Part shown: positions 1 to 59,109 of the stretch, piece by piece
Layout of the letters: the number at the start of each line of letters is the position of its first letter
Position numbering within the stretch: the first letter of the stretch is position 1
Source: Verrucomicrobiota bacterium JB024
GTDB lineage: Bacteria > Verrucomicrobiota > Verrucomicrobiia > Opitutales > Cerasicoccaceae
Assembly: GCA_030673825.1 (NCBI GenBank)
Contig: JAUTCS010000035.1
Location: 1-59,109 of the forward strand
Reading direction: 5' to 3'
Length of the DNA: 59,109 bases
Translations under genes and position numbers: made by a program
Notes under the pieces: generated by a model
The model's input: the letters and a program-made list of their open reading frames with translations, nothing else
What the model was told of the DNA's origin: nothing
The model's database searches: none

Positions 1-1783
1 CCGCATGTTCCAGCGCGGCGTCCAGTTGCGCCAGCGAGCGTATCAGCGGAACCAATACAGGCTTCGCCTGCACCGGCAGCGGGCGAATCGGATCGGCATC
101 GGGCGCGGACGCCAGCAGCGTCCAACGGCGACCCGTGCTGCGCTTCTCCTGTAAACGCTCGACCGCGAGGCGGCGGCAGGCGTTGAGCAGGGAGAGTGGG
201 AGCATCAGCCCGGCCGGCAGGCGGTTGTCCAACCGGGCCAGCCGGAACGGCGTGTCCCCGAGTCGGCCCAGCTGCTTGCGCAGCACAGCCTCGTCGAGCG
301 GTTTGTTTTGCGCGACTTCCAGCGGCTGCTCGGACTCGGCCACGGCCTCGATGCCCTCCTCGTCGCTCACGGTGAGCCGCAGCGGCAGGCCCGCCGCCCC
401 CTCCACCCGCACGGACAGCGGGCGCTTGTAGCGCGGCTGTTCCACCTCAAAGCTCTGCCGCAGCGTCCGCTCCAGCGCGGGGTCGGCGGTCTTCCAGACA
501 ATTGCACCGTGCTCGATACGCACGCGCCGCAGCGCGTCCCCGTGCAGCCGCAGCAGCGTGAGCCGCCCTTGCGGCTCCACGGCATTGACGTTTCCACCCG
601 CCTCCGGCAGATCGGGCCGCCCCTGGTCCACGACGACGCCGTCGCCGGGCTTGACGGGACCTTCCAGGTTGACGAGCAGGCCGTGCGGCCCGGCGGACTC
701 CACCGTGCCCACGCGCACGCCACGCTTTTTCCCGAAGCGGGCATGCACGAGCCGACGGTTGTCGATCCCCTCCAGCCAGCCGGTGTGGAAGCCACGCGAA
801 AAAGTCATGTCGAGCCGGTACCGCGCCTCTTCCGGCGAAAGCTCCTCCGCTACGGGCGCGGCGGACACGCTTTCTTCTTCCGTCTCATCGGAGGTCGGAG
901 CCAGTTCGGCCCATGCCTTGTCGAGCGCCCGTCGGTACACGCCCGTCACGGCGGCGACGTACTCGGGCGTCTTCAGGCGGCCCTCGATCTTGAGCGAGGC
1001 CACGCCCGCGCGGATGATTTCCGGCAACGCGTCGAGCCCGGCCAGGTCCTGCGGGCTGAGCAGATAGCGCCGATCGCCCAGCGGCACCTCCTCGCCGTCG
1101 CTGATCAACTCGTAGGGCAGGCGGCAGGCCTGCGCGCATTCGCCCCGGTTAGCGGAACGCCCACCGAGCGCCTCACTCGTGAGGCATTGGCCGGAGTAGG
1201 CCACGCACAGCGCCCCGTGGACAAAGATTTCCAACGGCAACGCGAGCCCGTCGGCAGTGCACTTTTCGCGGATGGCGGCGATCTCCGGCAGCGAACACTC
1301 GCGGGCGAGCACGACGAGCGAGCAGCCCAGCTCGGCGGCGAAGCGCACCCCGGCCTCACTGGTCACGCTCATCTGCGTGGAGGCATGGATCGGAAAGTCC
1401 GGCGACAGCCGGCGGATGAGGCGGCACACGCCCACATCCTGCACGATGGCGGCATCCACCCCGGCGGCGATGATGTCCCGCAAAAAGTCTTCCGCCGCGG
1501 CCATTTCGTCCGCAAAGACCAAGGTATTGAAAGTAACGTAGCCGCGCACACCGCGCTCGTGCAGCCGGGCCATGATCCCGGGCAGCTCCGCTGTGGCGAA
1601 GTTGTGCGCCCGCAACCGGGCGTTAAAGCGCTCCAGCCCGAAGTACACCGCGTCCGCGCCATTCTCAATCGCGGCGCGCGCGCATTCCCAGTCCCCGGCG
1701 GGCGCGAGCAGTTCCGGCTTGCGCACCAGCGGCGCAGCCTCGTTTCCGGCGGTTCCCAGACGTTTTGGCAGAAGCTTACCCAT
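1..1783 (-). CDS. Peptidase U32 family protein (3' end cut by the window)
   Basis: The minus strand reads as one open frame from the ATG at 1783 to the window edge, about 594 residues. It opens with a U32-type start, 'KPELLAPAGDWECA', then 'NGADAVYFGLE'. The U32 signature appears about residues 183-201 as 'EIFVHGALCVAYSGQCLTS' (E-x-F-x2-G-A-L-C-x4-G-x-C-x2-S), followed by the cysteine-rich 'NRGECAQACRLPY'. Family members are collagenase-like peptidases; several (RlhA, TrhP, UbiU/V) act in RNA hydroxylation or quinone synthesis instead. The long C-terminal extension fits the large multi-domain U32 class. Long open frames on the plus strand here are shadows. The family call is firm; substrate is unknown. 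Confidence 0.85.
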   Translation of the reverse strand, partial: MGKLLPKRLGTAGNEAAPLVRKPELLAPAGDWECARAAIENGADAVYFGLERFNARLRAHNFATAELPGIMARLHERGVRGYVTFNTLVFADEMAAAEDFLRDIIAAGVDAAIVQDVGVCRLIRRLSPDFPIHASTQMSVTSEAGVRFAAELGCSLVVLARECSLPEIAAIREKCTADGLALPLEIFVHGALCVAYSGQCLTSEALGGRSANRGECAQACRLPYELISDGEEVPLGDRRYLLSPQDLAGLDALPEIIRAGVASLKIEGRLKTPEYVAAVTGVYRRALDKAWAELAPTSDETEEESVSAAPVAEELSPEEARYRLDMTFSRGFHTGWLEGIDNRRLVHARFGKKRGVRVGTVESAGPHGLLVNLEGPVKPGDGVVVDQGRPDLPEAGGNVNAVEPQGRLTLLRLHGDALRRVRIEHGAIVWKTADPALERTLRQSFEVEQPRYKRPLSVRVEGAAGLPLRLTVSDEEGIEAVAESEQPLEVAQNKPLDEAVLRKQLGRLGDTPFRLARLDNRLPAGLMLPLSLLNACRRLAVERLQEKRSTGRRWTLLASAPDADPIRPLPVQAKPVLVPLIRSLAQLDAALEHA

Positions 1784-1864
1784 CTCTATAAACAGACGAC
1801 AAGGAACGCATTTTCACGCAATACGCAAGGTCGCGCGCGCTCTGTGCCTCGCCCCGGCGAAAGC

Positions 1865-2704
1865 TCAGTCTCCTTCTCGGATCGAGATGCTGTCCTTGTT
1901 CAAGTCTATCCTGCGTTCTTTGTACAATGCCCCAATGGCCCTTTTGAAGACCTTTTTGCTCATGCCCAGGCAGTCGTAGATATCTTCCGCCGAGCTTTTG
2001 TCGTGAAGCCGCAAGACACCGCCGTTTCGTCGGATCTCCTCGTAAACCTGCGTGGCGCTGTCCGCGATTCCCCGCTCCCCCTCAGGCTGGAGGACGATAT
2101 CGATTTTACCGTCGGGGCGGACCTGTTTCACCCATCCTTCCATGCGATCGCCAACCCGGATATCCCCAAAAATCGACCCCTGGAAAACCAGGCCCTGGAA
2201 CTTATCATTAACAATGACGTTGGCGCCATTATCCGTGAAGTGCGACACGATCAGATCGACCTGATCGTAACGCTTCACGTCAACATCCACGCGTTTGATG
2301 AACCGATTAAACTTCGTGGCACCTACCAAACGGTCCGTAAACTCGTCCAGATACATGTAAACGACGTACCGCCTCCCCTGCCTCATCGGAGCGGCCTGAT
2401 TGGAAAACGGGATCAGCAATTCCTTATCAAGCCCCCAATCGACAAACGCGCCAATCGAGGTGACCGACGTGCATTTCAAGTAGGCATAATGGTCCTTCTC
2501 GATCAGTGGCTTGCGCGTCGTGGCAACCGGACGTTCGTCGTGATCGAGATACACGAAGACCTCAATCACATCTCCGATTCGAAAAGCATCAGGCGCGTAT
2601 TTGCCGGGTAGAAGCACTTCATCCCCATTGTCGTTGCGCAAATACAGCCCCGGACTTACGTCCCTATCAATAATCAATTTATGAAATTCCCCCAGTCCCA
2701 GCAT
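1865..2704 (-). CDS. CvfB-type S1 RNA-binding protein
   Basis: A 279-residue protein starting at the ATG at 2704; a GTG one codon upstream is an alternative. The CvfB/YitL layout is visible: an N-terminal S1-like fold with 'VLLPGKYAPDAFRIGD', a central S1 domain with 'SIGAFVDWGLDKELLIPF', a third S1-like repeat with 'RVGDRMEGWVKQVRPDGKID', and a C-terminal winged helix ('GMSKKVFKRAIGALYKERRI'). Family members bind RNA and influence virulence-factor or growth-related expression in Firmicutes; the role here is not known. It lies just downstream, in the direction of transcription, of the tRNA fragment and terminator, and forms the chromosomal flank of the element. Confidence 0.85.
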   Translation of the reverse strand: MLGLGEFHKLIIDRDVSPGLYLRNDNGDEVLLPGKYAPDAFRIGDVIEVFVYLDHDERPVATTRKPLIEKDHYAYLKCTSVTSIGAFVDWGLDKELLIPFSNQAAPMRQGRRYVVYMYLDEFTDRLVGATKFNRFIKRVDVDVKRYDQVDLIVSHFTDNGANVIVNDKFQGLVFQGSIFGDIRVGDRMEGWVKQVRPDGKIDIVLQPEGERGIADSATQVYEEIRRNGGVLRLHDKSSAEDIYDCLGMSKKVFKRAIGALYKERRIDLNKDSISIREGD

Positions 2705-2841
2705 CACCGTACTTTAGAGGGGTAATGGTAAAAGTAAAAGCGATTCGGTCCCCCATGATCGAGACCCGACCCCAGGTTTGCGAAAACACGGCCACCCGCA
2801 GTGCCCAAAGCCGGAATACCGCCCCGAACCATTATACCCAG

Positions 2842-2878
2842 CCAAAAACAAAGCCCTCGGCGTTAACCGAGGGCTTTT
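2842..2878 (-). terminator. Rho-independent terminator downstream of the tRNA fragment
   Basis: An 11-bp perfect stem (2850-2860 pairing with 2867-2877) encloses the six-base loop CGTTAA. On the minus strand it is followed by TTTGTTTTT. It sits seven bases past the encoded CCA end of the tRNA fragment. This is what a native tRNA terminator looks like, so the fragment's downstream flank is probably original chromosome. Confidence 0.8.
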
Positions 2879-2883
2879 GAAAT

Positions 2884-2930
2884 TGGGTGCAGGGCTTGGA
2901 TTTGAACCAAGGACCTTCAGGTTATGAGCC
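2884..2930 (-). other. attachment-site remnant: 3' half of an initiator tRNA-fMet(CAU) gene
   Basis: Read on the minus strand, this holds an anticodon loop CTCATAA (2922-2928, anticodon CAU), variable loop AGGTC, a T-arm with perfect stem CTTGG/CCAAG (2907-2911 and 2895-2899) and loop TTCAAAT. The 3' acceptor strand CCCTGCA (2888-2894) and an encoded CCA (2884-2886) follow. The acceptor ending in A72 and the GAAGGTC stretch match initiator tRNA-fMet. Upstream of the loop only the two top anticodon-stem pairs are possible, and no D-arm or 5' acceptor strand exists. An integrase lies 1.7 kb away. This is the pattern left when a tyrosine-recombinase element inserts into a tRNA gene. Confidence 0.7.
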
Positions 2931-3087
2931 GCGAGGCCCATTTTGCACAATCCCTTTATAGCCAACAACCAGCAAGCTTTCTCGCCCCCGAAAAACGCCT
3001 TAGTGGGGCCAAAAGTGGGGCTTTGCCACCGGGAGGCGTTTCAAGCCGCTCAAATACGTTCCAAATTGCTGCAAAATCAGCTCCCCT

Positions 3088-4422
3088 TTATACTTCACTG
3101 GGAGGCGCATCGTCCTCACTCCATTCTCTAGATTGCTCTCCCAATGTTGTTTCTCGCCAAACCGTAGAACCGTTGCACGGCATATCTTCGGGAGGATTTT
3201 CACCGTCGTATTGCCATTGAAGATTCACATCCCGGACTCCCCCCATCCCAAAATAGTAACCACCCGGGGTTTTTCTCCACGCCGCCCAAGCTTGTCCATC
3301 ACTCTGGACCTTCCATTCAATAGGGTAATCATCAGATAATCGTTTATTTGCCACAGGTGAAATAAGCAACCCCAACTCCGATTGGTAACGGCCCCCCTGG
3401 TTTCGATACCACCCCATCTGGCAAAAATACAAGTGCATCAATTCATCCTTGGTCTCGTAAAACTCCCGTCGATCAAGCCAGAGACCATTTTCACCTCTCC
3501 CAGTAAGCCCCGCATATTTTTCAAGGCGAACTTTACGCTCTAGCATCGCTCTGGCTTTCTCCTTCACCGTACAACGATACCTCTTCATCGTTCTCCATGC
3601 GGCTGCAAATGTACGCTCTCGGGCCACCTCTGGAAGCCATATACCACAAAAACGGGATGCATAGTGTAAGCGCCCCAGGAAACCCAACCCAACAGCTATA
3701 TAAACACGAAACAAAGGCTTCCTATCCTTACTAAAAAAACCAAGGCGAACAAATGTCCCTTCGCACGCAGCAATATAGGCAAATGAATACATAAACGGCA
3801 CCAGCATTATTGGTAACCATATCGACATCGCATAGGCTCTCACCTGCGCCAACCAGTCAAAGTCATCAAACCGATCAATGAGTTGAATTGTCGTTTTTGC
3901 AAAAAGAGATAGACCAATAATCCCAAGAAGGCACTGCGCGATTTTTGTGATGGTTCCACCCCCCTCCATTCTTTTGCTAACTGCTTCAATCAGGACGAGG
4001 AACAACGCAATTATTTGCATGAGAACTTCCCCCCACAACGGGAACGGGGCTAGGTTTACATAGATTACTAGTATTGCGGAAAGACTAAAAACACTTCGCC
4101 ATACATGGGAGATTAACTCCTGAGCGTCTTTCATTTTCACAACTTTAACAATCATGGGAAACCCCATGAAAATCACGATGATCAACGTATCCTTGAGCAA
4201 ATCCCAAGACCATACATTGAAAACCTGGGCAAGAAGAACGACAGCAGCTACATACACCAAGTAAAATAAAACAGTAAATATTATTTTGCGGTGCAATAAG
4301 GCGTTAATTACGGACAAAAAAGAACGCGCGATATCTCTTCGATTCGATGAATAAACAAGGACTAACGAAATAAATCCGATTAGAATAATCAGCGTTGCTA
4401 TTTCGCGCGTAGAAAACTCCAT
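3088..4422 (-). CDS. Polytopic membrane protein of unknown function
   Basis: A 444-residue protein I do not recognise. The first half has about seven hydrophobic segments, for example 'IATLIILIGFISLVLVY', 'IIFTVLFYLVYVAAVVLLA', 'VLMQIIALFLVLIEAV' and 'IWLPIMLVPFMYSFAYIAA'. The C-terminal half, from about residue 290, is soluble, rich in Arg, Trp and Tyr, and ends acidic ('EWSEDDAPPSEV'). The gene is visibly AT-richer than the flanking chromosome and is the first gene inside the element, between the attachment site and the integrase. That position is typical for accessory cargo. No catalytic motif is evident. Confidence 0.6.
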   Translation of the reverse strand: MEFSTREIATLIILIGFISLVLVYSSNRRDIARSFLSVINALLHRKIIFTVLFYLVYVAAVVLLAQVFNVWSWDLLKDTLIIVIFMGFPMIVKVVKMKDAQELISHVWRSVFSLSAILVIYVNLAPFPLWGEVLMQIIALFLVLIEAVSKRMEGGGTITKIAQCLLGIIGLSLFAKTTIQLIDRFDDFDWLAQVRAYAMSIWLPIMLVPFMYSFAYIAACEGTFVRLGFFSKDRKPLFRVYIAVGLGFLGRLHYASRFCGIWLPEVARERTFAAAWRTMKRYRCTVKEKARAMLERKVRLEKYAGLTGRGENGLWLDRREFYETKDELMHLYFCQMGWYRNQGGRYQSELGLLISPVANKRLSDDYPIEWKVQSDGQAWAAWRKTPGGYYFGMGGVRDVNLQWQYDGENPPEDMPCNGSTVWRETTLGEQSREWSEDDAPPSEV

Positions 4423-4667
4423 ATAAACGAATCGCTATATTAAATCATAGACCAGTCACATAAACCCACCATAAATAGTATCCTACAATATCATTTCAAG
4501 CAGTTCAGCAAGTCTAGAGTCAGCGCCAAAAGCCAATTCCCAAGGCCCCCCCTTGAGGCCTTGACTAATCAGGCTTCGGCCACTAAGTTATTTATCCTCA
4601 ATCAGCCAACTGAAGTTGTTTTTCAGTCCGCTGAAATCGCCTGAAATCCTGCTGAGATAGCGTCCTT

Positions 4668-6242
4668 TTGACAGGACCATCAGTGGAGCTGAATAGGCCG
4701 TACAATCGGGTGGTGAAGAAATACCACCAACTCGAACCGCCGCCGGTAGGTGGCAAGGCTTATTCCATTTCAACGAAAGGCGAGAGCGTGGCACTCCAGA
4801 TAAAGCCCACTTCCAAGTGGTTCTATGGGCGCATCATGGTTAACGGCGTCAAAAAGTCGGTTAACCTGGGCATTGAAATCAAGGGACGGCGGCCTAGTTC
4901 CCTCCGGGAGAAGGGTGACGCCCTCTTCGAGCGCTCCCGGGGACAGGCCGAGGAAAAGCTGAGCCGGATGCAGGCGGAATCCAAAAAGAAGAAAGCCAGC
5001 GTCGAAATCCTCCAGACGATCCATGAAGCTCGAACCGGCCAACGAGCAACCTCGATTCCGCTGCGTGCGCACGGAGATGCCAAAGGCATGTTCGAAGCCT
5101 GGCAGGCGGTTCCCCGCAAACGTCGGCAGTCCCCCAGATACGTTGCGCAAATGAAGTCTCTCTTCAGCCGCTTCATCGCCTTTATCGAAAGTGAGTACCC
5201 CGACAGGCAAGCCCGCGAGATGTCCGATGTGCTCAGCCACATGGCCCGCGCGTTCATGCAGGCCGAAGAAAAACGCGGCGTGTCCGCCAAAACCTACAAC
5301 AACGCGCTCATTGCGCTCCGCTCGGCCTTCGGACTACTGGCCAAGGAGGCCGCCTTGTTCGAGAATCCTTTTGAGGGCATCCCCACCCGTGAGGAAGATA
5401 CCGCCTTCCGCAAGCCCTTCGACATCGACGAGCTTTCCCGGATCGTGGAAGTCGCCAACCGCAAAGAACACGCCTTTATCCGTCCCATCATTATCACTGG
5501 CATCAGTACCGCCATGCGGCGCGGCGACTGCTGCCTGCTCGCCCCGCCGTCCGTCGATTTCGACCAGAAGTTCATCAAGGTCAAAGTCGGCAAAACCCAT
5601 AAGATCGCGGAGATTCCGCTCTTCCCCTTGCTGGAAGAAGAGCTAAAGCGCTTCCCGCAGACAAAAAGGAGGGAGTACTTTTTCCCCGCACAGGCAAAGA
5701 TGTATCAGGAGAATCCGGATGGAATCACCTGGCGCGTCAAAAAAGTGCTCCAGGACGCCGGTTACTATGACGCCGCCAGCAAGAAACCCGATCAGACAAG
5801 CCCGCCCCACGTAGCCGATGTCCACGCCAAGCGCGAAACCGGTCTGCGCACGGCCTCCATCCGCGACTTTCATTCCTTCCGGGTTAGCTGGGTAACCCTC
5901 GCCCTGACCTCGGGCGTCGATCTCGAGCTCGTACGCATGGTCACAGGCCACAAAACCGTCGATATCGTACTCAAGCACTACTTCCAGCCGGGTCGCGAGT
6001 ACTTCCGGAACAATCTCCAATCCAAGATGCCCGGCCTACTGATGAACCGCGAAAATTCGCCAGCGCCAAGCGACAGCGATCAGCAACAGACGCTGCTCAA
6101 CCTAATGGAGATCACCGCTCAGTTGAACGCGACCAACGCAGAACAGATCAAACCTCAGCTGATGAGCGGCTTGAAACTCCTGCTGGAAAGCGTCACCACC
6201 GACTCAAGCAACCGATGGGCAAAATTTCTTGTCCAGACCTGA
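4668..6242 (+). CDS. int: Tyrosine recombinase / integrase
   Basis: A site-specific recombinase that would insert and excise the element at the tRNA-fMet site. Catalytic boxes are visible: R284 in 'GISTAMRRGD', H402-x-x-R405 in 'FHSFRVSW', the G427-H428 pair in 'VTGHKT', and the nucleophile Y438 in 'LKHYFQP'. An N-terminal arm-binding-like domain ('KWFYGRIMVNGVKKSVNLG') and a core-binding helical domain (about 180-240) precede it. The frame can start at TTG 4668 or GTG 4788; the arm-binding domain begins right after the latter, so the start is uncertain. Its stop is nine bases from the convergent excisionase-like gene. Confidence 0.88.
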   Translation: MTGPSVELNRPYNRVVKKYHQLEPPPVGGKAYSISTKGESVALQIKPTSKWFYGRIMVNGVKKSVNLGIEIKGRRPSSLREKGDALFERSRGQAEEKLSRMQAESKKKKASVEILQTIHEARTGQRATSIPLRAHGDAKGMFEAWQAVPRKRRQSPRYVAQMKSLFSRFIAFIESEYPDRQAREMSDVLSHMARAFMQAEEKRGVSAKTYNNALIALRSAFGLLAKEAALFENPFEGIPTREEDTAFRKPFDIDELSRIVEVANRKEHAFIRPIIITGISTAMRRGDCCLLAPPSVDFDQKFIKVKVGKTHKIAEIPLFPLLEEELKRFPQTKRREYFFPAQAKMYQENPDGITWRVKKVLQDAGYYDAASKKPDQTSPPHVADVHAKRETGLRTASIRDFHSFRVSWVTLALTSGVDLELVRMVTGHKTVDIVLKHYFQPGREYFRNNLQSKMPGLLMNRENSPAPSDSDQQQTLLNLMEITAQLNATNAEQIKPQLMSGLKLLLESVTTDSSNRWAKFLVQT

Positions 6243-6250
6243 CATACCCC

Positions 6251-6610
6251 TCAGACGGCGATTCGCATATCCTTGGTGACACCTCTCAGCTTCGGACGAT
6301 AAGTCGTCCGCTGTTGAGAAAGCTCTATCAAGTCCTCATAACTGTAGCGGAAGACCCCCTCGAAGATTTCGACCGGTCGAATCGCCCCGGAATGGACGAG
6401 ACGCCAGAACGTCACCCGACTCACCCCCAGCTTTTTGGCCGCATCGTTCAGCTTCAGCAGCATGGGCTCTCCCGTCGGGCGGGCTCTCCGCCCCTCTTGG
6501 ACTGGCAATTTTCCCACCAGCGCTTGTTTAATGGTTTCGGCAACTCTGGCGTCGATCTGATCGTCATTATTGATCGCCAGCTCAATGATGGTCTTCGTGG
6601 CTTCTTTCAT
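6251..6610 (-). CDS. Helix-turn-helix excisionase-like protein
   Basis: A 119-residue protein with a MerR/excisionase-type winged helix about residues 52-95: 'LKLNDAAKKLGVSRVTFWRL' then 'HSGAIRPVEIFEGVFRYSYE'. Such proteins bend DNA at attachment sites to direct excision, or regulate integrase. It converges on the integrase, ending nine bases from its stop codon. The N-terminal 40 residues form a helical, charged segment ('MKEATKTIIELAINNDDQID'). Role as Xis is inferred from fold and position; a simple transcription regulator is also possible. Confidence 0.65.
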   Translation of the reverse strand: MKEATKTIIELAINNDDQIDARVAETIKQALVGKLPVQEGRRARPTGEPMLLKLNDAAKKLGVSRVTFWRLVHSGAIRPVEIFEGVFRYSYEDLIELSQQRTTYRPKLRGVTKDMRIAV

Positions 6611-7183
6611 GGCATCCTCTCGATGCTTCCATTGTAGCCCAGACGGTCCGTCATAAATAGGGGAACTTGATGGCAGCCGTTTTCCCTATTGCTCAGACAA
6701 CCGCCATCATTAACCGCCATAAATGACGAGTTAGCCAACAAATCCCGCATCAATACGTCGCGCGTGGCGCATTTTTCCAATACGGATTAATCATCATTGT
6801 TCCACAACCAAGATTTACTGGTTCACCTATAACAGAAAAATTCGTTCCTTTAATATTCATAATCATTAATTTACAAAACCATCAAGCCCGAGTTTTGTCA
6901 GAAAAACCTACCCGATTTTCTGACAATCCCATTTTCTAAATCTGCGAGATCAGCAAAAGGATCCCCTAACCCATCAGTAAAACCGTCCGTGTACATCTGC
7001 ACCTACATTAACGGATGGCTCCCCAAGCTCCCAATTCTCCCTCTCTCGTGAATTCCTCAGGAAACTAACATTCATGAGTTAACTAAATGTTATTTTAGAT
7101 GACATTCAGCTAATGGTTTGACTCCAAAACCCAAATAAAATTCACAATTTACATTTAGTGAATTTTAAATCAGCTATCTATTC
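6611..7183. other. AT-rich intergenic region between the divergent xis-like and fic genes
   Basis: No convincing gene is seen in this 573-bp stretch. It is much AT-richer than its neighbours and must hold the promoters of both divergent genes. It contains a perfect palindrome at 6895-6926 and a distant inverted pair, ACTAAATGT near 7083 and ACATTTAGT near 7151, the second of which lies about 25 bases before the fic start. These are plausible operator elements, but no regulator can be assigned. Confidence 0.5.
6895..6926. repeat. Perfect inverted repeat (11-bp arms)
   Basis: TTGTCAGAAAA (6895-6905) and its exact reverse complement TTTTCTGACAA (6916-6926) flank a ten-base spacer. The arms are too AT-rich and the context too far from any stop codon for an ordinary terminator. 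A regulator or recombination-protein binding site is more likely. It lies in the control region between the excisionase-like and fic genes. Confidence 0.6.
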
Positions 7184-8320
7184 ATGAAAACCGAAGAGTT
7201 CGCCGCCGGAACCTATCGTCAGCAGTTCCAGTACAAAAGCTTCCTGCCCAATCCCATCAATCAGGAGTGGACCTGGGACAGCCCGGAGATCAATGCCCTG
7301 CTCGCCGAGGCCAACCACTGGCTCGGCCAATTGAACGGCTTGGCGATGATCGTCCCCGACCTGGATTTGTACATCCGGATGCACGTGACGAAGGAAGCGC
7401 AGAGCTCCAGTAGCATTGAAGGCACCCAGACCGAAATGGATGAGGCCGTGCAGGATGACCAGGAAGTCATTGCCGTCGAAAAGCGAGATGACTGGCGCGA
7501 AGTGCGCAACTACATCGAGGCCATGAACCAGTCGGTCGCCAGCTTGGAACATCTCCCCCTCTCCAGTCGCCTTCTTTGTCAGGCGCACAGCATTCTTCTG
7601 AAAGGCGTGCGCGGGGAGGCAAAATCGCCGGGAGAATTCCGCCGCAGCCAGAACTGGATCGGCGGCGCCACCCTGGCCGACGCGGTTTTCATCCCTCCGC
7701 ATCAGGACGATGTGCCGGAGTTAATGAGTGATCTGGAAAAATTCTGGCACAACGAGCAAATCTTCGTCCCCGACCTGATCCGCATCGCCATCAGCCACTA
7801 CCAGTTTGAGACAATCCACCCCTTTCTCGACGGGAATGGGCGCATCGGGCGCATGCTCATCGTCCTGTTCCTGATCGCTAAAGGCCTGCTCAAAACGCCT
7901 TGCCTCTACATCTCGGCCCATCTCGAAAAGCACCGCTCCGCCTACTATGACTCGCTGATGGCCGTTCGTACCCGTAACGATCTCAACCAGTGGATACGCT
8001 TTTTTCTAGTGACCATAATGGAAACCTCCAAACGGGGCGTCGCCACCTTCGAGAAAATCCACTACTTGCGCAAGGAGATCGACGAAAAGCTGCACTCACT
8101 GGGTCGCCGCGCGGTCAACGCTCGTCGCATCGTCAACTTCCTGTATGGAAAACCCGTTTTCACAAGTGCTGAACTATCCAAGCGCCTCAAGATCAGCCAA
8201 CCCACCGTGGACCGTATTCTCAACGATCTGATCAGCATGGAGCTCGTCAGCGAACTCACAGGGAAACAGCGCTACCGCGTCTTTTACCTGAAAGAATACT
8301 ATCAGCTGTTTCTATCCTGA
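7184..8320 (+). CDS. Fic family protein (probable AMP transferase)
   Basis: A 378-residue Fic-domain protein. The catalytic loop H212-R223, 'HPFLDGNGRIGR', is complete (H for catalysis, D/E-G-N-G-R for ATP and metal). An N-terminal inhibitory helix motif of the (S/T)xxxE(G/N) type is present about residues 75-80 ('SSSSIEG'), so this is a class II, self-inhibited Fic. The C-terminal 80 residues form a winged helix ('FTSAELSKRLKISQPTVDRI'), common in chromosomal Fic proteins. Fic enzymes usually transfer AMP to target proteins; the target is unknown. It stands alone in the accessory zone beside the integrase and may be a stand-alone toxin or regulator. Confidence 0.85.
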   Translation: MKTEEFAAGTYRQQFQYKSFLPNPINQEWTWDSPEINALLAEANHWLGQLNGLAMIVPDLDLYIRMHVTKEAQSSSSIEGTQTEMDEAVQDDQEVIAVEKRDDWREVRNYIEAMNQSVASLEHLPLSSRLLCQAHSILLKGVRGEAKSPGEFRRSQNWIGGATLADAVFIPPHQDDVPELMSDLEKFWHNEQIFVPDLIRIAISHYQFETIHPFLDGNGRIGRMLIVLFLIAKGLLKTPCLYISAHLEKHRSAYYDSLMAVRTRNDLNQWIRFFLVTIMETSKRGVATFEKIHYLRKEIDEKLHSLGRRAVNARRIVNFLYGKPVFTSAELSKRLKISQPTVDRILNDLISMELVSELTGKQRYRVFYLKEYYQLFLS

Positions 8321-8347
8321 GTGTGAAAAACAGTGCCGTCGACGGCC

Positions 8348-8569
8348 TCAAGAACCGAGAGACGGATTACCACCATCTTTTATCATCTTTTCAATGTAGC
8401 TAGGGGCTTCGCTGTCCTCGCATCGCGTACCCAATGTTCGGCCAGCGACTTTCAAGTCTTCAGGCAGAATATCGAGCAATAAATGATCCACCCAACGATG
8501 AGTCTCTTTTGAAAGCACTTTAAGAGGTTTGGATCCATCGTTACCTTCAGTCCACCCCCATGCTCCCAT
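8348..8569 (-). CDS. Small hypothetical protein
   Basis: A 73-residue frame ('MGAWGWTEGNDGSKPLKV' at the N terminus, ending 'MIKDGGNPSLGS') beginning five bases beyond a strong hairpin at 8575-8602. Residue composition is protein-like, with charged helices such as 'LSKETHRWVDHLLLDILPED', but I know no family and see no clear ribosome-binding site. It could be a real orphan gene or a chance frame in the 300 bp between fic and ardC. Confidence 0.25.
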   Translation of the reverse strand: MGAWGWTEGNDGSKPLKVLSKETHRWVDHLLLDILPEDLKVAGRTLGTRCEDSEAPSYIEKMIKDGGNPSLGS

Positions 8570-8602
8570 GAAAGCGCGGCCAGAACTTCTGTTCTGGCCG
8601 CG
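8560..8602 (-). terminator. Hairpin closing the ardC end of the operon
   Basis: A perfect 12-bp GC-rich stem, CGCGGCCAGAAC (8575-8586) against GTTCTGGCCGCG (8591-8602), with the tetraloop TTCT. It lies 21 bases past the stop of the antirestriction gene on the minus strand. The following T run is weak (CTTT), so termination may be modest, but stem strength and position support the call. Confidence 0.6.
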
Positions 8603-8623
8603 TCGTATGATTTCGCCCTCCCC

Positions 8624-9475
8624 TCATTCCGGAGGCACACCCAGGATCAGATTCGCGGCCTTCTGGGCGTGGCTGGCTGCGGTGACGACAAGCTTGCTGT
8701 CACCTTTCAGCACACGAATCCAGCCCTGAAGGTAGGCGGCAGAATTCTCGATCACGCTGTTATCGATCCCGCAGTGGGCGCAGAGGAAAGCGGCAGTCAT
8801 CTCGGCAATGAGCTCCTCGCGGGAGTAATCGCCGTCACCGAAGGTTCCCTCAAGCTTACGATCTAGCCGAGACTTGGCCCCGGTCGCGTGCCCCATTTCA
8901 TGAAAACGGGTCGCGTAGTATTCTTCACAGGAGGCAAAACGCGCCTTGGGCGGGAGGTGGATTTCATCGGTTGCGGGGATGTAGCAGGCGTGCCGGTAGC
9001 CGTGGAGCACCTCGGGCCCGTCGGTCCACCCTTCCACCACCTGCTCGGCGGCTTCGATCGGCGAGAAGTCCAGCGGTTCGGCTTCGGCCATCTCGGGGAA
9101 GTCCACCCCTTCGACGTGGCAGGCGTTAAAGACCACATAGGCCTTGAGAAAGGGAATCTTGCGCGCCTCCTCCCCTTCTTCCTTCGGCTCGTCCTGCTTG
9201 GCCTCCAGCGTCCCCCAGTAAACCACCGGAATCCCCTTGCTGCCCTTAATGATCTTCCCACCCTTCGCCTTGACCTGATTGAAGGTCATGAACCAGGGCA
9301 GATCAAAGGCCATCGCTTCCAGCAAAAACCTGTTGACGCCAGAATAAGGCCGATCACTGACAAAGTTGCGGGGACGGCCTCCCATACGGTTCCACGGACT
9401 GCGCCACGGACAGACCCCCTTCTCCAAGAGTTCAAGCATGCGTTCGGTGACACGGTCGTAAGCGGATTTCTTCAT
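8624..9475 (-). CDS. ArdC-like antirestriction protein
   Basis: A 283-residue protein starting at the ATG at 9475, which has an AAAGGA-type ribosome-binding site nine bases upstream. The frame is open further upstream, but that part looks non-homologous. The N-terminal ArdC single-stranded-DNA-binding domain shows 'ERMLELLEKGVCPWRSPWNR' and 'RPYSGVNRFLLEAMAFDLPW'. The C-terminal zincin domain has 'RFHEMGHATG' (HExxH) and a downstream Glu region 'REELIAEMTAAFLC'. ArdC proteins protect incoming conjugative DNA from host restriction, which suits a gene beside the transfer operon. Confidence 0.88.
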   Translation of the reverse strand: MKKSAYDRVTERMLELLEKGVCPWRSPWNRMGGRPRNFVSDRPYSGVNRFLLEAMAFDLPWFMTFNQVKAKGGKIIKGSKGIPVVYWGTLEAKQDEPKEEGEEARKIPFLKAYVVFNACHVEGVDFPEMAEAEPLDFSPIEAAEQVVEGWTDGPEVLHGYRHACYIPATDEIHLPPKARFASCEEYYATRFHEMGHATGAKSRLDRKLEGTFGDGDYSREELIAEMTAAFLCAHCGIDNSVIENSAAYLQGWIRVLKGDSKLVVTAASHAQKAANLILGVPPE

Positions 9476-9835
9476 GACAGGTTCCTTTCGGGTTGGCGGC
9501 CTTCCTTCATTGAAAAGCCAGCTTTTTCCTGCCAAGCGGCGAGCGAAGCCAAGCGTGCCCGTAGCGAGGGCCTGCAAGGCCGCCGTCAAGGTGGAGATTT
9601 TTCCGCCGAGCGCGGAAGCAAGGAGCCCGCGACGCAGCTGCACAAGCGAACGGGAAAATTCTACCTTGACGGCTCCGAGCTGCAGGGCTGGCATCATCCC
9701 CCTTTCCTGCGGGCAGGAAAGCTGGCGTATGAAATCAACGACCCTTCGTATCCGTTCACTGAATACAAAATACGCCCACGCCGTCGCTGGCGTGAGCGCA
9801 TCGATAAACCAAGACAAACGAACAGCTACCGAGAC
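9476..9835. other. Leader region upstream of ardC, no convincing gene
   Basis: These 360 bases hold the ardC ribosome-binding site and probably its promoter. The minus frame upstream of ardC stays open to 9817 without a recognisable domain, and the plus frame is open too, as is common in GC-rich DNA. A long untranslated leader is the simplest reading. Confidence 0.4.
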
Positions 9836-10099
9836 CTAAACGTCCACCATCGTCACCGGAGCACGCGGCATGGTCTTCTTCCGGCGCTGCCCCGACAGGG
9901 TCTCTTTGATGACCCGGGCCACGAACTTCTCGTTCACGATTCGCTGAACGGCTTTTTCCTCGGCCTTGGTTACTTCGGCGTCAATAAGGGGCTGAGCCTC
10001 ATCAACCACCGCCTTGAGCAACAGCGGAGGCAGCTTGTCCAGGTCATAGCCCTTACCGACCTTTTTCAGTCGATCCGTGATTCTTGCTTTCATGGTCAT
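9836..10099 (-). CDS. Small hypothetical protein of the transfer region
   Basis: An 87-residue basic protein I do not recognise. It is helical, with heptad-like charged stretches: 'RITDRLKKVGKGYDLDKLPP' then 'AEVTKAEEKAVQRIVNEKF'. A second ATG lies two codons in (10093). It follows two other small minus-strand genes downstream of the mating-pair genes and upstream of ardC, so it is probably an accessory transfer or maintenance gene. No membrane segment or catalytic motif is seen. Confidence 0.5.
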   Translation of the reverse strand: MTMKARITDRLKKVGKGYDLDKLPPLLLKAVVDEAQPLIDAEVTKAEEKAVQRIVNEKFVARVIKETLSGQRRKKTMPRAPVTMVDV

Positions 10100-10142
10100 G
10101 GCAATAACTGTGCTGCTTCAGCGCAAATACGAGACACCTGCC

Positions 10143-10430
10143 TCATGCCACGTCGTCGGCCTCCATGTCAAGGTAGGTCTGGACAAGATGGTCATCCTGT
10201 TCGGGGGGCTGTTTGCCGGAGAGCAGGAGCACTTGGCGCTCCAGACCGGCGACAACCTCGTGGGCCTCGATGCCCGAGAGGTAGAAGATGATCAGTTCCT
10301 CCGGGCTAGGGACGGCGTTCTGGTAGCGGCGCTTCAAAAAGTCATTGGAGCGCTGAAAAGTCGCCATGATCTCAGCGGGGATTCTCAAGACGGTGGATTT
10401 ATCGGAAGTGGTTTCAGTGGTCGTTTCCAT
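10143..10430 (-). CDS. Small hypothetical protein of the transfer region
   Basis: A 95-residue acidic protein. The central part, 'STVLRIPAEIMATFQRSNDF', followed by 'SPEELIIFYLSGIEAHEVVA', reads as a compact helical domain. This resembles small proteins that carry a ribbon-helix-helix or helical dimer fold, but I cannot name a family. It lies 40 bases downstream of the gene at 10470-10841 on the same strand, so co-transcription is likely. Confidence 0.5.
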   Translation of the reverse strand: METTTETTSDKSTVLRIPAEIMATFQRSNDFLKRRYQNAVPSPEELIIFYLSGIEAHEVVAGLERQVLLLSGKQPPEQDDHLVQTYLDMEADDVA

Positions 10431-10469
10431 GATTAAACCTTGGGTTGGTAGTTTTAGGACGAACGCTCT

Positions 10470-10841
10470 TCACATCTTGAGAGCAGACTTGGTCGCTTCC
10501 TGCCGTCCGAGCCGGACACGGGCCTGCTCCTTACGATCATCGGGCACGCGGGCGATACGGTTTTCGATGTCCTGGGCAATCTCGGGATTCTCCTTCAGGA
10601 ATTTCCCAACAGCTTCACTTTCCTTGAGCCTCAAACGCTGGCTGGCGTCGTGCTTGAGGGCTTCGCGCAAAACGGCACGCCGGACCAGCTGGTCCTTCGT
10701 CTCCGTCTTGAGGTAGGCCACGCGCTCGGGGTTCTCTTTCATGTAGCGATCGATGATCGCATCGATTTCGGGGTTCCGCTTCGGCCCGTTCGACTTGCGG
10801 GCTTCGGCGAGTTTCTTTTCCACGTTTTCTTTTAACGACAT
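10470..10841 (-). CDS. Small charged helical protein of the transfer region
   Basis: A 123-residue protein, highly charged and almost wholly helical ('KRNPEIDAIIDRYMKENPER', 'ESEAVGKFLKENPEIAQDIE'). No known domain is recognised. Its N terminus, MSLKENVEKKL, resembles MSLAENVQKKL of the small protein encoded at 52035-52412 in the other transfer block. A GGAGTG ribosome-binding site precedes the ATG. A terminator separates it from the lipoprotein gene upstream, so it probably has its own promoter. Confidence 0.55.
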   Translation of the reverse strand: MSLKENVEKKLAEARKSNGPKRNPEIDAIIDRYMKENPERVAYLKTETKDQLVRRAVLREALKHDASQRLRLKESEAVGKFLKENPEIAQDIENRIARVPDDRKEQARVRLGRQEATKSALKM

Positions 10842-10854
10842 AGGAGTGTCCTAT

Positions 10855-10890
10855 CCAAAACCCCGCGCTTGCTTAACCTGCCTGCGGGGC
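10855..10890 (-). terminator. Probable terminator at the end of the mating-pair operon
   Basis: On the minus strand CCCCGC (10884-10889) pairs with GCGGGG (10861-10866) across a 17-base loop, followed by TTTTGG. It lies about 70 bases past the stop of the last lipoprotein gene (10962) and before the next small gene. The stem is short and the loop long, so strength is uncertain. Confidence 0.45.
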
Positions 10891-10961
10891 CGCTATCAGT
10901 CAGCTTCGGGCAGGTCTGGCCGGATGCCAGAATTGTATAATTCGGGTATGCATCGAAAAGA

Positions 10962-11489
10962 TCATGGGCGTTCGAGTTCGGAGAGACGGCTCGACAGTTT
11001 GTCCAGTTCCTTGTCACGTTCATCGAGCTTCTTCTGGAGTACGTCGTTCTGCTCGATCAAGGTCGCGATAAGCGTGTTGGCCTGGGCGATCTTGTTTTCC
11101 AACTCACCGGAAAGGAGCCCCACCTGCTGCGCCGGATCGGCTACGGCGACGACTGGCCCCAACGGAACCGCCGTAGGAGCGCTGGGCGAAAGGTTCCAGT
11201 GGGCAGGCTGCTCCACTCGTGAAATCCGATGGGCATCATGCCGCACGCCGGAGTCCTGCGGGTCCACGTAGGGACCGAGGTAGTAGGCGTGCACGGATTC
11301 GGGGGTGCGAATCTTGCCCATGTTGTAGGGATCCAGCTCCGTCCCCGATACCTGCACGGGCAGGGAGGGCGGTGGCTCTTCCACCGGCTTGCTGGCACAC
11401 CCAGCAAAGCAGTACGCCACGGCCAGTACCCCACTCCAGCGGACAAGTCGCCACACAAAGTCAGTTCGTTCGCTGATTCCAGATGTCAT
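10962..11489 (-). CDS. Conjugal transfer lipoprotein (VirB7/TrbH-like position)
   Basis: A 175-residue protein starting at the ATG at 11489, overlapping the end of the VirB10 gene by 29 bases. The N terminus has a hydrophobic stretch ending in a lipobox, 'VLAVAYCFAGC', so it should be lipid-anchored. The C-terminal 45 residues form a strong coiled coil ('LENKIAQANTLIATLIEQND' and on to 'LDKLSSRLSELE'). Lipoproteins at this place stabilise the VirB9-VirB10 outer-membrane core. The first part of the long open frame, 11490-11873, is a shadow of VirB10. Function is inferred from lipobox and operon place. Confidence 0.7.
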   Translation of the reverse strand: MTSGISERTDFVWRLVRWSGVLAVAYCFAGCASKPVEEPPPSLPVQVSGTELDPYNMGKIRTPESVHAYYLGPYVDPQDSGVRHDAHRISRVEQPAHWNLSPSAPTAVPLGPVVAVADPAQQVGLLSGELENKIAQANTLIATLIEQNDVLQKKLDERDKELDKLSSRLSELERP

Positions 11490-12513
11490 GATTGCTGATG
11501 TTTCCGCGTGAGCCTTCTGCCGCGTCGATGGTCTGCGTGACGTAAACATAAAACTGCGTTCCTGCCGGAACCCGGATGTAGAAGCCGTCGCGCTCGATGG
11601 CCGCCTGAATCTGCTCGGCGTATTTTTCGAGGACAGCGGTCGTCCCATCCAGCGCGGCATTGCCAACGGAGCTTTCGGCAATCTGCACCGCCGATCCGGT
11701 GTCGGTGATGAAATCGTCGTATTGCTTGAAGCCCTGCGTGGCGGCTGCAAGGAAGGTGGCCGCGAACAGCTTGATCTCATTCCAGTCGTCACTCTTGATA
11801 AGGTAGCCCTTGAGCCCCGCCGAACCGTCCTGCAAGCCCCACAGGCCGGTGTTGAAGTCATACTCGCGGTCAAGCGCGATCCCCTGAAGGGTCAGCTCGG
11901 TCCCGTTCAAGGCTTCGTGCGTGCGCCAGACGAAATTCCAAGTGCCCGTGGCGGAAATGCGGTCGCGGGTGTTCCCCTCGCTGGCCCGCCCGTGCACCTC
12001 CGCGCCTGCCGGAATGATGATCTTACCGGCGTGCACGACATCTTCCGTCACAAGGCCGATGATGGGGGTGTCCATCGAACTGCTCTCCACCGTGATGATA
12101 AGCTCGCATGGGATGAGCCGCCCAAAGGGCGCGTAATCCCGTGAAAGCACCTCTCCTCGATCAGGAACCGCGCCGGTAAAGAGATTCAGCGGCAGTCCGC
12201 CCTTGGCCTTGGTTTTCTCTTCCTTCAGTCGGGCCTGCTGGGGGCGCGAAAGCGGCGGTTCCGGTTCTTCCGGACTCTCAGCGTTTTCAACGGGAAGCTC
12301 CGCTTCATTGGCAGTCACGACCGCTCCAGGCATTTTAAAGCGAGGTATGTCGCGTTTGTACACGTCGGGCTTATAGTCGTATTCCTCCTCGGGCGGAGTG
12401 AAATCCGCCTCTCCCTTGTCCATCGTGTGCAACACGACGAGTGCCCCAATGCCGCCGATGAACAGCACGGCGGCCACGACATTACCCAAGGGTGAATTGA
12501 GAAACTTGATCAT
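11461..12513 (-). CDS. virB10: VirB10/TrbI-type transfer channel protein
   Basis: A 350-residue inner-to-outer membrane spanning scaffold of the type IV secretion core. There is a single N-terminal membrane helix at about 12-28 ('VVAAVLFIGGIGALVVL'), a proline- and glutamate-rich periplasmic linker (40-105), and the conserved beta-barrel domain. The domain shows 'APFGRLIPCELIITVESS', 'IIIPAGAEVHG', 'GTWNFVWRTHEAL' and the terminal 'IRVPAGTQFYVYVTQ'. It is shorter than many VirB10 proteins (about 380-470) but has all core parts. The gene lies ten bases from virB9 and overlaps the lipoprotein gene. Confidence 0.85.
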   Translation of the reverse strand: MIKFLNSPLGNVVAAVLFIGGIGALVVLHTMDKGEADFTPPEEEYDYKPDVYKRDIPRFKMPGAVVTANEAELPVENAESPEEPEPPLSRPQQARLKEEKTKAKGGLPLNLFTGAVPDRGEVLSRDYAPFGRLIPCELIITVESSSMDTPIIGLVTEDVVHAGKIIIPAGAEVHGRASEGNTRDRISATGTWNFVWRTHEALNGTELTLQGIALDREYDFNTGLWGLQDGSAGLKGYLIKSDDWNEIKLFAATFLAAATQGFKQYDDFITDTGSAVQIAESSVGNAALDGTTAVLEKYAEQIQAAIERDGFYIRVPAGTQFYVYVTQTIDAAEGSRGNISNHDIWNQRTN

Positions 12514-12522
12514 GGGTGACGA

Positions 12523-13413
12523 TTAAGGAATGAGCAACTTGGCCGGGTCTTTGATCCGGGTGACGATGGCCTGAAAGGGATTGTGAACGCTCAGGTGCGC
12601 CGTTTCCCCATTGGGTTTGCCCGTGATAGCCAGGTAGACTACGCTGTCGGATTGGGCCGGGATGATGCCGGAGGCATCCGCGATGGACGGGTAATAGAGG
12701 TTCTGGCCGATGCGGATAGCTAGCATCTGCGGCTGATAATAGATGTTCTCGTCCGAGGTATTGTGTAATGAAATCCTGAATACGAGTGTGTCGTAGCGAA
12801 CAAACCGCATGACCTCCTCAATGCTCGCCGTGTAATCGCGGTACTCGGTCGTGAGCCCTTCGGGGGCACGGTAATCGACCTCCTCGTCCAGCATCCCCGG
12901 ATAGGCCCGCTGGATCAGCGGGTAACTCTTGGCCCGATCAAGCAAGTCCAGCAGCACGTTAGGCGTGGTCCGGCGAATCGTAACAGCCCCCGGCCCCAAG
13001 GCGAAACTGCCCGCCATCAGTTCATCGGACTGCATAAGCCGCACCGTGCGGTACGGCACGGCGTCCTCGTGGTGATAGAAATTAAAAGCGTAGGTCTGCC
13101 CCTGATAAACCACATTGAGCGCTCCTCGCGCATTGGGCTGCATGGCCCGCACGGAAAAGAAATACTGCCCGGCCACATAGCTGAGAAGCACAGGAGGATT
13201 GTCCTTGGGGACGCTGCCGACATTGGCCCCGTCGATGGACTGGAGCGGTCCCGGAAAAGTAATCGTCGTCGGCGTGTTGCCGATGGGAATGTTGTACACG
13301 GTCTGCGGACTCAAGACATACTCCTTGATGACCTTATGGTTGTAACGGTCTTCCTCGGCTCCCGTCACAATCGGAAGCAGCAAACAAAGGATAGCAATGC
13401 GGTTCAACTTCAT
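12523..13413 (-). CDS. virB9: VirB9/TrbG-type transfer protein
   Basis: A 296-residue periplasmic protein of the outer-membrane core complex. The ATG at 13413 was chosen because it directly precedes a classic signal peptide ('MKLNRIAILCLLLPIVTGAEE') and lies five bases before the end of virB8; a TTG at 13440 is the only earlier start. The N-terminal domain shows 'TPTTITFPGPLQSIDG', typical of TrbG/VirB9 beta-sandwiches. The C-terminal part has 'VFRISLHNTSDENIYYQPQM' and 'NPFQAIVTRI'. Order virB8-virB9-virB10 is the standard one. Confidence 0.8.
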   Translation of the reverse strand: MKLNRIAILCLLLPIVTGAEEDRYNHKVIKEYVLSPQTVYNIPIGNTPTTITFPGPLQSIDGANVGSVPKDNPPVLLSYVAGQYFFSVRAMQPNARGALNVVYQGQTYAFNFYHHEDAVPYRTVRLMQSDELMAGSFALGPGAVTIRRTTPNVLLDLLDRAKSYPLIQRAYPGMLDEEVDYRAPEGLTTEYRDYTASIEEVMRFVRYDTLVFRISLHNTSDENIYYQPQMLAIRIGQNLYYPSIADASGIIPAQSDSVVYLAITGKPNGETAHLSVHNPFQAIVTRIKDPAKLLIP

Positions 13414-13417
13414 CGGG

Positions 13418-14104
13418 CTAGAGCAGGATTTTTTCTTCAAAGGACATCACAGCCAGTGGATAACGTTTGTTTTCGAGCATGTTGGGGTTGCGGTGCATCA
13501 CGAGGGTGAGCGTGAACTGCGGGTCTTCCACGAAGGTCTTCCCTTCAAAGCTGCCGGTGCGGATGAGCTGCCCTTTTACCTGGGCGAACACCTGGTCGCC
13601 CCGTGTTTGCAGCACCTTGATTTCAAAGACCTCCACCTTCTGGTGGATGGCCTTTTCGCGCAGTTCCTTTTCGGCTTGAGAGTGTAACTGCCGGGCCCTT
13701 TTCAAGGGCTCGTCCAGAAACAGCTTGTCCAGGAGTTCGGGCATATCGAAGCCGTTGGGGTTCTGCGAAAAGAGCGCGTAGGTGGCCCACAAGGCCAGTT
13801 CTTCGTGAAGATGGGTGGCCTCTTCAAAATCGAGTGTTGGGGCGATGGAATACGTCCCTGCCCCATCCATGATAACCACGCGCTCGCGGGTGCGGTAGGC
13901 ATTGATGATGAAGAAGGGCTGAATCACCACCCACCCCAACAGCATGAGCGCGATCAAAAACCACAGCCGCGCCGCCCAGGCATTATCCGTGAACAATTTT
14001 AACGGATGGAAGGCGTTCCGTGCGCGAAGCTGCTTGCCATGCGCCCGCGCCTTGGCGGGATCAACGGCGGAACGCTCCGGCATCTCGTGTTCGTCGTGAC
14101 TCAT
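13418..14104 (-). CDS. virB8: VirB8/TrbF-type transfer protein
   Basis: A 228-residue bitopic inner-membrane protein that nucleates the transfer channel. A cytoplasmic tail of about 45 residues is followed by one membrane helix (about 47-67, 'LWFLIALMLLGWVVIQPFFI') and a periplasmic NTF2-like domain. The domain starts 'YRTRERVVIMDGAGTYSIAP' and ends with 'PQFTLTLVMHRNP'. Its start overlaps the virB6 stop by four bases, suggesting translational coupling. Length and topology match the family. Confidence 0.82.
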   Translation of the reverse strand: MSHDEHEMPERSAVDPAKARAHGKQLRARNAFHPLKLFTDNAWAARLWFLIALMLLGWVVIQPFFIINAYRTRERVVIMDGAGTYSIAPTLDFEEATHLHEELALWATYALFSQNPNGFDMPELLDKLFLDEPLKRARQLHSQAEKELREKAIHQKVEVFEIKVLQTRGDQVFAQVKGQLIRTGSFEGKTFVEDPQFTLTLVMHRNPNMLENKRYPLAVMSFEEKILL

Positions 14105-15204
14105 ATCTGCGTATGCGGTTTGGGTGGTGACGCCTGCGCATAGAGCTTCGCGGCCAGTTGACTACCGGAGGGATCATGCGGATTGACGGGCAACAGGGGA
14201 TTATCCATCGCCGGTACGGCAGCTTGCAGTGCACCAGAATGAACGGGAACCGATGACGAGACAGAGGGCCTAAGTCCAGGGTCGCTCTGGGGTGTACTCA
14301 CCGGAGTGGGTTGAGTGGGCTTGACGGCGGAGGGGGATAGCGGGACACCGGGCGAAGAACTTCCCAGAGAAGTCGAAACAGCGGCGGTCCGCAGGGCCGA
14401 TCCCGCAAGGGCCTGCAAACCAGTACCACTGGCGAAGATCATGAACATGATCGTCGGTGTGGCCAGCGTACCGATGACGAGGATCAGCGCAGCGATCAGC
14501 CCCATGATAAGCGAGCCGAAGCTCATCATGTAAAGCGCGGCGCCCGTGTCATTCCCGGAAAAGGTGGAGGCGTCCGCAAAATCTTCCACAAATCCCATCG
14601 CCGCGAGATTGGTGATGGCAAAGCCGATGGGCCACGCCATCACCGCCAGCATATTGGCGATGAGCTTCACGCCAATATTGGCCAGCGAAGGAAACATGAA
14701 CAGTGCCAGCCCAATTGGGAGAAAGAGGAACCCAAGCCACTTGAGCACATATTGAAGGATGTAGAAGGGCACCTGAAAGAGCGCCGCCACGGTAATGCCC
14801 AGTTTGGAAATCCCGTAAACGATGCTCAGATAGACGGAGTTCACGATCCGCTCGACGCCCCACCCTTCGGCCTCGGGATCCTCGTCGATGGTTTTGATCA
14901 GGGCATCCGTGACGGCATAGGGCTCACTTCCAAAGTCGGCATTGATGACGTCGGCGGCATCATACATCCCCTGATCAATCGCGTTAAACCAGTAGCGGCC
15001 TGTGGCCATCAGCGCGACAAGGAAGAAACCGATAAAAACGGCCTTCGTCATGGCCACCATGTCTCCACCGGTATCCGAGATGCGCATGATCCGCACGATC
15101 AGCCCTGCTACGAGAATGAAATATGCAACAAAAAGGAGCGCCCCCTGAAGCTCAAGAATCGAGCTTTCAAAGTTTTCCATCGTAATGGGACCAATCAGGT
15201 TCAT
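14101..15204 (-). CDS. virB6: VirB6/TrbL-type polytopic transfer protein
   Basis: A 367-residue inner-membrane protein with about six helices, for example 'LQGALLFVAYFILVAGLIV', 'AVFIGFFLVALMATGRYWF', 'FLFLPIGLALFMFPSL' and 'LIMGLIAALILVIGTLA'. The last 80 residues form a Pro/Ser/Thr-rich soluble tail ('PTQPTPVSTPQSDPGLRPSV'). VirB6 proteins form the membrane base of the secretion channel. Identification rests on topology and position between VirB5-like and VirB8 genes, since sequence motifs in this family are weak. Confidence 0.72.
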   Translation of the reverse strand: MNLIGPITMENFESSILELQGALLFVAYFILVAGLIVRIMRISDTGGDMVAMTKAVFIGFFLVALMATGRYWFNAIDQGMYDAADVINADFGSEPYAVTDALIKTIDEDPEAEGWGVERIVNSVYLSIVYGISKLGITVAALFQVPFYILQYVLKWLGFLFLPIGLALFMFPSLANIGVKLIANMLAVMAWPIGFAITNLAAMGFVEDFADASTFSGNDTGAALYMMSFGSLIMGLIAALILVIGTLATPTIMFMIFASGTGLQALAGSALRTAAVSTSLGSSSPGVPLSPSAVKPTQPTPVSTPQSDPGLRPSVSSSVPVHSGALQAAVPAMDNPLLPVNPHDPSGSQLAAKLYAQASPPKPHTQI

Positions 15205-15226
15205 GGCTGTGTGTCAGCTTAGCAGG

Positions 15227-15691
15227 TTATTCCTCGGAAGGGCTGGTTTTCGGGTCTGAGTGGAAACTCTTCAGGTAATCCATAGTCGCCTCGCCCGGCG
15301 TCGTGCCCTCGCCGCCTTCAAAAACGAAGTTCACTCCGTTATATTTCTTCATCTGAGCGAGAATGAATTGCTTTCGCAGGGATTGCAGTTCGGATACACG
15401 TTGGTGCGTACTTCGACGCAGGTCGCCGAAGGCACGACGCTCCTCGTCGGTCATACTTTGGCGCTCCTGAATGTAGCGTGATCGCTCTTTCATGTACGCA
15501 GCCGACAAGGCTTCGATTTTTTCGATGTACGGGTCCTCGATGACCACATCGTCGCCCTTTTCCACGATGATGCGAATGGTACGGGCCGGTTTGGCGTCCT
15601 CGTGCACGCTGATAGTGGTTTCATTGGGCGCGTCCGAACAGGCGCACAGGGCGAGCACGGCCAGAAGGAGCGGCAAATAGATCAGTTTCAT
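15227..15691 (-). CDS. Transfer-region lipoprotein
   Basis: A 154-residue protein with a lipoprotein signal, 'MKLIYLPLLLAVLALCAC', acylated at the Cys in LCAC. The rest is charged and helical, with a coiled-coil-like stretch around 'AAYMKERSRYIQERQSMTDE'. It lies 13 bases from the VirB5-like gene and 22 from virB6. TrbK-like entry-exclusion lipoproteins sit between trbJ and trbL in other systems, so an exclusion role is possible but not shown. Confidence 0.6.
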   Translation of the reverse strand: MKLIYLPLLLAVLALCACSDAPNETTISVHEDAKPARTIRIIVEKGDDVVIEDPYIEKIEALSAAYMKERSRYIQERQSMTDEERRAFGDLRRSTHQRVSELQSLRKQFILAQMKKYNGVNFVFEGGEGTTPGEATMDYLKSFHSDPKTSPSEE

Positions 15692-15704
15692 AGTGGTGGA
15701 TGTT

Positions 15705-16508
15705 CTAGGGATTCGTGTTGGTCAGAGTTTTCAGGTAATCCGAGAGCGAGCGGTAGGCAGCGTGCTGATCCTTCAACTGGGCCTGCACGGAAACGGTTTT
15801 TTCTTTTTCAGCCTGGTTCTCATTCAGAGCTTTCAAGGCGGCATATTGCTGGTACTGCTTTTCGCGCTCGGAAATGAGCAGTGCTATCTGCCCGTTCTGA
15901 GCGTTGACGATAGCCGAAAGTTTTTGAACTTCCGCGTCGGTGGTGGCGCTGTTCAACTCTTCCAGCGTGAGGGCCTGGTTCTCCTGCAACTCCTGCAAGC
16001 GGGCATCGATCTCGTCGGAAGCGGTCACGTAGTTCGTGTATTGATCGTCCACGACCGCATACGGTTTCAGCGTGTTGTCTTTGACCATGACGGACTCGCC
16101 GGTTACGGTTTCGGTTTTTACCTGCACGTAGAGACCGCCGTGAGTTTCATTCAGGCTCGCTGTGCCGCTAGCCTCGTCGATGATCGTCGCCCACGGGATG
16201 CCGTGGTTGAGATCGTCCATGAAATCCTCCACGCCAAGCACATCGAGCGAAGGCAAAAGAACCGTCCCCGGATCACCCGCCCATTCCTTGATCGTGGTCT
16301 GCACATCCAGTTGCTCCGTCATGGTTTCGATCTGTTGGGTCAACTGTTCGTATTGCTGCTGCCACTCTTGCAGGACCTCGGCGTGCTCGGCGGCGTCCTG
16401 CAACGTCGCCGCGATGGTCTGGGCGGTGTGTCCGGGGTCGGAAACGATCCACTGCGCCTGCAAGCAAGGCGCGAGCATGAGAAAGAGCAGTATCAGTCGG
16501 GTTTTCAT
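15705..16508 (-). CDS. TrbJ/VirB5-type transfer protein
   Basis: A 267-residue secreted protein with a signal peptide ('MKTRLILLFLMLAPCLQAQW'). The N-terminal TrbJ-like motif 'HTAQTIAATLQDAAEHAEVL' is followed by Gln-rich helices ('EWQQQYEQLTQQIETMTEQL') and a C-terminal coiled coil of the VirB5 helical-bundle type. Members decorate the pilus tip or line the periplasm and help mating contact. Operon place between lipoprotein genes, after VirB4, agrees. Confidence 0.75.
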   Translation of the reverse strand: MKTRLILLFLMLAPCLQAQWIVSDPGHTAQTIAATLQDAAEHAEVLQEWQQQYEQLTQQIETMTEQLDVQTTIKEWAGDPGTVLLPSLDVLGVEDFMDDLNHGIPWATIIDEASGTASLNETHGGLYVQVKTETVTGESVMVKDNTLKPYAVVDDQYTNYVTASDEIDARLQELQENQALTLEELNSATTDAEVQKLSAIVNAQNGQIALLISEREKQYQQYAALKALNENQAEKEKTVSVQAQLKDQHAAYRSLSDYLKTLTNTNP

Positions 16509-16511
16509 GGC

Positions 16512-16946
16512 TTACTTAGCTTTGACGTAAATGACACGTTCCTCCTGGACGACGCCGTTGATCTCCTGGGCGGGGAGAACGACAGGCACAAAGGTGCCCG
16601 ACTCCTCGGGCTCGCTGAACTCGTCTTCCTTCTGGCGGTTCTGAATAATCCAGTACTGCTGTTTGACGCTTTGGTTGAGGGCGGCTTCGTAGCCGTTTCG
16701 GTAGGCGATGCGCTCATTTTCCTCGGCCATCGCATTGGCCCCCAGCGCAGCAACGGCCCCCAGCGCGGCCCCGCCCGTCGTCCAGGCCGCATCGCCATCG
16801 GACGCCTGATTGGCGATGACCGCGCCCAAGGCGCTGCCGCCCACCACGGTGGCGCTCTTGCCCACCTCATTGCTGGCGCAGCCGGAGAACAAGCCCGCCA
16901 CCATGAGCAAGAGAATCGTTCGCACGTATGACTTGCGTTGAATCAT
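16512..16946 (-). CDS. Glycine-zipper lipoprotein of the transfer operon
   Basis: A 144-residue protein starting at the ATG at 16946, sharing ATGA with the virB4 stop. A lipobox 'MVAGLFSGC' ends the signal sequence. Two glycine-zipper segments follow ('VVGGSALGAVIANQ' and 'TTGGAALGAVAALGANAMA'), which usually insert in or pack against membranes. The C-terminal part is polar. The role is unknown; in place it matches small lipoproteins that accompany TrbE/TrbJ. The frame upstream of 16946 is a shadow of virB4. Confidence 0.62.
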   Translation of the reverse strand: MIQRKSYVRTILLLMVAGLFSGCASNEVGKSATVVGGSALGAVIANQASDGDAAWTTGGAALGAVAALGANAMAEENERIAYRNGYEAALNQSVKQQYWIIQNRQKEDEFSEPEESGTFVPVVLPAQEINGVVQEERVIYVKAK

Positions 16947-19585
16947 GAAACAGAACCCTCCGGTTGTGCCGCCGCTGTAGCGGCGGACTGGTAATACGTC
17001 TGCGCCTGAATGTTGAGCGCAGTCCCGCAGACAGGCGGGCGCGCTCCCGGCGCGTAATAGCAAATAGACGAAAACTTGTGCCCCTCGGCCTGCTGTTCGA
17101 CGAGCGGGTAATCCATGATCGCCTCCTGCACCGCTTGCGGCAGCCCCGTGTCGCGGGCAATCTCCTGAATGTCGGCCTTGTCCAGTTGGCGCATCAGCAA
17201 ATGCTGTTTGGAGTTGCCCATGACGACAGCGCGGATACGCGAGCTTTTGAAACGCTCGTACTGCTGAACGATGGAACAGGTCCAGCATGAGAATTTACGC
17301 AACTGCGCGTAGGCTTCTGAAACAATTTTCTCCCCGCCCGGCACGTCGAGGAAGCGAGAGACTTCTTCAAAGATCATGCGCTTGCGCAGTTTTCGCGGCA
17401 GCGAGATGATGTGCTGACGGGCGAAGGACGTGATGAGCAGTCCCGCCGCCGTGCGCAGTTCAACGGCCTCGTCGCCCAACTGGCCCAACTCGAAATGCGC
17501 GATTTGGCTGCGTAGGTTGATATTGGTCGTCCCGTCGAAAAGCTTCCCGTAGCTGCCGGTGCCCGTCCATGCGGCCATGAGCGTGGCCAGTTCATCCATC
17601 TCGGCCTTGGGGTGATACGAACTGCGCCCAAAGCGCATCATCTCGATTAACTGCGAATGGACCGGGTAGTCCTCCGGCTTGAAATACGCGAAAGCGGTAT
17701 CTTTCACGTAGTCACAGGTGTCGGCGCGCTTGGCGAACTGCACAATCCGCTCGGAGGGGATAGCGTCGTAGAATGCCAACGCCTCGTCATCTTCGACGGC
17801 AAGCAGGTCGCGGAAAAGACTGAACGCCTCCACAAAACTGGTTTTCGTTTTGATCTTCTGCTGTTTCCACAGGTAGGTGGCACAAGCCATCTTGCGGACC
17901 TCGGGCATTTGCTCACGGTAACGCTTGCTCCACGACTCGAATTGGTCCCGGTAAAGCAAATCGATGTAGTGGCCGATCTGTGCCTGCCGGACCTGCTGGC
18001 GCTCCTGCGAATCGGACACGCCGATCATGCGCGAAACCAACGCCACCCCGGAGGACACCTGCTGGCGGGTCAGCGGCATCCCCACGGTGTCAAGGTAGTT
18101 GATGACCAGGTCGCTGTCCGGCTCGATGATGATGGGCGTCCCGCCCAGCGATGTCGTGAAATTCTGATACGACAGCCCTTCTTCGATGATGACCGTATAC
18201 GCGAAGCGGTGCGCGGTCTGCGTGAGTAAGTCTTCCATGAAGACCGACTTGCCCGCCCCGCTGATCCCGAACAGCACCGTATGCTGGGGCGTACCGCCGA
18301 TGAAGGTATTGATCCCGACTATATTATGCTGGTTGCCGTCATAGATGGCTTCGGCCTCTTCGAGATAACCGGTAAACGTAGCCGAAAACGGCAACAGATC
18401 GGCAAGATAACCGTCCTCAGCGTATTCGTCGCGGTGGGTATAGCTGGAGCCCGTCCAGCCCGGCCATGAGGCGAAGAACAGCTTCCGGCTGGAGGCGAAC
18501 AAGGTGTTCTGGTAAATCTCCGCGCCATTCATCTGACTGACCGCCTGCTTCAACTCGGCGGTCTTAGCCCGGAGCGTGTCGAGGTCACGCGCCCACGTGC
18601 GGATGATGTAGGTCACGGCAAAGGGCTTGGTGTAGCCCTGTGCCAAGGCGTCGATGGTCGTCTCCTTTTTCGCTATGGCGGTGGCATCCGACTGCCGTCC
18701 CTTGTGGCGGTGCTCGTTCTTCAAACGGTCGGCCTCCTTCTCCTCCTTGCGGATGACCTGCTTCACGTTGAGCGGCTTCAGATTGACCGTTACTTGGTAG
18801 TCGAGCGACGAGAGGCTGGTCAGGTGATGGATGATGCCGGGATAGGTTTCGCTGGGCCAGCGCTGCACGGTGAAGACCGAATGGTAGTACCCGTCGAATT
18901 CCAGCGCCGCCTTGTCGGCGGGCCGAATGTCGCAGTGCAGACAGTTCTCCTGAATCGTGTAACGCTCGTCAAAGGTGCGGGCGTAGTCATAGTCGATGCT
19001 CTCGGCCAACGACGGATTGAGGAAGCGCTTGCAGGTGGCGTAGTGGGCCACATCGTCCATCGGTGTGACGGTCGTATCTGAGCCGAGTACGCTTTGGATG
19101 TGGTGCTCGCGCTCCTGAAAATGAACTCTCAGGCTATCGAGCTGGGCCTCGTAGAAGGTCCGCAAACCGGACTTCGTCTTCAGATTACCCGAATACTTTT
19201 CCATCCGCGTACACAGGAACACAATCAGGTACTCGCGCCGGAGCTTGCGCTCCAGCATCCTCTGCCAGTAGCGGGAGAAACGCTCATTGCGAACCGCCTT
19301 CACGTAATCATCCTGACAGTGTTGCTGGGTGTCCCGATAGTAGCGCGTCAGTGCCGTGCGGTAGTCGTTGCCACAGGTCCACTGCACCTGCATGGACTCG
19401 GTGGGACCTAGGGAACTGAGCAACTGGCGAATCTTGCGCTTGTATTCGTTGCGAACGCCTACACTGGCTCCGCGCAAATCCGGGGTCTCCACGGTGAAGC
19501 CTTTCGCGACGTGGCAACCGCTCTCCAGCGAGCCGAAGATCATCATGCCGTCCGCGAACCAACCGTTGGGTGCTCCGCTACTCAT
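16943..19585 (-). CDS. virB4: VirB4/TrbE-type conjugation ATPase
   Basis: An 880-residue ATPase, the most conserved motor of type IV secretion. Walker A is at about 440-447 ('GISGAGKS'), followed downstream by a Walker B-type region around 'RKRMIFEEVSRFLDV'. The N-terminal domain, about 1-430, holds the CagE/TrbE/VirB-like region. Late motifs such as 'SCWTCSIVQQYERFKSSRIR' fit the VirB4 C-terminal half. It energises pilus assembly and DNA transfer at the inner membrane. It overlaps virB3 by eight bases and the lipoprotein gene by four, so the operon is compact. Confidence 0.9.
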   Translation of the reverse strand: MSSGAPNGWFADGMMIFGSLESGCHVAKGFTVETPDLRGASVGVRNEYKRKIRQLLSSLGPTESMQVQWTCGNDYRTALTRYYRDTQQHCQDDYVKAVRNERFSRYWQRMLERKLRREYLIVFLCTRMEKYSGNLKTKSGLRTFYEAQLDSLRVHFQEREHHIQSVLGSDTTVTPMDDVAHYATCKRFLNPSLAESIDYDYARTFDERYTIQENCLHCDIRPADKAALEFDGYYHSVFTVQRWPSETYPGIIHHLTSLSSLDYQVTVNLKPLNVKQVIRKEEKEADRLKNEHRHKGRQSDATAIAKKETTIDALAQGYTKPFAVTYIIRTWARDLDTLRAKTAELKQAVSQMNGAEIYQNTLFASSRKLFFASWPGWTGSSYTHRDEYAEDGYLADLLPFSATFTGYLEEAEAIYDGNQHNIVGINTFIGGTPQHTVLFGISGAGKSVFMEDLLTQTAHRFAYTVIIEEGLSYQNFTTSLGGTPIIIEPDSDLVINYLDTVGMPLTRQQVSSGVALVSRMIGVSDSQERQQVRQAQIGHYIDLLYRDQFESWSKRYREQMPEVRKMACATYLWKQQKIKTKTSFVEAFSLFRDLLAVEDDEALAFYDAIPSERIVQFAKRADTCDYVKDTAFAYFKPEDYPVHSQLIEMMRFGRSSYHPKAEMDELATLMAAWTGTGSYGKLFDGTTNINLRSQIAHFELGQLGDEAVELRTAAGLLITSFARQHIISLPRKLRKRMIFEEVSRFLDVPGGEKIVSEAYAQLRKFSCWTCSIVQQYERFKSSRIRAVVMGNSKQHLLMRQLDKADIQEIARDTGLPQAVQEAIMDYPLVEQQAEGHKFSSICYYAPGARPPVCGTALNIQAQTYYQSAATAAAQPEGSVS

Positions 19586-19922
19586 GGTCTTCCTCCCTGC
19601 GATGGCGCGGGTTAATGGGCTGGACGACCCTGACGAAGGAAAAGCCCGCCGAGGTTACATTGCTGAACCAGTCCCGGTCATAGCCACGGGGCTTGTTGTG
19701 CCGCAAGAGCAAGACATACAAAGTCGGCAAGATCAGGACCGGCAGACCAGCCCCGAGCGAGATAAGCAGGGGCAGGCCGATCACCATGAAACAGAGCATG
19801 ACGGTGGCCAGCGCGGCTACCACACCGATCACCGGATAGAGGAAAAGATTGCCTGAGAGTCCAAAGGCCTGGCCCTTGGCGTCGGTCGCCGCATGAGTGC
19901 GGGTACGCTCCAGCTGTTCCAT
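19578..19922 (-). CDS. virB3: VirB3/TrbD-type transfer protein
   Basis: A 114-residue small inner-membrane protein with two adjacent hydrophobic helices about residues 30-75 ('VIGVVAALATVMLCFMVIGL' and 'AGLPVLILPTLYVLLL'). The soluble tail is basic ('RPRHRREEDH'-like composition). VirB3 partners VirB4 in pilus assembly, and the gene indeed overlaps virB4 and follows the pilin gene. Family sequence is poorly conserved, so the call relies on length, topology and place. Confidence 0.7.
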   Translation of the reverse strand: MEQLERTRTHAATDAKGQAFGLSGNLFLYPVIGVVAALATVMLCFMVIGLPLLISLGAGLPVLILPTLYVLLLRHNKPRGYDRDWFSNVTSAGFSFVRVVQPINPRHRREEDHE

Positions 19923-19967
19923 TTAAAGATGGACGTTGAGATGAACGGATTGAGGGCAAATTGCCCT

Positions 19968-20240
19968 TTAGAATGAAGGCTCGATCGCAGCATCCCCCAG
20001 TCCTGCTATGACGAAAAATGAGGACATGATGAGACCGGCGGCTGCTATAATTATCCCTCCAAAGATTGAGGAATATCCCTCGGAATCTCCATCGGCTATT
20101 TTACGGGCTCCTCGCCAGATGAGGAAAATCCCGTAAACAAAGCCGAAGAAGAAAACGACACCCAAAGCCACTGCGAACATATCCTTCAGGTCCGTCAGTG
20201 TCGATTGGGCCAAGGCGGGAGGCACAATAAGGCTATTCAT
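19968..20240 (-). CDS. virB2: VirB2/TrbC-type pilin
   Basis: A 90-residue protein with a short N-terminal segment ending in a possible signal-peptidase site ('VPPALAQS'). Two hydrophobic helices follow: about 22-42 ('FAVALGVVFFFGFVYGIFLI') and about 60-82 ('IFGGIIIAAAGLIMSSFFVI'). They are joined by a short polar cytoplasmic loop 'RGARKIADGDSEG'. That is the architecture of VirB2 pilin subunits. It is the first gene of the minus-strand operon, with about 195 bases separating it from the divergent AAA+ gene; the operon promoter should lie there. Confidence 0.72.
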   Translation of the reverse strand: MNSLIVPPALAQSTLTDLKDMFAVALGVVFFFGFVYGIFLIWRGARKIADGDSEGYSSIFGGIIIAAAGLIMSSFFVIAGLGDAAIEPSF

Positions 20241-20435
20241 TTTGCCCTTTCAGTAGAGATTATCGTTTGTTTTTGGATGGCTAAAAAAACGCAGAATAAA
20301 ACGAAACATCATCCGCGTTTGACGGCTATAACTAAACCACCTATTACCAACCAACGTCAACGCAGTATATCCGCACACGCTTCCATTTACTTTTTATTTA
20401 AAAAATAACCAACAATAACCCTAATTACAAACGTC

Positions 20436-21383
20436 ATGCCTAGTAATAATATCGAACAAATAGCCTACTTAAATGAGCATCTAACCTCACATATAATCGG
20501 ACAGAATCGAGCCATCGAAAAAGCCTGTTCCGTCCTGCAAAGAGGAGCCTTAAAATTATCCCATCCAGACCGTCCTTTAGGCTCGTTTTTGTTCGTCGGA
20601 CCGACCGGCGTCGGCAAGACCGAACTGACCAAGTGCTTCACAAAATATTTGTTCCCCGGAGAGCACCGTTTAATCCGTTTCGACATGTCCGAATACCAGA
20701 ACAAAGAGCAACTCGAAGTGCTCCTGGGAGACGGCGCCAACGCCCAAGGCCAGATGGGTAGATTGTTCGACTTGAACAGGGATGAACAGGGAAATCTTCA
20801 GGGCGGAACGATTCTTTTTGACGAGATCGAGAAAGCCCATCCCGATCTGCTCTTGATCCTGCTTCAGGTTCTGGAAGACGGGCGACTCACCCTGCGTGAC
20901 GGGACCATCTTAAATTTGAGGAATTTCTTCGTCGTACTGACCTCAAACATCGGCGCTTCCGAGGCCATGGAGATGAGAAAATCCACCCCTGAAACCATTG
21001 AGCGCGTCGTCTTCGCGCTGGTCCGCGAAAAGCTGCGCCCCGAACTCGTCGGACGCATTACCGAAATAGTTATGTTCGAGCGCTTGGAGTATGACGTTCA
21101 GGTCAAAATCGCCCGCCTCATGTTAGAGCGAGAAGTCGATAGGCTTAGCAAGCAACTAAAAATGACAATTACCTTCGACGATGAACTACTGGAGCAAGTT
21201 TTAATTGACGGTTTTGATGCAAGATTTGGAGCCCGTCCATTACGGCGGAATATTGAGCGCTTAGTTGAATGCGCTATAACCAAAACAGTATTAAACCTTC
21301 ACACAGCAGGAACACAAACTCAGAACATACATATAAAAAACAATATAACTCCAACGCTAACACCAAAACCCTTCACTCTTTAG
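20436..21383 (+). CDS. Stand-alone ClpB/ClpA-type AAA+ ATPase
   Basis: A 315-residue single-domain AAA+ protein. Walker A is at 55-62 ('GPTGVGKT'), Walker B about 126-130 ('ILFDE'), then sensor 1 'VVLTSNIG', an arginine finger region 'LRPELVGRITE' and sensor 2 'FGARPLRR'. It matches the second AAA module of ClpB/ClpA plus the small C-terminal domain, but lacks the N domain, first AAA ring and middle coil. It is divergent from the conjugation operon and converges on the catabolic cluster, overlapping its first gene by 27 bases. It may remodel transfer proteins; this is inferred from position only. Confidence 0.8.
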   Translation: MPSNNIEQIAYLNEHLTSHIIGQNRAIEKACSVLQRGALKLSHPDRPLGSFLFVGPTGVGKTELTKCFTKYLFPGEHRLIRFDMSEYQNKEQLEVLLGDGANAQGQMGRLFDLNRDEQGNLQGGTILFDEIEKAHPDLLLILLQVLEDGRLTLRDGTILNLRNFFVVLTSNIGASEAMEMRKSTPETIERVVFALVREKLRPELVGRITEIVMFERLEYDVQVKIARLMLEREVDRLSKQLKMTITFDDELLEQVLIDGFDARFGARPLRRNIERLVECAITKTVLNLHTAGTQTQNIHIKNNITPTLTPKPFTL

Positions 21384-23642
21384 ATCACAACGTAGAGACT
21401 CATAGTCGAATGCCGACAATCCCTGTATGGGCATCCTTGTTCTTCCACAATCAACACCCAATATTTTCATCAATGCTTTACCTGCATTGAGCCCTCCATA
21501 CCTGAGGATTATGTTAATATACCGTGTGGCCTGTCCCTGAGATTGCCGGGCTTCCTCCATGTTCTCCTTTTGATAGGCCTCCAGTATTTTCCAATAAATA
21601 TCCGTACGGTAATTGTAAGTGCTTCCGACTGCGCCGCTCGCGCCTGCCTCGATTCCATCCAGCAGCATTTCATCACGACCAAAATACATTTTGATCCCAG
21701 CCGGAGACGACATTACACAGCTACGAAAGTCATCAATGTCTTCATGGGTGAACTTGATACCCGCGAATGTGGGCATGGACTCTATCAACAACGGTAGCAG
21801 GTCTGAAGCTCGGAACGGCACCTGCGTTACTGAAGGGATATGATAGTAGTAAAACGGCAGTGAGGAGGATTGCGCAACCTCCCGCAAAACTGAGACGCAC
21901 GAGGAAAGGCTCATTGCCGCGAGGCCGATGGGGACAACCGAGGCGACCCCCTTCGCGCCAACTTTTTCCGCATGAGCGGCCAGCAGGCAGGCAGCTTCTA
22001 CTGTCGAGTACCCAACATGCACGAGCACATCGATCCCCACAGAGGGGGCCTCTTTGCACCAAGCCTCCGCCAGAGCCTTTCGCTCATCAACGGATAAAGA
22101 ACCACCTTCGCCCGTCGTACCGCAGATAAATACTCCAGACACGCCAAGTTGCGATAGCCTACTTGCCTGTTCGCGCACCATTTTCAGGTTAAGGTTTCCA
22201 CCTGCATCAAAGGGCGTAAACGGGGCTGCGATGAATTTGAAGCCACCTTCACCCCCTTGGGCGCCGGCATGCGCTTTATTGCGACGTTGCAAGGTAAAAC
22301 TCCGATCAACCTCTGCCCCCTGATCCTGCAGAAGTGCACGTAACTGAGAGCCATCAAGTTCGGTCGCTCTGATGCGCCTTTGCGCGCACAGAGCCGCCGC
22401 CGTTCCTGCTGCCTGTCCCATCGCCATACACTGCGCCTGAACTCGGGCAGAGGCAAACGCCTCCCGTGTGGCGGAAAACGCGCCCCCGGCGACAATGACC
22501 CCCTCACTCCCGCAGGGAACCAGACAGCGGTAGGGGATCCCATACGGCCCCTGCAGAAAGGTCGCTTCCGTATTCGCGGACACAGCCCGATGCACATCAA
22601 TGGGATGGGCCCCGAGCGCGATCACATCCGGATGGTCTGGCGGCGAGACGACATCCTCAACACCCAGAGTGTACAGCCCCTCGATTGACCGCGTCTCACG
22701 AATCCCCGTCTGTGCCGCCGTATGCAGCAGATAGCAGTCGCGAAAGGCCCGATGGCGTCCACGAAAACACTCTACGATGGTGTGGACATCTTCCCGCATC
22801 GTTATCTCAGCCTCTGTGATGTCTTCCACCCGGACGGCATTTCCGGCATAACGGGTCGCGTTAACGCTCAGTTGGCCAGGACGGAGCACACTTCCATGCA
22901 CAGCCCACGGGCCTCCAAAGTTTTTCAGCCGCCCGGCCTCCACTTCTTCCTTCAGATAATCCGCCAGTTCGAAGTTCCGGTACTTCACCCCGTCTTCCGC
23001 CATAAGCGTAGCCAGCGCCTCCGTATCCACTCCCCCCAGGACAAACTGGAGGCTCATCGGCTGCATCTCGCCATTCTCACCATGACGATAACGCCAGGGC
23101 AGGCCAACCATGGCAGTCACTGCCCCTGTGCCCGTCGCATCGACAACCATGCGAGCCTTGACGCGCAGTTCTGCTCCATCTACCGACACATGCACATACT
23201 GGCATCCTGGTTGGCTCACATTCTCGGCCACCTCCACCCCGCACGCGCGAGAGATCCCTGTCACTTTCGCATGGAGCATGACAGCCACACCGGCCTCGCG
23301 CACCATCCGCATGGAAACGAGTTTGTACAACTCCGCCTCGAACGGCACATTCCCAGACGGCAAGTCAATACGCGCCCCGCCCAGCTTCGCCAAACGCTGG
23401 ATAAACTCCTCCGGAATGCCACGGACGACCCTCTTTCCGTTCGAGTTGAATTTGCTGATCGGACCGACCAGGGCTGCTGTCGCCATCCCGCCCAAAAAAC
23501 CATAGTTCTCGATCAACAACGTACGGGCACCGTTTCTGGCTGACGCGATGGCTGCAATGAAACCGGCTGGACCCCCACCACATACAACGACATCCATAAC
23601 GGAGGATGACACGGATGATAATAACAGTTCGTCTATATTCAT
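21357..23642 (-). CDS. Fusion of FAD-dependent oxidoreductase and N-acetylneuraminate-lyase-type aldolase
   Basis: A 761-residue two-domain protein from the ATG at 23642; an upstream TTG at 23714 is less likely. Residues 1 to about 460 are a FAD_oxidored-type dehydrogenase with dinucleotide motif 'DVVVCGGGPAGFIAA' (about 17-31) and 'VVDATGTGAVTAM'. Residues about 465-761 are a complete DapA/NanA-family TIM barrel. It shows 'IAAPFTPFDAGG', 'FICGTTGEGGSLS', 'YYYHIPSVTQV', a Schiff-base lysine at about 630 in 'IKFTHED', and 'GASGAVGSTYNY', the NanA-like set. No stop or frameshift separates the parts. It probably oxidises a substrate and cleaves the 2-keto-3-deoxy acid to pyruvate plus an aldehyde. 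Confidence 0.85.
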   Translation of the reverse strand: MNIDELLLSSVSSSVMDVVVCGGGPAGFIAAIASARNGARTLLIENYGFLGGMATAALVGPISKFNSNGKRVVRGIPEEFIQRLAKLGGARIDLPSGNVPFEAELYKLVSMRMVREAGVAVMLHAKVTGISRACGVEVAENVSQPGCQYVHVSVDGAELRVKARMVVDATGTGAVTAMVGLPWRYRHGENGEMQPMSLQFVLGGVDTEALATLMAEDGVKYRNFELADYLKEEVEAGRLKNFGGPWAVHGSVLRPGQLSVNATRYAGNAVRVEDITEAEITMREDVHTIVECFRGRHRAFRDCYLLHTAAQTGIRETRSIEGLYTLGVEDVVSPPDHPDVIALGAHPIDVHRAVSANTEATFLQGPYGIPYRCLVPCGSEGVIVAGGAFSATREAFASARVQAQCMAMGQAAGTAAALCAQRRIRATELDGSQLRALLQDQGAEVDRSFTLQRRNKAHAGAQGGEGGFKFIAAPFTPFDAGGNLNLKMVREQASRLSQLGVSGVFICGTTGEGGSLSVDERKALAEAWCKEAPSVGIDVLVHVGYSTVEAACLLAAHAEKVGAKGVASVVPIGLAAMSLSSCVSVLREVAQSSSLPFYYYHIPSVTQVPFRASDLLPLLIESMPTFAGIKFTHEDIDDFRSCVMSSPAGIKMYFGRDEMLLDGIEAGASGAVGSTYNYRTDIYWKILEAYQKENMEEARQSQGQATRYINIILRYGGLNAGKALMKILGVDCGRTRMPIQGLSAFDYESLRCDLKSEGFWC

Positions 23643-23879
23643 GGTCGTACGATCGGTGGCCTGGTTTTGCAAAGGTGTCGGAAATGAATCAACTCCATGC
23701 ACACCACGACTCAATCCTATGTCAACTATCCCATTTCTTCCGAAAATCTAAATCTCGGAATACCGCACGCTTCCGACATAAAACATGACATTTCCGACAT
23801 TCTGTTTTCTTAAACAGACTGACGCGACTTGCCAACCCCACAAATCCGCTCATATTCGATTCGTTGCAATCGATCTCGG

Positions 23880-24896
23880 ATGCCCTCTCCAACGCCCCAA
23901 TACTCAAGATTTCGCACCATGGCCACCGTGCGCGCATTGCGACGCATGATCTCGGAGACGCCACCATGCCACGCTTTTCGTCAGTTGCTGCAGTCAGTGA
24001 TCGACGAATGTGTACTGTCCAGGATTTCTGTCCATGAGGACAGTTTCTCCGCCTCTGACCCCTCACCGCGCGAAACATCGTTGGGCGGAGCAAGTCTATC
24101 GGGCCCTCTTCCCCATCCCCGTTTGATCTTACCATTGAGCGGCGAACTACGCGTCATCCGCAATCGGGCAAAGCCTTCGCTGGACGATGTCATGCGAGTC
24201 GCGCACCTGCGTTGGATTCCGGCCAATGGCTGGTTCTTCATCAGAAATCGCACCGCTCGCCTCGTCCTTTCAATTATCTATCACTCGGATTGCACCAGGT
24301 ACGTTTGGTTTAACCGGGAGCCCACCCCTGGTGCACCCATTGGAGCCGAGACCTCCCTCACCCTGCTTCAGTACCGGACGCCAGCGGCCCCGAGCGCGAC
24401 AATGCATCAAGCGCTCCGCATGACAAATGCGGCCCTTAGCTCGAAAGACCCCGTTGACCAGAGACTCGCTCTCGCCAGCATGAATAACTTGTTGGCATGG
24501 TCATTATATGAACTCGACCAGCAACCACCGCCCGTTTCTACCAGTGGCAGTCAGCAGTTGTTTGACGATATCCTGGCTTTTATCTTAGAACATCTCGACG
24601 ATCATCTGGACCGCGACAAGATAGCAGCATCGTTTAGCATAAGCTCTGATCATCTGACGCGCCTTTTCCGCGAACACGGATCATGCGGATTCACAGAATT
24701 CGTAAGAGCAGAAAGGCTCGACCGGGCACGAACACTTCTGGCCAGCAGCAGCCTGTCGGTCAAAGAGATTTCGTACGCATGCGGATTCGGTGGCGTCGAT
24801 TACTTTATTAAATGCTTCCGGGAGAAAAACGGACTCCCACCTCTGCATTGGAGAAGGCAACGAGCTGCCGGCAGAGATAATCCCCAGGACTGTTAA
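23880..24896 (+). CDS. AraC-family transcription regulator
   Basis: A 338-residue regulator, from the first ATG at 23880; ATG 23919 is an alternative. The C terminus has the two helix-turn-helix motifs of AraC: 'DRDKIAASFSISSDHLTRLF' and 'SLSVKEISYACGFGGVDYFI', followed by 'KCFREKNGLPPLHWRR'. The N-terminal part, about 70-200, is likely a cupin-like ligand-binding domain with 'LPHPRLILPLSGELRVIRN'. It is divergent from the FAD/aldolase fusion gene (about 240 bases between starts) and probably controls it in response to a sugar or sugar acid. Confidence 0.8.
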   Translation: MPSPTPQYSRFRTMATVRALRRMISETPPCHAFRQLLQSVIDECVLSRISVHEDSFSASDPSPRETSLGGASLSGPLPHPRLILPLSGELRVIRNRAKPSLDDVMRVAHLRWIPANGWFFIRNRTARLVLSIIYHSDCTRYVWFNREPTPGAPIGAETSLTLLQYRTPAAPSATMHQALRMTNAALSSKDPVDQRLALASMNNLLAWSLYELDQQPPPVSTSGSQQLFDDILAFILEHLDDHLDRDKIAASFSISSDHLTRLFREHGSCGFTEFVRAERLDRARTLLASSSLSVKEISYACGFGGVDYFIKCFREKNGLPPLHWRRQRAAGRDNPQDC

Positions 24897-25018
24897 TATA
24901 CCCTGCCGCACCTCGGGCGTATAGCCAGCACGGTCTCCCAAAGAGAATTTTACTCTTGAAACATCTCTCAATATATCAATGATAAAACCAGACACTAACC
25001 CTTCTTTTACTTGTTCCC

Positions 25019-25774
25019 ATGTCCCCATCCACCCCAACCGTTGCGCATCCTCCACGCGCTTCATCCCACTGGCGATCAGGTTTCTCGCTGACTGAGCTCT
25101 TGGTAGTTCTTTCCATCATCGGCGTACTTTCAGCAATCATAATTGTCGCAGTAGGCTCGATCAAAGAGCAAGCCTGGGCCACCAAATCGATTGGGAATAA
25201 ACGAACGATTTACACCGCGCTAAGCATGTATCATGCGGACCACGGAAACCTGCCTCCGCTGATCAGCGCAGATTCCGAGACTCAGCAAAGCTGGAATACC
25301 AACACCGCCTGGCATACGATTATCGCCCCCTATCTCGAACACAATGAAATCGTCAACGGGAGAAGGACCGAAGCATCGGAGGTTTTCTATGATCCAGCCC
25401 AGGCTGTTCACTCTGTGCGAGGAGACTATGGCATCGGGTACAGCCAACAGTATGGGCCGATCAAGAAGTGGTTGACCGACAGCCAGGGGGTCAGTAACCC
25501 CGCTTCCCGCTCGCTTTCGTTCGCCGAGATCAACAACCCTGGAAGAACCCCTCTGCTGGCGGACTGCGAGGCCCAGAACAGCGCGGGAGAGGTTGTGGGC
25601 AGCTGGTATTTTATCATGACCAGGACCAGCCTCCCGCCTCTGTCCGGCTCTCCGCGGCTCTCCTTCCGACACAATGATCGGGTGCAGTTCCTCTTCGCCG
25701 ACGGAAGCAGCGGCTCCTATACACTGGACGAGGTCTACGGAGAGGATGGCATACTCCCTTGGTCAAACGAATAA
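25019..25774 (+). CDS. Prepilin-like protein with H-X9-DG domain
   Basis: A 251-residue protein with an N-terminal prepilin methylation motif, 'GFSLTELLVVLSIIGVLSAI', about residues 21-40, preceded by a 20-residue polar leader. The C terminus shows the H-X9-DG-like 'RHNDRVQFLFADGSSGSYTL', typical of a very abundant Planctomycetota/Verrucomicrobiota pseudopilin family (often called DUF1559-like). Such proteins are exported and inserted in type II or IV pilus-like machines. In these phyla they frequently sit in polysaccharide-use clusters, as here between an AraC regulator and sialidase-like genes. Confidence 0.75.
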   Translation: MSPSTPTVAHPPRASSHWRSGFSLTELLVVLSIIGVLSAIIIVAVGSIKEQAWATKSIGNKRTIYTALSMYHADHGNLPPLISADSETQQSWNTNTAWHTIIAPYLEHNEIVNGRRTEASEVFYDPAQAVHSVRGDYGIGYSQQYGPIKKWLTDSQGVSNPASRSLSFAEINNPGRTPLLADCEAQNSAGEVVGSWYFIMTRTSLPPLSGSPRLSFRHNDRVQFLFADGSSGSYTLDEVYGEDGILPWSNE

Positions 25775-25910
25775 GTCCCATACGCAGTCGCGGGAAATGA
25801 CGCATGACGAACCCGACAGTGCGTCAGTCGGACACAGAGAACCTAGCAAGCCTCACGGACTACCCATTCGAAGGGCAAACAATCCGTCTTAATCACTTGG
25901 CCTACTTGGT

Positions 25911-27569
25911 TCACTCACGAGGCAGATCGGCCTCGTCCAATGTGTAAGCCCACACAGCCGGCCGTGGTAACGGCTTGGGCCCGGCATTGTAATCGACCAC
26001 GACGACCGTTCCATCCCCTAACTGAGTCCACCCGCTATAACCGTTGTGCGCATGACAGTAGGTCGCATTGTAGTCCAGACAAAGGACGGATCGCCGGCGG
26101 AAGGGATCCGGGAAGCCTTGCGAAGCACACCACTTCCAGTCGATGGCATGATCAGAAATGTTCCGGACCTGCACCCGGAAAGAACGCCACTGACTGACCC
26201 CGGCGTTCCGTTCGAAAACGACCGAACGCTCATCGATGCCGCGCATTTCGCTTTTGCGATTGCCGAAGCCAACCTCCCGGCGCCAGAGGTTTCCAAGCTC
26301 AGATTCGAGCAGCAAGCTGCCGTCAGCCCAAATCGAAACCTTGCCTCCGACACGCTCGATCCGCAGGCGCCGCCACCCACGCAGGTCCAACGAGGCGAAA
26401 ATCTCGGGGCGGTCGGCCAGGCAAACCCGGTCGGGCAACAGCCGCACCCAGCATCCGGCAGAGATGTTGCAGGCGTGAATGTCCGCCGACCTGACCCGCA
26501 CCTCACACTCGACCGATACCGCGGTCTGGGCGTCTTCTGCCGGATAGAGCGCGTAGGCCACGGCCGAGGGGTTGCCTTCGCCCGTCGTCAATTCATAGCA
26601 ACCCTCAAGCAGACGGGCACATTGCTCATCCCCGATGAAACAGCCGGGTTCGTAATCCGGCAGACAGTCGGGATCAAAGCTGGACGCGTAGGTCGCGATC
26701 GTGCCCCAGAAATTACGGTGCGTGACCAAGAGCCGCCCCGAGGCCAGGCGCCCCGGAATGGGACGATGCCCGTAGATCGGCAGCAAACGCGGGGCTCCCC
26801 AGGTGCGTCCATAATCATGACTGATGAGCAGGCGGCTGGGCTGCCCGAGATACCCGGCCATGTCACCGCAGCGGGCGATCCCCCAAACGGTACCACCGCC
26901 CATATCGACAAGGCCCACCTCACAGTCCGAGTAGAGCTGATCATCATTCAGAATATGCTCGCTCCAGGTTTTCCCACCGTCGCTGGAGATGACGGCATCA
27001 CAGCGGTAATAGGCATATGAGGGAAGACTCGCCGCGTACTCGTAAGGCATGCGTCGGTCGTCGCGGCGAGGCAGCGCGGTCGTGCGGGTGTAGATGAGAT
27101 CGCCGTTGCTGAGCGAGGAAATACGCTCCGGCTCGCCCCCGACCCGGTCCACCTGCTGAGGCGCGCTCCAGGTGAGGCCGCCATCTTCGCTCCAGAAGAC
27201 GTAGTTGGCCATCCCTCTGTCCGGCTGTTGCCAATCGTACAACGAGACGTGTTCTTCGTGTGCTTGCCGGTTACCCAGATCGCAGATCACCGCCAAACGG
27301 CCATCAGCCAAAGTGTTGATCTCCGGGGACACCCAGACGCTCCCCTCGCGATGAATATCCCGGTGGCTGATGCTTTGCGGAGTCCCCCAAGTCCGGGCGC
27401 CATCGCGACTTCTCGCGATCATAATATCCGTCGTCGTCCGGCAATGCTGATCCGTGCGCAGGAAACAAGCGATTAGGTCGCCCCCATGTTGAGCAACGCT
27501 GCAAAAACCGAGGTAATTGTCCGCCTCCATGGCGACAAGGTGGCGACATTCAGGGCGAATGGTGTGCAT
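25911..27569 (-). CDS. BNR-repeat sialidase-superfamily protein with inserted beta-sandwich
   Basis: A 552-residue protein with several Asp-box/BNR motifs: 'ARSRDGARTWGTPQ', 'SEDGGLTWSAP', 'SSDGGKTWSEH' and 'SHDYGRTWGAP'. These mark the six-bladed propeller of sialidases and related enzymes. Between about 340 and 480 an inserted region reads like a concanavalin-type sandwich ('RRLRIERVGGKVSIWADGSL'). No signal peptide is visible, so the enzyme should be cytoplasmic. It may release or hydrolyse a sialic-acid-like residue, or act on another glycoside; the catalytic Arg triad and Tyr/Glu pair were not confirmed. Confidence 0.68.
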   Translation of the reverse strand: MHTIRPECRHLVAMEADNYLGFCSVAQHGGDLIACFLRTDQHCRTTTDIMIARSRDGARTWGTPQSISHRDIHREGSVWVSPEINTLADGRLAVICDLGNRQAHEEHVSLYDWQQPDRGMANYVFWSEDGGLTWSAPQQVDRVGGEPERISSLSNGDLIYTRTTALPRRDDRRMPYEYAASLPSYAYYRCDAVISSDGGKTWSEHILNDDQLYSDCEVGLVDMGGGTVWGIARCGDMAGYLGQPSRLLISHDYGRTWGAPRLLPIYGHRPIPGRLASGRLLVTHRNFWGTIATYASSFDPDCLPDYEPGCFIGDEQCARLLEGCYELTTGEGNPSAVAYALYPAEDAQTAVSVECEVRVRSADIHACNISAGCWVRLLPDRVCLADRPEIFASLDLRGWRRLRIERVGGKVSIWADGSLLLESELGNLWRREVGFGNRKSEMRGIDERSVVFERNAGVSQWRSFRVQVRNISDHAIDWKWCASQGFPDPFRRRSVLCLDYNATYCHAHNGYSGWTQLGDGTVVVVDYNAGPKPLPRPAVWAYTLDEADLPRE

Positions 27570-27662
27570 AACTTCAGAAGACTAAATGATTCGTCAAGGG
27601 AGTTAAGTTCCGGAGTGACTACAAGCAAAGACAGGTAACTATACCGGCGCCAAGGAGTCCGG

Positions 27663-28943
27663 CTAGGGCTGGCTATCCACTAGATCGCTACGGACCGGCA
27701 GGCAATCCAGATCTTGGCGGGTCAGGCGGACATGGATGACCTGGCGCATCTGATGGTCGATAAACAGTTCGAGCTGGTCGCCATCGACCAGCAAGTCCGC
27801 ATACGAGACCATCGGAGTCACGCCTCCCCAGCCATTGAGCACGGCGGGCTCGCAGGCGTTAACCGCGACCAGCCTGGGCTCGCTCCACGTGCGACTGCCA
27901 TCTGTCGAAAGCGCACACCACAGCTCGACACGCGCCTCATGGGCAAAGATATGGGCTCCTCCATCCGCCGGGCGGCGCTTGTTGTGAAAAAAGGCCACGA
28001 GGGTTTTACCATCGGCTAACATGAAAAGCATGGGCGGCGCGTCAAGGTGGACCAGCGGCGTAGGCTCAAAGGCCGACCAGGTCAGCCCGTCGTCATCGCT
28101 ACGACTCTGCCACAGGCGTCCTTCCGGAGTCCGCGCCATGAGCAGGATTTGTCCGTCGGGAAGCAGGATGGGCCGGGCTTCGTCCATTCGGCAGGTACCG
28201 GGGCACTGCCAGCCGTTCGGCCGGGCCGCAGGCAGGACCGTCCAGGTCTCTCCTCGGTCGGCGCTGCGCAGCAGATACTGATGCGTCACGACATGCTCTC
28301 CGGCCTCGTCCGCGGTCCAGTGAGAAGCATGAGCGCCCACCAGCCAGGCACCACTTCGGGTTTCGCACATGCGCATAGCGGACATACCGCAAAAGTTCGG
28401 ATCGTTCTGCGGGCGGATGATCTGCGCCGGGCTCCAGGTCCGGCCGTCGTCGTCCGAGAACCGGTAACCGATGGGGGCATTTTCGGTGCCGTCATGAAAT
28501 TCCACGACAGGCTCCGTTCCGAAGGCGTAAATCCTGGAACTGCCTGTCGGGATGAAGGGCACCGACGCGTGCATACTGTAGGGAACCTCCCAAGCCACCG
28601 CTCCCGGCGTCCAGGAGCAACCGCCATCGCTGGAGCGGTACTGGTACATCCGGTTTGCCATCTTACCCCGTCCGGCCCAGACATAGTGCATGGGACCGGC
28701 CGGATGCATCAGCAGATAGTCGCCCCCCGGCGTGATGATGCTGCGCGGATGGCAGACAAAATCATCCAGGCAGACGCGACGGGCTGTGAGGTTTCCAGCC
28801 AGGATGACACCCAGCTCTTTTTCCAAACGAAGACCCTCCGGCAGAACAGCGGTCGAGAATTTCTCTCCGGCAATCTCCACCGTATCCAGACAGTGGATAC
28901 CGTGCGCGGAAGCCGGGCAGTAATTGGATGACAGATCGGACAT
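27663..28943 (-). CDS. BNR-repeat sialidase-superfamily protein
   Basis: A 426-residue protein from the ATG at 28943; the frame upstream to 29246 is a shadow of the dehydrogenase gene. Asp-box motifs are visible: 'RSSDGGCSWTPG', 'FSDDDGRTWSPAQ', 'RSADRGETWTVL', 'RSDDDGLTWSAF' and 'STDGSRTWSEP'. These give a likely six-bladed sialidase propeller, with early 'DDFVCHPRSIITPGGDYL'. No signal peptide is seen. It is one of two unequal sialidase-like genes in tandem, about 90 bases apart, and is followed upstream by the dehydrogenase. Substrate is unknown. Confidence 0.7.
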   Translation of the reverse strand: MSDLSSNYCPASAHGIHCLDTVEIAGEKFSTAVLPEGLRLEKELGVILAGNLTARRVCLDDFVCHPRSIITPGGDYLLMHPAGPMHYVWAGRGKMANRMYQYRSSDGGCSWTPGAVAWEVPYSMHASVPFIPTGSSRIYAFGTEPVVEFHDGTENAPIGYRFSDDDGRTWSPAQIIRPQNDPNFCGMSAMRMCETRSGAWLVGAHASHWTADEAGEHVVTHQYLLRSADRGETWTVLPAARPNGWQCPGTCRMDEARPILLPDGQILLMARTPEGRLWQSRSDDDGLTWSAFEPTPLVHLDAPPMLFMLADGKTLVAFFHNKRRPADGGAHIFAHEARVELWCALSTDGSRTWSEPRLVAVNACEPAVLNGWGGVTPMVSYADLLVDGDQLELFIDHQMRQVIHVRLTRQDLDCLPVRSDLVDSQP

Positions 28944-28980
28944 GGGTAAGTTTTTTGAGAGGTTGGAGATAGAAAAAGAT

Positions 28981-29958
28981 TCAGGCGTTAACAACATGCT
29001 GCGGGGTTCCGCCGAAGAAAGACTGAAGGTTATCGCGGGTGATCCCCAGCAGGCGCTGGCGGCTTTCCTCGCTGGCCCAGGCCAGGTGCGGCGTGATGTA
29101 GCAGTTTTCCAAAGCCAGCAGCGGATTGTCCGCGCACATAGGCTCAACTCCGACCACGTCCACCGCCGCCGCGGCAAGCGGCCCCTCCCGTAAGGCCGCC
29201 GCGAGGTCGTGCTCTTTAATGAGGCCGCCCCGGGCGGTATTGACAAGCATACTGCCGGGTCTCATTCGGCCCAGTAAAGCGGCGTTGACGAAACCGGTGT
29301 TGGCCGGTGTCTGCGGACAATGCAGTGAAACCAAATCCGCCGACTCAAAAACCTCCTCGACCGAGTTCGCCCACGCAAACTCCGGCCAATCAAACCCACC
29401 CCGCCGACTGGGGGTATAGGCCAGCAGGCGAACTCCAAATGGCCGGAGCCGTTCCGCCACCGCCCGTCCAATCTCGCCCAAGCCGACCAGGCCCACCGTC
29501 ATGCCCGCAAGTTCTCTGGGCGGACTCAGCCAGTAGGAGAAAACGGGCGAGCGGACCCACTCCCCCGCCCTGACGCCGACCGCATGGTCGCCGACCCGGT
29601 TGCACATTTCCAGGATGAGGGCGACGGCGTGCTGAGCCACGGAAGTGGTGCTGTAGCTGGGCACGTTGCACACGGTCACGCCCTGACGGCGGGCCGCCTG
29701 CACATCGATGATATTGTATCCAGTCGCCAATACAGAGATGAGTTTCAATTCGGGGAGCATGCGCAGGGTTTCCGCGTCGAGAGGCACCTTGTTGGTCAGG
29801 ACGACCTGAGCTTCCCGGCAACGCTCGACGATCTGCGCCCGGTCGTGTCCCGTCCGGTCATAGAGGGTGAGCTCCCCGTAAGGCTCCAATATCGACCAGG
29901 AGCTGCGGCCGGAGAAATGAAAAGTCTCTGCGTCGAGAATGGTAATGTTGGGTTTCAT
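28981..29958 (-). CDS. D-2-hydroxyacid dehydrogenase (glycerate/hydroxypyruvate reductase-like)
   Basis: A 325-residue NAD-dependent dehydrogenase from the ATG at 29958, which overlaps the symporter stop (TGATG). Rossmann motif 'VGLVGLGEIGRAVAERL', catalytic Arg in 'LVNTARGGLIKEHDLA', and catalytic His in 'ITPHLAWASEESR' are present. The family reduces 2-keto acids or oxidises 2-hydroxyacids such as glycerate or D-lactate. In a pathway with pyruvate-releasing aldolases it could handle the short hydroxy-acid or aldehyde-derived product. It is probably in one operon with the symporter and the sialidase-like genes. Confidence 0.85.
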   Translation of the reverse strand: MKPNITILDAETFHFSGRSSWSILEPYGELTLYDRTGHDRAQIVERCREAQVVLTNKVPLDAETLRMLPELKLISVLATGYNIIDVQAARRQGVTVCNVPSYSTTSVAQHAVALILEMCNRVGDHAVGVRAGEWVRSPVFSYWLSPPRELAGMTVGLVGLGEIGRAVAERLRPFGVRLLAYTPSRRGGFDWPEFAWANSVEEVFESADLVSLHCPQTPANTGFVNAALLGRMRPGSMLVNTARGGLIKEHDLAAALREGPLAAAAVDVVGVEPMCADNPLLALENCYITPHLAWASEESRQRLLGITRDNLQSFFGGTPQHVVNA

Positions 29959-31940
29959 CAATCGTTTTGCCGTGAAGGGTTGAGTGTTTCACCAGGAGCG
30001 TTTTCGTCGCGATTGATCCCCGCACTGACGGTGCCGTCATCGAGCGGGTTGCGCTTGGCGTGCCGGAGCACATCCATCAGCTCCCGCAGGTTGATCGCGC
30101 CACCGATCAGGAACCAGACCGTGACGATGACCGCCTTCACGAGCCCGATGCCGAGAAATATTTTCCAGTAACTGAACCACCAGTCGTCGCTCCAGCGCTC
30201 GTGTAGATTCAGGACGGTGATGATCACAAAGGCGCTGAACAGGCTCAACGACCACGCGATCGTCAGATAAAAGATGATCCGGTCGCGACGGTTGAAATCC
30301 CGGCCCGGCTTCAAGGCGTGCCACCCAAGACGCGGCTTGGGCTGGCCGTATTTCTCGGGATGGTCGGTCATCTCCGCGTACTCGCCCCGGTGCAGCATAC
30401 GGTCGAGGTTGAACTGACGCCGCTGGGCGAGCGAGACAATGATGTACAGGCTGAGGGAGGTGATCATCGCCGCGAACAGCATCTGCTGACCGTCAAAGGG
30501 AAAGGCCGGGTCAAACTGCTTGATGAGAATCCCGCCGCAGCCGATGACGCTTCCGGTGATCATGGCGACAAACGCCGCCGGAGTCGTCCCCCGCCGTGAG
30601 TACAGCCCGCCAATAATCGCCGCCCCGGCTCCGCCGAGAAAGATCGCTCCGGTCAGCGACATAAACAACAGGATATACTGTGTTTGACGGAAGAACAGGC
30701 TGAAGACAAAGGCAAAGATCGCCACCCCCAAGATAGACACCCTCAACCACAGCATGTGCTGTTTCGGGTTCAGCGGACGCCCGCGCCACGGCACGATCAC
30801 GTCCTGGATAAGAATGCTGCCCCAGGAGTGCATGTAGGTGTTATCCGTCGAGATGGCAGAAGCCAGCATGACCGTCGCGAACAAGCCGAGCATTCCCACC
30901 GGAAGCAGTTCGCGGATGACCAGCGGGGTCGTCAGTTGCTTTTGCAGTTGCGCGTCGCCGACCGCTCCGAGCGCCTCGTTCGCCGCCTGCGCCTGGGCCG
31001 AGAAGTCCGCGCTGTGCATGACCACCAGCGCGGCAATCGGCAGAAAAATCGGAAGCAGCGTCGTCACCGCCGTGCGCCACTGCGCCAGCACTTTCCCCAT
31101 CCGCGCCTCATGTGGCGAGCGCGCGGAGGAGTTGTACGCCTGCCCCCCCTGCCAGGCCATCGTCCAGTAGAACGCCCCGAAGAGATTCACCAGAAAATAG
31201 AACGCGTTAAAGTGCTTCACTTCTCCCGCATCGAAGGGATTGATCCGGGATTGGCCGCTTCCCCCCACCGACTGAAGGGCTTCCTTGACGGTGTCCATGT
31301 TGAAATGAAGCACCAGAAAGATGAGGACGGCAACCAGCACGACATTCACAAACTGCGCCTGCACAAAGTCTGTCACCATGATCACGATCTGTCCGCCCGT
31401 CAGGGTGAAAAACAACGCCGTGGACAACAGCAGAATCATGACCACCGGGTAGGTCTGCATCTCCAAAGAGCCAATCGTGAAGCTCTGCGGCAACCCACAG
31501 AAATACACAAAGAACCGCGCGGTAACAGCGGGGAAAATACCGTAGTTGATGATGCCTGAGAAAAACGCGAGCCCCCCGGCGAAGATGCGAAACTTACGCC
31601 CATAGCGCAGTTCGAAAAACTGCCCCAGCGTCATAGCCCGCGTCTGCCGGTAGCGATAGATCACCCACCCGCTCGTCGAGATGATGAGGGCCGCCGGCAG
31701 CAACATCAGTTGCCAGAAGGCCGGCACAAACCCGGCCAGGTAGTACATCTCGAAGTACGCAATCAGATTAATCGCGCCCAGTCCCGAGGCCCCCTCGGCC
31801 ATCGTCACCAGGTAGCGCCCCGCCGCACGATTCGCCGAAAGGAAATCAGCGACACTGCGCGTATAACGCTTGAAGAAGACGACGATTCCAAAAAGCAGGA
31901 GCGTAAATACAATCAGGATTATCCAGTCGAGTGGTGCCAT
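29958..31940 (-). CDS. Sodium:solute symporter (SSS family)
   Basis: A 660-residue transporter with about 13-14 membrane helices, from the ATG at 31940; a TTG at 32000 precedes it in frame. The SSS hallmark start, 'RYTRSVADFLSANRAAGRYL', and 'EGASGLGAINLIAYFEMYYL' are visible. Later segments include 'MLGLFATVMLASAISTDNTY', which carries the conserved small-residue sodium site region. Family members import sugars, sialic acid, pantothenate or inositol with sodium. Its place beside sialidase-like and aldolase genes suggests it imports the sugar acid that the cluster degrades. Confidence 0.85.
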   Translation of the reverse strand: MAPLDWIILIVFTLLLFGIVVFFKRYTRSVADFLSANRAAGRYLVTMAEGASGLGAINLIAYFEMYYLAGFVPAFWQLMLLPAALIISTSGWVIYRYRQTRAMTLGQFFELRYGRKFRIFAGGLAFFSGIINYGIFPAVTARFFVYFCGLPQSFTIGSLEMQTYPVVMILLLSTALFFTLTGGQIVIMVTDFVQAQFVNVVLVAVLIFLVLHFNMDTVKEALQSVGGSGQSRINPFDAGEVKHFNAFYFLVNLFGAFYWTMAWQGGQAYNSSARSPHEARMGKVLAQWRTAVTTLLPIFLPIAALVVMHSADFSAQAQAANEALGAVGDAQLQKQLTTPLVIRELLPVGMLGLFATVMLASAISTDNTYMHSWGSILIQDVIVPWRGRPLNPKQHMLWLRVSILGVAIFAFVFSLFFRQTQYILLFMSLTGAIFLGGAGAAIIGGLYSRRGTTPAAFVAMITGSVIGCGGILIKQFDPAFPFDGQQMLFAAMITSLSLYIIVSLAQRRQFNLDRMLHRGEYAEMTDHPEKYGQPKPRLGWHALKPGRDFNRRDRIIFYLTIAWSLSLFSAFVIITVLNLHERWSDDWWFSYWKIFLGIGLVKAVIVTVWFLIGGAINLRELMDVLRHAKRNPLDDGTVSAGINRDENAPGETLNPSRQND

Positions 31941-32033
31941 GGCAGGGGTATTAGAATCAGAACAACAAAATTCACGTGATATATCAATAGGAATCTGCAA
32001 AAAATCCTGCTATCCTATTTATGATCGAGCGCC

Positions 32034-33425
32034 TCAATGAGCGGCCCCGACGACCGCCTGAGCATCGACGATCGCGCCCGTCTCACGCAGACGGTCCCGT
32101 AGTTTCTCGCTATCGATCTGCGCGGCATTGCCACCCTTGTCGAGGGCCATGACGGCTGCCTGGCCCGCCGCCTCGCCCATCGCGTAGCAGGGAGCCATGA
32201 CCCGCAGCGGCCCCAGGAGCAAACGCTCAACACTTACCGCCCGCCCGGGGCAGAGGATGTTCCTCACCGGACGCGGAAGCATGATCCTGTAGGGGATGGC
32301 AATCACCTCCGGCGCTCGCACGCCCTGCTCATCCAGTGGCTGGTAGCTGGGCTTGCGAGGATCAGGCAGGTCGAAACCGTAGCCGCTAAAGCCGATCGTA
32401 TCGGAAAACTCGATACGTTTCATGACATCCTCCACCGTATAGAGAAAGTCGCCGCGAATACGCCGCGTCTCGCGAATACCCAACGACGGCGAGACCTCGA
32501 TGATACGACTGTCCGCGAACCCGGGGAAATGCTTACGCATAATCGAGAAGAGCTCGTGGACCTGGGAACGCCCTTCCATCATCCCACGCGAAATTGACCG
32601 GCCGTCGGTTCCGTCCACTCCGCATATACGCGTGGTGTTGATCATAAAGGTTCCCCTCTCCGGCGCCTGCTGGCTGATGAAGATATCAAAGGAAAACGGC
32701 CACTCCCCGGATTCGCGCAATCGCTGGATGATGTCCTTCAGCCGAATCGACTCATGAGCCCTCATATAGGATTCGAGCGCGTCCTGATCCACCCGGTCCA
32801 CACGGAACATCAGGGTAGCGGGCGTCATCAGCCCGTCCTCCTCCCTGCCTTTGGCAAATTCGCACCCGCTGCGGGCCGCAACATCGGCGTCCCCGGTCGC
32901 ATCGACGACGACCCCGGCCTCGACCGCCTGGAGCCCCGCCTTGTTAAAGAAAATCACCTGACGGACGCGTTCGCCCTCCACCACCGCGTCCACAAAGCTC
33001 GTGAAAAAGAGCACATCCACGCCAGCCTTGACCATCATCTCGTCCAACAGCGAGACCATCTCGCGGGGCTCAAAATAAAAGCCCACCGCCAAATCGCCCG
33101 GCGCCCATCCGAAAGGCTGATAATACTGGTTGGGGATAGACGCCGGGTCGATACCGGCCCCGCGGGCGATCAAGATCTCCGACATCTCACGAAAGATACC
33201 CCCGACGCAGGGATGCCCATCGTTACGTGTGCGACCGCCGAGCAGGCTTGTCACGCCGGCACTGGTTCCGACACCTCCCAATTGCCCGGTCCCTTCCAGC
33301 AAGAGCACACGCGCCCCAGAGCGCGCCGCCGCCAGAGCCGCCGGAATCCCCGAGGGGCCTCCACCGCACACCACCACATCGTACTGGCCCAGAACCGGGA
33401 TTCGCTCAAGCCTCTCAATATTCAT
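32034..33425 (-). CDS. FAD-dependent oxidoreductase (FAD_oxidored family)
   Basis: A 463-residue flavoprotein. Dinucleotide-binding motif 'YDVVVCGGGPSGIPAALAAA' starts about residue 14, followed by 'LEGTGQLGGVGTSAGVTSLL' and later 'GVVVDATGDADVAARSG', the family trio. It is a clear paralogue of the N-terminal domain of the 761-residue fusion protein (21357-23642), with the same 'CGGGP', 'GGxxT' and 'DATGxxxV' spacing. In these phyla such enzymes oxidise sugars or sugar acids within polysaccharide-use clusters. Its substrate and electron acceptor are unknown. It lies upstream of the symporter gene, on the same strand. Confidence 0.82.
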   Translation of the reverse strand: MNIERLERIPVLGQYDVVVCGGGPSGIPAALAAARSGARVLLLEGTGQLGGVGTSAGVTSLLGGRTRNDGHPCVGGIFREMSEILIARGAGIDPASIPNQYYQPFGWAPGDLAVGFYFEPREMVSLLDEMMVKAGVDVLFFTSFVDAVVEGERVRQVIFFNKAGLQAVEAGVVVDATGDADVAARSGCEFAKGREEDGLMTPATLMFRVDRVDQDALESYMRAHESIRLKDIIQRLRESGEWPFSFDIFISQQAPERGTFMINTTRICGVDGTDGRSISRGMMEGRSQVHELFSIMRKHFPGFADSRIIEVSPSLGIRETRRIRGDFLYTVEDVMKRIEFSDTIGFSGYGFDLPDPRKPSYQPLDEQGVRAPEVIAIPYRIMLPRPVRNILCPGRAVSVERLLLGPLRVMAPCYAMGEAAGQAAVMALDKGGNAAQIDSEKLRDRLRETGAIVDAQAVVGAAH

Positions 33426-33499
33426 AGTGATATTTCAGCAAAAGCCTACTGCAATGCCAATACTAAAAACAGGAAAAATGCAAAAGAGCAATGCCGCCG

Positions 33500-34171
33500 T
33501 CAGGGCAGGCCACGGAAGAGCGCCTCTTTCCCGCAACGGATGTGGTGCCGCACGAGACGCGCCGCCTCATCGGCCTTGGCCACCGATAGAGCCTTCAGCA
33601 ACTCAATGTGGCTATCTCGCATGCTCTCGGGATGAACCGACTGATAAAGCTGAATGCCCATGAAGAGCTTTTTACGCATCACATTCCCAAAAGCTGTCAG
33701 CAACATGGGAATCCCCGTCAGGGCCACCAAGGCAGAATGGAATTCGTTTTCGATGTTCCAGGCCAGACGAATATCCTGGTAGTCTTTATCGGCCGCAGCC
33801 GCCAGGCGCTCCAGCTCAGCGTAGTGCCCCTGGACGAGACTGCCGGCGTAAATTCGGGCCGCCTCGCATTCCAGGGCCTCACGCAGAATGAACTGTCCGC
33901 GCAGATCCTCCATGCGCACCCCGCAAACCCGGGTACCCTTTCGCGGGATGGATTCGAGGATGCCATCGGACTCCAGTTGCACGACCGCTTCCAGGACGGG
34001 CGCGACACTGATGTTGAGCTCCTCCGCAATCTGCCTGCGGTTTAGCAGATCCCCCGGTGCCAGCTCGTTGGCCATGAGCTTCTCCATCAAATAGTCGTAG
34101 GCTTTCTGGGAAAGGCTGACCTTGGGAGTATTTCCAGGGATTCGAGCGGGTTTGGATTTCACACGGGTCAT
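33500..34171 (-). CDS. GntR/FadR-family transcription regulator
   Basis: A 223-residue regulator. The N-terminal winged helix shows 'YDYLMEKLMANELAPGDLLN' and 'RRQIAEELNISVAPVLEAVV', then 'LESDGILESIPRKGTRV'. The C-terminal part is an FCD helical bundle with 'ECEAARIYAG' and 'FHSALVALTGIPML', which usually binds a carboxylate or metal ligand. Sialic-acid regulators such as NanR belong to this class, which suits the cluster, but the ligand is not proven. It is transcribed just upstream of the FAD oxidoreductase and symporter genes. Confidence 0.82.
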   Translation of the reverse strand: MTRVKSKPARIPGNTPKVSLSQKAYDYLMEKLMANELAPGDLLNRRQIAEELNISVAPVLEAVVQLESDGILESIPRKGTRVCGVRMEDLRGQFILREALECEAARIYAGSLVQGHYAELERLAAAADKDYQDIRLAWNIENEFHSALVALTGIPMLLTAFGNVMRKKLFMGIQLYQSVHPESMRDSHIELLKALSVAKADEAARLVRHHIRCGKEALFRGLP

Positions 34172-34255
34172 TGCGACTGGAATCCATAGGATATATGTAA
34201 AGATATGTCAAGTGTACCTACCTGACTATATCTCGCCGATAACTGTACCGTAAGA

Positions 34256-35260
34256 TCAGGCCAGCAAGGAGCGCAAGACGGGAGCAAGCCCCCGGGCAAT
34301 TTTGGTCATGCCGTAATCGGACGGATGTATCAAGTCGTCCAGAAGGTCCGCGTAGTCCGTCAAAACCCGCTCCCCGCTGAGGTACTGCACCCGGGCATAC
34401 CGACCGCACAGACGAGACAGAACCTCGCGATACGAACCGGCTAAAGCGCGGCGCGGAGACTCCCCCAAGTCCCCAAAATGCGGCAGTACCGAAAGACACA
34501 GAATCGGGCGCCGCCGCGCCGTCAGGCGTTCCAGCATGTAGCGGACTCGTCGCTCAAACTCTTCCGCCGGGATACCATGGCCCACCATATTGACAGACAC
34601 GCACAGCAGCGCGACATCCCAGCCGGACATCGCCGCCATATAGTCGCTGACCGCCTCCTCGCACAGCGCCGACCCGCCCGAGCCGAGATTGACAACATCC
34701 CAGCCCAGTTCTCGACAGACTTGATTCACATAGCAGGCGTGCTGGTGAGACGCTCCAATGCCTTGCGTGATGGATGTCCCGTAAGCCAGGAGCCGGACCC
34801 GCGGCACCTCTCCCTGCCTCGGCAAGCGCACATCCCCCTCCCCTTCGATGAAGAGCACCGGATCCCCCCGCATCAGCAGACGACACACCCAAGGCTTGAA
34901 CGCATGGTCCGCGAATCTTTCAGGACCGATTTCCCGCATCCGCTCATGCATCACGAACTCCAGCGTCGTCGGCTCCGGGCCGATTTTGCGCGGGAAACGC
35001 TCCGCGAACATCCCCCAAAATGGCCACAACTCCGTCTCCTTCCCCAGCGACCGGAAAGTCAACCGAACCGGGCGAGTCCAATCCTGCGGGACGAAGCGGA
35101 CTTCCACACCGTACGGCTCCTGCATCCGCTGCTGCGCAATCGGGTTCAACCGTGCCCGAACGTCCTCCGGCACCCGCTGCAAAAGCCAGCCTCCGGCCTG
35201 TTGCGCACGGAATTCCGCCACATTATGAAAGCTCAGGTGATCAGGACTCAGCCGGTTCAT
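34256..35260 (-). CDS. SGNH/GDSL-type hydrolase
   Basis: A 334-residue protein with a C-terminal SGNH esterase domain. The block I serine is in 'RLLAYGTSITQGIGASHQHA', block II glycine in 'VVNLGSGGSALCE', block III Asn in 'LLCVSVNM', and the Asp-x-x-His pair near the end in 'DYADLLDDLIHPSDYG'. The N-terminal 150 residues form a beta-rich domain. Relatives include sialate O-acetylesterases and carbohydrate esterases, so removal of acetyl groups from the imported glycan is a reasonable guess. It has no signal peptide. Its start overlaps the deacetylase stop by four bases. Confidence 0.75.
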   Translation of the reverse strand: MNRLSPDHLSFHNVAEFRAQQAGGWLLQRVPEDVRARLNPIAQQRMQEPYGVEVRFVPQDWTRPVRLTFRSLGKETELWPFWGMFAERFPRKIGPEPTTLEFVMHERMREIGPERFADHAFKPWVCRLLMRGDPVLFIEGEGDVRLPRQGEVPRVRLLAYGTSITQGIGASHQHACYVNQVCRELGWDVVNLGSGGSALCEEAVSDYMAAMSGWDVALLCVSVNMVGHGIPAEEFERRVRYMLERLTARRRPILCLSVLPHFGDLGESPRRALAGSYREVLSRLCGRYARVQYLSGERVLTDYADLLDDLIHPSDYGMTKIARGLAPVLRSLLA

Positions 35261-36063
35261 TTCCAGGAAAGACTCTCATCAGGCAGCAGGCGGCACAGCT
35301 GGCCGTTACGCGAAAGAAAGATCTCCGACGCGGAAGCATTGCGGATGATACCGCCGTCTTGATCGACATGAAGCCGTCGCAAAGCCGCCAAGTAACGAGC
35401 GACCTCACTCAGCGTACACCACCAGATGTCCTTCTGGCGCGCGCAGAGCAGGTCCAACTGCCGCTCCAAACCGTCCCACCGTTTTTCTTTGTCCAATTCC
35501 ACAGCATGCCCCCAGACCAAAAGGAAGCGACCTCGACTCTCATTGGCGGGATGGAGAAACCGGTTAATGAGCGCATCGCTCAGGTTGCGCTCATGGCACG
35601 TCGGGTGGAGCGTAAACTCCTCCGCGGCCGGGAAGGCGATATCCTGCGTCGAAACCGTACTGCGGGCGTAGGCACATCCGGCCTCCCGGGCCGCCTGCTC
35701 GACATCTCTGTTATAGTAGCCCCCTGGGTAGGCCAGGCCCACAACCGCCTGACCGGAGAGCTCCTCCAGCGCCAGACGATTCCGCCGAATCTCGTCCCGG
35801 CGCAAGACCGGAGGCACCAGCGTCAGGTAGCTGTGGCTTAACCCGTGGGCGGCGACCTCGTGCCCCGCGTAGACCTCCCGTATCTGCGCGGCACTCACAT
35901 AGCCGGGCGAGCCGAGGAAGGCGTTCGAGAGGTGAAAGGTTCCCCGCGCGCCGCGCGTGTTCAGCCGCTCGATAACGGCGGCATCACCGGCAAAGCCGTC
36001 GTCAAAGGACCAGGCTACCGCCAGCGACTTACCCTCGGGCCAACGGTCAAGCACGACTGACAT
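35257..36063 (-). CDS. Polysaccharide deacetylase-family protein
   Basis: A 268-residue protein of the NodB/PuuE-like carbohydrate esterase 4 fold. It begins with 'KSLAVAWSFDDGFAGDAAVI' (the DDG metal site), then 'HEVAAHGLSHSYL', which supplies the His pair, and later 'VGLAYPGGYYNRDVEQAARE'. No signal peptide or membrane anchor is visible, so a cytoplasmic N-deacetylase of a sugar is possible. The first His motif is shorter than in secreted chitin deacetylases. It is coupled by overlap to the SGNH hydrolase gene, giving a pair that could strip O- and N-acetyl groups. Confidence 0.75.
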   Translation of the reverse strand: MSVVLDRWPEGKSLAVAWSFDDGFAGDAAVIERLNTRGARGTFHLSNAFLGSPGYVSAAQIREVYAGHEVAAHGLSHSYLTLVPPVLRRDEIRRNRLALEELSGQAVVGLAYPGGYYNRDVEQAAREAGCAYARSTVSTQDIAFPAAEEFTLHPTCHERNLSDALINRFLHPANESRGRFLLVWGHAVELDKEKRWDGLERQLDLLCARQKDIWWCTLSEVARYLAALRRLHVDQDGGIIRNASASEIFLSRNGQLCRLLPDESLSWK

Positions 36064-36087
36064 AACGCGGTCAGAGAAAAGCGCGCA

Positions 36088-36888
36088 TTACCACTCCCCA
36101 CGGCGGCCAAACTGTTCCTTGATCGCCTGCCCCGAGCGCATGCCGGCCTGCTTGATGGTTTCGAGTAACTGCGGGATGGTTTTCCCTGTCGCGGAGCGTC
36201 CGGATGGGATCAACGTATTACACTCGTTGCGGTCCATGAACTCGGCAGCCTCCAACAGCCCGACTTCGTCCTCAGGGGGGATGACCAGAAAACCGTGCTT
36301 GTCCGCATGGATCAAGCGCCCGGGCTCGACCTCGACCCCGAACACCTCCACGGAGACACCCCAGCGCACCGGCGTGCTGTAGGCATGGCCGACACACATG
36401 CCACGCGCCAGGGCCTTGAACCCGGCGTTATTCATCTCATCGACATCCCGGATGGCACCATCGACAATCGTGCCGATACACCCCAGAGACTTGTGGATAT
36501 TACTGTTCACTTCGCCCCAGAACGCGCCCTTCATCACAGGCTTGTCCAAATCCTGCACCACGGCGATTTTGGGGCCGGGCACGGAGGCCACATAGGCGTA
36601 GTATTCGCTCCACGCCGACGCGTTCTCACGGTGCTTGGGGTTGCTGGGCTCAAATACAACGGTGATGGCCCGTCCGACCATGGGTCCCATCTGGGGCATA
36701 AAATCACGGACAGGTTCCAGGTTAAAGCATTCCCGGGCGATATCATGGTCAGTGACCTGCTCCCAGCCATTGTAAATGGTCGGCGTGTTCCATCGCTTGA
36801 GCGCTAGCATAGTGCAATGGTCGATGCCGGCCAGCTTGCCGTTCACGTCGGCAACTCCATTGGTTTTATCAAGATATGCGCTTTTCAT
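36088..36888 (-). CDS. RraA-family aldolase-like protein
   Basis: A 266-residue protein of the RraA / HMG aldolase superfamily. Signature stretches are 'WGEVNSNIHKSLGCIGTIVD' then 'GAIRDVDEMNNAGF', and 'RLIHADKHGFLVIP', which together hold the Arg-Asp and His of the active site. These enzymes usually cleave 4-hydroxy-2-oxo acids to pyruvate, or decarboxylate oxaloacetate. It has a longer C-terminal tail than plain RraA (about 160 residues), as catabolic members do. Its presence beside a NanA-type aldolase supports a keto-acid pathway. Confidence 0.82.
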   Translation of the reverse strand: MKSAYLDKTNGVADVNGKLAGIDHCTMLALKRWNTPTIYNGWEQVTDHDIARECFNLEPVRDFMPQMGPMVGRAITVVFEPSNPKHRENASAWSEYYAYVASVPGPKIAVVQDLDKPVMKGAFWGEVNSNIHKSLGCIGTIVDGAIRDVDEMNNAGFKALARGMCVGHAYSTPVRWGVSVEVFGVEVEPGRLIHADKHGFLVIPPEDEVGLLEAAEFMDRNECNTLIPSGRSATGKTIPQLLETIKQAGMRSGQAIKEQFGRRGEW

Positions 36889-36950
36889 AGATTACTAGAT
36901 ATATTACCAAAACAGACCAACATGTCCACAATAAAATGTCTATTGATATA

Positions 36951-39900
36951 TCAAAAATCTATATCTGCCAACACTTCCAAAGATGCCAATGTGACATCAC
37001 TACGACAGGCCTTGGCATCGAAAGTCAGACTCAGCAGACCGACACGACCCGAGATATCGACCGGCTCACTGCGGTAAACAAAGGAGCCCGGCTCCTCTTC
37101 CTCTTGATGGAGCGTTATCCGGTGGCCGTTCCACCGCAACTCCAGCTTGAGCTGGGGACTCGGAGCCGCCAATGACAGATCGATCTCCACCACGACCGGA
37201 GAGGTAAGCTCTTGCAGGCTCAAGGGGATATCTACACGAGCCACCGAGCCAGCCGGAACAATCGCCCGGCTCAGCCGCGGCAACGTCAGCCCGCCGCGCT
37301 CGCCCTCGACGTAACCGTAGCGGTCCATGACGGTATAGGCCACGGGCGCCTCATCGAGGAACCCCGGCACCTGGGCGGGAAAGGGCGGTTGCGCAAGAAA
37401 CAGCAAGCAATCGGGGGCGGGTAAACCGGACGCCAATCGCAGATCCCCCTCCTGCGGCAGTTGGGCGATCTCCATCAGCTCCCCGTCCACGGCCAACCAG
37501 CGCCACGGGCTCTCCCCCGGGACAAAGGCCAGTGCGGAGTCTTCATCACCGCCCGGAGCAGACGTCACAATGCGCGGAGCAGACGTCACAATGCGCGGAT
37601 GATACCAGAGCCCCTGGTCCTTCGTGGCGTCATTGGCCGGACCTGCTCCCGCCAGCAGGGTGACCGTCACCTCGCGTCCGGCAAACGGTGCCAGGTCGAG
37701 ATTAAGCGGCTGACGGACGCCCAAGGCGTTAAAGACCGTCTGCGTCGCCGTCTGATCGCCGTCCGAGACGACGACGGTAAAGTCCATGCCATCGCTCTTT
37801 TTCTCGGCCCGACCGTCCATGCCCACCTCCGAGAGGAATTGCGCGGGCTCCTCGGGCAGGGTCAAGGTGCAACGGGCAAAGACCTCTCCCAGCCCCTGAG
37901 CCTTGTTGACCAGGTCGCCCTCCGCATCCGTATCCATGGGGGCGGTCCCCGGAGGCGTCAGGCGCAAGACACCCCCCCCGGCCAGCAAGCTGGCGTTACT
38001 GCGCCCCTCAATGGGCAACTCCAACAGGGTTTCCTGCCCCGAGGTGTCACGCAGCCCGCCGGACAGGCCACCCGGGGCACTCCCGAGATCCACCAGCACA
38101 CCGGAATCATCGGCCTCCAGCTCGACCAGCAGACTGGCGGCCGAAGCGGTCACCGCCACCGGGCGCACCCCCTCGGGCAACTGCTCAATGTGGAAGGCCG
38201 AAAGATCGCGCGGCTCTTGGAAATACGGATACCACTGCACCGGATTGAGCCCGAAGATTTCATCCTTGTTATAAAAGAGCCACCCTTCGACATGGCCGGG
38301 TAAATCCGTCGCCGTGATATCGGACAAAGTCCGGCTGATCTCCTCCCCGGCGCAAAGGGTGGAGCGGTCTTTCATGCGGTAAACCGGCCGTCCGTCCGCA
38401 GTGATAAAGGGGAATGCCACGTCCGACGGCCAGCGGCCATCCACGTCCTGATCGACGCGGTTTTCCGTCCAGAAGCGCGCCTCGTCCATCTGCTGCTCAA
38501 AGAAACCCTGCGGTTCCAACAGGTCATCCGGCGTGCGTCGCAGAACCTTGATCGAGGGGATCACGCCCCAACTGCGGTAGTCCTCCCACCAGGCCGCGTA
38601 GAGCTGCGGCTGCTCATAGCCCGAGGGATACCCCGGCCACCCCACGAACTTGACATAAGGGCGGAACAGGTAGGCACTGACGGGGTGCCCGTTGCCGATG
38701 CTCGAACGGTCGATCGTGCCCCGCATGGCCGACCACACGGTGCGCTGCGCAAAGCTCAAATAAGGGAACGTCAGCTCGTTCACGCCCTCGCCGCAAAGCG
38801 CAACCTGGGGCAGCGCCTCGCGCATTTCGCGGTGAAGCGCCTGCACCCCCTGGACATAGGTCATGCCATCGATGAGGCCGTTATAGTCATTATGCACGTG
38901 AACATTCTGGTCCAGGTGCAAGGCATCCACGCCACTGAGTTCGACCAACTCCTTCATCCGGCCAACGAAATCCTCACGCCACGCCCGACTGGCCGGATTC
39001 ACGTAATAGTTTACAATCGGCGGCTTGATGCGGGTATTTTTGTACGCGAGCATCTCATGCTGGCCAAACGGGCTGCGCGTGATCACATCCGCGTACTTTT
39101 CGCGGAAGCTCGGATGCGTATCCGTGACGGAAAAGTGGTTAACGTGCAGCATGACGCGGAACCCCAGCTCATGCGCCCGCTTGATCATCGGCAGGGTGGT
39201 CTGCGCGAACTCCGAGTACTCCGGATAGTCCCGGTCGAACTCCTGCTTTCGCCAATGCAGGATGTAGAGCAACACCTGGGAAGGGTCGAGCTGCTTGGCC
39301 AGCGCTTCCAGCCGCTCCGTATCGCCGTCATTGAGGACCTGCACCCGCGTGTTCGCCACCCATGAAGGCTGCTGCCGGGCAAACGGCAAGGGGTGCATGA
39401 ACGCATCCCGCCAGTCGCGGTAGGCCTTGGCCGGCACGCGCCAGTCCCCTTCGTAAACCCCGACGCGCCAGGGGGGCGTCCGGGCCGTGGTCAGTGCGTC
39501 GAAAGGGGCATAGTTATAAACCGTCAGATTCATCATCCAGCCCTCATCCGTGCGCACGAGCTGCAGGCGCTTGAAACAGTGCTCGCTGTCTTCGCTCCAG
39601 AGGTAGAACCCCTTATCCGGAGTGATCTGAACAATCGCCAGCTGCGCCTCCCAGAACATGGGATAGTTAAAAGACAGGACTCGCTCGGGAGTATCCGCAT
39701 CGATTTGGGTTCCGCCCCCAGCCGGAACGATGATCTTGCTCTCCAGCGGGAGAGGGCCGACCGACCACTCGACCCCGGCCAGTCCGGGCTGGGGCGAGGA
39801 CGCCTCCTGCTCGACCACCAGTTCGTTGCGTTGGGCATCCAGGGTAAAACGCGTGTTTATCCGTAGTCCGTCCACACCGGCAAAAGATGAGGCAGTCGCC

Positions 39901-40154
39901 ATCCCATCAGCCCCCCAGCGCACATCTCCCGGGGCGGCACGGAGCGTTTTCTCATCGAGCACCACCCCCGGTCCATACGGAGCCGACGGCGCCCCCCACA
40001 ATGGGCGGCCATCAGGGCCAGTCAGACCGGTGAGCGTGCCAGCATCCACCGTCGCCGACCAGCCGTCGGCCTCCAGGGTACGCACCGGGTCCGCTTGCGC
40101 CGTCTGAAGCAGCACAAAAACACCGGCAAAAAAACAAGACAGAGGGTAATGCAT
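36951..40154 (-). CDS. Secreted glycoside-hydrolase-like protein (DUF6259-type)
   Basis: A 1067-residue protein with a signal peptide ('MHYPLSCFFAGVFVLLQTAQ'). After an N-terminal beta-domain ('LEADGWSATVDAGTLTGLTG') there is a TIM-barrel-like region, about 280-600. It contains 'QVLLYILHWRKQEFDRDYPE', 'LGFRVMLHVNHFSVTDTH', 'VDALHLDQNVHVHNDY' and 'VALCGEGVNELT', a pattern of alpha-galactosidase/DUF6259-like enzymes with Asp nucleophile candidates. Beta-sandwich domains follow, the last ('VVVEIDLSLAAPSPQLKLEL') near the C terminus. It probably acts on an extracellular glycan that feeds the cluster. Substrate is unknown; an internal tandem repeat lies at 37554-37599. Confidence 0.65.
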   Translation of the reverse strand: MHYPLSCFFAGVFVLLQTAQADPVRTLEADGWSATVDAGTLTGLTGPDGRPLWGAPSAPYGPGVVLDEKTLRAAPGDVRWGADGMATASSFAGVDGLRINTRFTLDAQRNELVVEQEASSPQPGLAGVEWSVGPLPLESKIIVPAGGGTQIDADTPERVLSFNYPMFWEAQLAIVQITPDKGFYLWSEDSEHCFKRLQLVRTDEGWMMNLTVYNYAPFDALTTARTPPWRVGVYEGDWRVPAKAYRDWRDAFMHPLPFARQQPSWVANTRVQVLNDGDTERLEALAKQLDPSQVLLYILHWRKQEFDRDYPEYSEFAQTTLPMIKRAHELGFRVMLHVNHFSVTDTHPSFREKYADVITRSPFGQHEMLAYKNTRIKPPIVNYYVNPASRAWREDFVGRMKELVELSGVDALHLDQNVHVHNDYNGLIDGMTYVQGVQALHREMREALPQVALCGEGVNELTFPYLSFAQRTVWSAMRGTIDRSSIGNGHPVSAYLFRPYVKFVGWPGYPSGYEQPQLYAAWWEDYRSWGVIPSIKVLRRTPDDLLEPQGFFEQQMDEARFWTENRVDQDVDGRWPSDVAFPFITADGRPVYRMKDRSTLCAGEEISRTLSDITATDLPGHVEGWLFYNKDEIFGLNPVQWYPYFQEPRDLSAFHIEQLPEGVRPVAVTASAASLLVELEADDSGVLVDLGSAPGGLSGGLRDTSGQETLLELPIEGRSNASLLAGGGVLRLTPPGTAPMDTDAEGDLVNKAQGLGEVFARCTLTLPEEPAQFLSEVGMDGRAEKKSDGMDFTVVVSDGDQTATQTVFNALGVRQPLNLDLAPFAGREVTVTLLAGAGPANDATKDQGLWYHPRIVTSAPRIVTSAPGGDEDSALAFVPGESPWRWLAVDGELMEIAQLPQEGDLRLASGLPAPDCLLFLAQPPFPAQVPGFLDEAPVAYTVMDRYGYVEGERGGLTLPRLSRAIVPAGSVARVDIPLSLQELTSPVVVEIDLSLAAPSPQLKLELRWNGHRITLHQEEEEPGSFVYRSEPVDISGRVGLLSLTFDAKACRSDVTLASLEVLADIDF
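37554..37599. repeat. 21-bp perfect tandem duplication inside the DUF6259-like gene
   Basis: Two exact copies of a 21-base unit lie at 37554-37574 and 37575-37595, with the first four bases of a third copy after them. The frame is kept: the protein carries RIVTSAP twice in succession, in a linker between beta domains. This is a recent slippage duplication rather than a functional repeat array. Confidence 0.85.
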
Positions 40155-40439
40155 TTCGGAATCCAGATAGGGGTTAGCATAAATGTCCGCTGCGCCTGAG
40201 GCGAGCGTAACGATGGGCGCGTGACCGCATCAGCCATCTCAAGAGCCGAGTCGGACAGACCGATTGTTACGACAGTATGGATTCTCTACATCATTGAAAT
40301 GTCAATTAAAATATCAAGAGAGATTACCGCCTACAACCCTCTGGCAAGGCCATGCCCGCGGCCATTTATGATATTTTTGTTGATATTTTTAATGCATAAA
40401 CCAAGGATAATGCCCTCGATAAAATCTAAACCAGCGATT

Positions 40440-41198
40440 ATGAAAAAATCAACGCCCCCTACCCTCTTGACCACCGTCCTGGCCAGCCTGCTGTTGCCAG
40501 CCGCGCTCGCAGCGGAAACCGTCATGGAATGGACCTTCTCCAGCCAGACGCCCGGCAGCCTTATCCAAACGGCCACCAGCACGGGAAGCCAGCAGGTGCC
40601 CCTGACCTCTCCGGTAGCCTTCGAGCCAGAAGCGGTCCAGACCGGAGAAACCGTCTCGGCCGGCTTTACGGCGGCGAAGCGCCAAATGCTGCTGAGCGAG
40701 GCGACCGATGTACTCGCCTTTGATGCCAACCAACCGTTCACGATCGAACTCTGGTTCCAATACCACAGCACCTCCGACAGTGGCCGCTCCATGTTGAGCA
40801 ACCGCGCCTTCAAAAGCCAGGACCCGGCAATGCCGGGCATAACGCTCATGATCAGAGGCACCGAATCGTCAGGGGCAAGAAGAGTCGGAGCGTTTATTGA
40901 TTTCGGGGACCAGGATGTATTCCTGACCTCCTCCACCCCGCTGGAGCCTGACACCTGGCATCATCTGGCTGTGCGCCGCGACGAAAAAGGCCGCCTCGAC
41001 CTCGTTGTGGACCACAAGAGTGTGGACAGCGCAAAGACCACCCAGAATGGCCCCCTGCACTCCCCCCAGCCCCTTTTCATCGGCCGCACCGCCAACAGCA
41101 CCAGCGCCGACGGGTACTTTGACGGCATCATCCAGGCGGTACGGGTCTCGAACGCGTTCATATACGCGAAGGATTTCCTTCCCAACCGTGCTGAATGA
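40440..41198 (+). CDS. Secreted LamG/concanavalin-domain protein
   Basis: A 252-residue protein with a signal peptide ('MKKSTPPTLLTTVLASLLLP', cleaved near AALA-A). The body is a LamG-type jelly roll: 'NQPFTIELWFQYHSTSDSGR', 'EPDTWHHLAVRRDEKGRLDL' and 'LFIGRTANSTSADGYFDGII'. It ends shortly after this domain ('DFLPNRAE'), without the PEP-CTERM anchor that its relative at 41608-42462 has. It may be a free secreted binding protein or have lost its anchor. The start was chosen at the signal peptide; the frame is open 220 bases upstream. Confidence 0.75.
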   Translation: MKKSTPPTLLTTVLASLLLPAALAAETVMEWTFSSQTPGSLIQTATSTGSQQVPLTSPVAFEPEAVQTGETVSAGFTAAKRQMLLSEATDVLAFDANQPFTIELWFQYHSTSDSGRSMLSNRAFKSQDPAMPGITLMIRGTESSGARRVGAFIDFGDQDVFLTSSTPLEPDTWHHLAVRRDEKGRLDLVVDHKSVDSAKTTQNGPLHSPQPLFIGRTANSTSADGYFDGIIQAVRVSNAFIYAKDFLPNRAE

Positions 41199-41231
41199 TC
41201 CCAGCCGGTCGGCTCACGGATAACATACGGT

Positions 41232-41265
41232 CAAGCCCCGGACGCGCGCTCCGGGGCTTGTTTGT
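41232..41265 (+). terminator. Rho-independent terminator of the LamG gene
   Basis: CAAGCCCCGGA (41232-41242) pairs perfectly with TCCGGGGCTTG (41250-41260) across a seven-base loop, followed by TTTGTGT. It lies 34 bases after the LamG stop codon on the plus strand. Confidence 0.8.
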
Positions 41266-41532
41266 GTCTGAGGGCGAGCCGCGCTGAACCAAGCTTGCCA
41301 CCGGTTGCTTCCCCAAAACACGATGACCACGGGTTTAGTGCGGTCATCAAGTGTCGTTACAGCCACAACCCACGTGCCTTTCCCCCGGGGAAATCTTTTT
41401 TTCGCCCAAAGGATCACCAGGTTTTGTCATTAAAAAGCTTTAAGCGGTGTCAACGCGGCAGCTTTCTGACGTCCATGACGGTTGATAACGTGTGAGCCCA
41501 GAGCTCGCTTACTTTCACTGGAGGATGAGACG

Positions 41533-41572
41533 GCGGAAAAACAAAGCACCCTGCCCGAGCATTCGGACAGGG
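41533..41572 (-). terminator. Rho-independent terminator of the PEP-CTERM gene
   Basis: On the minus strand a ten-pair stem (CCCTGTCCGA against TCGGGCAGGG, one G-T wobble) with a three-base loop is followed by TTTGTTTTT. It is located about 35 bases past the stop of the PEP-CTERM gene. Between this and the LamG terminator (41266-41532) I see no gene. Confidence 0.8.
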
Positions 41573-41607
41573 TACCCATTGATTGACTTGGATTACTAAA
41601 AAATCTT

Positions 41608-42462
41608 CTAGCTCCGCCGACGGCGGACATAGACAAACAGGAGCGTCATCAACGCGGCTGCCGCAGAGAACTGCGAGGGCTCGGGGATCGCCGCCTGCAG
41701 CGCGACAAAGTTGGCTGGTGCCAGCGCCGCATCCGATATCCGTACGACATTGATCCCACCATCCCACATGGAGTTTACATCGCCACTGTTTGCGGCACGA
41801 CCGATATAGGTGCTGTCTTGGGATGTGATTGCTCCAATATTGGAAGCTGTGTTCTGGCCGACCACACTACCATCCAGGTAGAGAGTGATGACACCTGCCT
41901 CGGTCCGTGTAACAGCCACATGGTGCCACGTATCCAATGACATCGCAGTACCTGTCGAATTCACCACGACGGCCGCAGAGCCGAAATCAACAATAAAGCC
42001 AAGCTCACCGGAACCCGAACCGGCAGCGGTCCCGCGCTGGTAGAGCGAGAAGCCGGGATTAGTTGGGTCGATAGAGCTAGCTGTGCGGGTACTGAGAATA
42101 TTCCGCCCAACCGAAGAAATGGACTCGGCATAAACCCAAGCCTCGATGGTGAAGGCGCTGCTGGCAGCGAAATTCAGGTACGAAACCACTCCTGAGGACT
42201 GCAACCAGTCGCCCGAACCCGAAGGGTCGAAGTTGGTACCGGCATACTCGCCGTACATGGCCCCGGACGGCGCGTTACCGGTAGGGGCAGTTACGGTCGT
42301 GGCATTGTCGCCGGTGCTGGTCACGCTGTTCACGGTGCCGGAGGGATACGAGAGTGTCCACTCTGCCAAGGTTGTCTGAGCACCCACTTCTGGCAAAGCG
42401 ACCGCAGTGAGAGCGAAAGAAGCGGCAAGCACTGCCGGAATACGAGGGATTCTATTCTTCAT
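41608..42462 (-). CDS. PEP-CTERM-anchored LamG-domain surface protein
   Basis: A 284-residue exported protein: signal peptide ('IPAVLAASFALTAVALPEVG'), LamG fold with 'FTIEAWVYAESISSVGRNIL' and 'LDTWHHVAVTRTEAGVITLY', and a PEP-CTERM tail. The tail is the recognition motif IPEPS, then the hydrophobic helix 'FSAAAALMTLLFVYV' and the basic end RRRRS. PEP-CTERM proteins are processed by exosortase in organisms with exopolysaccharide, such as Verrucomicrobiota and Planctomycetota. It is a paralogue of the LamG protein at 40440-41198 and faces it, tail to tail. Probably binds surface glycan. Confidence 0.85.
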   Translation of the reverse strand: MKNRIPRIPAVLAASFALTAVALPEVGAQTTLAEWTLSYPSGTVNSVTSTGDNATTVTAPTGNAPSGAMYGEYAGTNFDPSGSGDWLQSSGVVSYLNFAASSAFTIEAWVYAESISSVGRNILSTRTASSIDPTNPGFSLYQRGTAAGSGSGELGFIVDFGSAAVVVNSTGTAMSLDTWHHVAVTRTEAGVITLYLDGSVVGQNTASNIGAITSQDSTYIGRAANSGDVNSMWDGGINVVRISDAALAPANFVALQAAIPEPSQFSAAAALMTLLFVYVRRRRS

Positions 42463-42620
42463 AGGGAGGTTTCAATTGGGGTTAATCAATGATAGATATT
42501 TCTTCTATTATATCAGTCAATAGAACGTCAAGGCAATTTTCCAAAGTCATGCGAGCCGGACTTTACCCTGCGCAGAGAACCCCTTCCACCTGCCCCTGCC
42601 AGCTAAATGCCGCCTGGAAC

Positions 42621-43688
42621 TTACCCAACCAGACAAACCGGAGTTGCGACCGGGAATGTCTTCTGCGCGATCCACGCACCGTCTCGGCCTTCGCGACGCA
42701 ATACCTCGATCGTGGAGGAATCCTGACCGGCCGCGAGCAGCCACTTGTCATCAGGGGACAGGATAAAGTCGCGGGGGCAACGGCCCGCACAGGGGATCAT
42801 CTCACGCAGTTGCAGATGGCCGGTGAGTATATTGCAATCAAGTCGGGCAATGGCATTGCCCCCGCGGTGAGAGACGTAGAGTTCGCCGCCGTCCGGGGAA
42901 AAACGGATCGCGGCCGCACTGATGGGCCCGGCGTGATCGGCGGGCAGCGTGAGCGCGGACGCAACCAGCTCCCAGCGCCCGTGATGCCTCCGCCCTAAAG
43001 AAACAACCCCCGTCAACTCCCCCACCACGGCCAGATGGTTTCCGTCAGGGTGGCGGGCAAAGTGGCGCGTGCCGCTCCCCGGCGGCAACGCAATCACACC
43101 ATCGAGGCTCCACGCCGCGCCGTCGCGCCGGTAGGCTCGCAGCGAGTCCGTGCCCAGGTCAGAGGTCAGGAGTGAATCGCCATCGAGGTAGTCAACCATA
43201 TGCGCATGCGGCCCCCGCTGCCGGACCGGATGCGGTCCGCGGCCGGAAGCGCGCAGCACCTGGCTAACGGCTCCCACGTGTCCGCCTTCTGCAATCGGCA
43301 GGAGGCAGACACTTCCGCCCTCATAGCAGGCAACGGCGAGTTCACGGCCATCCGGAGACACCGCCAGGTGGCACGGGTAGCCATCCGGCAGCGGCTGAGC
43401 GTTCAGCAGTACAGGCAGAGACGAAGTCGCATCCATCCGGTAGGCGCAGACGGCGGGACCGCCGGCGAGCGAACGCTCCTGCACCGCGTACAGATGCGTT
43501 CGTGACGCATCCAGCGCAAGGTAGCTCGGGTTGATCGCCGGCACGCTTCCCACGAGATCCAGCGCCCCCGTCCTTTCCGAAAAGGCTAGAACGGAAATCC
43601 CCTCGCCCCGCGGCTCGGGGGCCGGTGACGGTGCCTCGGTGTAGCTGCCGACATACAGGCGCAAGACCTCCCCGGCGGGCGTGCTCAT
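42621..43688 (-). CDS. Lactonase-family seven-bladed beta-propeller (6-phosphogluconolactonase-like)
   Basis: A 355-residue protein starting 'LRLYVGSYTEA', the typical start of Pgl/YbhE lactonases, with later repeats such as 'HLAVSPDGRELAVACYEGGS', 'GTRHFARHPDGNHLAVVGEL' and 'PRDFILSPDDKWLLAAGQDS'. These enzymes open sugar lactones, such as those made when a dehydrogenase oxidises an aldose, so it fits after an FAD oxidoreductase or SDR. No signal peptide is present. Its start overlaps the LacI gene stop by four bases. Confidence 0.8.
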   Translation of the reverse strand: MSTPAGEVLRLYVGSYTEAPSPAPEPRGEGISVLAFSERTGALDLVGSVPAINPSYLALDASRTHLYAVQERSLAGGPAVCAYRMDATSSLPVLLNAQPLPDGYPCHLAVSPDGRELAVACYEGGSVCLLPIAEGGHVGAVSQVLRASGRGPHPVRQRGPHAHMVDYLDGDSLLTSDLGTDSLRAYRRDGAAWSLDGVIALPPGSGTRHFARHPDGNHLAVVGELTGVVSLGRRHHGRWELVASALTLPADHAGPISAAAIRFSPDGGELYVSHRGGNAIARLDCNILTGHLQLREMIPCAGRCPRDFILSPDDKWLLAAGQDSSTIEVLRREGRDGAWIAQKTFPVATPVCLVG

Positions 43689-44746
43689 CCGAGTTCCTCC
43701 GTGAAACGGCCTTTGCTGTCATAGGGATGCGTCATGGCCGGGGAAAGACGCACCGTCCCTCCCTCGCGCCAACTGGCCGACACCAACAGCCGATCCGGGC
43801 ATTCCGGCAGTCCGCGCTCACCGAACTGGAGCATCTGCGCCAAGCGGTCCACCGCCAGTTCGCCGACGCGGGCGTGATTATGATAGATGCCGGACAGGCG
43901 AGCATGCTCACCGGGCAAGGTGTAGGCGGCGACCCCGATTTGCTCCGGGACGCGGTAGCCCGCCTGCGTCAGCCAGTCCAGCGGGGTCGCATCGCGGACC
44001 ACCACCGCGTCCAGTTCATGTTTTTTTACCCAGTCCAGGAAGCGTTCCCGCTCCAACTGCTCGTAGAGCGCCACCGTCACGTCCAGCCCCTCGCTGTAGG
44101 CCAGAAAGGCCGACTGCGCCCGGCGGTCCATGCGCTCGTTGTCCTCGCGCCAGAGGGCGAGCCCGATCCGGCGGTAGTCCCGCTTGCGGAGGGTATCCAG
44201 CAGCGAGGTCATGGCGCGGAAATGATCCGTCGCCACCACCGGCAGTTCCGGCTCCAGCAGGGTGTGGCCGATGCTGACCGCCGCCAGACGGTGCCAGGGC
44301 AAGTGCAAAGGCGTGCCCCGGCGCATCTGCGGCGCGATGACCACGCCCGCGATGTGGCGGGTGTCGAGGATGGCGGCCAGGCGCTTTTCACTGAGCCCGT
44401 CCTCATGCAGCCAGAATTCATCCACAGCGTACCCGAGCCGCCGGGCCCGCTCCCGCGCCCCGCGCAAGATGTCGGCATAGCCGGGAAAAATGCTCATGTC
44501 GGTCTGGCGGTCATGGTTGAAAATCCAGCCGATGCTGGCGCGATAGGCGGTGCTTTTACGCTGCCGGTAGGCGATGAGCGAGGACAGCGCCGGATCCGGC
44601 ACATAGCCGATGTTTTCCGCTTCACGCCGGATCCGCTCACGGGTGGCCCGGGCAATGCGCTCGTCTCCGCGCAGCGCCTTCGACACGGTCGTGACGTGAA
44701 GGCCCAGCCGTTCGGCGATGTCCCGTTGTGTCCTGCGCGGAGCCAT
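43685..44746 (-). CDS. LacI-family transcription regulator
   Basis: A 353-residue repressor-type regulator. The N-terminal helix-turn-helix 'TQRDIAERLGLHVTTVSKAL' is followed by hinge helix 'ENIGYVPDPALSSLIAYR'. The body is a periplasmic-binding-protein-like ligand domain ('IAGVVIAPQMRRG', 'RRIGLALWREDNERMDRRAQ'). ATG 44746 was preferred over 44758 because LacI proteins start within a few residues of the helix-turn-helix. It is divergent from the SDR operon (169 bases between starts) and coupled to the lactonase, so it likely controls both. Confidence 0.85.
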   Translation of the reverse strand: MAPRRTQRDIAERLGLHVTTVSKALRGDERIARATRERIRREAENIGYVPDPALSSLIAYRQRKSTAYRASIGWIFNHDRQTDMSIFPGYADILRGARERARRLGYAVDEFWLHEDGLSEKRLAAILDTRHIAGVVIAPQMRRGTPLHLPWHRLAAVSIGHTLLEPELPVVATDHFRAMTSLLDTLRKRDYRRIGLALWREDNERMDRRAQSAFLAYSEGLDVTVALYEQLERERFLDWVKKHELDAVVVRDATPLDWLTQAGYRVPEQIGVAAYTLPGEHARLSGIYHNHARVGELAVDRLAQMLQFGERGLPECPDRLLVSASWREGGTVRLSPAMTHPYDSKGRFTEELG

Positions 44747-44914
44747 ATGGCCGCACATCCTACCTCACGCAATCGCCCAAGGAAAACCTAAATGAGTTCA
44801 CATATTAGAAATCTGTGTTTTACTGGGCCACAGGGTCACTTTTGATCGTCATTTCCCATGTATGAAATCGCCACCTCTTGCGATTTCCCCCCCCTTAACT
44901 CCAAGTTACTTCCC

Positions 44915-45700
44915 ATGAGCCTGCTTCTCGGAAAAACCGCCGTGATCACCGGCGCGGCCCACGGCATCGGCCTCACCATCGCCCAGACCTTCGCCCGCGA
45001 GGGCGCCCGTATCGCCATGGGCGACATCGATCTGCCCGCGCTGGAGCGCGAGGCGGCGGCCATCCGGCAACAGTACGCCGTCGAGGTGCGCGCCGTTGCC
45101 TGCGATGTAACCTCCAGTACCGAGGTCGGGCACTTGATCGCCACGGCGGTCGAAGAGCTGGGCGGCTGCGATATTTTAGTCAACAACGCCGCCGTCGCCC
45201 TCGGAGGCACGATCACCGACATGTCCGAGGAGGACTGGCAGCGCGTGCTGAACACCAACCTCACCAGCGCCTTCCGGACGATCCGCGCCGCGCTCCCCCA
45301 CATGCTGGCAAAAGGCGTGGGCAGCATCATCAACATGGCCTCCACCCAGGCCCACCGCAGCTGGCCGCACTGGACGGCCTACGCCGCCGCCAAGGGCGGC
45401 CTGCTCGCCATGACCACCCAGCTCGCGGGCGAGTTCGCCGCCCGCGGCATCCGCGTCAACGCGCTCTCGCCGGGCGCGATCAACACCCCGATGAACGAAC
45501 GCCGCATGCGCGAAGAGGGGCCGGAGCTGCACGAACGCCTCAGCGCGATGCACGCGATGGAGCGCATGGGTGAGCCGGACGAGGTCGCCGCCGCCGCGCT
45601 TTTTCTGGCCAGCGACGCCGCCAGTTTCATCACCGGACAGGACATCAAGGTCGATGGCGGCCTGTGCACCCTGCCCCGCTACCACGAACCCGAACAGTAA
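44915..45700 (+). CDS. Short-chain dehydrogenase/reductase (SDR)
   Basis: A 261-residue classical SDR from ATG 44915; the frame opens at 44858, but only 44915 gives the usual N terminus 'MSLLLGKTAVITGAAHGIGL'. The TGxxxGxG motif is 'TGAAHGIG', with NNAA-type 'ILVNNAAVALGG', catalytic Ser 'SIINMASTQAH', and Tyr-x-x-x-Lys in 'TAYAAAKGGLLAMT'. C-terminal 'SFITGQDIKVDGG' completes the family. It probably oxidises a sugar or hydroxy acid with NAD(P). It heads an operon with the CoA-transferase, seven bases from it. Confidence 0.88.
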   Translation: MSLLLGKTAVITGAAHGIGLTIAQTFAREGARIAMGDIDLPALEREAAAIRQQYAVEVRAVACDVTSSTEVGHLIATAVEELGGCDILVNNAAVALGGTITDMSEEDWQRVLNTNLTSAFRTIRAALPHMLAKGVGSIINMASTQAHRSWPHWTAYAAAKGGLLAMTTQLAGEFAARGIRVNALSPGAINTPMNERRMREEGPELHERLSAMHAMERMGEPDEVAAAALFLASDAASFITGQDIKVDGGLCTLPRYHEPEQ

Positions 45701-45707
45701 TTTCCCC

Positions 45708-46931
45708 ATGCCCCAAGCCCTCGACGGACTCAAGGTCCTGGACTTCACGCAACTGCTCCAGGGCCCTTACGCCACGCAGATGCTCGGTGACCTCGGCGCC
45801 GATGTCATCAAGATCGAAAAGCCCGGCAGCGGGGACATCTACCGCAAGCTGACCTTTTTCAATGAATGGATCGGCGGCGACGAGAGCCTGTGCTTCCTGC
45901 CCTGGAACCGCAACAAGCGCTCCCTCGCCCTCGACCTGAAAAGCTCGGAAGCCGCCGACGTCATCCAGCGCCTGGCCCGCGAGGCGGACATCGTCGTGGA
46001 AAACTTCCGGCCCGGCGTGATGGACCGCCTCGGCTACGGATACGAGGCCCTGCATAAACTTAACCCGCGGCTCATCTATTGCTCGGCCACCGGCTGGGGA
46101 CCGGACGGCCCCTACCGCGACCGGCCGGGGCAGGACCTGCTCGTGCAGGGGCTGGCCGGCGTGGTCATGGCCAGCGGCCAGCGCAGCCACGGTCCCGTCG
46201 CCGTGGGCACGGCGCTCAGCGACCAGCTCGGCGCCCTGCACATCGTTTACAGCGTACTGGCCGCGCTCTATTACCGCGAAAAAACCGGCCACGGCCAACG
46301 CATCGAGGTCAACCTGTTGCAATCCGTGCTGGCCTACTGCATGCAGGACTTTTTCACCGTGCACAACGGCGGGCGCAGCTTCGAGCGGCCCGACTCGGGC
46401 ATCGCTCATCCCGGCAACGGCGCCCCCTTCGGCATCTACCGCACCGCCGACGGCTACCTGTCCATCGCCATGAACCCGTGGTCGAAGGTCGTCGAAGCCC
46501 TCGGCGAGCCCGACCTGCTGCGCTATGACGATCCGCAGGTGCTCTTCGACCAACGCGACGAGGTTTTTCACGCCATCGAGGCCGTCACCGTCACGCGCAC
46601 CACCGCCGACTGGCTCGACATCATGCTCGCGCTCGACCTGTGGGTCGCCCCGGTCAACGAACAAAAGGATGTCGCCGACGATCCGCAGGTGCGACACCTG
46701 CACGCCTTTCGCGAGATCGAACACCCCAAGGCCGGACGCCTGCACGTGACGGACATTCCCTTTCGCATGAGCGAAACGCCCGGCGACATCCGCCGCCCGC
46801 CGCCGCTCATCGGCGAGCACAGCCGGGAGATTCTGGAAGAATGCGGACTCAGCCCCGAGCAGATCGACGCGCTTTACGAAAAGGGCACGGTGACGACCGA
46901 AGCCCTCACTCCCAGCCCCTCCCAGCCATGA
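45708..46931 (+). CDS. CaiB/BaiF-type (family III) CoA-transferase
   Basis: A 407-residue enzyme. Start ATG 45708 is chosen because 'MPQALDGLKVLDFTQLLQGP' is the usual N terminus; the frame open before it is a shadow of the SDR gene. Family features: 'ATQMLGDLGADVIKIEKP', 'RNKRSLALDLKSSEAADVIQ', 'DIVVENFRPGVMDRLGYG' (catalytic Asp follows later in 'GQDLLVQGLAGVV') and 'SPEQIDALYEKGTV' near the end. It moves CoA between carboxylates, for instance from succinyl-CoA to a substrate acid. It overlaps the enoyl-CoA hydratase start by four bases (ATGA). Confidence 0.88.
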   Translation: MPQALDGLKVLDFTQLLQGPYATQMLGDLGADVIKIEKPGSGDIYRKLTFFNEWIGGDESLCFLPWNRNKRSLALDLKSSEAADVIQRLAREADIVVENFRPGVMDRLGYGYEALHKLNPRLIYCSATGWGPDGPYRDRPGQDLLVQGLAGVVMASGQRSHGPVAVGTALSDQLGALHIVYSVLAALYYREKTGHGQRIEVNLLQSVLAYCMQDFFTVHNGGRSFERPDSGIAHPGNGAPFGIYRTADGYLSIAMNPWSKVVEALGEPDLLRYDDPQVLFDQRDEVFHAIEAVTVTRTTADWLDIMLALDLWVAPVNEQKDVADDPQVRHLHAFREIEHPKAGRLHVTDIPFRMSETPGDIRRPPPLIGEHSREILEECGLSPEQIDALYEKGTVTTEALTPSPSQP

Positions 46932-47707
46932 ACGCAGCTCCCCTCCTCCTCTCGGTCGAAGACCGTGTGGCCACCCTCACCTTTAACCGGCCCGACAAAC
47001 TCAACGCCATGAACGCGCGCATGATGGACGCGCTGCTGGAGGCACTGGAGCACACGCAGACCGACGAGGAGGTGCGCGTGGTCGTCATCACCGGCGCGGG
47101 CAAGGCCTTCATGGCCGGGGCCGACATCACCGAGTACGCGCAGCAGGACCGCGCCGACTTCAACCGCTTCCAGTCTCGCGGACGCTCCGTCTATGCCGCC
47201 ATCGAGGGGCACCGCTGCCCGGTCATCGCCGCAGTCAACGGCTACGCCTTCGGCGGGGGGCTGGAGATCGCCCTGGCCTGCGACCTTATCCTCGCCGCCG
47301 ACGGCGCCCGCGCCGGCCTGCCCGAGATCCAGCTCAACCTCATCCCCGGCGGCGGCGGCACTCAGCGCCTGCCGAAAAAAATCGGCCTCAACCGCGCCCT
47401 GGAGATGCTGCTAACCGGCCAGCCCGTCGAGGCGCAAACGCTCGCGGCCTGGGGACTGGTCAACCATGTCTTTGCGCAGGAAACCTTCGCCGCCGAGGTC
47501 CGGGACTTTGCCAAAAAGATCGCTCAACGCGAACCCTCCCCGGTGCGCATGCTCAAGCAACTGGCCCACGCGGCCTGGGGCGGCGTGGACGCCGCTCACC
47601 TGGCGATGGAGACCCAACTGCTGGAGGGCTACTACCTCTCCGAGGCCGGGCAGCGACAAATCCAGGCGTTCTACCAGCGCAGCCTTCAGCGGCAGGCCCG
47701 GTCATGA
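46928..47707 (+). CDS. Enoyl-CoA hydratase/isomerase-family protein
   Basis: A 259-residue crotonase. N terminus 'MNAAPLLLSVEDRVATLTFN' is followed by 'RPDKLNAMNARMMDALLEAL', an oxyanion-hole part 'GAGKAFMAGADITEYA', 'GYAFGGGLEIALACDLILA' and the Glu-bearing 'AGLPEIQLNLIPGGGGTQRL'. The family hydrates or isomerises CoA thioesters. The ATG overlaps the CoA-transferase stop and its own stop overlaps the next start, so the four genes 44915-48855 are one operon. It probably acts on the thioester made by the transferase. Confidence 0.88.
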   Translation: MNAAPLLLSVEDRVATLTFNRPDKLNAMNARMMDALLEALEHTQTDEEVRVVVITGAGKAFMAGADITEYAQQDRADFNRFQSRGRSVYAAIEGHRCPVIAAVNGYAFGGGLEIALACDLILAADGARAGLPEIQLNLIPGGGGTQRLPKKIGLNRALEMLLTGQPVEAQTLAAWGLVNHVFAQETFAAEVRDFAKKIAQREPSPVRMLKQLAHAAWGGVDAAHLAMETQLLEGYYLSEAGQRQIQAFYQRSLQRQARS

Positions 47708-48855
47708 GCGAGCCCGTCACGTTGCGGGGCATTACCTGGGATCATCCCCGTGGTTATGCGCCCCTGCTCGCTTCGGCCGACGCCTACGCGCAGGATCACC
47801 CGGTCCGGATCACGTGGGACAAGCGCTCGCTCAAGGACTTCGGCGACGCGGACCTGCGCGAGTTCGCCGCCGCTTACGACCTGCTCGTGATCGACCACCC
47901 GCACGCCGGGGTGGCCGCCGCCTCCGGCGCACTGATGCCGCTCGATACGCTTCTCGCTCCCGGCCAGCTGGCGGCGTTTGCCCAGGATTCGCTCGGGCCC
48001 TCTTTCGCCAGCTACCGCTTCGGCGGTCATCCATGGGCCCTGCCGGTCGATGCCGCCTGTCAAGTCGCCGTGCACCGCCCCGACCTGCTGCCCGCCGAAG
48101 CGCTCCCGCGCACCTGGGAGGAGGTCGACGCCCTGGCAGAACAGTTGCGGACCAGCGGGCAATTCGTCGGCATGGCCCTCTGCCCCACCGACGCGATGTG
48201 CAGCTTCCTCACCCTGTGCGCGCAAAACGGCGCCCGCTTCGCCGACGACGCCTCCGCGCTGGCTTCGCCCGCGTGTATCGAACATTCACTACGCCAGTTA
48301 CGGACGCTGGCCGGAGTTTGCCATCCCGATTGTCTTTCCTGTAACCCAATCGCCGTGCTTGAGGCCATGAGTAAAGGCGCCCCCATCGCCTACGCTCCGA
48401 TGCTTTTCGGTTATACTAACTACGCCCGCCCCGGCTACCGCCCCCACGGGCTGCGGTTCGCCGCCATCCCCGGCGCCTCCCGCGCGCTGCTCGGCGGAGC
48501 CGGGCTGGCCGTTTCTGCTCACTGTCCGCATCCGAGCGTCGCGGCCGCCTACGCCGCCTTTGTCTGCGGGAGCGAGTTTCAGAAATCCGGCTACGTCACC
48601 GCAGGCGGACAACCCGCAAGCCTCGCCGCCTGGGAAAACCCGCAAGCGGACGCAAGCGCGGGCGGCTTTTTCACCCAGACCCGCACCACGATCCAGCAAG
48701 CCTGCGTGCGCCCCCGCGCCGCCTATTGGCCCCAGTTCCAGGAATGGCTCGGCGAGAGAATCCACGCGTTCCTCCTCAATAGAGAGTCGCCCGAAACGAC
48801 AGCGGCAGTGATTCTAGAGACGCATCAGATTTGCGCCCAAAGAGGACATCCATAA
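47704..48855 (+). CDS. Solute-binding-protein-like protein without export signal
   Basis: A 383-residue protein resembling ABC-transporter extracellular solute-binding proteins. It has a beta-start 'VTLRGITWDHPRGYAPLLAS', the body 'LLVIDHPHAGVAAASGALMP', and late 'KSGYVTAGGQPASLAAW', all typical of the sugar-binding type. No signal peptide or lipobox is visible, and the start overlaps the enoyl-CoA hydratase stop by four bases. It may be a cytoplasmic ligand sensor or a binding protein with a lost signal, since no permease genes are nearby. A protein with this fold in a CoA-transferase operon is unusual. Confidence 0.6.
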   Translation: MSEPVTLRGITWDHPRGYAPLLASADAYAQDHPVRITWDKRSLKDFGDADLREFAAAYDLLVIDHPHAGVAAASGALMPLDTLLAPGQLAAFAQDSLGPSFASYRFGGHPWALPVDAACQVAVHRPDLLPAEALPRTWEEVDALAEQLRTSGQFVGMALCPTDAMCSFLTLCAQNGARFADDASALASPACIEHSLRQLRTLAGVCHPDCLSCNPIAVLEAMSKGAPIAYAPMLFGYTNYARPGYRPHGLRFAAIPGASRALLGGAGLAVSAHCPHPSVAAAYAAFVCGSEFQKSGYVTAGGQPASLAAWENPQADASAGGFFTQTRTTIQQACVRPRAAYWPQFQEWLGERIHAFLLNRESPETTAAVILETHQICAQRGHP

Positions 48856-49254
48856 TCCAGTTCTCAAGGTATTTACGGTTCAGGCAGACAACTGAAAGCT
48901 CACCTATCTCAGTTTGTTCGAAGGAGTTCCTCATGAAAGAGTAGGAACGCAGGCGTCAGTATGCGCGTCAGTGTGAAACGTAACAAGAGTGGGAAAAGAT
49001 ATTTTCTACCAAGACCCCGGTAGAGGAGACACTTTTGGGCTGCATATGCCAACGCAAGCATTGATACGAATGCCTGCACGAATATGGAGGTGAGCTGAGT
49101 GATAATCGGGTAATTCGGAAGGTTGGGCTTTCCCTATTTGGGCAGGCACTTGTGCGATATGATGTCCTTACACGTAAGGGGTAAGGCGTCCCGCTCAAAA
49201 AAACGCCAAGTGCGTTTTGAAGACTAAAAAACCGCGCCTCGTCGCGCCCGTATC
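48856..49254. other. oriT: Noncoding region upstream of the relaxase; candidate oriT
   Basis: This 399-bp gene-free stretch lies between the last cargo gene and the MobF relaxase. It holds a perfect inverted repeat CCTTAC-AC-GTAAGG (49166-49179), a second GTAAGG copy just after, and a hairpin AAAACGC/GCGTTTT (49200-49218). MobF systems usually carry their origin of transfer next to the relaxase gene, and such repeats near a nick site are usual. No consensus nick site could be confirmed, so the oriT call is inference; the relaxase promoter must also lie here. Confidence 0.35.
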
Positions 49255-51996
49255 ATGCTCACGCCTAAGGCCCAGTTCAACCTCAAGAATGCGAAGCAAT
49301 ACTTTCGTGAACACTTGAAAGTCGGCGATTACTACGCCGAGGATGATGCCATCCAGGGTGAATGGTTCGGCCTTGGTGCCGAGCGCTTGGGGCTGCAAGG
49401 TGCGGTCTGTGAGCGCGAGTTCATGGAGCTGTGTGAAGGCAATAATCCGGCCACTGGAATGCGCCTGACGCTGCGCAAAAATACGACCCGACAGGTCGGC
49501 GATCGGGAGGTAGCGAACCGGCGCATCTTCTACGACTTCACGATCAGCCCGCCCAAAAGCGTCTCACTGGTGGCACTCTTCGAAGACAAACGGCTGATCA
49601 AAATTCACGACGAAGCCGTGAAAAAAGCGATGCGGGAATTGGAGATGTTTGCCATGACCCGCGTGCGCAAATTGGGGCGCAGTGACGACCGCGAAACCGG
49701 CAACGTGATCGGGGCGTCCTTCCGCCATGAAACCAGCCGTGCGCTAGATCCGCACCTGCACACGCACTGCGTCATCATGAACGCGACCTTCGACCCGGTG
49801 GAGAAACGCTGGAAGGCGTTGCAGAATTACGAGATGCTGAAGGCCCAGAAATTCATCGAGCATTACTACTACCATGAGCTCGCCAAAGAACTGCACCGGC
49901 ATGGTTATGCGATTGAAAATAATGCCCGAGATTTTGAGCTGAAGGGCGTGTCCCCGGAACTCATCGAGCGATTCTCGAAGCGTCACCTGGAAATCGATGA
50001 GGGAGTAAGGGAGCATCTGTCGAACGGGAAACGTCCCGGCAATATCCAGGAACTGCGGGCGCAGATTGCGCATGAAAACCGCGCCCGGAAAATCCATACA
50101 TTTCCGCCGGAAAAACTGCACGAGCTCTGGCGGCAGCAGATGTCCGATGACGAACGCTCGTCGATTGCGGTCGGCAGCCTGACGCGGGGTGATCTGAATA
50201 ATGAGGCTGATATTCCGGCGCTAGTGGACTGGTCCGAGGCGCACGTTTTTGAGCGCAAATCCGTAGCCGAAGATTACCGGCTCAAGGCTGCCGCGCTCGC
50301 ACGGGGACGGGGCAAGGATTTCACACTGGAGGAGCTCCACGCCGAAATCGAACGGCGCGATTATCTGCGCGATGCCTATCACCCGCACTGGGTGAGCACG
50401 AACCAATTGCGAGAGCGCGAACAGGAGATCGTCAACATGGCGGTGCTGGGCGTGAACAGCCACCCGCCGTTCTGTGAAAATTACCAGCCCTCCCCCGCCC
50501 TTTCCGATGAGCAGAAAGCCGCCGTTCAAGCACTGCTGGTGAGCGAGCATTTCGTGACGCTGTTCCGGGGCGGAGCCGGAACCGGCAAGACCTTCACCTT
50601 GCAGGAGGTGGACCGGGGGTTGCGGCAGGCTGGCTTCCAGACGCTCGTCCTGGCCCCGCAACGTCAGCAGGTGCTCGGGCTTCAGCGCGACGGATTCGAG
50701 GCGCAGACATTGGCCCGATTTCTCGCCGAAAAGAAGCTGCCCGCAAACGCCGTCGTCATTGTAGATGAAGCCGGGCAGATCGGTGGCAAACAGATGCATG
50801 AACTGCTCTCGACGCTGGAGGTCAGCCGCACGCGCGTCATCCTCTCGGGCGACACCCGCCAGCATGGCGCGGTGGAAGCCTCCGATGCCCTGCGAGCGCT
50901 GGAAAAGTTTTCCGCTTTGCAGCCGGTCGAACTGAACACGATCCGTCGCCAGGACCCCCGGCTGGGCCGGGACGAATTGGAACGCGCCTTCATCGGCGAA
51001 TACCGCGACGTGGTCAAAGCGGCCTCCGAAGGCAAAGCTTTCGAATCTTTCGAGCGGCTGGACGCAATGGACTGCGTCGAGGAACTGGACGGTGACGAGC
51101 GGCGCGAAGCGCTGGCTTTCGATTACGTTGAGGCTCGGAAGGCCGGAGAAAAAACGCTCGTCATCTCGCAGACCTGGGATGAAATCCACGCCATCAACGC
51201 GGCGGTACGCCAGCGCCTCAAGGAAGAAGGACTGCTCGGCAAGGATGTCCCGGTGACGCTCTACGAAGGCCGCGATTTGGACTCGGCCCAAAAGCAGGAT
51301 GCTCGGTATTACCACTCCGGCGATCACATTTATTTCATCCGCAAGTACGGGCGTTTCGCCAAAGGCGATCTGGTCCCGGTTGAATCCGTCGATGAAAACT
51401 CCCTCACCCTCTGCAAAGACGGCAAGGCCTCTGCCGTCAGCCTGAAGCAGGCTGAGCACTTCGTGGTGGTCCGGCCCCACGAAATCGCACTGGCCCGGGG
51501 TGACCGACTCCAGTTGAAGTTCAACGGGCACTCGGTGGACGGCAAACCGCTGGTCAACGGTGAACTCGTCACCGTGGCGCGGATTTTCAAGAACGGGCAC
51601 CTGTCCGTGGTGGATGACCGGGGCGTGCGCAAGACGCTCGCGGCCAATCAGCGCCTGGCCAACCTCGGCTATGCCGTCACCTCCTACGCCTCGCAGGGCA
51701 AGACCGTCGATACGGTGCTCTTCAGCGATTCACAGAACCGCGCCGCCACGGATCGGCGGCAGTGGTACGTCACCATCTCGCGGGCGCGCCGGAAAATCAA
51801 AATCTACACCGCCGACAAGGAGTCCCTGCGCGAGAACCTTCTGCGCTCCGGCGACGAACCACTCGCCATGGACTTGGAAAGCACTTCGCCACGGAAAGAC
51901 GTTGCGGTCAAGTCACCGCCGCCGCGCCGGTCTCGGATCGATGACGACTATTCGCTTCCCTCCGGCCCGAACCAGTCGCACGGGATCAGCCTTTAG
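49255..51996 (+). CDS. MobF-family relaxase/helicase (TrwC/TraI type)
   Basis: A 913-residue conjugative relaxase. The catalytic tyrosines Y26-Y27 ('VGDYYAED') and the three-histidine metal site H158 with H167-x-H169-x-H171 ('RHETSRALDPHLHTHCVIMN') are intact. The C-terminal half is a superfamily I helicase: Walker A about 439-448 ('RGGAGTGKTFT'), 'VVIVDEAGQIGGKQMHEL', 'RVILSGDTRQHGAV' and 'GYAVTSYASQGKTVDTVLFS'. It nicks and unwinds the transferred strand. It starts the plus-strand transfer block, together with the small protein and coupling ATPase. MobF relaxases are well known from proteobacterial plasmids. Confidence 0.92.
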   Translation: MLTPKAQFNLKNAKQYFREHLKVGDYYAEDDAIQGEWFGLGAERLGLQGAVCEREFMELCEGNNPATGMRLTLRKNTTRQVGDREVANRRIFYDFTISPPKSVSLVALFEDKRLIKIHDEAVKKAMRELEMFAMTRVRKLGRSDDRETGNVIGASFRHETSRALDPHLHTHCVIMNATFDPVEKRWKALQNYEMLKAQKFIEHYYYHELAKELHRHGYAIENNARDFELKGVSPELIERFSKRHLEIDEGVREHLSNGKRPGNIQELRAQIAHENRARKIHTFPPEKLHELWRQQMSDDERSSIAVGSLTRGDLNNEADIPALVDWSEAHVFERKSVAEDYRLKAAALARGRGKDFTLEELHAEIERRDYLRDAYHPHWVSTNQLREREQEIVNMAVLGVNSHPPFCENYQPSPALSDEQKAAVQALLVSEHFVTLFRGGAGTGKTFTLQEVDRGLRQAGFQTLVLAPQRQQVLGLQRDGFEAQTLARFLAEKKLPANAVVIVDEAGQIGGKQMHELLSTLEVSRTRVILSGDTRQHGAVEASDALRALEKFSALQPVELNTIRRQDPRLGRDELERAFIGEYRDVVKAASEGKAFESFERLDAMDCVEELDGDERREALAFDYVEARKAGEKTLVISQTWDEIHAINAAVRQRLKEEGLLGKDVPVTLYEGRDLDSAQKQDARYYHSGDHIYFIRKYGRFAKGDLVPVESVDENSLTLCKDGKASAVSLKQAEHFVVVRPHEIALARGDRLQLKFNGHSVDGKPLVNGELVTVARIFKNGHLSVVDDRGVRKTLAANQRLANLGYAVTSYASQGKTVDTVLFSDSQNRAATDRRQWYVTISRARRKIKIYTADKESLRENLLRSGDEPLAMDLESTSPRKDVAVKSPPPRRSRIDDDYSLPSGPNQSHGISL

Positions 51997-52034
51997 CCAT
52001 TTTCACCACAACTCACCCTCAACCCATCCCAATC

Positions 52035-52412
52035 ATGTCATTAGCCGAAAACGTCCAAAAGAAACTCGAAGCCTACCGCGCCGACGGGAGCCATTGCCAC
52101 GCCTCCGGGCTCCATCGGCAGAAGCGCACATCGCTCGCCATCATCACCCGCGACGGGCGGCGCTGGAACATGCCGTGGGCGCATCTGTTCTTCTCCTACT
52201 TCGATGCCCAGCCGGGCGCGGAGAACATCCATCTTAGCTACCGGACGCACGAGGTCACGGTCGAAGGCGAGCACTTGCAGGAACTCGCCGCCGAAATCGA
52301 GCGCTCCGAAGTCGAATGGATGCAGGCCTGCACGGAGGCATCGGACCGCGCCCACGATTCGGGCAGGCCCTTCATCACCAAGATCACCGTGTCAGAAAAG
52401 GGTAAACTTTAG
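52035..52412 (+). CDS. Small hypothetical protein between relaxase and coupling protein
   Basis: A 125-residue protein I do not recognise. It opens 'MSLAENVQKKLEAYRADG', similar to the N terminus of the protein encoded at 10470-10841. The middle has an odd His/Trp-rich beta-like stretch 'TRDGRRWNMPWAHLFFSYFD', and it ends with charged helices. It lies 38 bases after the relaxase and 56 before the coupling gene, on the same strand, so it is probably an accessory transfer protein. Confidence 0.55.
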   Translation: MSLAENVQKKLEAYRADGSHCHASGLHRQKRTSLAIITRDGRRWNMPWAHLFFSYFDAQPGAENIHLSYRTHEVTVEGEHLQELAAEIERSEVEWMQACTEASDRAHDSGRPFITKITVSEKGKL

Positions 52413-52468
52413 GCTGCTGGCCACATGGCCTTGTCTCCGCTCGGCAGGCAGCATAGACGTACTGCGTC

Positions 52469-54004
52469 ATGCCTTACGGGAACCTCATACTGAGCCTGTT
52501 CAGCGGAACGGTAGCTTATGTGCTGCTCGGGCGTTCTTCGCCCCTGATCCCTCCGGCCACCGGCTACATCTTCGGAACGCTCTCCGCGTGGCAATTCTTT
52601 CGCGAATGCCTGCGCCTGCATCTCGCGACGAGTGCCGACGCCAAGACCAAGCCGGACAGCAATCCGGTTGTTTTCCGCCTCGGGCGCTTCACCTGGCGAC
52701 AGTCCGAAGCGTGCCGTCACTGGTTCGTCTCCGGCCAGACCGGCAGCGGAAAGACCTTCTTCTTCCGGCGCATGATCTGGCAGCTGTGCGAGCACGTTCC
52801 CACCTGGGGCGGACTCGTGCTCGATGAGAAAGGCGCGTTCATCGAGGTGCTGCGCGGCATCTTCAAGCATCATCCGACGAAGGAGGAAAGCGACCTGATC
52901 GTCATCGAGGTGCGCTCGAACGACAGTCCCGCCGACTGGCAGCCGCCGGTCACGTTCAACTTTCTGGAGGTGCCAGGCATCCCCTACTCCAACCACGCCA
53001 AGACCATCGTCGATGTCGCCAGTTCGCTCCTCGGCAAGGGCAGCGAAAACCCGTATTTTCCGCAGCAGGCCACGATTCAGATCGAATGGGGCCTGCGCTG
53101 CCTGAAAGTCATCCGCGAGCCCGTCACGCTCAAGCGTTGCTACGAGTTGCTCACTAACGACGAGAATCTGAAGACGACCATGGATTTGCTCGAAGAGCTG
53201 AAAACACCGGAAGCGCGAACGGTCTGGTCGCATTTTCAGTCGAGCTACCTCAGTCTCAATGAGGACACCTTCCGGGGCGTGCAATCGAGCATCGCCGGAT
53301 ACCTGAGCTATTTTACCAGCCCGGAGATTGCGGAGGTCTTTTGCCCCAAAATGCCATCGACCCTCCGCCTGACCGACCTGGACGCAGGCAAAGTCGTTAC
53401 CGTCTCCCTGCCCCAGAAATACGCCGTCGAGCGCAAATACATCTACACGCTCCTGAAGCTGACGTTTTATAACCATGGCATCCAGCGCTTCGACCGTCCG
53501 CAGAGCGAACGTGACAGCCACAATCTGCTGGTCGGGCTTTTCGACGAGTTTCAGAAGGTGGCGACGGCCAGCGAGGCCGGGCTCAGCGACTACAACACCG
53601 TGGACACGCTTCGCGAAGCCAAGGTCATGGTCATGACCGGCACGCAGTCCACGCAGAGCCTCGTGCCGCCCATGGGCGCGGACAAGGCCAAGGTTTTCAT
53701 CGCCAACATGGCCAACCGGGTGATTTTCAAGGCCGCCGACGAGGAAAGCGCCAAGACCGCCGCCGACTGCCTCGGCAAGCATGAGGTCTGGCGTAAGTCA
53801 CACGGGGTCTCCGGCGGCAAGCGCTCCTTCAACAAGCACAAGGAAGACCGCTACTTCGTCCAGCCTCATGAATTCCGCAAGCTGCGGAAATTCGAGTGCG
53901 TCCTCCAGCACTGCGAAGGCCCTTGGCAGAAACTAACCCTCCCGCCCATCGGCCTCGACGGCAGAATCTGCGACTGGTGGGCGAAGGCCAAACGCAGGCG
54001 GTAG
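52469..54004 (+). CDS. Type IV coupling protein-like ATPase (TraD/VirD4-related)
   Basis: A 511-residue ATPase that would link the relaxosome to the secretion channel. An N-terminal membrane region (about 5-35, 'LILSLFSGTVAYVLLG') precedes Walker A at 89-96 ('GQTGSGKT'). Later conserved parts include 'WGGLVLDEKGAFIEVLRGIF', a Walker B-like 'LLVGLFDEFQKVATASEAG' and 'VMVMTGTQSTQSLVPPMGA'. It ends in a basic tail with 'KAKRRR'. Sequence is closer to TraD/TraG-like AAA proteins than to VirB4. The last 214 bases (53791-54004) recur in diverged form at 58844-59062. Confidence 0.82.
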   Translation: MPYGNLILSLFSGTVAYVLLGRSSPLIPPATGYIFGTLSAWQFFRECLRLHLATSADAKTKPDSNPVVFRLGRFTWRQSEACRHWFVSGQTGSGKTFFFRRMIWQLCEHVPTWGGLVLDEKGAFIEVLRGIFKHHPTKEESDLIVIEVRSNDSPADWQPPVTFNFLEVPGIPYSNHAKTIVDVASSLLGKGSENPYFPQQATIQIEWGLRCLKVIREPVTLKRCYELLTNDENLKTTMDLLEELKTPEARTVWSHFQSSYLSLNEDTFRGVQSSIAGYLSYFTSPEIAEVFCPKMPSTLRLTDLDAGKVVTVSLPQKYAVERKYIYTLLKLTFYNHGIQRFDRPQSERDSHNLLVGLFDEFQKVATASEAGLSDYNTVDTLREAKVMVMTGTQSTQSLVPPMGADKAKVFIANMANRVIFKAADEESAKTAADCLGKHEVWRKSHGVSGGKRSFNKHKEDRYFVQPHEFRKLRKFECVLQHCEGPWQKLTLPPIGLDGRICDWWAKAKRRR

Positions 54005-54058
54005 AATTTTCTAGGAACCGAAATTCAGGTTTAGCTACACCAGCCTATGCGTTCGTTA

Positions 54059-54844
54059 TCACCCATAACTCGGAAACCATAACAAGCTGACGAGTATTTC
54101 TTGGTTCTGAAGATAAATTGAATCTTCAAGCAACTCGCTCAGTTCTGTATCGCAATGCAAGAACCACGCTTCGGGCTCAACATCTTGCATTCCATCGCAT
54201 TTTTGCCCGGTTTTAAAGCATTCCGAAGCATATGAGCGTGAATCTACACGTTGCTTCGATTGCAACCAAAACGGAAGGTTTTCGCGTTTTCTCCACCAAC
54301 GAACATTATTTCCATCAGAAAATACAACCATGCATGCACGCTTACTCAGTTCTACGTATCGTAGTGCAGCAGCGGTCAACGACACTTGAAAGAATGAAGC
54401 CATTTCCTGGAGTTTGGCGATGGAAGGCTCTAATTCCCAGAAGCTTTTCTTAATCCACCGCTTTGGCATTAACAATTCAGCAGCAAAACTGTTGGCTTCA
54501 ATTTCCAAACAGTCACTACGGTAGTCATACATATCGTCTTCTTTGCATAAGAAAAACTGGCACTCATCGCGGTGAAGCAACCAGTGGCCGAACTCATGAC
54601 ATATGGTGAATTTTTGACGGGCAGGCTCAATGATGCTGTCGCTAATTCTTGCGATGCCTTGGTTGCCCTTACGCACTAGCCGACCATCGGCCCCCTTTAA
54701 TGCACCAATGGTAACCAGCAAATCTTCCGCCATAGCGATATCCTCAATTGCAATATCAACTGGGCTACGGATTTCATAATCGCGGTGGAGGCGAAATGCC
54801 GCTCCTTGGACCTTAATCTTCCTAGGATTGCTATTCAGCGTCAT
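54059..54844 (-). CDS. ImmA/IrrE-type metallopeptidase
   Basis: A 261-residue protease. The zinc site H83-E84-x-x-H87 is in 'FTICHEFGHWLLHRDEC', with the downstream motif 'IEANSFAAELLMPKRW', both typical of ImmA/IrrE. Family members cleave repressors or stress regulators, such as ImmR in ICEBs1 or DdrO in Deinococcus. It is the last gene of a three-gene, overlapping minus-strand operon with a sigma-like factor and an unknown protein. A role in releasing that regulator is likely but inferred. The gene is clearly AT-richer than the transfer genes. Confidence 0.85.
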   Translation of the reverse strand: MTLNSNPRKIKVQGAAFRLHRDYEIRSPVDIAIEDIAMAEDLLVTIGALKGADGRLVRKGNQGIARISDSIIEPARQKFTICHEFGHWLLHRDECQFFLCKEDDMYDYRSDCLEIEANSFAAELLMPKRWIKKSFWELEPSIAKLQEMASFFQVSLTAAALRYVELSKRACMVVFSDGNNVRWWRKRENLPFWLQSKQRVDSRSYASECFKTGQKCDGMQDVEPEAWFLHCDTELSELLEDSIYLQNQEILVSLLWFPSYG

Positions 54845-55265
54845 TATTTTCGTCCATTTTTTGGAGCAATTGCAGATCGTCCATCAAAGTCTGTAGATCA
54901 TCTTCATCACACTCTTGAAAGCGGTTAAAATAGACGGCAGCTTGTTGAGGGTGAGCGTGCTTTATCCCTTCAATCATCGCTTGCACCTGACTACGAATAT
55001 CTTTGCCAGCTTGCAGCATCGAACTGGCTGTGCTGCCGAGAAGTTGTTGGCGCTTGAGTTTCGCTTTTTGAAGTTTGATTTTCTTAGTTTCGATACAAGC
55101 CTGTTCCTCGACAAAACGCTGGAGCTTTTCCAAATCAATGCCTGCAGCACTTACATGCTTCAGTGCATTTTCAGGCGTAATTATCTCAGTCTCTTCATCT
55201 CCGTATGCGAAGCTGTAGAGATCATTTAAGATATCATTGGGAGTTCTATCCTTCTGATTACTCAT
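54831..55265 (-). CDS. Hypothetical protein in the sigma/protease operon
   Basis: A 144-residue protein I do not recognise. It is acidic and helical, with a central coiled-coil-like stretch 'ACIETKKIKLQKAKLKRQQL' and an acidic end ('KMDENNDAE'). It overlaps the sigma-like gene by four bases and the protease gene by 14, so it is likely translated with both. A partner, substrate or anti-sigma role is a reasonable idea given this place, but nothing in the sequence proves it. Confidence 0.6.
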   Translation of the reverse strand: MSNQKDRTPNDILNDLYSFAYGDEETEIITPENALKHVSAAGIDLEKLQRFVEEQACIETKKIKLQKAKLKRQQLLGSTASSMLQAGKDIRSQVQAMIEGIKHAHPQQAAVYFNRFQECDEDDLQTLMDDLQLLQKMDENNDAE

Positions 55266-55891
55266 TTCTTCGTCGCCTCCAATCTTTGTTCCTCGGCATA
55301 TTCAGTTAGCCGTCGCCCGAGGCGCTTTTTGCCATTATTTATTTCTTTTGTGGTACATTTTAACTCCTCAGCCATGTCTGCGGGTTTAGTAACTCCATCA
55401 TAAAGACACTGAAAAATTCCCTCTAGGAGCGGATCATCTGCTAGCGATCCCATAATTTCCCACATTTTTCTTTCTGCATCAGCACCTATCGCAATTTTCT
55501 GTGGCGTTGGGGCGGAATCCTCATGGTCATCGAGTGAATACCCCTCATCATCTGCCTTGAAGTGTGAAATTGTTGATTCTCGTTGGGTCGAACGGCTCTC
55601 TACTGACTCAAAGGCATGGCTAGTCTGGCTTTTGATGATACCTTTCATGTGACTCAAGAAATCAGTTTGCTGATCCCATTTTCGCCTACCTTCGATGCCC
55701 TTAAGAACGGTCACGATTGCCTCCTGCACAAAATCCACGGCTTGGTGCCCTCTGACAGTAGAGTTTCCCCCCACCATAAAGTTGAGGCGCCTAATTCTTT
55801 TCTCTGCGTAATCGCATAGTTCAGCAAGGGTCTCCTTGTTGGTCAGCAGACGCCTTATGCCATCTATATAATCCTCATCAGTGGTCTGCAT
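55262..55891 (-). CDS. Sigma-70-like transcription factor
   Basis: A 209-residue protein with sigma-70-like regions. A region 2-like part about 25-95 reads 'LCDYAEKRIRRLNFMVGGNS', 'HQAVDFVQEAIVTVLKG' and 'FLSHMKGIIKSQTSHAFESV'. A C-terminal region 4-like helix-turn-helix about 155-200 includes 'IFQCLYDGVTKPADMAEELK' and 'CTTKEINNGKKRLGRRLTEY'. It would direct RNA polymerase to module promoters. It starts the overlapping operon with the unknown protein and the ImmA/IrrE protease. No anti-sigma is recognised; it could also be a phage-type regulator. Confidence 0.7.
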   Translation of the reverse strand: MQTTDEDYIDGIRRLLTNKETLAELCDYAEKRIRRLNFMVGGNSTVRGHQAVDFVQEAIVTVLKGIEGRRKWDQQTDFLSHMKGIIKSQTSHAFESVESRSTQRESTISHFKADDEGYSLDDHEDSAPTPQKIAIGADAERKMWEIMGSLADDPLLEGIFQCLYDGVTKPADMAEELKCTTKEINNGKKRLGRRLTEYAEEQRLEATKK

Positions 55892-56010
55892 CGTATAGGT
55901 CTTCAGTATTTAATGCCGAAAACTTTAGATTTTTTTCCATCCGCGCGGAAAAAAACAGAAACTTCCCGGCATACATATGTAGGGGGGCTTTATTTCAACA
56001 AAGGGGTAGC

Positions 56011-56160
56011 ATGAAAAATAATGTCGGTAGAGAAAATAGAGGCCGCAAGGCATTGTACTATATTTCCCGAACACGTCGGCGAGATCCGAAAACAGGCGAG
56101 GTACTACGTGCCAGAGATTATGGTTTAAGGGCTTGGAGGATTCCAGTCTATCGCGAATAA
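56011..56160 (+). CDS. Small basic protein, 49 residues
   Basis: A short frame with a good ribosome-binding site (AAGGGG at 56001-56006, four bases before the ATG). The product is strongly basic: MKNNVGRENRGRKALYY, then 'ISRTRRRDPKTGEVLRAR', ending 'AWRIPVYRE'. The central 'DPKTGE' turn and evenly spaced Arg/Tyr residues look like a folded nucleic-acid-binding peptide rather than a chance frame. It lies 181 bases before the cyclase-like gene, on the same strand. No family is known to me. Confidence 0.45.
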   Translation: MKNNVGRENRGRKALYYISRTRRRDPKTGEVLRARDYGLRAWRIPVYRE

Positions 56161-56341
56161 ATTTTATAAATCAATGACAAACCCATTATAACGTGAGGAT
56201 AATAAATATCCATCCCACAAGCTCTTGGCAGACAGGAAGACAACCCACGCATACTACATATAGTGCAAGACGGCTTAAGGCCGCACTAAATATTCCGATA
56301 GAACATCAAAAATCCATTTAAACTCAAATCGTCAATAAATC

Positions 56342-57793
56342 ATGAGAATACCTTTACAGGACTTAATACTTCGCAACCAAGGCATTACAGAGTTAGGCAG
56401 GTACTTTAATAAGGACTTTGCCGGTTACGCCGACTCAGACTACGCAGATGAAAGGGGGTTTCATGTGTATGGACGTATGCGTCCCAAACTCAAATTGTAT
56501 GCACCAGATAACGGTGGCGATGCCAACCGCATGTATCGAGCCATCCAGGCATTCACCAAAATCAGCGCAGAATGCGCAGCCTCTTACGGCGGCCAGTTGC
56601 TGGAGGCTCAAGGCGTAATGACCCATTTTCTATTTCCGGAGGAGGAGAATACAGCACGTACCCAGGAACGAATTATCGAATTTGCTAACGTACTCTTCGC
56701 CGGGGTTGAACAAACCGTAAAACCTATCTGCGGTAATTTTTGGAATGGTTTTGCAGTGTCCGCAGATCATGGAAGAGCGATATTGGTCTCCGGCAGCGCT
56801 GATTCTGTTGTATCATTGGGACCATGTGCAAATCGTCCGGCTAAACGCATCTACCGCCGTGATGATAGATTGGGGGTTCCTGCTGGCGAGTTGCACATCA
56901 GAAATATGGACGGTACTTGGCGAAAAGAGGTTCTGTCACCAGCATCTGTGAATATTCAACTTCGCAATAAACAAAGTAACTTTGTTGGCCTTGCCGAAGA
57001 AATAGTGAGAGAGGCGACGTCACAAACTCCAATGGTACGGCACTTGGGCTACGAAGACATCCCAGCATTTATGGCGGGTAAGCGAGATACTCCCGTTACT
57101 GTGCAAGCCCACATGGCAAGGGCAGACATGCATAATTTTACTAAACGTGTTAGCGAGGCCTTCGAGGCAGGCAACAACACAGCAATTCAACAGTTGGCCA
57201 CTGAGTTCACCCAAACGATGACTGAGGGGGAACAAACCATCGCATCATACGATGCACCAACCCACCAACTCCCCTGGGCAGGTGATTGCGCAAACTTCGT
57301 CATCATGCCCACCAGTGACGGTTATGATTCGGATCGAGCAGCGATCTCCGCCAAACTCGGCGCGCACTGGCATGATGCCATGTCCAAAAACAAAGGGCGC
57401 TCAAATGAAGTAAGCTGGACTCTCGGTTGCGCTGGGGGTGGTGCAGAAAATGAAGCTAACGGACTCCTGCTTATAGGCCTCGTCCAGGCTGACAATCGTA
57501 GTTTCAAAATAGTCGCGGGCTGGGGAGCTACCCATTCGCAGCGGGCTCAGGAGATGGATGATGCTCAAGAGTATGATACTGCCGTGCCGGATTGTGATTA
57601 CCAAGCCTTGACTTCTGTCCTTCAGCCTCTCTATCGCCAATGTGGATCAACGTTTAACCAGCATCGCTTTTATCGCGCGGAAGGACTGACTGAGAAAAAA
57701 GTCAAAGGGGCCTATATCGGAGGTCTTGCGAAACAAACGGTTAGCGTGAAAGAACCAGTTTCAGCACCCTACGTCCGTCATTACGCAAGATGA
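56342..57793 (+). CDS. Tandem class III nucleotide-cyclase-like protein (Pycsar PycC-like)
   Basis: A 483-residue soluble protein with two cyclase-homology halves. The N-terminal half has 'KLKLYAPDNGGDANRMYRAI' (about 50-69), 'GGQLLEAQGVMTHFLFP' (83-99) where V92 replaces the usual metal-binding Asp, and 'VVSLGPCANRPAKRI' (156-170), which carries the Asn and Arg/Lys of the catalytic dimer. The C-terminal half has D262 ('ARADMHNFTKRV') and D315 ('LPWAGDCANFVI') in place of the two metal ligands. So the two halves look complementary, as in mammalian adenylate cyclase. Pycsar systems use such cyclases to make cCMP or cUMP on phage infection. It overlaps the E2-like gene by four bases. Confidence 0.68.
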   Translation: MRIPLQDLILRNQGITELGRYFNKDFAGYADSDYADERGFHVYGRMRPKLKLYAPDNGGDANRMYRAIQAFTKISAECAASYGGQLLEAQGVMTHFLFPEEENTARTQERIIEFANVLFAGVEQTVKPICGNFWNGFAVSADHGRAILVSGSADSVVSLGPCANRPAKRIYRRDDRLGVPAGELHIRNMDGTWRKEVLSPASVNIQLRNKQSNFVGLAEEIVREATSQTPMVRHLGYEDIPAFMAGKRDTPVTVQAHMARADMHNFTKRVSEAFEAGNNTAIQQLATEFTQTMTEGEQTIASYDAPTHQLPWAGDCANFVIMPTSDGYDSDRAAISAKLGAHWHDAMSKNKGRSNEVSWTLGCAGGGAENEANGLLLIGLVQADNRSFKIVAGWGATHSQRAQEMDDAQEYDTAVPDCDYQALTSVLQPLYRQCGSTFNQHRFYRAEGLTEKKVKGAYIGGLAKQTVSVKEPVSAPYVRHYAR

Positions 57794-58320
57794 ATGCTCA
57801 TGAGAAAGAATGGCTGATGTACCTATCTGCCATAAAAAGCCGGTTGCATCAGACCACCGAAACGTGGCAGCAAAAGGCAGTGACACTCAGAGGGAAACTT
57901 CCTCTCGACCACAGGGACATTTCGAATACTCGCACAGCAGTGACTGTAGAAATTTATATTCCTAGTGGATGGGAGAATGCTCTTCCCAAAATCACACCTA
58001 CTGCCACAAGCATATACAAAAGTGAGGTTGATTGGCATTGCTTTCCAGATGGCAGTATCTGCTATCTCCTCAACCACGCATGGCTATATCACGGATTAAA
58101 GATGCTTGAGCAGTTTTCACGGCAAGAGACCGCTGTATTTATGGCCAATTGGGCCTGTGACGCCGCCGCTCTCCTCCTCTACAGGCATAAGGCTGGTCGG
58201 GAAATGAAACTCGGAAAATGGCCGGATCATTGGGCGCAATACAAGCATGGCGATAAAGGCGTTGATCAATTTTACACTCAATATCCCGATGCAGGAAAAT
58301 ACATATCTGAACCAGCTTAA
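57790..58320 (+). CDS. E2-like (ubiquitin-conjugating fold) protein
   Basis: A 176-residue protein. The stretch about 82-94, 'WHCFPDGSICYLL', matches the E2 active-site pattern (H-P-N-x-n-G-x-I-C-L-D in eukaryotes), putting the catalytic Cys at C91 and the conserved His at H83. It follows a beta-meander with 'VTVEIYIPSGWENALPKITP', as in E2 folds. Helices fill the rest ('RQETAVFMANWACDAAALLL'). No E1 (ThiF) or JAB deubiquitinase gene is in the window. Its start shares ATGA with the cyclase-like gene stop. E2-only proteins act in short type II CBASS operons by modifying the nucleotidyltransferase; the parallel is inferred. Confidence 0.5.
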   Translation: MNAHEKEWLMYLSAIKSRLHQTTETWQQKAVTLRGKLPLDHRDISNTRTAVTVEIYIPSGWENALPKITPTATSIYKSEVDWHCFPDGSICYLLNHAWLYHGLKMLEQFSRQETAVFMANWACDAAALLLYRHKAGREMKLGKWPDHWAQYKHGDKGVDQFYTQYPDAGKYISEPA

Positions 58321-58843
58321 AGCCGGCCACACGAATGGCCAAGAGACCATTCGCTTTATAGATCAAAAAGCGAGCATCGTATTTGGCATCGTTGTTTTCG
58401 TTATTAGCTCAGTATTTTTCCTTTATCAGAACAGGTTTCTAGATGACAAAGGCAACCTGCTCACCAACCAGGTGACTCTGGGAGCACCCATATCTCTCCT
58501 TGGACTATTGATTCTGGTTTTTTCTTTCTTGTCCGCAGTTCTGTGTGCAGCCTCCATGGTATCTTGCCTTAAGGCACGTCCACCAAGAACTCCAAGGAAA
58601 ACCATTTTGTTTCCCTACTACTCATCAGTTCAAGACGCAGAGCAGTTATTAGAGTGTTTCAAGGGAAGCCAAAACCAGGAGAGTAAGGCCATTGAGGAAT
58701 ATGAAGATCAAGTCGTCGTCCTAGGAACCATACTTGAGCGAAAAATTCATTACCTTAACTGCTTAATACGACGTTTTATCGCACTGATCGTATCTGCAGC
58801 ATTACTTGTAGGTGTATCGTGGGCGCCACTGCTAAAGCTGTAG
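58289..58843 (+). CDS. Pycsar effector-like membrane protein (PycTM-like)
   Basis: A 184-residue protein from ATG 58289; an in-frame ATG at 58247 would overlap the E2-like gene by 74 bases. After a short amphipathic start it has the 'FIDQKASIVFGIVVFVISSV' helix, whose D-x-K-A-s motif is the PycTM hallmark. A second helix follows ('LLGLLILVFSFLSAVLCAAS'), then a cytoplasmic loop ('YSSVQDAEQLLECF') and a third helix at the C terminus ('FIALIVSAALLVGVSWAPLL'). PycTM effectors sense the cyclic nucleotide and damage the membrane. It ends at TAG 58841-58843, right before the coupling-protein remnant. Confidence 0.65.
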   Translation: MQENTYLNQLKAGHTNGQETIRFIDQKASIVFGIVVFVISSVFFLYQNRFLDDKGNLLTNQVTLGAPISLLGLLILVFSFLSAVLCAASMVSCLKARPPRTPRKTILFPYYSSVQDAEQLLECFKGSQNQESKAIEEYEDQVVVLGTILERKIHYLNCLIRRFIALIVSAALLVGVSWAPLLKL

Positions 58844-59062
58844 GCTGGCGCAAGTCGCACGGCGTCTCCGGCGGCAAGCGCTCCTTCAACAAGCACAGGG
58901 AAGACCGCTACTACGTCCAGCCGCATGAGTTCCCGCAAGCTGCGGAAATTCGAGTGCGTCCTCCAGCACTGCGAAGGCCCTTGGCAGAAACTAACCCTCC
59001 CGCCCATCGGCCTCGACGGAAAAATCTGCGAATGGTGGTCCAAAGCGAGACGGCAACGCTGA
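58844..59062 (+). pseudogene. Diverged, frameshifted remnant of the coupling-protein gene 3' end
   Basis: This stretch matches the 3' end of the coupling gene (53791-54004) along its whole length, with long identical runs and scattered substitutions. Both copies end at aligned stop codons (TAG 54002-54004 and TGA 59060-59062). One extra C near 58935 breaks the frame. It begins directly after the membrane-effector stop codon, so the copy has no start and cannot be expressed as a coupling protein. It closes the accessory module behind the intact gene. Confidence 0.8.
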
Positions 59063-59109
59063 ATCAGCAACAGGCTCGGCCAAGAGGCAGGCCCGCGTAT
59101 GGGCATTTT

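Follow-up and report, generated by a model that had tools for sequence, protein, structure and literature searches.

A single reading frame of Verrucomicrobiota bacterium JB024 joins a FAD_oxidored flavoprotein to an aldolase resembling N-acetylneuraminate lyase (NAL), and we consider it, at a probability of about 0.6, a genuine and functional gene fusion, rare, probably of recent origin and seen in one bacterial genome. The frame occupies positions 21357..23642 on the minus strand of the window, by which we mean the whole 59,109-nucleotide stretch analysed, and runs for 761 residues from an ATG at 23642 (785 residues with an upstream TTG start). An initial annotation had described one unbroken frame of this length and position without stating its strand; the plus strand of the interval, read in the same frame, contains many stops. 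It had also named a missed stop near 22240 as grounds for rejecting the fusion, and we found no in-frame stop anywhere in the 761 residues, that region included. The single frame, two full domains, conserved residues and confident domain models count for a genuine fusion, and its occurrence in a lone genome and the stop, Shine-Dalgarno-like motif and start at its junction count against one.

The two halves of the frame

The flavoprotein half (residues 17-438, 22329..23594, minus strand) belongs to Pfam family PF12831, matching profile positions 1-416 of 416 with an E-value of 5.7e-101 and 339.2 bits against a cut-off of 27. It carries the motifs GGGPAG (residues 22-27) and GIRETR (residues 313-318), and the first of these underlies our prediction that this half binds FAD and is redox active. 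The full-length match, the dinucleotide motif and a conserved C-terminal block are common to the family, but none of the homologues found runs on into an aldolase as the window protein does, and some begin with a Tat-like signal that is not evident here. A fold search with the flavoprotein model gave as best matches a chain of the Fix/EtfABCX electron-bifurcating complex and a geranylgeranyl reductase-like protein (Z 21.4 each), followed by many near ties. Since such matches are to generic flavoproteins, no substrate can be deduced from them, and they lend nothing to the earlier proposal that the flavin half generates a 2-keto-3-deoxy acid by oxidising a sugar acid. Among the matches listed (the best 60 of 132 and of 310), no solved structure matched the whole half by sequence, and the literature matches listed for FAD_oxidored included no sugar-active protein of the family whose substrate had been tested. 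The family is abundant in these bacteria: 18 genomes have 12-41 matches each.

The aldolase half (residues 470-755, 21378..22235, minus strand) falls in the DHDPS/NAL superfamily PF00701 (2.8e-40, 138.3 bits against a cut-off of 22.1, profile positions 5-287 of 289), so that both Pfam profiles are matched nearly end to end, as the initial annotation had it. In an alignment of the window with 21 homologues (A1), invariant or near-invariant columns include GTTGE (508-512), Y600, K630, D657/E658 and S674. The lysine expected near residue 630 is thus present as K630 (codon 21753..21755, minus strand; invariant column K165). We take K630 to be the Schiff-base lysine and GTTGE and Y600 to be the active-site loop and tyrosine; on this assignment the lysine, the GxxGE loop and the tyrosine are all present, at positions conserved among the 22 aligned sequences. 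The best solved relative is human NAL (6arh, 8.1e-55), whose barrel superposes with Z 42.9 and an rmsd of 1.5 over 295 residues at 37% identity, followed by the NALs of Proteus (6h4e, Z 41.7, 31%) and Aliivibrio (5afd, Z 40.3, 30%). GTTGE, the tyrosine of YYYHIP and K630 are shared with NAL/NanA, but each solved NAL, like each stand-alone relative found, consists of one barrel of some 300 residues, whereas the window aldolase is fused.

The aldolase half misses the NCBIfam equivalog cut-offs for NAL (126.8 of 281 bits for NF003164; 102.8 of 382 for TIGR00683), and the same holds for all four stand-alone relatives tested. It also reads VPIGLAA where the alignment consensus is APxFFKP, and VTQV where it is MTGV; these departures, together with its long branch in the NAL tree, suggest that the substrate may have shifted.

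An AlphaFold2 model of the whole protein (pTM 0.67) predicts both domains confidently, joined by a disordered tether with pLDDT below 50 (residues 450-464), and predicts no fixed arrangement of one domain relative to the other. The suggestion that substrate might be channelled between the two active sites gains no support from this model.

The junction and its rival explanations

The linker (residues ~446-467, 22242..22307, minus strand) lies beyond the point at which close homologues of the flavoprotein usually terminate, at Q-G-A-V or a few residues further on. An out-of-frame TGA (22306..22308, minus strand) overlaps codon 445, the stopping point of those homologues, by that codon's last base. 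It is followed on the same strand by a Shine-Dalgarno-like GGAG (22300..22303) and, after 7 nt, by an in-frame TTG at codon 451 (22290..22292), a candidate start, remnant or live, of a 311-residue stand-alone aldolase. As read from the sequence, a change of one base would turn the frame into a two-gene operon, and an extra stand-alone aldolase may possibly be made from the TTG at 22292.

The foremost rival to a genuine fusion is that the draft assembly is wrong by one base just ahead of the TGA and so joins, on paper, two adjacent genes that are in fact separate. The TGA stands where close flavoprotein homologues end (QGAVV in locus L072, QGAYV in the more distant L031), the GGAG and the TTG in the aldolase frame follow, and the 311 residues from that TTG fall within the 302-321 spanned by 24 of the 32 stand-alone aldolase relatives. 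The assembly is a draft of 163 contigs, and the fusion is seen in this genome alone. Within 16 window genes, 181 of 6509 codon positions show the same succession of stop, motif and start, a chance rate of 2.8%, but the pattern was defined post hoc, after it had been noticed, and that rate is too common for proof. The Shine-Dalgarno motif is also weakly diagnostic here, since it precedes the assumed start of just 4 of the 16 window genes. Moreover, all 761 codons are open, and no examined locus has the aldolase directly behind a stand-alone flavoprotein. On balance we think an assembly error unlikely, if worth taking seriously.

A real and recent one-base mutation might instead have joined the genes with no functional gain, the aldolase still being made from its internal start and the joined protein being incidental. 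This would fit the Shine-Dalgarno-like motif with its TTG and a disordered linker with no fixed domain arrangement predicted, but conserved residues are kept in both domains, and no close relative was found by which to date the event; we judge it improbable. That assembly joined unrelated pieces of DNA is barely credible: third-position GC content (GC3) does vary along the gene (0.635 in the flavoprotein part, 0.538 in the aldolase part, 0.44 and 0.33 in two blocks of its final 62 codons), but it declines gradually inside the aldolase rather than at the junction, the join is in frame at a domain boundary, and relatives of both parts lie in clusters with sialidase genes, which argues against a random chimera. 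A promoter and terminator scan of 21250-24100 gave no more sites than shuffled sequences.

Relatives and genomic neighbourhood

For both halves the closest relatives are unfused genes of one family member, G005, where they lie on two contigs. Its stand-alone flavoprotein is 56% identical to the window's, the nearest found, and adjoins a SASA esterase gene and a homologue (47%) of BNR1, a sialidase-like gene of the window; its stand-alone aldolase (45%) immediately follows a GH33-type sialidase gene on its 3' side. A NAL tree of the window and 30 of 32 NAL rows groups the two aldolases with support of 99/99, on long branches (1.29 for the fused aldolase, 1.24 for its sister) that count against reading the frame as a fused enzyme. 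In a FAD tree, built from the window together with 41 of the 49 other FAD rows, support for the corresponding pair is 94/45, so orthology is not firm there. These rows come from loci L001-L081; distant, partial, duplicate and long multi-domain rows were dropped, and L089 and L090 are in neither tree.

No second instance of the fusion was found in the genomes and plasmids searched, where the sole match over both halves was the window itself. The initial annotation had suggested looking for the same domain order elsewhere, and it occurs in one genome only, as judged from best-scoring candidates at strict limits: the large searches scored the best 2-4 candidates per genome with E limits of 1e-70 and 1e-85, which a diverged fusion could escape. 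The genome sets of these large searches overlap, and all but one of them include the window's own genome. A contig scan with six peptide patterns returned 15 loci, all flavoprotein only. The annotation had also held that homologues always existing as separate adjacent genes would speak against the fusion; those found are indeed separate, but they are not adjacent, lying on different contigs in G005. Across loci L001-L081, mostly with 1.5 kb flanks, a two-gene flavoprotein-aldolase operon was not found, and of the 32 NAL loci just L045 contains a FAD_oxidored gene, which is on the opposite strand and closest to another paralogue, L015.

Upstream of the fusion gene lie a divergent AraC-type regulator (23829..24896, plus strand; PF12833 4.6e-20) and a prepilin-like/DUF1559 gene (25019..25774, plus strand; PF07596, PF07963). 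Beyond them, all on the minus strand, are BNR1 (25911..27569; PF13088 3.2e-10); BNR2, also sialidase-like (27663..29246 from the first listed start, although its 5' part overlaps the next gene and the real start is probably later; PF13088 4.7e-23, PDB sialidase 3e-9); a D-2-hydroxyacid dehydrogenase (28981..29961; PF02826 7.4e-51); a sodium:solute symporter (29958..32000; PF00474 3.7e-15); a second, unfused FAD_oxidored protein (32034..33425; PF12831 1e-96); a GntR/FCD regulator (33500..34171; PF00392, PF07729); and an RraA-like aldolase (36088..36888; PF03737 1.1e-22). The fusion gene had been said to adjoin sialidase-like genes and a symporter: two BNR_2 genes and the symporter are nearby, but the AraC and prepilin-like genes, on the other strand, intervene before BNR1. 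The neighbourhood resembles a sialic-acid-type utilisation cluster.

We compared 21 loci, covering 22 of the 32 NAL rows, drawn from the better-scoring ones and omitting that of G393, with 20 sulfatase loci as controls. A sialidase homologue lies near NAL in 10/21 loci, one of them the query source L091 (9/20 without it), and in 0/20 controls, which supports the sialic-acid-like context proposed earlier. Prepilin-like/DUF1559 homologues occur in 6/21 against 0/20; the counts for RraA (4/21 against 0/20), HADH (4/21 against 2/20) and BNR2 (3/21 against 0/20) are not significant. FAD_oxidored genes were seen at 8/21 NAL loci where genome-average density predicts 1.64 (p 6.5e-5), but at 3/20 sulfatase controls as well (Fisher p 0.16). 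We therefore withdrew a specific FAD_oxidored-NAL link; with these genes not clearly commoner beside NAL than beside sulfatases, there is little sign that the two families are functionally coupled.

Possible role and known systems

If the fusion is genuine, loss of the flavoprotein stop would have joined two enzymes of a sialic-acid-type utilisation cluster, and the short gap ahead of the aldolase would have become the disordered tether. The symporter may import a nonulosonic acid; the flavin domain may carry out a redox step on that acid, its breakdown product or a modified form; and the barrel, through a Schiff base at K630, may split a 2-keto-3-deoxy acid into pyruvate and an aldose. The divergent AraC gene may control the fusion gene. 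NAL proteins are tetramers, and a tether would keep the two enzymes in constant proportion and permit shared assembly rather than channel substrate. Against this reading stand BNR1, which is weakly sialidase-like (PDB sialidase match 3.4e-4), and the lack of any match in the genome to two ManNAc-epimerase families, PF07221 and PF04131, which leaves Neu5Ac no more than a candidate substrate.

A more specific proposal is a bifunctional flavin-dependent sialate (or KDN-type) oxidoreductase-lyase. Its flavin domain would convert a nonulosonic acid that resists cleavage, whether modified, in anhydro form or for another reason, or would take up the aldose set free, and would thereby supply the lyase fused to it or draw off its product; neither NanE nor a GlcNAc 2-epimerase was detected in the genome. 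We hold this to be a long shot.

Were the fusion true, the fairly predictable chemistry of the aldolase would hint directly at the role of one FAD_oxidored protein, whose function could then be tested with a single purified protein; were the joint a sequencing error, that hint would be lost and the cluster context would stay. Among the literature matches listed, titles and abstract openings described no fusion of a sialate aldolase to a flavoprotein. NanA of Verrucomicrobia and Planctomycetes has been placed in a clade with Bacteroidetes near eukaryotes (PMC2693436), and that study of bacterial nan clusters describes no fusion, its main text containing none of the words "fusion", "fused" and "oxidoreductase", whereas the window aldolase is fused. 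A functional parallel is the RgNanOx/YjhC oxidoreductase, which converts 2,7-anhydro-Neu5Ac to Neu5Ac (PMC7535918). No NanOx/YjhC family appeared among the listed Pfam, NCBIfam and fold matches of the flavoprotein half. What the two systems would have in common is an oxidoreductase step feeding sialic acid catabolism, but RgNanOx/YjhC, as described there, is an NAD-dependent Rossmann-fold dimer and a separate protein, which sets it apart from the window flavoprotein.

One frame, two domains

The frame at 21357-23642 on the minus strand is free of stop codons and encodes 761 residues from an ATG at 23642, or 785 if an upstream TTG serves as the start. Essentially full-length Pfam matches to FAD_oxidored (residues 17-438, 339.2 bits) and DHDPS (residues 470-755, 138.3 bits) lie on this strand, bearing out the initial annotation of one uninterrupted frame with both domains. 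The observation itself is real and the domain reading sound, as seen in one draft genome.

The solved structure closest to the aldolase half by sequence is human N-acetylneuraminate lyase (NAL; 8.1e-55), which by fold matches at Z 42.9, with an rmsd of 1.5 over 295 residues and 37% identity. In an alignment of this half with 21 stand-alone homologues (full-length numbering), Y600 of the YYYHIP motif, K630, D657/E658, and S674 are among the invariant positions, as is the GTTGE loop (508-512) apart from one threonine, which is nearly so; K630 is the presumed Schiff-base lysine that had been proposed near this position. The window's aldolase half deviates from the consensus at other places, for example in VPIGLAA for APxFFKP and VTQV for MTGV. 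Because the aldolase half scores below the NCBIfam NAL cut-offs, as do all four stand-alone relatives tested, we label it NAL-like.

The flavin half carries GGGPAG (22-27), a conserved GIRETR (313-318), and a conserved C-terminal block. PDB sequence searches gave, among the matches listed, partial hits throughout, nearly all in the N-terminal nucleotide-binding region, and a fold search returned generic flavoproteins, led by 7koe_C and 3oz2 (both Z 21.4) with many near ties after them. Some stand-alone flavoprotein homologues (loci L083 and L085/L087) have a twin-arginine-like start (SRRDALKFLG, SRRAFLSGCA), a sequence feature that suggests export; unlike these, the fused flavoprotein has no evident signal of this kind.

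AlphaFold2 modeled the full chain at a mean pLDDT of 90 with both domains confident, residues 450-464 below 50, and a pTM of 0.67. In our reading, a flexible tether connects two domains whose orientation to each other is undefined, and the substrate channelling once thought possible is not supported by these values.

The junction and whether the fusion is genuine

The same domain order was not found in the genomes, plasmids, and viral contigs searched. With the fusion protein as query, no second fusion appeared in 54 genomes of relatives or in sets of 10 (family), 372 (order), 384 (class), and 387 (phylum) genomes, which overlap and each count the source genome, nor in 240 genomes of the class of genome G906; in the four largest of these sets, just 2-4 candidates were scored for each genome. 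A peptide-pattern scan of genome contigs from 84,980 species gave 15 loci, with the flavoprotein alone in all 15. None of 72,556 plasmid records had a single place covering 80% of the query, no relative was found in viral contigs, and the listings from literature searches showed no flavoprotein-NAL fusion.

In G005, a member of the same family, the nearest relatives of the two halves are separate genes on different contigs. The flavoprotein (237/427 identical, 56%) adjoins a homologue (47%) of BNR1, one of the window's two sialidase-like genes, and a gene of the sialic-acid-specific acetylesterase family (SASA). The aldolase gene (131/294, 45%) lies directly behind a GH33-type sialidase gene whose best solved match is sialidase 1eur (1.3e-36). 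In the aldolase tree the window and G005 sequences pair at 99/99, although each has a long branch (1.29 and 1.24), and in the flavoprotein tree the pairing has weak support (94/45).

Close flavoprotein homologues have their C-terminus at, or a few residues past, a Q-G-A motif with one further hydrophobic residue, which corresponds to about residue 445 of the fusion. On the minus strand, the last base of codon 445 is also the first base of an out-of-frame TGA (22308-22306). After it comes a Shine-Dalgarno (SD)-like GGAG (22303-22300), which precedes by 7 nt an in-frame TTG (22292-22290), a candidate start for a 311-residue aldolase. This pattern (a stop within 4 codons in either of the other frames plus, within 22 codons, an SD-like motif and a start in frame) occurs at 181 of 6509 codon positions in 16 window genes (2.8%), by a test chosen after the junction had been seen. 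The SD-like motif is a modest clue, since a comparable SD precedes the assumed start in only 4 of the 16 genes.

The junction pattern fits a true fusion, a true fusion with a separately made aldolase, and an assembly error. We favor a genuine fusion with joined function (probability roughly 0.6), in which a one-base loss would have joined the flavoprotein and aldolase genes. An assembly error that created the joint, with which the same pattern is compatible, is rather unlikely, and a real but incidental fusion with the aldolase still made separately, which the pattern would also accommodate, is improbable. A chimera of unrelated pieces is very unlikely; GC falls gradually within the aldolase and does not drop at the joint, which counts against it.

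Gene neighborhood

The sialidase-like genes and symporter that the initial annotation placed beside the fusion are present nearby, but an AraC regulator gene, divergent from the fusion gene, and a prepilin-like gene intervene. Further out lie the two sialidase-like genes, a D-2-hydroxyacid dehydrogenase (HADH), a sodium:solute symporter, and a second FAD_oxidored; the same stretch holds a GntR regulator, a GDSL lipase, a polysaccharide deacetylase, and an RraA-like aldolase, and a 1067-residue DUF6259 protein (36951-40154) adjoins the RraA-like gene. Within 16943-21383 lie genes for a TraG-like P-loop ATPase and a short (315 aa) ClpB-like AAA+ protein; the frame of the latter is convergent with the fusion and overlaps its 3' end by 27 nt.

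We compared 21 NAL loci from related genomes (L091-L111, two of them elsewhere in the source genome; flanks up to ~8.5 kb each side) with 20 sulfatase control loci. Homologues of the G005 sialidase occurred at 10/21 NAL loci (counting the locus that supplied the query) versus 0/20 controls (p 0.0005), and therefore an aldolase-sialidase link is supported. The prepilin-like gene was found at 6/21 versus 0/20 (p 0.02), RraA at 4/21 versus 0/20 (p 0.11), HADH at 4/21 versus 2/20 (p 0.66), and BNR2, the other sialidase-like gene, at 3/21 versus 0/20 (p 0.23). FAD_oxidored occurred at 8/21 versus 3/20 (p 0.16), so these counts do not support a specific association between the flavoprotein family and the aldolase.

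At L110 (G417:C175), a 1370-residue open frame (1903-6012) has two tandem FAD_oxidored domains, with RraA-like, D-2-hydroxyacid dehydrogenase, and NAL-like genes behind it. On G543:C5, two matches each lay in an 1825-residue frame, apparently one and the same.

Substrate and known systems

The source genome, a 95% complete draft, has no match to GlcNAc 2-epimerase (PF07221) or NanE (PF04131) and at least three NAL-like genes (in the window and on contigs C74 and C83); in a search of 18 NAL-bearing genomes, 8 likewise gave no PF07221 match. If the epimerases are not merely missing from the draft, some alternative route for ManNAc would be required, or the substrate may be one yielding no ManNAc, such as KDN, whose cleavage yields mannose; we offer this as a lead. 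NanOx/YjhC (PMC7535918), an NAD-dependent enzyme that is a separate protein, is the known precedent for an oxidoreductase step feeding sialic acid catabolism.
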